The position numbers were made by a program, and so were the translations under genes. This document shows positions 1 through 23,785 of a stretch of 23,785 nt of DNA, piece by piece. The notes under the pieces were generated by a model. It was not told the origin of the DNA and made no database searches. It saw only the letters and a list, made by a program, of their open reading frames with translations. Each line of letters starts with the position of its first letter. Position 1 is the first letter of the stretch. The stretch lies in IMG/VR virus record IMGVR_UViG_3300033155_000058, positions 1 through 23,785 of that record. One strand, 5' to 3'. Source of the stretch: a virus.

Positions 1-46
1 ATGTTATGGTATGAGAATATTATTATATGAGTATATTAGAATATTA

Positions 47-69
47 GGGGTGGGCAGGGGGTCGGGGGG
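47..69 (+). other. G-rich tract, possible G-quadruplex
   Basis: Four runs of guanine lie close together: 4 G at 47-50, 3 G at 52-54, 5 G at 57-61 and 6 G at 64-69. They are separated by loops of 1 to 2 bases (T, CA, TC). This fits the canonical pattern of four runs of at least three G with short loops. The surrounding sequence is very AT-rich, so the tract stands out. Its function is unknown. It lies about 65 bases upstream of a predicted promoter and could affect the end of an upstream transcript, replication or packaging. These roles are inference only. Confidence 0.5.
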
Positions 70-130
70 TACCACTCTCTATGCATAGCCCCTCAATATT
101 TTCTATCCAAAATTCTCCCCTACTAAGTAT

Positions 131-200
131 TTACTGGCACTTTCTCCAGAATACTGGTATAAGTATATATTTACTCAGTGTTGTTAAGTATACTAGAAAT
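131..200 (+). repeat. promoter-containing element, copy A
   Basis: This block of about 70 bases recurs at 9695-9763. The two copies share the opening 13 bases TTACTGGCACTTT, then a CTGGTATA block, an AT-rich run, and the closing 14 bases AGTATACTAGAAAT. The spacing is conserved to within one base. Copy A precedes the tRNA and fibre cassette and copy B precedes the capsid genes. Recurrence only in these two intergenic gaps suggests a shared regulatory element rather than chance. Confidence 0.8.
134..163 (+). promoter_or_regulatory. sigma-70-type extended -10 promoter ahead of tRNA and fibre genes
   Basis: A -35-like CTGGCA (134-139) is followed by an 18-base spacer and a -10 TATAAG (158-163). 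TGG immediately precedes the -10 and supplies the TGn extension. Transcription would start near 170 and run through the inverted repeat, the tRNA and the adhesion genes. Copy B at 9698-9727 has the same hexamer, spacer and TGG, which is the best support. No promoter assay or transcript data are available. The conserved TTACTGGCACTTT block could also be read by a phage-encoded factor. Confidence 0.6.
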
Positions 201-281
201 CTCTCCCAAAGGTCGGGAAGAGCAAGAGAACGAATAAAAGAATAAAGACGACATGTCTAGTATCGTTAGTATACTTAACAA
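181..281. repeat. 15-base perfect inverted repeat with 71-base spacer
   Basis: Arm 181-195 (TTGTTAAGTATACTA) is the exact reverse complement of arm 267-281. Each arm contains the 8-base palindrome AGTATACT (187-194 and 268-275). The same palindrome recurs at 9750-9757 in the other promoter element. In RNA the arms could form a long stem ending 5 bases before the tRNA. In DNA they could be paired protein-binding sites just downstream of a predicted start. The sequence does not decide between these readings. Confidence 0.7.
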
Positions 282-286
282 TCAAT

Positions 287-362
287 GCCAGTATAGCTCA
301 GATGATAGAGCACCTCTTTTGTAGTGAGGATGTCAGGGGTTTGAATCCTCTTACTGGCTCCA
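287..362 (+). tRNA. tRNA-Thr (anticodon UGU), CCA encoded
   Basis: A full cloverleaf can be drawn. The acceptor stem is 287-293 with 352-358 (7 bp), the D stem is 296-299 with 308-311, the anticodon stem is 313-317 with 325-329, and the T stem is 335-339 with 347-351 around a TTTGAAT loop. The anticodon loop is 318-324 with TGT at 320-322, which reads ACA (Thr). The anticodon stem has one U-U mismatch at its loop end (317/325). The discriminator is T359 and CCA follows at 360-362. The sequence resembles bacterial tRNA-Thr(UGU) in the anticodon loop and D stem. It sits inside the predicted leader of the fibre operon, so it would have to be cut out of that transcript. By hand count 14 of 27 Thr codons in the next gene are ACA. 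Confidence 0.9.
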
Positions 363-379
363 ACTTGCAAGAGGCTAGT

Positions 380-460
380 TCCTGTGCCTAGGTCAACTTA
401 GAACAAACAGGACGACAATTTAAATATGCCCCTCTCCTCTTAGCCTAGCTTACGAGGGGG
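380..460 (+). other. leader segment with two possible hairpins
   Basis: Between the tRNA and the first gene I see no open reading frame. Two modest hairpins can be drawn. One pairs TCCTGT (380-385) with ACAGGA (407-412), with a short inner CTAG/CTTAG pairing. The other pairs CCCCTC (429-434) with GAGGGG (454-459). Neither is followed by a T run, so I do not call them terminators. They may be processing or translation-control structures, or chance. The ribosome site of the first gene (AGAGGT near 471) lies just after the second hairpin. Confidence 0.3.
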
Positions 461-481
461 TTCTCACAATAAGAGGTACTG

Positions 482-1282
482 ATGGCTCAATACAATGATG
501 ACTTAATGGCAGCTCTCAGGGAGGCAGGGTATGATTTCCCTCTCAACCAAGCTCTCTACAATATGTACAGGGATGGGGGATATGTAGGGACATTGAACGA
601 AATGGCTCTAGCAGTCAGGATAGAGACAGGTGGGTCGGATATGTTCCCTATCCTCTCTGCAACCGAGTATCTGATTAGCTGTGGCCCAAGTGCTGATATA
701 ATTTACTTCCATGATGGTCTAACATCAGCTATCTCCTCATCCTTTGCTTCACCTGCTGGCTCCCCAGTAGCCGTGGCATTTGATGGCACTAACTTAATCA
801 GTATGTGTTCTGCTACTACGTCAATATACATCCATGATGGTATCACCTCAGCAACAACATCGTCTTTCGCAACGCCAAGTGTGAATCCCAACTCAATGGC
901 TTTCGATGGGGCTAATTTAATTAGCAGTGATGCCAACACGGATTTAATTTACATACACAGCGGGGTAACATCCACTATATCATCTTCTTTTGCTGCCCCT
1001 AGTACGAACCCTCGGGGTATGGGTATTAGCGGGAGTGACTTAATTAGTAGTGATACAAGCACAGATTTAATTTATATACATAGTGGAATCACTTCAACAA
1101 TCGCCTCTTCTTTCAGCGCACCAGCAACAAACCCAAGAGGGATGGCTGTTTCTAGTGGGGACTTAATAAGTTGTGACTACTCTTCATCACTAATATATCT
1201 ACATAGCGGCATTACATCTACCGTGGCATCATCCTTCAGTGCGCCAACTGGAACACCAACTGGCTTAACAACAGCATCATAG
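482..1282 (+). CDS. repeat protein, probable five-bladed beta-propeller adhesion protein
   Basis: This is a 266-residue protein. Residues 1-60 form a non-repeated N-terminal segment that begins MAQYNDDLMAALREAGYDFP, probably an attachment domain. From residue 64 to the end there are five repeats of exactly 41 residues, each starting with Leu-Ile-Ser (at 64, 105, 146, 187 and 228). The core pattern is LIS-x5-LIYIHSG-ITST-x-SSF-xAP-xx-NP-x-GMA. Pro-x-Gly-Met-Ala followed by Asp-Gly-x-Asn resembles blade signatures of NHL- and SMP30-like propellers, so I infer a five-bladed propeller, a fold used by some carbohydrate-binding lectins. It is the first gene of the fibre operon, downstream of the promoter and tRNA, with AGAGGT upstream of ATG. 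A role in receptor binding at the virion surface is inferred. I do not recognise a named family. Confidence 0.75.
   Translation: MAQYNDDLMAALREAGYDFPLNQALYNMYRDGGYVGTLNEMALAVRIETGGSDMFPILSATEYLISCGPSADIIYFHDGLTSAISSSFASPAGSPVAVAFDGTNLISMCSATTSIYIHDGITSATTSSFATPSVNPNSMAFDGANLISSDANTDLIYIHSGVTSTISSSFAAPSTNPRGMGISGSDLISSDTSTDLIYIHSGITSTIASSFSAPATNPRGMAVSSGDLISCDYSSSLIYLHSGITSTVASSFSAPTGTPTGLTTAS
671..1279 (+). repeat. five in-frame 123-base coding repeats
   Basis: The five 41-residue units of the first fibre-cassette gene correspond to tandem 123-base units, with no insertion or deletion between units; the last is cut short at 39 residues by the stop codon. Units 3, 4 and 5 are the most alike (LIYIHSG or LIYLHSG, SSF, AP). 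Nucleotide identity has partly decayed at third positions, so these are old duplications held to one length by selection on the fold. Confidence 0.85.
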
Positions 1283-1296
1283 AGAGGCAGCAACCC

Positions 1297-1539
1297 ATGA
1301 AATATATGAAAATAACAATTACGAAAGAAGTCGCAAATGGCGGGTTTTTATATATCCATCCCCCAGAATACGATAAAAATAAAATAGTAGGTGTCTATGA
1401 GCATAAAGGCCATCTTACAGAATCCTGTTATGGGGTAACTTCTGATGATTTTCCCGAGACTGACCTGATGGTGGTCATCACACAAGAAGATTATGATGCT
1501 GCCGTCGCAGCAATCAAAGCTGCTGCTGCTGCTGCTTAA
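1297..1539 (+). CDS. small hypothetical protein with polyalanine tail
   Basis: This 80-residue protein starts at ATG 1297, 14 bases after the previous stop and downstream of a GAGAGGCAG sequence. A second in-frame ATG lies three codons in, at 1306, and could be the true start. The body is a mixed beta-like segment (residues 1-65). The C-terminus is a short helix ending in six alanines encoded by six GCT codons in a row (1519-1536). I do not recognise a family. Its place between two surface proteins suggests a virion accessory or a fibre assembly factor, but this is inference from position only. Confidence 0.65.
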   Translation: MKYMKITITKEVANGGFLYIHPPEYDKNKIVGVYEHKGHLTESCYGVTSDDFPETDLMVVITQEDYDAAVAAIKAAAAAA

Positions 1540-1559
1540 TCGCGAGGTAAAGAAATTTC

Positions 1560-2972
1560 ATGGCTAAGATAACAATAGACACTATTACCAGCGGATATAA
1601 CCTATCCAAGATCAATGTAGCTCTCCAAGCTATTGTTGATGAGCTTAACGACAAAGTTCTCTATAGGGACAACCCTGTAGGGGAACCTAATGAGATGTCT
1701 AATGATTTGGACATGAACAGTAATGACATACTTAACGTAGAAAGTCTTGAATGTCAAAGTCTTCTCATCAATGGGGCAAGTATCGGTGATGCCGCCGCCT
1801 CAGCAGAGTCGTGGGCTATAGAGCCAGAAGACACTCCTGTATCGGTAGCTAATGGTGGGGATGGCACATCCACCTACTCAGCATTACATTGGGCAGCTAA
1901 AGGCTTGGCCCTCTCCACATCCTCTGATATGGCTGTGTATGAGTATACAGCTACCAGCGGTCAAACATTCTTCACAGGTGCAGACGATAATGCTAATGTC
2001 CTAGCATACACTGACGGGTCAACCATCATCACTCTTAATGGTAGTGTACTGAGCAGTGGTGACTACACGGCTACTGATGGTGTCTCTGTTCAGGTGTTAG
2101 CCGCTACTACAGGTGACATCCTACAGGTTACAGCATTCACGGAGTTCGCACTAACCAGCTCATACACTAAGCCAGAGATTAATGGTGGTGTGTCCATCAC
2201 CCCTGATATTAATGGTGGGTCTATTGCTGATGTTACTGTTGATGGAGACTTCACTGCTAACAGTGAGACAGTAACCCCTACACAGGTAGGGTATTTGAAT
2301 GATGTTACAGCAGACATCCAAGGGCAACTAGACGGTAAGGCTGCTGTAGCAGTACCTGCCGCTGCTAGTAATGTAGCTGCTCTAGATGTGAATGGTGACC
2401 TAGAGGACAGTGGTGTTACCTCCACAGAGTTAGCCATCCTTGATGGTGCTACAGTAAGTACTGCGGAACTTAACTATGTAGGAGGGGCAACCTCCTCACT
2501 ACAAGACCAGATTGATGGTATTGTGGCGGGTATGCTTCATGTTCGGGATGAGAAGACGAGTGGCACGCATGGGGGAACATTTACAAAAGATATCCAACAG
2601 ACAAGGACGTTAAACACGGTATTGACAAATCAAATCTCTGGTGCAGCACTATCCTCTAATCAAATCACGCTACCTGCTGGCACCTACTTTATAGATGCGA
2701 CCTCTCCAGGAGACCAAGTAGATAACCATAAAGCTAGGCTGTATGATATTACTAACTCTGCTACACTGATTGTAGGCACCAGTGAGGATACATCTAGCAC
2801 GCAAGGTACTACTCGCTCTATGGTTAAGGGTTTTATTACCTTAGTAGGTTCTACCGTAACGGAGCTTCAACACTTTTGTCAGACAACGCATAACACTGAG
2901 GGCTTCGGTGCTGCAACCTCCTCTGGCGATGTTGAAGTATATGCAGAGATAATTATACGGAAGATGAGCTAA
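1560..2972 (+). CDS. tail fibre protein with T7-type anchor and jelly-roll-like head
   Basis: This 470-residue fibre protein has four visible parts. Residues 1-60 match the anchor pattern common in podovirus fibres (ITIDTITSGYN, LQAIVDELND, NEMSNDLDMNSNDILNV), which attaches the fibre to the tail. Residues of about 128-200 resemble the small beta-sandwich often seen in fibre shafts (SGQTFFTGADDNAN). Residues 200-320 are low-complexity shaft repeats (TPTQVGYLNDV, STAELNYVGG). Residues from about 325 to 470 form a C-terminal head with SGTHGG, NQITLPAGTYFIDA and HKARLYDI, a pattern I associate with C1q/TNF-like jelly-roll heads at phage fibre tips. It probably acts as a trimer that binds the cell surface. 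The next gene begins 1 base after its stop. Confidence 0.85.
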   Translation: MAKITIDTITSGYNLSKINVALQAIVDELNDKVLYRDNPVGEPNEMSNDLDMNSNDILNVESLECQSLLINGASIGDAAASAESWAIEPEDTPVSVANGGDGTSTYSALHWAAKGLALSTSSDMAVYEYTATSGQTFFTGADDNANVLAYTDGSTIITLNGSVLSSGDYTATDGVSVQVLAATTGDILQVTAFTEFALTSSYTKPEINGGVSITPDINGGSIADVTVDGDFTANSETVTPTQVGYLNDVTADIQGQLDGKAAVAVPAAASNVAALDVNGDLEDSGVTSTELAILDGATVSTAELNYVGGATSSLQDQIDGIVAGMLHVRDEKTSGTHGGTFTKDIQQTRTLNTVLTNQISGAALSSNQITLPAGTYFIDATSPGDQVDNHKARLYDITNSATLIVGTSEDTSSTQGTTRSMVKGFITLVGSTVTELQHFCQTTHNTEGFGAATSSGDVEVYAEIIIRKMS

Positions 2973-2973
2973 T

Positions 2974-5055
2974 ATGACTAAATCAAGAGATAATGCTGAA
3001 TACCCTAACGAGGGTGTCACACTAGATGACACACAAACATTAACTAATAAAACACTCACTACTCCCGTCATCTCTGGTAATCTAACAACTGACGGTACTA
3101 TTGACGGGCGTGACGTAGCCACCGATGGCTCGAAGCTCGATGGTGTTGATAGTGGTGCTAAGGACGACCAGACAGGAGCAGAGATTAAAGCTGCTTATGA
3201 GGCTGAAGCAGATACTAATGCTTACGATGATAATGCTGTATCTAAGTTAGCAGGTATTGATGCTGGTGCTAAAGATGACCAAACAGGTGCAGAGATTAAA
3301 TCCGCCTATGAAGCTGAAGCTGATACTAATGTTTTTGATGATGCTGCAGTAGCTAAATTAGCAGGGGTTGGAGCAAGCCCTGATGCGTATACACAAGACG
3401 CGCCAGTATCTGTTAACCCTATTGCTACCGGCCAACAGTCCTTAGCTATGGGTGATGGCGCAATAGCTTATGAAAGGAAAAATATAACTATAGGCGAATC
3501 TGCTATTGCTGGACAAACCTCTACTGGGACTGCGGAAGAGGATGCTATTGCTATTGGAACTGATGCTAAAGCATATGAGCAGCGGGGTATATCAATCGGC
3601 GTTAGTGCTATAACAGGTAAGTCCGGAACGTCTACGGACTCACTCGCTATTGCAATCGGTGCTTCTGCAAGAGCTATAGAACTGCAGGCTATTGCAATGG
3701 GCTCGACTGCGTATGCCTTTGGCACTTACTCCATAGCCGTAGGAACTAACTCAGATGCAAGGGAACAAGACACGATTGCTATTGGCAGGTATGCCACTAC
3801 CGGTCAAACAGACGGAGCGAGTACCGAAGCGTATGCTCTGGCACTGGGGTATGGTGCTACTGCTTACGAGTTAGGGGGTATCTCAATCGGTTATAGTGCT
3901 AAATCAGGACAATCGGGTACTTCTGGCGACCCCTACGCTATTGCTATCGGATACCAAGCTGAAGCGCTAGAGGATAGCTCAATCGCTATCGGAGAAGTGA
4001 CTACGGCGAAAGGTACTGACAGTATAGCGATTGGACATGGCTCCTCAGCTAAAGACCGTAATACCATTGCGATAGGTCGATACGCCGTAGCCGGTAGAAC
4101 AATCGGCGGAGCCACCGACGAGCACACAATAGCAATCGGTTACGGGGCTCAAGCATACAATGAGTACTCCATAGCGTTCGGTTATTCAGCCGTTGCTGGA
4201 AAGTCTGGATCTTCAACCGATCCCGATAATATTGCTATTGGATACCAAGCCAGTGCAGCAGAGACGGGGTGCATCTCAATCGGAAAGTCTGCCCTTGGTC
4301 TGACCAATTCTGTTTCGGTAGGTTATAACGCAAATTCGGCTGCTGCTGCGGTTGCGGTGGGGCCTGGTGCTCAAGGACATGAACAAGATTGTGTTGCTCT
4401 TGGTAATGGTGCAAAAGCTGGGAAGTACTTAGGAACCACTGGATATCGGGCTATCGCAATAGGCAAAGGCGCGTATGCTACTGAGCAGGGTTGTGTCGCG
4501 ATAGGTGATGCAGTCTATTGTGGTAATAACGGCTCTTCGGCCTCCTTCGGAGTATCCGTCGGTACAAATTCGGATGCGCGTGCAGTGCAAACGGTCGCAT
4601 TAGGTTATAACTCACAAGCTCTTGAACAATACTCTATATCCATAGGCGGCGATTCCCAAGCAGGGCAGACCGCGGCTGGCGGTGTTGAGATAAATACTAT
4701 CGCCCTGGGACGTGCGGCAAAAGCGTATGAACTTGGTGGTATCGCCATAGGCTATCAGGCTACGACAGGAGTTACCTCTGCGACTGCTGATCCTTATGGT
4801 ATCGCCATAGGGTATCAAGCACAAGCTACTGGCGCGCAATCTATGGCTTTAGGCTACAGCGTCTCTACTGCTGTAGATAATGAAACGGTTATAGGAGCAG
4901 GTGGTTCTGTTGCTATGAAGTTAGACTTAGATAGTACTGCTGGTAATACTCGTATGTTCTTGTATGATGTTGATAACGGAACGCTTGAAAGAGTAACTGT
5001 TGGTGCTGCTGATTCTGGTGGTGCCGGATATAAAGTATTAAGAATACCTAATTAA
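2974..5055 (+). CDS. long tail fibre with YadA-like (Hep/Hag) beta-roll stalk
   Basis: This 693-residue fibre protein starts 1 base after the upstream fibre gene. Residues 1-55 contain QTLTNKTLTTPVI, a common fibre shaft phrase. Residues 54-130 carry two copies of KLxGxDxGAKDDQTGAEIK-x-AYEAEADTN, a repeat widely seen in phage fibres. Residues of about 152-640 are some two dozen units built on an SIAIG core (IAIG, ISIG, VALG) preceded by alanine. This is the signature of the YadA-type head of trimeric bacterial adhesins, which folds as a left-handed beta-roll. Residues 640-693 form a C-terminal cap ending ADSGGAGYKVLRIPN, a typical fibre end. There is no signal peptide or membrane anchor, as expected of a virion protein. 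It probably forms an elongated trimeric spike for host recognition. Confidence 0.88.
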   Translation: MTKSRDNAEYPNEGVTLDDTQTLTNKTLTTPVISGNLTTDGTIDGRDVATDGSKLDGVDSGAKDDQTGAEIKAAYEAEADTNAYDDNAVSKLAGIDAGAKDDQTGAEIKSAYEAEADTNVFDDAAVAKLAGVGASPDAYTQDAPVSVNPIATGQQSLAMGDGAIAYERKNITIGESAIAGQTSTGTAEEDAIAIGTDAKAYEQRGISIGVSAITGKSGTSTDSLAIAIGASARAIELQAIAMGSTAYAFGTYSIAVGTNSDAREQDTIAIGRYATTGQTDGASTEAYALALGYGATAYELGGISIGYSAKSGQSGTSGDPYAIAIGYQAEALEDSSIAIGEVTTAKGTDSIAIGHGSSAKDRNTIAIGRYAVAGRTIGGATDEHTIAIGYGAQAYNEYSIAFGYSAVAGKSGSSTDPDNIAIGYQASAAETGCISIGKSALGLTNSVSVGYNANSAAAAVAVGPGAQGHEQDCVALGNGAKAGKYLGTTGYRAIAIGKGAYATEQGCVAIGDAVYCGNNGSSASFGVSVGTNSDARAVQTVALGYNSQALEQYSISIGGDSQAGQTAAGGVEINTIALGRAAKAYELGGIAIGYQATTGVTSATADPYGIAIGYQAQATGAQSMALGYSVSTAVDNETVIGAGGSVAMKLDLDSTAGNTRMFLYDVDNGTLERVTVGAADSGGAGYKVLRIPN
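3427..4893 (+). repeat. YadA-like beta-roll repeat array with 97-residue higher-order period
   Basis: The array of SIAIG-type turns in the long fibre is organised at a second level. Short 14-residue turns alternate with turns carrying an extra Gly/Ser/Thr loop. Comparable starts are at Tyr201 (YEQRGISIG), Tyr298 (YELGGISIG), Tyr395 (YNEYSIAFG), Tyr501 (YATEQGCVAIG) and Tyr585 (YELGGIAIG). The first two intervals are exactly 97 residues, and the later ones are 106 and 84. This points to block duplication followed by local gain and loss of turns. Confidence 0.8.
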
Positions 5056-5072
5056 TTTAAAGGAAATTAATC

Positions 5073-5399
5073 ATGCCTATTACACCTGTATTACCGATAG
5101 AAGTTAAGCACGAAGTCGTCACTGCCGATACGGTAAAAATAAATGGGGTCTATATTGACATCCCTGTAGAAGGGGGTTCTCCTGTTGTAGCTGTTGGAAT
5201 TTCTTATGGAAGTAAACAGCCAGATGGTTCTATCTCTTATGTTGAGCATAAGCGAATTACCATTGGAGACCCTGCAGACTTATCAAAAGTAATGTCTACA
5301 GTAACATCAGGGAAAACTTTGTACGAAGAAATTAAAGCTACTGTTTACAACTATCTTATGGATGCTGGTATTGTACCAGCCGATTCCGTAGTTTCTTAA
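5073..5399 (+). CDS. hypothetical protein closing the fibre cassette
   Basis: This 108-residue protein starts at ATG 5073 after an AAAGGAAATT ribosome site. It opens with MPITPVLPIEVKHEVV and looks like a small beta-rich domain (residues 10-75) followed by one helix (80-100). I do not recognise it. Its position directly after two fibre genes would fit a fibre chaperone, a small virion protein or a fibre cap, but nothing in the sequence settles this. An inverted repeat CTTAAC/GTTAAG (5395-5400 / 5417-5422) spans its stop codon and the ribosome site of the next gene. Confidence 0.7.
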   Translation: MPITPVLPIEVKHEVVTADTVKINGVYIDIPVEGGSPVVAVGISYGSKQPDGSISYVEHKRITIGDPADLSKVMSTVTSGKTLYEEIKATVYNYLMDAGIVPADSVVS

Positions 5400-5430
5400 C
5401 TATCAACCGACAATTCGTTAAGGAGATGTT

Positions 5431-5937
5431 GTGGAATTTATTCCTAATAAAAAAGATCTAGAAGATGTCATGGGTCGCCCCCTCACACAAGGTCTCTTCT
5501 TAGAAGTGAACTACGACCCTGAGGTTGCAATTTATTCGCTGAAGGATTATGACCATGTGTATGAGGGAAAGACCTTCCCTTCCTTAAAGAGACTCTTCCT
5601 CCAAATGGAAGACTTGATTGAGTATGACTTTGCGTCCACCTACCTCCTAAGCTGGAACCATTGGCAGAGGATCTGTAACAACAAGATCTTTACAAAGAAG
5701 GTGGGGGAGTGGAGAGTCGAACTCGAACTCAAGATTCGTAGCCAAGCTGTTAGCGATATCATTAATATGACTGCTGAGGAAAAGAGTTTCCAAGCAGCTA
5801 AGTGGTTAGCAGATAAAGGTTGGGATAAGCGAGGTGCTGGTCGACCCAGTAAAGAACAAGTCGAAAGAGAGAGCGGTATGCAACGAGCTCTTCAAGATGA
5901 ATACGGTGCTGATGTTCAGCGACTCTTTAAAAAATAG
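5431..5937 (+). CDS. terS: terminase small subunit
   Basis: This 168-residue protein starts with GTG, chosen because AAGGAG lies 5 bases upstream (5420-5425). It sits just before the large terminase, separated by one small gene. The C-terminal part (residues 122-147: AAKWLADKGW, KRGAGRPSKEQVERE) matches a phrase I recall from small terminases of marine podoviruses. The basic GRPSK stretch is a plausible DNA or partner contact. A helix-turn-helix is not obvious by eye. The protein would recognise phage DNA and direct the large subunit to it. The ribosome site partly overlaps a weak hairpin (5395-5422), so some translational control is possible. Confidence 0.75.
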   Translation: MEFIPNKKDLEDVMGRPLTQGLFLEVNYDPEVAIYSLKDYDHVYEGKTFPSLKRLFLQMEDLIEYDFASTYLLSWNHWQRICNNKIFTKKVGEWRVELELKIRSQAVSDIINMTAEEKSFQAAKWLADKGWDKRGAGRPSKEQVERESGMQRALQDEYGADVQRLFKK

Positions 5938-5948
5938 AGGTAGAGATA

Positions 5949-6098
5949 ATGGCTATTAAGAAGAAAGCGAAAAAGAAAGACCCTAAAAAAGGTAAAGGCA
6001 TGGCTGAAAGAACAGCGATGACTATCGTAGAACGCCGTAAGAAGAATTGCCAAGCTTCTGGTATGAAGTGGAATGCAAAAACTATGAGATGTAGCTAA
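5949..6098 (+). CDS. small lysine-rich protein between the terminase genes
   Basis: This 49-residue open frame starts at ATG 5949, 11 bases after the small terminase stop and preceded by GAGGTAGAG. It stops 9 bases before the large terminase. Residues 3-16 are almost all lysine (MAIKKKAKKKDPKKGKG). The C-terminal half carries NCQASGMKWNAKTMRCS with two cysteines. Its clean ribosome site and tight packing between two real genes make it a likely gene. The strong positive charge suggests nucleic acid binding, perhaps in packaging, but this is inference. Confidence 0.65.
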   Translation: MAIKKKAKKKDPKKGKGMAERTAMTIVERRKKNCQASGMKWNAKTMRCS

Positions 6099-6107
6099 GG
6101 AGTTCTT

Positions 6108-7688
6108 ATGAGTGATTGGTTGACAAAGGCACAAGCTCGAATTGAGGGGATGCCTGAAGAAGCTATTCAAATTAGAGAAGCTGCTAAGAAAGATTTATTC
6201 TTCTTCGCAGAACTTGTCAACCCACTCAGGGTCTACGGAGACATCCATAAAGAAGTTTTTAAATGGCTGCAGTCCGATGACCAGGGTAACCAACTTCTCC
6301 TCCTCCCACGAGCACACATGAAGTCTCATGAGATAGCTGTATGGTGTGCTTGGTATATTACGAAACACCCTGAGACTACTATCCTCTATATGTCTGCTAC
6401 TGCGGAACTCGCAGAGAAGCAGCTTTATGATATAAAGAACATGCTCACGAATGACAACTACACTCGCTACTTCCCAGACATGGTTAATGTCGAAGATGGG
6501 AAGAGGGAGAAGTGGGCTGTATCTAAGATTGCAGTAGATCATCCAAGCCGTCGTGCTGAAGGTATTAGAGACTGGACGGTAGCAACCGCTGGCTTGACCA
6601 CCAACACGACAGGATGGCACGCTGATGTAATCATAGCGGATGACGTTGTTGTTCCAGACAACGCTTACACAGAGGACGGGAGGAAGAGGGTTGTTTCGGC
6701 AATGTCTCAGATGACCTCTATCAGAAATGCTGGTGGCTTCACGAAAGCCTGTGGTACAAGATACCACCCTGCAGATATCTACGAGACCTGGAAGGGTCAG
6801 ACAATGATGGTCTACAACGAGGAGACTCAAGAGGTTATAGATCAAGTTCTTATCTGGGATATAAAGGAACACTCCGTTGAGGTTGATGGTGTCTTTCTCT
6901 GGCCGAGAGAGATGAGAAAGGATGGAAAGTCCTTTGGTTTCAATATGAATGTTCTCTCAAGAATCCGTGGAGAGTACGAGGACACTACTCAGTACTTCGC
7001 ACAGTATTACAACAATCCTAACAGCCCAGGTTCTGAGAGGATAGAGAGAAATAAATTTCAATATTACGATAAGAGACACCTCCGACAAGAAGGCGGTAGC
7101 TGGTATTTCAAAGGGAGTAGGCTGAATGTCTATGCTTCCATTGACTTTGCCTTCAGCTTAAACAAGAAGGCTGACTTTACAGCTATCGTTGTTATTGGGG
7201 TTTCCTCTGATGGCGACATCTACATCTTGGACATAGAACGATTCAAGACGGACAGGTCTCAGGAGTACTTCAAGAAGATTGCCCTTCTACATTCCCAATG
7301 GGAGTTTAAGAAGCTCCGTGCGGAGGTCTCTGTGGCTCAACAGATTATCGTGAATGACATCAAGGACTACATCAAGAAAGAAGGCATGAGGCTTTCTGTA
7401 GACCCTTACCGTCCTAACAAGTCTGAGGGTTCTAAGGAAGAACGTATAGCAGCTACCCTAGAGCATCGTTATGAGAACCAAGCTATCTGGCATTACAAGG
7501 GTGGCTACACACAAGTCTTGGAGGAAGAGCTTATCCTAGCAAGACCTCCCCATGATGACTTGAAAGATGCTCTAGCTTCTGCAGTATCCATTTCAATTAA
7601 ACCCAAGCAGTCTCGACATACGAGAGACTTCGGAAACAGTAATGTTATCAAAACACATAAAAGATTCGGCGGCGTTTCTTTCCAATAG
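6108..7688 (+). CDS. terL: terminase large subunit (packaging ATPase and nuclease)
   Basis: This 526-residue protein drives DNA into the procapsid and cuts it. The ATPase domain (about 30-250) shows a degenerate Walker A at 67-74 (PRAHMKSH, keeping Arg68 and Lys72 but lacking the usual glycines). A Walker B VIIADD ends at Asp178-Asp179, and the coupling segment CGTRYHP lies near 215. The nuclease domain (about 335-500) has the RNase H-like acidic residues expected: Asp346 in ASIDFAFS, Glu406 in LRAEVS, and Asp483/Asp484 in PPHDDLKDA. Length is normal for T7-like podoviruses (about 550-590) or slightly short. ATG at 6108 follows AAGGAG. The family assignment is strong. Confidence 0.95.
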   Translation: MSDWLTKAQARIEGMPEEAIQIREAAKKDLFFFAELVNPLRVYGDIHKEVFKWLQSDDQGNQLLLLPRAHMKSHEIAVWCAWYITKHPETTILYMSATAELAEKQLYDIKNMLTNDNYTRYFPDMVNVEDGKREKWAVSKIAVDHPSRRAEGIRDWTVATAGLTTNTTGWHADVIIADDVVVPDNAYTEDGRKRVVSAMSQMTSIRNAGGFTKACGTRYHPADIYETWKGQTMMVYNEETQEVIDQVLIWDIKEHSVEVDGVFLWPREMRKDGKSFGFNMNVLSRIRGEYEDTTQYFAQYYNNPNSPGSERIERNKFQYYDKRHLRQEGGSWYFKGSRLNVYASIDFAFSLNKKADFTAIVVIGVSSDGDIYILDIERFKTDRSQEYFKKIALLHSQWEFKKLRAEVSVAQQIIVNDIKDYIKKEGMRLSVDPYRPNKSEGSKEERIAATLEHRYENQAIWHYKGGYTQVLEEELILARPPHDDLKDALASAVSISIKPKQSRHTRDFGNSNVIKTHKRFGGVSFQ

Positions 7689-7698
7689 GAGATAATAA

Positions 7699-9447
7699 GT
7701 GGCAGATCAAGTAGCAGAAATAAGTTCTTATATTGGACGAGAAGATCCTGCAGCATGGATTACAAATCAATGGGACACTTTCAATAACCAGAGATCTGGA
7801 AAGATGGCGGAGTGGGCAGAGTTAAGAGAATTTCTCTTTGCGACAGATACCTCCACAACTTCCGTAAACGATCTGGGTTGGAAGAATACGGTAACCATTC
7901 CGAAGCTAACACAGATAAGAGACAACTTACATTCTAACTATCTCTCTTCTCTGTTCCCAAATGACAAATGGTTGACTTGGGAAGCTTACAGCAAGGAGGG
8001 TGCTATTGCGGAGAAGCAGGAAGCTATCCAAGGTTACATGCGTAACAAGGTGAGAGAAGGTAATTTCAGGACAGTTGCATCCCAGCTCCTGACAGACTTC
8101 ATCGACTATGGTAACTGTTTTTCCACTATAGACTTCGAGAGGAAGTACAAGACTGGTAAGGATGGGGAGAAGATCCCTAGTTATATCGGCCCTGTAGCGA
8201 GACGCATTAGCCCTCTTGATATTGTATTCAACCCATTGGCTGCTTCCTTCAAAGACACCTTCAAGATCGTAAGATCTATCCACACCCTTGGTGCAGTGAA
8301 GAAGATGTCTATGGATCAACCAGAGAATGCAGAACTTGCAGCTTCTCTCTTAAAGAGATCTGATATTACCCAGAAAATGGGTGGATACAAGATGGAGGAT
8401 TTCGATAAGGCCGCAGGATTCTCAGTAGATGGTTTCGGGAATCTTCACGAGTATTACCAATCGAACTATGTTGAATTCCTCACCTTCTACGGAGACTACT
8501 ACGACAGTGTTACAGATACCCTTTACACCCAGAAAAAGATTACTATCGCAGACAGATCTTATGTGGTCTTCAATGACGATATTCCTTCGTGGCTTGGACA
8601 TGCTCCTATTTACCACAGTGGTTGGCGGGCTCGGCCTGATAACCTTTGGGCAATGGGGCCACTGGATAACCTTGTAGGTCTCCAGTATCGCTTAGATCAC
8701 CTAGAGAATCTTAAAGATGATGCGATGGATCTGCTGGTACACCCCCCTCTCAAGATCATTGGTGAGGTAGAAGAGTTCACGTATGGGCCAGGTGCTGAGA
8801 TTCATATTGATGAGAACGGTGACGTTCAAGAGCTGGGCAAAGGAGCTCAGGGTGTTGCTGTAGCTGAGAACTCTCAGCAGGTTATTGAGCAGCGCATGGA
8901 ACTCTATGCAGGGGCTCCAAGAGAGGCTATGGGTATCAGATCTCCAGGAGAGAAGACTCTCGGTGAGGTACAGCTCCTTGACAATGCTTCTAGTCGAATC
9001 TTCCAAGAGAAGATCACCTCTTTCGAGATTAACTGTGTAGAGCCAACCCTTAATGGAATGCTAGAGAGTGCTCGACGTAACATGGATGGTTCAGACACTA
9101 TCCGAGTTATGGATGACGATCTTGGTGTTGAGAAGTTCCTAGAGGTCTCTAAAGAAGACATTACAGCTACTGGAAAGCTCAGACCTATTGGTGCAAGACA
9201 CTTCGCTAAGAAGGCTCAAGACCTCCAGAACGTCCTTGGCATCTTTAATAGCGGTGCAGCCCCGACACTAGCCCCTCACATCTCTGGTGTGAATCTGGCT
9301 AAGTTCATCGAGGATGTCATTGGTATTGATAAGTATGAGATCTTCAAGCCGAATGTTGCTGTCTTTGAGCAGCAAGAGACTGCAAGACTTTCTAACCAAG
9401 CCCAAGAAGATTTAGAGATGGAGCAGAGTGAGGAGCCACCTTTATGA
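7699..9447 (+). CDS. portal (head-tail connector) protein
   Basis: This 582-residue protein starts with GTG and is preceded by AGGAGA six bases upstream. Portals form the dodecameric ring through which DNA is packaged and ejected. The segment around residues 404-425 (APREAMGIRSPGEKT, then EVQLL) is a phrase characteristic of podovirus portals. It lies directly downstream of terL and its length is close to T7 gp8 (536). The C-terminal tail is acidic (DLEMEQSEEPPL). The last four bases overlap the ATG of the next gene (ATGA), suggesting translational coupling. Confidence 0.9.
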   Translation: MADQVAEISSYIGREDPAAWITNQWDTFNNQRSGKMAEWAELREFLFATDTSTTSVNDLGWKNTVTIPKLTQIRDNLHSNYLSSLFPNDKWLTWEAYSKEGAIAEKQEAIQGYMRNKVREGNFRTVASQLLTDFIDYGNCFSTIDFERKYKTGKDGEKIPSYIGPVARRISPLDIVFNPLAASFKDTFKIVRSIHTLGAVKKMSMDQPENAELAASLLKRSDITQKMGGYKMEDFDKAAGFSVDGFGNLHEYYQSNYVEFLTFYGDYYDSVTDTLYTQKKITIADRSYVVFNDDIPSWLGHAPIYHSGWRARPDNLWAMGPLDNLVGLQYRLDHLENLKDDAMDLLVHPPLKIIGEVEEFTYGPGAEIHIDENGDVQELGKGAQGVAVAENSQQVIEQRMELYAGAPREAMGIRSPGEKTLGEVQLLDNASSRIFQEKITSFEINCVEPTLNGMLESARRNMDGSDTIRVMDDDLGVEKFLEVSKEDITATGKLRPIGARHFAKKAQDLQNVLGIFNSGAAPTLAPHISGVNLAKFIEDVIGIDKYEIFKPNVAVFEQQETARLSNQAQEDLEMEQSEEPPL

Positions 9448-9692
9448 AGACAGTATGGACACAAGGCCTAGAAGGAGACGCTAAACAAGATATCGTCTCC
9501 GCTTTCAAAGCTGGAACGCTGATAAGAGAGCGGCTCTCTAAGATGCTAGAGGCCAAGAGGTCTACCGCCATGAAGGCGAGGACTAATATAGACGATTATG
9601 AATCCCCCAGTTGGGCTTTTAAACAAGCAGACGTAGTGGGATATTCAAGAGCTATTCAAGAGATTATCAATCTTCTTGAAGATAAATCCTAG
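9444..9692 (+). CDS. small conserved-looking helical protein after portal
   Basis: This 82-residue protein overlaps the portal stop by 4 bases (ATGA). It reads as two amphipathic helices: residues 10-45 (VSAFKAGTLIRERLSKMLEA) and 63-80 (VGYSRAIQEIINLLED). I do not recognise a named family, although short helical proteins in this place occur in related phages. It is the last gene before the capsid promoter. A role in capsid assembly is a guess from position. Confidence 0.7.
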   Translation: MKTVWTQGLEGDAKQDIVSAFKAGTLIRERLSKMLEAKRSTAMKARTNIDDYESPSWAFKQADVVGYSRAIQEIINLLEDKS

Positions 9693-9694
9693 AG

Positions 9695-9763
9695 TTACTG
9701 GCACTTTTCCGATAACTCTGGTATATATACATATATAATATAAATACTTAGTATACTAGAAAT
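9695..9763 (+). repeat. promoter-containing element, copy B
   Basis: This is the second copy of the element at 131-200, with the same opening TTACTGGCACTTT, the same CTGGTATA block and the same closing AGTATACTAGAAAT. It fills a gap of 137 bases between the portal group and the scaffold gene. TACTAGAA occurs three times here and just after (9754-9761, 9763-9770, 9798-9805), compared with once in copy A. Confidence 0.8.
9698..9727 (+). promoter_or_regulatory. sigma-70-type extended -10 promoter ahead of capsid genes
   Basis: CTGGCA (9698-9703), an 18-base spacer and TATATA (9722-9727) with TGG just before it give the same geometry as the promoter at 134-163. The start would fall near 9734, leaving a leader of about 95 bases that contains the AGTATACT palindrome (9750-9757) and three TACTAGAA copies. 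The unit it would drive is scaffold, major capsid and decoration protein, ending at the terminator at 12084-12117. Confidence 0.6.
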
Positions 9764-9829
9764 ACTAGAAATAATATATTTTCTTCTATTACTAATATAC
9801 TAGAACTACTAATAATACAGGATAAATAC

Positions 9830-10606
9830 ATGACCGACCCGTCTAATGTGTTTCAAGATCCAGATAAAAAAGATATTACTCCAGGTACCCCAGACCCAGT
9901 GGTACCACCAAGCGTTCCCTCTGATAGTGTGTTCAAAGACCAATTAGCAGCTATCACCAATGAACGCGGTGAGCAGAAATACGACGATATCCCGAAAGCC
10001 CTAGAAGGCCTCCGCAACGCACAACAGCATATCCCGCAACTCCAGACTGAATTGGATGCGGCGAAAGTTGAGCTCTCAGCTCTACGCGAAGCGGCGGCAA
10101 GGCATGAGTCGGTTGAAGATGTCGTAGCTCGTCTTGCTGCATCGCAAGCTAACACCGATACCTCGGCTACAGGCTTGGATGAACAGAAAGCGTCTGCTTT
10201 GTTCGACCAGCTCCTGACTCAACGCGAGAGTGCTCAAGCATCTCAAACCAATCAGGAAACGGTTCAGAACGAGCTGGTTACTAAGTTCGGTAGCACCGAA
10301 GCAGCCAACAAAGCTGTTGTCGAGAAGGCTAAAGAACTAGGAACCTCAGCAGAAGAGCTTGGTAAATTGTCCGCACAAAATCCGAGGATGATACTAGAGC
10401 TCTTCAAATCTGTTTCGGGAACTCCTTCAGGAGCCCCTCCAACACCAAGCGTAAACACTGACGGTTTTCTGAGTAAGAAAGAAGAAGAGCATGGTTTAGT
10501 AAAACCCGAGAAGTCTCTCCTATCAGGTGCTACTTTTAAAGAGCAACTGGCTTATCTCCAGAAAGTCCGTGAAGATGTCTATAAAAAACATGGCGTTACT
10601 ACCTAA
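9830..10606 (+). CDS. capsid scaffolding protein
   Basis: This 258-residue protein lies directly before the major capsid gene, the usual place for a scaffold. The N-terminus (1-35) is rich in Pro and Asp and disordered. Residues of about 55-105 form a charged coiled coil (LRNAQQHIPQLQTELDAAKV, then ELSALREAAARHE). The middle is rich in Gln, Ala and Thr. The C-terminal helix (FKEQLAYLQKVREDVYKKHG) is basic and fits the capsid-binding helix of scaffolds. ATG 9830 has AGGA seven bases upstream. It would template procapsid assembly and then leave. Base composition is slightly more GC-rich than in the fibre genes. Scaffolds vary too much in sequence for a named family. Confidence 0.85.
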   Translation: MTDPSNVFQDPDKKDITPGTPDPVVPPSVPSDSVFKDQLAAITNERGEQKYDDIPKALEGLRNAQQHIPQLQTELDAAKVELSALREAAARHESVEDVVARLAASQANTDTSATGLDEQKASALFDQLLTQRESAQASQTNQETVQNELVTKFGSTEAANKAVVEKAKELGTSAEELGKLSAQNPRMILELFKSVSGTPSGAPPTPSVNTDGFLSKKEEEHGLVKPEKSLLSGATFKEQLAYLQKVREDVYKKHGVTT

Positions 10607-10616
10607 GGTATCATAA

Positions 10617-11567
10617 ATGCAACTAACTACTAATTCCCAAGCGTTCATCGAGGCGGAGCAGTATTCCTCTTTCATCCTCATGAACCTACACGATGGTCTC
10701 TTGCCAGAGTCCTTCGCTCGTGATGTATCTGACTTCGGTTCAGGTACTACTCTTAATATCAAAACCGTAGGTTCGGTTACTCTTCAGGAAGCGTCGGAAG
10801 ACACCCCCCTGATTTATAACCCTATCGAATCCGGTAATATTACCATGCAGATCAACAACTATGTTGGCGATGCTTGGTATGTATCTGATGACCTCCGAGA
10901 GGATGGTTCTCAAGTAGATCAACTCATGGTTCAGCGTTCTGTTGAGTCTACCCGCGCAATGCAGGAAGTGTTTGAATCTCGTTTCCTCACAGTCTGTAAT
11001 GATGCTCAGACCAATGCTAATGCTAACCTGATCAATGGCTTCGCCCATCGGGTATCCTCTGCAGTAACTACTACAGGTCATGAGAATACCTTTGAGCTGA
11101 GTGCTCTTATCGGTATGCGTCTTGCCTTCGATAAGGCTAACGTACCTGCAGAAGGTCGTGTCTTCATCTGTGACCCAGTTGTAGAAGCCACTATGAATGG
11201 TCTCGTTAACATCACCACCGATGTTACCCCATTCGCCGAGCGCATCCTTGAGCAAGGTATGGCACGAGGCCAGAAGTTCCTGATGAACCTGTATGGTTGG
11301 GACATCATGACTTCTAACCGTCTGGACACGGGTACCTTCAGTGATGGTACTACCGAAGTAACCGGCGCAGTAGCCAACATCTTCATGTGTATTCTGGATG
11401 ACCAGACCAAGCCTATCATGAAAGCTTGGAGACGACTACCTAAGGTAGAGGGTGAGCGCAATAAAGATCGTGCTCGTGACGAGTTTGTTGTCCGTAGTAA
11501 GTGGGGCTTTGGCCCGCAGCGCGTGGATACTCTCGGTATCTACATCACTTCTGCAACCAACTACTAA
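10617..11567 (+). CDS. major capsid protein
   Basis: This 316-residue protein starts 10 bases after the scaffold stop. Features typical of podovirus capsid proteins with the HK97 fold are visible: an early helix (FIEAEQYSSFILMNL), the segment VGDAWYVSDDLREDGSQVDQ that resembles the E-loop to spine region, AFDKANVPAEGRVFICDP in the A-domain region, and a C-terminus with WGFGPQRVDTLGIYITS. It assembles into the icosahedral shell with the scaffold. Position after the scaffold, length and these segments agree. The HK97 fold itself is inferred. Confidence 0.92.
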   Translation: MQLTTNSQAFIEAEQYSSFILMNLHDGLLPESFARDVSDFGSGTTLNIKTVGSVTLQEASEDTPLIYNPIESGNITMQINNYVGDAWYVSDDLREDGSQVDQLMVQRSVESTRAMQEVFESRFLTVCNDAQTNANANLINGFAHRVSSAVTTTGHENTFELSALIGMRLAFDKANVPAEGRVFICDPVVEATMNGLVNITTDVTPFAERILEQGMARGQKFLMNLYGWDIMTSNRLDTGTFSDGTTEVTGAVANIFMCILDDQTKPIMKAWRRLPKVEGERNKDRARDEFVVRSKWGFGPQRVDTLGIYITSATNY

Positions 11568-11578
11568 GGAGAATACAA

Positions 11579-12061
11579 ATGTCAGGTTTTGAAGATAGTG
11601 CTGGTCTTAATGTAAAGAACCAGTACGGCCCCCGAGACACTGGTCGCGCCACTGGCGTGATTGGTACCCAAGGTGTTAAGACTCAGCTCGCAATCGAGTT
11701 GACTGGCGCTCAAATTGATGACGGTATTTACATCGAGGATTTTGTTATCCCGCAGTATGCCATCATCACTGCTTGTTTCCTAGAGGTTACTGAAGCATTC
11801 GTCCTAGACGGTAATGCTGATAACACTCTTGAAGTGGGTACTAGCGGTTCGGAAGCTACTAACGGTTTCTCAATCACCTCCGCTCAATGTGAAGCACTTG
11901 GTGCTACCTCACTAACTGGTGCCCTCTCAGGTACTTGGGATGCTGAAGCAGATCTTGCAGCAGCTACCACTGTTAGTGTTGTAGTCGCAGGTACTACTCC
12001 TTCTGTCGATACCACTGTTGGTAAAGGTCGGATTGTAATTGAGTATGTTAAGGCCGCTTAG
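11579..12061 (+). CDS. capsid decoration-like protein
   Basis: I start this 160-residue protein at ATG 11579, which has AAGGAG in the gap after the capsid stop. A longer frame opening at 11501 would overlap the capsid gene by 67 bases with no ribosome site. The sequence begins MSGFEDSAGLNVKNQYGP and is beta-rich, with many Thr, Ala and Gly residues (SITSAQCEALGATSL, TVSVVVAGTTPSVD). It shares a transcript with the scaffold and capsid genes and is followed by a strong terminator, so equimolar production with capsid protein is plausible. A shell-stabilising or decoration role is inferred from position. Confidence 0.75.
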   Translation: MSGFEDSAGLNVKNQYGPRDTGRATGVIGTQGVKTQLAIELTGAQIDDGIYIEDFVIPQYAIITACFLEVTEAFVLDGNADNTLEVGTSGSEATNGFSITSAQCEALGATSLTGALSGTWDAEADLAAATTVSVVVAGTTPSVDTTVGKGRIVIEYVKAA

Positions 12062-12083
12062 TAGGTTCTAACAGCTAACTGAA

Positions 12084-12117
12084 GGCGGGACAGGAGAAAT
12101 CCTCTCCTGCCTTTTTT
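12084..12117 (+). terminator. intrinsic terminator after the capsid genes
   Basis: The stem is 12084-12095 (GGCGGGACAGGA) with 12100-12111, closed by a GAAA loop (12096-12099). It has 12 positions with one G-U pair (12087/12108) and one C-C mismatch (12091/12104). Six T residues follow at 12112-12117. It lies 23 bases after the decoration gene stop and 20 bases before the next start. This is the clearest terminator in the window and closes the unit begun at 9698. Confidence 0.88.
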
Positions 12118-12136
12118 ATTACCTAAAGGAAAGTAA

Positions 12137-12715
12137 ATGGCTATCGAACATGAAGATATTGATGACTCCAAGCTCCATGAGCCCAAAGGAGTCAAGAACG
12201 CTTTAGCAGGAACTATATACAGGGCAGACGGGGCGGGTGGTGGTGAATGGCAACATTCCAGTCTGAGTTGCCATGGACAGATGGAAATAGTTAACAATGC
12301 CACTGTTACTGCTGTTACTGCGGCAGTTGACGCTACCCTTAATACCGACACAGACTACTCGAAGATAGTTGCTGGATGGGGTAGTCCCCATGTCCACAAT
12401 ATAACCTTTGACACGGATAAGTTAACTGTCCTTATAGCGGGTCACTATGAACTCGCCTTTTGGTCAAGTTTTGAGGTACCCACCAATAACAACTTCGTTG
12501 GTATCAAGTTTAGTGTTAATGACTCTACCCCCTTTTCTCTACAGAAAATTGTAACTCAATCTGTAACCGCGAATGATTATAAGAATGTTTCTGGTCGCTC
12601 AGGTCTTGATTTGGGTGCTGGAGATACCCTCTCTGTTTATATGGCTGCAACCAAAACAGATAATATGGTTATAGAAGAAGCTGGTCTCTCTCTTATCCTA
12701 CTGCATGAGGCTTAA
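12137..12715 (+). CDS. head-fibre-like virion protein with jelly-roll head
   Basis: This 192-residue protein has ATG 12137 preceded by AAAGGAAAG. Residues 12-40 carry DDSKLHEPKG and YRADGAGGGEW, a phrase I associate with phage head-fibre and minor virion proteins. From about residue 90, GHYELAFWSSFEV, VGIKFSVND and GLDLGAGDTLSVYMA form a beta-sandwich similar to C1q/TNF-like heads. Position between the capsid group and the tail adaptor supports a head-surface protein or fibre. Alternatively it could be a short tail appendage. No promoter is visible in the 19 bases between the terminator and this gene, so it depends on readthrough or an unseen promoter. Confidence 0.72.
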   Translation: MAIEHEDIDDSKLHEPKGVKNALAGTIYRADGAGGGEWQHSSLSCHGQMEIVNNATVTAVTAAVDATLNTDTDYSKIVAGWGSPHVHNITFDTDKLTVLIAGHYELAFWSSFEVPTNNNFVGIKFSVNDSTPFSLQKIVTQSVTANDYKNVSGRSGLDLGAGDTLSVYMAATKTDNMVIEEAGLSLILLHEA

Positions 12716-12717
12716 TT

Positions 12718-13476
12718 ATGGCTAAGATGACTTTACTAGGAATCGTTCAAGACATTATGAACGACATGTCCTCTGACTTCGTTAATAGTATTGATGATAC
12801 AGAAGAATCACAGATGATTGCCCAGATAGTGAAGAGCACATACTTTGCTATGATGAGTAATCGGAACTGGCCCCACCTAAGCAGGGCTGTAGCTCTCACT
12901 GCCTATTCTGATAACGAACTTCCAACCCACATGAAGGTGGTGGAAGATATTAAAGAACTGCTGTTCCTTAACTACAATAAGGCTAAGGCCGGAGAGACAA
13001 GACTGAAGTATGGGAAGGTAGAGTGGAAAGATCCCGATGTGTTCCTCTACCGCATAAACCAAGAGAACAACGATGCTGATAATGTAGACGTTATCCAAGA
13101 TACCTCCGGTGTTCAGTTGTTAATCCGAAATGATACAGCCCCATCCTACTACACATCTTTCGACGACACAACCTTAATCTTTGACTCTTATGATTCGGAG
13201 ATAGATTCCTCACTTCAAGCAGGGAAGTTCCAAGCACAGGCCTATGTATTCCCTTCGTGGGCGCATGAGGACGAGGCAATTCCTGACCTCCCAGCAGAAG
13301 CTTTTATAGCGCTGCTTGAGGAAGCTAAGAGTAGGTCTTCTTTGAAGTTGAATAAAGAAGCAGACCAGAAGGCTGAACAAGAAGCTGGGAGACAGAACAG
13401 ATGGCTCTCTCGAAAGGCTTGGCAAATAAAGGGTGGTATTAAATACCAAAACTACGGAAGAACACCTAGGAAATAA
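12718..13476 (+). CDS. head-to-tail adaptor (T7 gp11-like tail tube A)
   Basis: This 252-residue protein starts 2 bases after the previous stop. The N-terminal part (LLGIVQDIMNDMSSDFVNSI, then DDTEESQMIAQIVKS and NRNWPHL) is a pattern seen in podovirus adaptor proteins that sit under the portal. The C-terminus is basic and helical (QKAEQEAGRQNRWLSRKAWQ). T7 gp11 is 196 residues, so this is somewhat longer. The gene order capsid, adaptor, nozzle matches T7. The protein would form the ring joining portal and nozzle. Confidence 0.82.
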   Translation: MAKMTLLGIVQDIMNDMSSDFVNSIDDTEESQMIAQIVKSTYFAMMSNRNWPHLSRAVALTAYSDNELPTHMKVVEDIKELLFLNYNKAKAGETRLKYGKVEWKDPDVFLYRINQENNDADNVDVIQDTSGVQLLIRNDTAPSYYTSFDDTTLIFDSYDSEIDSSLQAGKFQAQAYVFPSWAHEDEAIPDLPAEAFIALLEEAKSRSSLKLNKEADQKAEQEAGRQNRWLSRKAWQIKGGIKYQNYGRTPRK

Positions 13477-13478
13477 AT

Positions 13479-13676
13479 GTGACTTACGAATATAAAGGTT
13501 ATAAGATTACACCCTCTGACAGATACGCTTTGAAAGTAGTGAAGCCTATCGGTAAGGGTTCTGTACCAGCACCTCTAACAGGTCTCTACACTTCTTCTGG
13601 GGAGGCGGAAAGATCCATAGACATCTACCTTACAGAGAAGGAGAAACCTCGTGCCAAAACAAAACGTACCAGTTGA
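13479..13676 (+). CDS. small basic hypothetical protein
   Basis: This 65-residue protein starts with GTG at 13479. The ATG two bases earlier is followed by a stop, so it cannot be used. It begins MTYEYKGYKITPSDRYALKV and ends in a lysine-rich tail (EKEKPRAKTKRTS). Its last 26 bases overlap the start of the nozzle gene in another frame. The compact beta-like N-terminus resembles small single-domain phage proteins. I do not recognise a function. Being wedged between adaptor and nozzle suggests coupling to tail assembly. Confidence 0.65.
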   Translation: MTYEYKGYKITPSDRYALKVVKPIGKGSVPAPLTGLYTSSGEAERSIDIYLTEKEKPRAKTKRTS

Positions 13677-14532
13677 GCAAGTAACCTTCGCAGGGGGTCT
13701 CATCACAGAGGCTAACCCTCTTAACTTCCCCCCTAACGCTTCGTTAGACGAGGTTAACTTTGTAGCGGAGAAGGACGGAACCCGAAGAAGAAGACTCGGG
13801 ATGACTTATGAAACAGACCACACAGTAATCAACTCGACAGTAGTCCCCACAGCAGATAATAAAGTGGTGTTCTCCTCTTTTGTCTGGGAGAATGCTGGTG
13901 GGGATCCTGAGAGACAAGTCTCTGTTGTCCAGTCGGGTTCTGTGATCAAATTCTTTGACACCCTTACTACACCCCTCTCAGGAGCAGAACTCTACTCCTA
14001 TGATACGGGAACGACTCACAGCACATTCTTTTCTTTCGCTGTTGTAGATGGAACTCTTGTGGTAGCTGTCGGTCAAAAGGATATCTTACTTTTCCATTAT
14101 GACTCTGGTGTTATCTCTGAGACTACAGATATTCTCCGTACTAGGGATATGTTTGGTGTAGATGACAGCCTAGCTATCTCCCAGAGAGATGGAAGTCTTA
14201 CTGTGGAACACACCTACAATTTAAGAAACCAGTCCTTCAGTGTACCTCGTCTTCCTTTGACTGGGGATACCGTAGTAGATACTATAGGGGAGTTTGAAGG
14301 AGAGGCCTCTGTTTTTCCGAGTAATGCTGATGCTGTACACTATAATTTATATCCGAATGTTTCAGAATCTAATAGAACAGCGGACAGGTTTAATGTAAAA
14401 GACCTCACTGCTAATCCTCCAGGAACAACCCCAGCAGCTAGTGGACACTTCATCATAGATGCTTTAGAGAGAGGTGCTAGTCGGTTAGTGGAGTATGCCG
14501 ACCTTTTAAGTCAACACCCTGAGCTTAGCTAA
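13651..14532 (+). CDS. tail nozzle protein (T7 gp12-like), N-terminal part, ended by in-frame TAA
   Basis: GTG at 13651 has AAGGAG at 13638-13643. The 293 residues open with VEQVTFAGGLITEANPLNFP and NASLDEVNFV, the standard beginning of podovirus nozzle or tail-tube B proteins. The frame stops at TAA 14530-14532 after QHPELS. It then continues in the same frame, with no further stop, through PILTLPEDRTPEGASVLSEF into the next entry. Joined, the two parts make about 759 residues, close to T7 gp12 (794). The protein forms the distal tail tube and should be essential. The break is either a nonsense mutation, a sequence error or a readthrough site. Confidence 0.85.
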   Translation: MPKQNVPVEQVTFAGGLITEANPLNFPPNASLDEVNFVAEKDGTRRRRLGMTYETDHTVINSTVVPTADNKVVFSSFVWENAGGDPERQVSVVQSGSVIKFFDTLTTPLSGAELYSYDTGTTHSTFFSFAVVDGTLVVAVGQKDILLFHYDSGVISETTDILRTRDMFGVDDSLAISQRDGSLTVEHTYNLRNQSFSVPRLPLTGDTVVDTIGEFEGEASVFPSNADAVHYNLYPNVSESNRTADRFNVKDLTANPPGTTPAASGHFIIDALERGASRLVEYADLLSQHPELS

Positions 14533-14572
14533 CCTATACTCACCCTCCCAGAAGACAGGACTCCTGAGGGTG
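14530..14572 (+). promoter_or_regulatory. in-frame TAA followed by a 7-bp stem (possible recoding site)
   Basis: TAA (14530-14532, context AGC-TAA-CCT) interrupts an otherwise continuous nozzle frame. A perfect 7-bp stem, CACCCTC (14541-14547) with GAGGGTG (14566-14572) and an 18-base loop, starts 8 bases after the stop. Structures at this distance are known to stimulate readthrough in some viral genes. The stem lies in coding sequence and may be coincidental. TAA is the least leaky stop in bacteria, which argues against efficient readthrough. Confidence 0.35.
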
Positions 14573-14601
14573 CCTCTGTCCTCTCTGAGTTCGCTGGGAG
14601 A

Positions 14602-15930
14602 GTGTGGTTCGGAGGTTTCAGTGGAACTGTTATAGATGGGGATTCCCGTTCCCCCCTTCTTTCTTCCTACATCTTCTTCAGTCAACTTGTAGAAGAGCCT
14701 TCCGATATTACAAAGTGTTACCAAGATGGTGACCCTACTTCTAAAGAATTCCCTGACATCCTCGCTACTGATGGGGGCTACCTCAGAATCTCAGGTGCTT
14801 ACGGTATTGTTGGAATGAAGACCCTTAGTGATAGCCTTATCATTCTTGCAACAAACGGTATATGGCGGGTCACAGGTGGCGATGCTGGATTTGACGCAAC
14901 AGATTACATGGTATCTAAGATCTCTGATACAGGTTGCTCTTCCCCTAACTCCATTACGGAAACAGATCAAGGGGTTGTGTACTGGGGGGAGGACGGAATC
15001 TACTACATCCTTAAAAACGAGCTAGGTGATTTCATTGCCCAGAACTTAACTCAACAGTCTATCCAGACTAGGTATAACGACATCTCCTCTCTGGATAAGA
15101 AGTATGCTTCAGGATACTATGATGCGTATGACAGAAAGATTAGGTGGTTGTATGGGAACAGACTGGAGTCGACAACTTCCGTAGAGGAACTTGTCTTTGA
15201 CTTAAATCTAGGAGCTTTCCTTCCAAACTCCATTCCTAATATCTCGGGGAACAGACCTAAACCTATGTGCCTCTTAAAAGTTCCTCCTTTCAGTATTGGG
15301 GGGGTTTCTGATAAAGTACTAGCCAACGGTGTCGAGGTGGAAGCAAACGGAGTGCCTGTAGTTGTTTCTTCAGACACACTTCAAGATGGGGTTAGAGAGG
15401 TGGTGTATATCACCCTTTTAGAAGATAGTGTTTCCGATGAGCTGCAATACACAATGGCATTATATGGAGACACTTCTTTCCTTGATTGGGTAGATTTCGA
15501 TACCGTAGGTGTTGACGCTGCTGGGTATATGGTTACAGGAGCCTTGACGGGTGGAGACACACAACGAGAGAAGACGCTGAACTACCTAACTTTCCACATG
15601 GAGAGAACGGAGGATGGCTTCGAGGCTGATGTTAATGGAGACCTAACTCCTACTAACCAATCCTCTTGTCTTGTACAGTCTCAGTGGGAATGGACAAACT
15701 CTGCCAACTCAAACAGATGGAGCAGGGAGTTCCAAGCTTATCGTTACAGACGCTTGTATATGCCAACAGATGTAAATGACCCTTACGATACTGGTCACTC
15801 TATCATCACCACTAAGAATAAGATACGTGGTCGTGGAAGAGCCCTCTCTTTCTTAATGAAGACAGAGCCAGGAAAAGATTGTAGAATTCTTGGTTGGTCT
15901 ATGATTATAGGTGTGGAAGGAAATGTCTAA
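14602..15930 (+). CDS. tail nozzle protein (T7 gp12-like), C-terminal part
   Basis: This is the continuation of the same frame as 13651-14532. Coding sequence actually resumes at 14533. The listed start is the first GTG (14602), inside the conserved phrase FAGRVWFGGF, so it is unlikely to be a natural start. No ATG lies between the stop and this point. The 442 residues include GYLRISGAYGIVGMKTL, SLIILATNGIWRVTGGD, GVVYWGEDGIYYIL and SGYYDAYDRKIRWLYG, which are beta-propeller-like strands typical of nozzle proteins. The C-terminus is RILGWSMIIGVEGNV. It overlaps the start of the next gene by 8 bases. If no readthrough occurs, this part would be untranslated or made poorly. Confidence 0.82.
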   Translation: MWFGGFSGTVIDGDSRSPLLSSYIFFSQLVEEPSDITKCYQDGDPTSKEFPDILATDGGYLRISGAYGIVGMKTLSDSLIILATNGIWRVTGGDAGFDATDYMVSKISDTGCSSPNSITETDQGVVYWGEDGIYYILKNELGDFIAQNLTQQSIQTRYNDISSLDKKYASGYYDAYDRKIRWLYGNRLESTTSVEELVFDLNLGAFLPNSIPNISGNRPKPMCLLKVPPFSIGGVSDKVLANGVEVEANGVPVVVSSDTLQDGVREVVYITLLEDSVSDELQYTMALYGDTSFLDWVDFDTVGVDAAGYMVTGALTGGDTQREKTLNYLTFHMERTEDGFEADVNGDLTPTNQSSCLVQSQWEWTNSANSNRWSREFQAYRYRRLYMPTDVNDPYDTGHSIITTKNKIRGRGRALSFLMKTEPGKDCRILGWSMIIGVEGNV

Positions 15931-16387
15931 GATAACCTATCAGAAAGAAACTATAGTTTCCCTCCAAGAAGAGTTGGAGGATCTGATTGTAATACATCAT
16001 GAAGAACTTGGGATATATAACGATAAGATATCCCTGAATGTGATGTGGGAGAATTATTTTGCTCTCGAAGAGATGGGGAATCTCCACGTACTAACAGCAA
16101 GAGAAGAAGATAAATTGGTAGGATACTACATCTGTGGTGTTCAACCTAATCTCCATTATGCTGATGTTCTCTTTAGTGTCAATGATATTCTATTCATACA
16201 CCCTGATTATCGGAAAGGTTTTACCGGAATACGTCTTATCAAAGAGGCGGAGAAGGAGATGAGAAAACTAGGTGTGAAAGTGATGACCATCGGTTTTAAA
16301 ACCTACGCCCCTTTCGGGAGACTCCTAGAAAGGTTGGGTTGGGATTTTACAGAGAAAGTTTATACGAAATATATAGGAGAAGATTAA
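15923..16387 (+). CDS. GNAT-fold acetyltransferase-like protein in the T7 gp13 position
   Basis: I start at ATG 15923 (154 residues), directly after GGAAGGAA. A GTG four codons upstream (15911) is possible but adds only MWKE. The GNAT core is visible: strand EDKLVGYYICG (62-72), then DILFIHPDYRKGFTGIRLIK (88-107), with a shortened acetyl-CoA loop RKGFTG at 97-102. The final strand region is AYAP/FGRLLERLGWDF-like (TYAPFGRLLERLGW, 127-140). In T7 this position between nozzle and gp14 is held by gp13, a protein of similar size whose family I recall being linked to the acetyltransferase fold. It could be an active enzyme or a structural relic. The stop overlaps the next ATG by 1 base. Confidence 0.8.
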   Translation: MSKITYQKETIVSLQEELEDLIVIHHEELGIYNDKISLNVMWENYFALEEMGNLHVLTAREEDKLVGYYICGVQPNLHYADVLFSVNDILFIHPDYRKGFTGIRLIKEAEKEMRKLGVKVMTIGFKTYAPFGRLLERLGWDFTEKVYTKYIGED

Positions 16388-16842
16388 TGAGTATTTTCTA
16401 TGGGGCTGCCTCTCTGATTTTTAGTATAGGTTCTGCAGATCAATCGGCAAGAGCTGCTTCTAAGGCTTCTGAAGAACAGAAGATTGCTAATAAAAAGAGA
16501 GAGGCCACAGAGCAGACCCGCTCTAATGAAGCTAGAAGAAGCTCCCTCAGAAAAGAGAGGGTAAGACGGGCTCAGATATTGCAAAGAGCAGATACGATGG
16601 GTGTTGGTTCTAGTTCTGGGGTTGCTGGGGCTACTGGTGCCCTCAGTACAAGCACAGGTGCTGGTCTTGGTTTCCAAACAGGACAGACTACTGCTGCTTC
16701 TAGTATAAGTTCCACACTACAGAGTGCAGCAGATGCTCAAACATCTGCAGCTAACTTCGCTAATGTATCTTCAATCTTCATGAGTGAGTTCAAGACTGCT
16801 GGTGGTATGGAGAGTATCTTCGGTGACAAAAAGAAGGATTAA
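16387..16842 (+). CDS. internal virion protein, T7 gp14-like
   Basis: I start at ATG 16387, which overlaps the previous stop by 1 base (TAATG). An earlier in-frame codon at 16339 lies inside the acetyltransferase gene and is rejected. The 151 residues begin with a hydrophobic stretch (MSIFYGAASLIFSIGSADQS), followed by an Ala/Lys/Arg/Glu coiled coil (residues 20-65). A Gly/Ser/Ala/Thr-rich segment comes next (GVGSSSGVAGATGALST). This layout fits gp14-type ejection proteins, which form a pore in the outer membrane during infection. T7 gp14 is 196 residues. Assignment rests on composition and position. Confidence 0.75.
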   Translation: MSIFYGAASLIFSIGSADQSARAASKASEEQKIANKKREATEQTRSNEARRSSLRKERVRRAQILQRADTMGVGSSSGVAGATGALSTSTGAGLGFQTGQTTAASSISSTLQSAADAQTSAANFANVSSIFMSEFKTAGGMESIFGDKKKD

Positions 16843-16846
16843 ATAA

Positions 16847-19800
16847 ATGGCTGATGTAGATACAACTATAGAACTCACGGATGAGGAGATGTCAATCCCT
16901 GCTGGGTGGGAAGAAGAGGAAGATGATTCTTATGGTCAACCCACTGCTAATAAAAAGAGCTTGGCTGTTAGAAACTCTGTCACCCCTCACATTAATAACC
17001 CAGAAGTTCTCTTAGGGAAGCTTGAAGCAAGCGAGGAGAAGCATGCAGATGACATTATCACAGAGGATGCGGCTAGTCTTATAAGCAAAGTGCGCTCTCT
17101 CGATGCAGAAATTCTAGGAGATGTTGCTTCTCATCCAGAACTAATCTCTCAAGACGCTATCTTAGCTACTGCAGAGGCTGTTCAAGGGAGTCAACAGGAG
17201 ATGTTGACCAAGAGCCCTATCTATCTCTCCATTAAAAATAGTATTATGGAGACAGAAGGGAGTGAGAACCTCTCTCCAGCTCAGGTAGCGGATATTGCTG
17301 ACGATATGTTTGCACTCTACGGTGTAGCAGACAGCATGGATAAGAAATCTTGGTTCAGTATCGGTTATGATATTGTAGGGATGATGGTTATTACGGACTT
17401 GGCTTGGAATAATAGTGAAGTAGCTAAGAAAGTTAAAGAAGAATACCCAGATGCAGAGGTATCGGGTGCATACTTCGACTCATATCAGGATATGATCTAC
17501 TTAGCAAAGTATCGTAACAGTTTGAACTCGGAAGATAAACTACGGTTTACAGAAACCTTGAAGAAGTTTTATCTGGAAGTGGACGACAACGAACTTCAAG
17601 CAGTAGACTTCATAAACAATATCCTAGGTCAGAATGAATATCTGAAACTAGAAGATGCTTTGGATAAGGGTGGAGTTATTGCCACCGCCCTCCAGTTTGG
17701 ATTCGCTGCTGTAGGGAGGCTTGTAAGAGCCGGACAGCTTGTGAGAAGACTAGGGGCTATAGGTGATAAGCAAGGGGCTATGAAAGCCGCTGACGCAGCA
17801 GCAGAGAGCGCTGAGAATGCTAAGTTGCTTGGTACATCTCAGGTAGAATCCGCCACTGCTGGTAATCCTCTCTCTATCAGAGAAATATTCGCAGGGGCTC
17901 CTCCAGGTGCTTCTACTGAATATCGTAGGTTCGCCCAAGTTATTGATGAAAACCTAGACCAACTGAATAACGTAAGCACTATCAATATCTCTAGGATGAG
18001 TAAAGAAGAACAGGTTAGAATCGTTGCAGCCATGAAGAAGCATCTCCCTAAGGACTTGCAGGTAGATGATCTGAAGATTACTATGGTAGATGACCAGCCT
18101 GTATTCCATTACAACATTCTAGACAAGAATGGTAGGTTGATGGAGAAGGTGGAGAAGCCTTATACCTTAGACAACGTAGGTTCTTATATAGATCCTGATG
18201 TTGGTCTTGGTTCTAATATATTAAGAGGGCTCACCTCTCCTAAGTATGTACAAGGGTTGGATGCTAAGGGTCTTGTCGATCAGGCTATGGTAGGTACCTT
18301 CGCTCAGGCTAAGATGGGTGCTAATTATACCTCTGCTGCTGAAGCTGCCTTTAAACCTATCAAGAGAAATAAGAAGTCTATCCAAAAGGTAGACGACATG
18401 TTGCAACTACTTGATGGTAGAAAGATAGATCCTACTTACCAACAGCTTGTTGTAGAGGGTGTTGGAGGTAAGAGACTTACACCTAAAGAGTTCCAAGCTT
18501 TCACAGGTGTTCGTAAAGTTCTAGATGACATGCACTACCGCAACAACAAAGTAATGCGTCAGGAAATGGATTTAAGAGGGACACGCTTAATTAAAGAGGG
18601 TGATGAAAAGATCTTTGCCAAGCCTTATGATGATGCTGACTCTGCTAACGCTGCGTATCATGGCGATGAGGCAATGGGTACTATCTATAAAGATGGGCAA
18701 GCCTTCGATGATGTGTCTCACGCTACACTACAACAAGCCTACAAAGATGGGTATGTTCTTGTAAGGAGTCATGCTGATTCTTTTGATGATTGGTTTAAGC
18801 TTGGAGAGAAAGGGGATAGTAACTACTTTAGATTCGCTCTTGTTAAGAAGGATGCGGTGAGAGATCTTCCACCTGATGTTCTGAACAAGACCCCTAACTA
18901 TCTACCTAAGTTCAACAAGGATGCAAACTTCTTTATCAAAGAGGTTCGTAATGTAATAGTTAATGGTAAATCAGTACCTAAACCTATTACCCTCGCGTAT
19001 GCTGCTACAAAAGCTGAAGCTCTTAAATGGAAGAAACAACAAGAAGCTTTGGATGTAGAGCTGGGTACGAAGAGAACTCTTGTACAGACAGAGCAGAATA
19101 TGGATAAGACCTTAGACACAGGTGATGTTATACGAGCCAGTGGTGGTCTCATTCGAGGGAAGCGTTCTAAAGACGGCATTGAATATGCTGGTAACTTTGG
19201 AGGAGGTCGAGCTGACGCTTTTGAAGCTCTTCAGAGAGCCATCGCTATGACTGCAGACAGGGTTACTATGTCTCGGTGGCGTATGTCTGCTATGCAGGAG
19301 TGGAGAAACTCTGCTGCTCTTCACCTGAAGAAGCTCCCTGAGGAATGGAAACCTGCTAGAGAAGCTATTGCAGATATGGAAGTAGGGCCAGTCAGAACAA
19401 AACTTCTGTCTGCTCATGACCAAATCTCTGGTATGTCTCACATGCCTACGAAAGGAGAGCAAGCTTTCAAAGGGCACATCCTTACGGCAGCGAGAAAGCT
19501 AGATGGGATTAACCTCCCCTTCTTAGGGAAGACTATTGAGAAGGGTTCTAAAGCCCTCACTCAAAGAACTGCAGCCTACCTTTATAGAGTACGAGATAAC
19601 AGTCCTGTAAATCTGTTGAAGAGTGTAACCTTTAACATGACGCTAGGGGCTTTCAGTATGGTACAGATTCCTGTACAGACTGCTGGTGCTCTTGTAGCTA
19701 TCGCTGCAAATCCTATCCACGCAGGTAAGGCGATGGATACTTGGTTGATTGCATCTGCACTAGACCTTGGTACGGATATGAAGGTTGTAGGAAAGACTGG

Positions 19801-21235
19801 TAATATCTTAGGTAAGAGGATGGGGCTAGATAAGAATAAACTCAACGCATTACAGAATGATTACGAGTTCTGGAGAGCCTCTGGTATGAGAGAAGCTGTT
19901 GTTCGGGGGAACGCTGATGCGTCCTCTGTAATGAACGGCCTCCCTTTAGATGCTAACCTCATGCGTAGAGGGTTCGGTCATCTCTTACAAGCTGGTCAGA
20001 CTCCTTACCGTATGGGTGAGTTGGCTAACATGCGTATCAGTTTCTTCACTGCCTTAGAGCGTGAGAAGGCTTTGGTAGGGAAAGGTTTTAAGTATGATGA
20101 TGCAACTCTTCAGAGAGTATTGTCTCGTACTGAGAGCACCCGCTTGAACATGAACGCTGCTAACAAAGCTATGTTCCAGAAGGGATTCTTATCTCTGCCT
20201 ACCCAGTTCAAGCAAATTTATACCAAGTACCTAGAAGCTGTAGCAGGAAGAGAGTTTACAAGAACAGAAAAGTTCCGCATCTTCTCTTCTCAGACAATGG
20301 CTTTCGGTGCTGCAGGTGTACCTATCTTGAATCACTACGCTGACTCTATTATGGAGATGGCAGGGGTAACCAAAAACTCTGACTCAACAGAGCAACAAAT
20401 GTGGTTAAGAGGAACTGTTGGTGTCATGCTTAACGACTACTACGGTATTGATGCTGTGTTCTCTGGAAGAATGACTGTATCCGCGGATATCATCGAAGAT
20501 ATTAAGAAGATGTTTACAGACGGAAGAACACCTGTATTTGAAACATTCGCAGGGGCTTCTTCTTCTCCTTTGAAACATGGACTAGGTTTTATGGAGAATA
20601 TCTTCATGGCAGGTAACATGGTCTATCAGATTGAAGACTACAACCCTGCACAGTTAGGGTATATCGCTGAGATTGTTCTTGAGGGTTTGGCACGGATGTC
20701 TTCCTCAGGGAGAAGCGCTATAGCTGCTAGAGATCTCCTTTACGATGGCGTGGTTAGAAACTCAGATGGTGTCGAGATCTATAAGACAGATCCTGACCTA
20801 GCTGACATTCTCTTTAGAGCTATAGGTTTTGGTAGCCAAGAGACACACGACCTCTACGCACAATCCAAATCTAATATGAGTATAGAAGAGGAGCGGAGAG
20901 GAAGAGTCGACCAGTATGTATCTGCCTTCCACACTTTGATTAATAACATGAAACAAGAGAACAAGGAGATGGTACACTTATCACATGTGGCTCTCTCCAT
21001 GATTAAAATCCAGATTGAGAGATACCCTGATGATGAAAGGGATAGGATCTGGGCTTCTTTTCTTGACAAGGTTAATAGTCCAAGAGACATGAAGGGGGAC
21101 GTTATTAATAAAGCCCTCAAGACATGGTACGAAGATTCAGCAAATGCCTTTAACACTCTCAACCCAACTGTAACAAAAGCACGGGAAGAGAAAGAAGCTA
21201 GAGGCCAAGCAATTTTAGATATGGAGAATGAATAA
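16847..21235 (+). CDS. very large internal virion (ejection) protein
   Basis: This 1462-residue protein is the largest in the window and follows the gp14-like gene. It is acidic at the N-terminus (residues 8-30) and mostly helical, with hydrophobic stretches at about 275-305 (VIATALQFGFAAVGRLVR) and 920-955 (LGAFSMVQIPVQTAGALVAI). These are suitable for membrane insertion during DNA ejection. Size and position match the T7 gp16 class (1318 residues). I do not see the N-terminal lytic transglycosylase motif of T7 gp16, nor any polymerase motif of the N4 virion RNA polymerase. It probably forms the channel across the inner membrane with its partner. Its stop overlaps the next ATG by 1 base. Confidence 0.82.
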   Translation: MADVDTTIELTDEEMSIPAGWEEEEDDSYGQPTANKKSLAVRNSVTPHINNPEVLLGKLEASEEKHADDIITEDAASLISKVRSLDAEILGDVASHPELISQDAILATAEAVQGSQQEMLTKSPIYLSIKNSIMETEGSENLSPAQVADIADDMFALYGVADSMDKKSWFSIGYDIVGMMVITDLAWNNSEVAKKVKEEYPDAEVSGAYFDSYQDMIYLAKYRNSLNSEDKLRFTETLKKFYLEVDDNELQAVDFINNILGQNEYLKLEDALDKGGVIATALQFGFAAVGRLVRAGQLVRRLGAIGDKQGAMKAADAAAESAENAKLLGTSQVESATAGNPLSIREIFAGAPPGASTEYRRFAQVIDENLDQLNNVSTINISRMSKEEQVRIVAAMKKHLPKDLQVDDLKITMVDDQPVFHYNILDKNGRLMEKVEKPYTLDNVGSYIDPDVGLGSNILRGLTSPKYVQGLDAKGLVDQAMVGTFAQAKMGANYTSAAEAAFKPIKRNKKSIQKVDDMLQLLDGRKIDPTYQQLVVEGVGGKRLTPKEFQAFTGVRKVLDDMHYRNNKVMRQEMDLRGTRLIKEGDEKIFAKPYDDADSANAAYHGDEAMGTIYKDGQAFDDVSHATLQQAYKDGYVLVRSHADSFDDWFKLGEKGDSNYFRFALVKKDAVRDLPPDVLNKTPNYLPKFNKDANFFIKEVRNVIVNGKSVPKPITLAYAATKAEALKWKKQQEALDVELGTKRTLVQTEQNMDKTLDTGDVIRASGGLIRGKRSKDGIEYAGNFGGGRADAFEALQRAIAMTADRVTMSRWRMSAMQEWRNSAALHLKKLPEEWKPAREAIADMEVGPVRTKLLSAHDQISGMSHMPTKGEQAFKGHILTAARKLDGINLPFLGKTIEKGSKALTQRTAAYLYRVRDNSPVNLLKSVTFNMTLGAFSMVQIPVQTAGALVAIAANPIHAGKAMDTWLIASALDLGTDMKVVGKTGNILGKRMGLDKNKLNALQNDYEFWRASGMREAVVRGNADASSVMNGLPLDANLMRRGFGHLLQAGQTPYRMGELANMRISFFTALEREKALVGKGFKYDDATLQRVLSRTESTRLNMNAANKAMFQKGFLSLPTQFKQIYTKYLEAVAGREFTRTEKFRIFSSQTMAFGAAGVPILNHYADSIMEMAGVTKNSDSTEQQMWLRGTVGVMLNDYYGIDAVFSGRMTVSADIIEDIKKMFTDGRTPVFETFAGASSSPLKHGLGFMENIFMAGNMVYQIEDYNPAQLGYIAEIVLEGLARMSSSGRSAIAARDLLYDGVVRNSDGVEIYKTDPDLADILFRAIGFGSQETHDLYAQSKSNMSIEEERRGRVDQYVSAFHTLINNMKQENKEMVHLSHVALSMIKIQIERYPDDERDRIWASFLDKVNSPRDMKGDVINKALKTWYEDSANAFNTLNPTVTKAREEKEARGQAILDMENE

Positions 21236-23337
21236 TGGCAGGTATATTCGATACCTCAAACGTGTCTCAGACAACGGAATCTTCCGCCACTGTCAAGGCA
21301 CCAGTAGCTGAGGCTGAAAACACAATGGGGACTATGGCTCTCCAGCTAGGACTAGATGCTGGTAAGGAGGTTGTTACTCAACATGCTTTAGGAGAGCAAG
21401 AGGAAGCCCTTGCAGGTATCCAAGAGGACAGGAACGCTGCTCTTGGAGAGATGCGGCTTAAAGCTCTGAACAGTAAGTTCGAGACATTAGCAGCGGGTAT
21501 TGAGCAGGGACTGCCTACTTCCCAAGCTAATGCTAGAGCAAGAGCTGTCTTAGCTGAGACTAAAGCATCTGTCCCTTGGATTGGTAATAGAGCGGATGCA
21601 GCCTTCAAAGGTTTCTTTGGAGGGTCTTCTGGAGCTGGTGGCTTCGAGCCTAATCCTTTGGAGATAGCTGCAAGAGAGCATCAAGAGCTTGTCGCTAAGA
21701 CTGCTGCTATGGCAGGTTCCTCTCTTATAGCGGCTGAGAGAGCTGTTAAAGTAGATGCTATGAATAAGCAGGGTACTGCAAACCTACTTGCCGCTAGTAA
21801 TGATAAGGCAAACTTCAAGGATTCTGCGAGAGCTTACACTAACATGCGGATGGATAATGCAAGTGTTCAGGCTCAGTACATTATGAATAGCTATCTCCCA
21901 GAAGGGACTACCACCCTTGGGGTTAATGAAATGGCTTCTGTAAAGTCCGCGGTAAAGCTTGTTTACTCACAGGCTAGGGAGGATCTCCGAAAGGTTTCCT
22001 TTAGAGCTGCAGATGGGATGCCCCTTCTTAGTAAGGATGATTTGCAAGAACAGTATGATGCTATTACTGCTGCGGAGGAAAATCAACTTTCTCTCATCGG
22101 TGACCGTGACTATCAGACGATTATAAAAAATCTAGCTGATGTTAAACAGGATGAGATATCATATGTTGCCAACACAATGTTCTCTGAGTGGGCTCTCGCT
22201 AACGCAGCGGGTGGACAGGTTGCTGTAGAGAGCCTTAACAAAGGTATTATGAGTCCTAAGTATGTAGCTTCTCTTGTAGCGGATCAACCTCTCCTTGCTA
22301 AGTTCTTCAATCCAGATGGTACCTCTAAAAGAGTATTAGCTTCTAGCATCGCAAGAATGTATGGGAACGGTTTGACAGATCCTACTACCAATGCAAAGCT
22401 TTCTGCTATGGTATTGACACCAGAAGGTATTGAGCTTATGCAGAAGATGGTACAAGATCATGAGCAAGTAGGTACCGCTAGGACTGGGTATGACCAACTT
22501 TCTAAAGGAACTCCAGAGCAGCAGCAGGTAGCTAAAGTCTATCACGGAGAAAGTTCAAAGCTCAATCCTAAAGCTGTTTCCAAGACTCTTTCTACGAAGA
22601 ACTTCACAGAGTGTCTCCAAGAGAATGTACCGGAGGGCTCGAAGGTTCTCTCGGTGTCTCTTGGTGGTATGAGTCAAGCATTTAAAACTGCTTACTATTC
22701 AGCGGGGGTTGGCGTTCCTGGTTATATTGAGATAGGTTCCGAAAGTGATTTAGATGGTAACATAAAAGCCTCCTCTTTCACAGCCACAGAGGAGAACGGT
22801 GAACCTATTCCTGACCATGCAAAAGGAGCTATCGCTGCTCAGTACAGAGCCATCCTCAGTAATCCAGCTTATGTGCAGCATGTGGAAGAGGTCATGGGTA
22901 TTCCCCTGACAGCATCAGAGGTGTTAGAACTAACTTTGAATGATACCCTTCACCCTAAGTTCTTTGAGAGAGCACAAGAGCAGAAGGAGAAAGGTTCTTT
23001 CTTAGGAGCTCCAGGAAGGAAGGACTTAGCTGCATATAATAAAAGCCTTGCATCATTACATCTCCAACAGAAAGGTACTTGGACACCCTTCGAGAGGGAG
23101 ACTCCCGAAGAGATAATGGGGAAGAAGCCTGAAGGAAAGATGGTAGACCCTGCTCAAAGCCAGATAGACGAGCTCTTTAAAGAGAAGCCCAAAGAGAAGC
23201 CCAAGGAAGAGTTCCAGCTTACGCAAGAGCAACATGATGCTATAGCAGCAGAGCCTGACCTTCAGAAGAAGAAGAAACTTGCAATAGGTTTCGGAGCAGA
23301 TCCTGAAATGATTAACAAAGCAACAAGGGGTAGATAA
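21235..23337 (+). CDS. large internal virion protein, T7 gp15-like by position
   Basis: This 700-residue protein overlaps the previous stop by 1 base. It is almost wholly helical, with Ala/Glu/Lys-rich coiled coils at about 40-130 and 145-200, and a Gly-rich turn around 125 (FGGSSGAGGF). The C-terminus has a short Lys/Pro/Glu repeat (EKPKEKPKEEF, about 660), then a small helical end domain (LTQEQHDAIAAEPDLQ, KKKKLAIGFG). Its size is close to T7 gp15 (747). In T7 gp15 precedes gp16, whereas here the larger protein comes first. It would sit in the core below the portal and be ejected with the DNA. Family assignment is by context. Confidence 0.78.
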   Translation: MAGIFDTSNVSQTTESSATVKAPVAEAENTMGTMALQLGLDAGKEVVTQHALGEQEEALAGIQEDRNAALGEMRLKALNSKFETLAAGIEQGLPTSQANARARAVLAETKASVPWIGNRADAAFKGFFGGSSGAGGFEPNPLEIAAREHQELVAKTAAMAGSSLIAAERAVKVDAMNKQGTANLLAASNDKANFKDSARAYTNMRMDNASVQAQYIMNSYLPEGTTTLGVNEMASVKSAVKLVYSQAREDLRKVSFRAADGMPLLSKDDLQEQYDAITAAEENQLSLIGDRDYQTIIKNLADVKQDEISYVANTMFSEWALANAAGGQVAVESLNKGIMSPKYVASLVADQPLLAKFFNPDGTSKRVLASSIARMYGNGLTDPTTNAKLSAMVLTPEGIELMQKMVQDHEQVGTARTGYDQLSKGTPEQQQVAKVYHGESSKLNPKAVSKTLSTKNFTECLQENVPEGSKVLSVSLGGMSQAFKTAYYSAGVGVPGYIEIGSESDLDGNIKASSFTATEENGEPIPDHAKGAIAAQYRAILSNPAYVQHVEEVMGIPLTASEVLELTLNDTLHPKFFERAQEQKEKGSFLGAPGRKDLAAYNKSLASLHLQQKGTWTPFERETPEEIMGKKPEGKMVDPAQSQIDELFKEKPKEKPKEEFQLTQEQHDAIAAEPDLQKKKKLAIGFGADPEMINKATRGR

Positions 23338-23723
23338 TGTTTTCCTTTAGTGAGAAGAGTTTAGGGAGGATGTCTGGGGTAGACCCACGACTTCAGGAGG
23401 TGATGAAAAGAGCCCTTGAAATCTCTAAGTTAGATTTTGGTATTCCAGAATACGGAGGGTTAAGGACGACAGAGGAACAGTATGGGCTGTTCGAGACAGG
23501 GAAGTCTAAGGCAGATGGTACTCGTAAAAAGAGCTATCATCAGACAGGTAAGGCTGTAGACGTATATGCGTATGTCTATGGACTAGCCAGTTGGGAGAAG
23601 TTACACCTAGCTATGATTGCTGCTGCTGTATTACAAGCGGCTAGTGAACTTGGTTACTCAGTTAAATGGGGAGGTCTTTGGAGTAACTTCACAGACATGC
23701 CTCATTTCCAAATAGAGGATTGA
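23337..23723 (+). CDS. M15-family peptidoglycan endopeptidase (endolysin)
   Basis: This 128-residue protein starts at an ATG that overlaps the previous stop by 1 base. It matches the small L-alanyl-D-glutamate or D-Ala-D-Ala type M15 peptidases used by phages for lysis. Zinc ligands are visible: His68 in SYHQTGKAVDVYAY, Asp75 seven residues on, and His123 in DMPHFQIE. GLRTTEEQYGLFETGKS (41-57) is the usual substrate-side motif, and WGGLW (111-115) is also conserved. No signal peptide or wall-binding domain is seen, so it would need a holin. Neither a holin nor spanins are seen in the window, apart from the cut gene downstream. Confidence 0.92.
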   Translation: MFSFSEKSLGRMSGVDPRLQEVMKRALEISKLDFGIPEYGGLRTTEEQYGLFETGKSKADGTRKKSYHQTGKAVDVYAYVYGLASWEKLHLAMIAAAVLQAASELGYSVKWGGLWSNFTDMPHFQIED

Positions 23724-23726
23724 GGG

Positions 23727-23785
23727 ATGGAGGAGGAGGAACTAGACCGACGAGCTATCGACAAAGAGTTTGAGGAGCATCTTCG
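23727..23785 (+). CDS. start of a gene cut by the window end
   Basis: ATG 23727 lies 3 bases after the endolysin stop and opens a frame with no stop to the window end (19 full codons). The start is very acidic (MEEEELDRRAIDKEFEEHLR). Its ribosome site overlaps the end of the endolysin gene. Position after the endolysin suggests a lysis or late gene, but no membrane segment is visible in the part seen. The product is unknown. Confidence 0.5.
   Translation, partial: MEEEELDRRAIDKEFEEHL

Follow-up and report, generated by a model that had tools for sequence, protein, structure and literature searches.

The window analyzed here, which is the whole 23,785-nucleotide stretch of the IMG/VR virus record IMGVR_UViG_3300033155_000058, contains a tail nozzle gene that is interrupted by a TAA codon (Table 1). 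An ORF reading of the window gave exactly one internal stop in this frame, in agreement with the preliminary description of the locus, and the gene product would comprise ~759 residues if codon 294 were a sense codon. When compared with the 769-position profile of the "tail appendage" family PHROG 8094, the part upstream of the TAA matched positions 1–303 (E = 7e-76) and the part downstream matched positions 310–769 (E = 4e-168), so that both parts together represent the family at full length. Since both parts match one and the same family, they constitute one gene that is interrupted, and the earlier reading of nozzle sequence on either side of the stop holds. The gene is flanked by a tail protein gene upstream and an internal virion protein gene downstream, as in named relatives. 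Judged from these profile matches, it encodes a Zobellviridae-type tail nozzle ("tubular tail B") protein of a podovirus. A gene for a GNAT-type acetyltransferase (window 15911–16387) is located in the virion module directly 3′ of the nozzle gene; an acetyltransferase in the virion module is likewise annotated in ICP2 and in two oyster-associated phages.

The PHROG 8094 proteins of the Zobellviridae Pseudomonas phage PA11 (gp038), Pseudomonas phage GP100, Citrobacter phage CVT22 (gp11), and Klebsiella phage Klyazma (orf012) share 44–48% protein identity with the window nozzle, and this homology is full-length, extending over both sides of the stop. These phages and the window also share a common gene order, which consists of the tail adaptor, a small overlapping ORF, the nozzle, small proteins, and a large internal virion protein. 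The tail nozzle gp12 of phage T7 resembles the window gene in its position within the virion module and in its approximate length. The PHROG 8094 family profile had no sequence match in the PDB at E ≤ 0.01, and T7 gp12 is compared here by that general likeness only.

Table 1 Features of the nozzle locus in the window and split nozzle genes in IMG/VR relatives.
Sequence	Feature	Position	Strand	Remarks
Window	Tail nozzle / tail appendage (tubular tail B) gene	13651..15930	+	GTG start; PHROG 8094 on both sides of the stop
Window	In-frame TAA, codon 294	14530..14532	+	Only in IMGVR_UViG_3300033155_000058; TAC (Tyr) in the sister contig
Window	Synonymous difference, AGC (window) / AGT (sister)	14529..14529	+	3 bases before the nonsense difference
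Window	Perfect 7-bp inverted repeat CACCCTC/GAGGGTG	14541..14572 (arms 14541–14547/14566–14572)	+	Incidental coding sequence
L049	Split nozzle gene	3001–5325		Split at residue 65; TAA, then GGAGG and ATG
L086	Split nozzle gene	3001–5423		Split near residue 175; ribosome-site-like sequence and ATG just past or overlapping the stop
L097	Split nozzle gene	3001–5419		Split near residue 175; ribosome-site-like sequence and ATG just past or overlapping the stop
L144	Split nozzle gene	2494–4875		Split near residues 594–605
L161	Split nozzle gene	2476–6289		Split near residues 594–605; perhaps three ORFs
L179 and L180	Split nozzle genes	2485–4829		Split near residues 535–548
L069	Split nozzle gene	3001–6221		~1-kb interruption past the N-terminal segment; no restart ATG identified

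A near-identical sister contig

A search of IMG/VR with the downstream part of the nozzle retrieved one contig nearly identical to the window, IMGVR_UViG_3300033148_000846 (47,975 bp; referred to as the sister), whereas no close DNA relatives of the window were found among the named phages. The sister differs from the window by seven substitutions over 23,667 bp (99.97% identity) and aligns without gaps, with six of the substitutions located in window positions 7233–23785 and one in positions 1–7114. Two of the seven lie at the nozzle site, at 14529 and 14532, where the codons are CTT AGC TAA CCT in the window and CTT AGT TAC CCT in the sister (Ser-Tyr for AGT TAC). Consequently to this reading, the nozzle of the sister is a single uninterrupted frame of 759 amino acids, which bears out the joined length of about 759 residues proposed before. 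The codons listed earlier as lying one base away from TAA (TTA, CAA, AAA, and GAA) are valid neighbors, but this list omitted TAC and TAT, the former being the codon of the sister. A DNA pattern in which positions 14529 and 14532 were left free matched only the sister in viral_contigs, a result from which records very near the window were possibly omitted. The 118 bases at window positions 7115–7232 join both ends of the sister contig, and this bridge indicates a genome of ~48.1 kb that is circularly permuted or was assembled as a circle.

Codon 294 in homologous nozzle genes

In all 17 named or deposited phage genomes examined, nearly all of which are classified as Zobellviridae, the nozzle is encoded by one uninterrupted ORF of 734–889 residues in a similar gene order. 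Alignment of the joined frame with these homologous nozzles, a check that had been proposed in the preliminary description, placed Tyr, Phe, Ile, Ala, Glu, Ser, or a gap in the column of codon 294, and never a stop. Two profile scans of IMG/VR added 111 distinct contigs, including the sister. Among the 127 loci from IMG/VR contigs and named phages that cover residue 294, which are partly non-independent as a few of the contigs duplicate named phages, none had a stop at this residue, and the most common amino acid was Tyr (39 loci). A stop codon conserved together with its context, as would be expected for readthrough, was thus found in 0 of 127 loci. The preliminary description had also asked whether relatives keep the TAA. 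None does: the sister and all homologues covering the site have a sense codon, which is the very outcome that it had named as speaking against its proposal. The stop at codon 294 is therefore confined to the window copy.

Split nozzle genes in metagenome relatives

The nozzle gene was split in eight of the 111 IMG/VR contigs, in each case at sites other than residue 294 (Table 1). In seven of these eight, an ATG follows within a few to ~25 bases of the stop or overlaps it, often with a ribosome site, and several of L144, L161, L179, and L180 show a stop/start overlap. In L069, the N-terminal nozzle segment (~60 codons) forms a separate short ORF, and the rest of the nozzle follows only after an inserted ORF that itself begins with a sequence similar to this segment. 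Apart from L069, these splits look like genuine gene fissions, some of which could be assembly faults. Hence, on the strength of these contig sequences, the podovirus nozzle gene appears to have undergone repeated natural fission at several sites. In a further contig (L185:2239–5769), nozzle residues 623 and 630 are separated by an insertion of ~1.2 kb that apparently leaves the frame open, which suggests an inserted domain.

Readthrough, fission, and codon reassignment

Programmed or tolerated readthrough of the TAA, aided by the downstream stem or by a suppressor tRNA, would yield the full nozzle, and it could draw on the open and conserved frame past the TAA and on the perfect 7-bp stem beginning eight bases downstream, which we found exactly as previously described. 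However, the sister has the same stem, identical in sequence, next to a sense codon, and thus stem and stop are not linked. All seven pairs of the stem (G-U pairs allowed) were kept at the homologous codons in only four of 91 relatives, the sister among them, and RNA folding of positions 14500–14620 (121 nt) was no better than that of shuffled sequences (z = −0.40), so that no conserved downstream structure of the kind expected for readthrough was found. Perfect 7-bp stems with loops of 3–30 nt occur 51 times in the window, and ~2.5% of all window positions have such a stem beginning within 12 nt downstream. No Rfam element was detected at the stop, the single Rfam match being a tRNA in another part of the window. 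Thr(tgt) and Arg(tct) were the sole tRNAs detected in the window and in the genome of the sister, and neither a suppressor nor a TAA-decoding tRNA was among them. On the basis of the sister without a stop, the conservation in 4 of 91 relatives, the folding score, and the 51 stems of the window, a role of the stem as a recoding element is rejected, and the stem is incidental coding sequence. The allele of the sister by itself goes far to refute readthrough, no homologue has a stop at the site, and we consider readthrough very unlikely. Titles and abstracts of the literature contained nothing directly relevant on readthrough in phage tail genes or on split nozzle genes, and the terms "nozzle" and "stop codon" were both absent from the full text of PMC10386132. 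Reassignment of TAA to an amino acid by the phage would have nothing in its favor beyond the open frame. TAA terminates 13 of the 20 listed genes and is therefore not reassigned; the nozzle gene contains only one internal TAA, and a tRNA decoding it was not found. We regard this explanation as exceedingly improbable.

The interruption could also reflect a real gene fission, with two separate polypeptides assembling into the nozzle. The eight split genes among the 111 metagenome relatives suggest that the protein tolerates fission at other sites, yet the naturally split nozzles other than L069 have a fresh start at the stop, whereas the stop of the window has none. Past the TAA, the first in-frame start is a GTG at 14602, whose Shine-Dalgarno spacing is not usable, and no ATG occurs before 14815, in line with the earlier statement that neither an ATG nor a ribosome site is present for a new start. 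A restart after the TAA was rejected on these grounds. As the nozzle of the sister is also unsplit, we consider fission highly improbable. Of the options offered in the preliminary description, readthrough and two assembling polypeptides are both unsupported given the sense codon in the sister and in every homologue covering the site, and the third, a nonsense change or error, proved to be right, with TAC in the sister and no relative having a stop at this position.

Origin of the TAA allele

The sister contig carries a sense allele, and the stop is absent from every relative that covers the site. We therefore interpret the locus, with a probability of roughly 95%, as an ordinary nozzle gene in which codon 294 reads TAA instead of a Tyr codon only in this contig. 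The TAA would then have arisen either as an assembly or consensus error in the metagenome contig or as a nonsense mutation in a sampled genome that is defective or in the minority, and the working phage would produce one nozzle polypeptide of ~759 residues. The TAA allele itself is presumably non-functional.

The distribution of the differences between window and sister bears on these two origins. Among the seven differences, two pairs are tightly spaced (3 and 6 bp), an arrangement that random placement would produce with a probability of ~3 in 100,000. Such pairs suggest that haplotypes of different strains were mixed locally or that the assembly or consensus is at fault, and the clustering fits a local fault of this kind. 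The second pair, at window positions 18760 and 18766, consists of two synonymous differences in the gene of the large internal virion protein. On the other hand, six of the seven differences fall on third codon positions, as in true strain variation, and the TAA could thus be a real mutation. The window allele forms a perfect 8-bp palindrome, TTAGCTAA; as a hint of a template-switch or library artefact it was given no weight, the pair at 18760/18766 showing no comparable pattern. A real TAA allele that segregates in the population, and whose carriers are sustained by intact genomes co-infecting the cell or by a suppressor tRNA of the host, is very unlikely.

The anomaly of the split gene was read correctly; it belongs to one record and does not signal recoding. 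When a virion gene is strikingly split in only one metagenome contig, the cause can be a private change or a fault of the assembly, and such a case is settled by a sister contig of near-identical sequence. Sites at which this protein tolerates a cut and still assembles are better sought in the metagenome relatives, whose nozzle genes are split at several sites with proper restarts.
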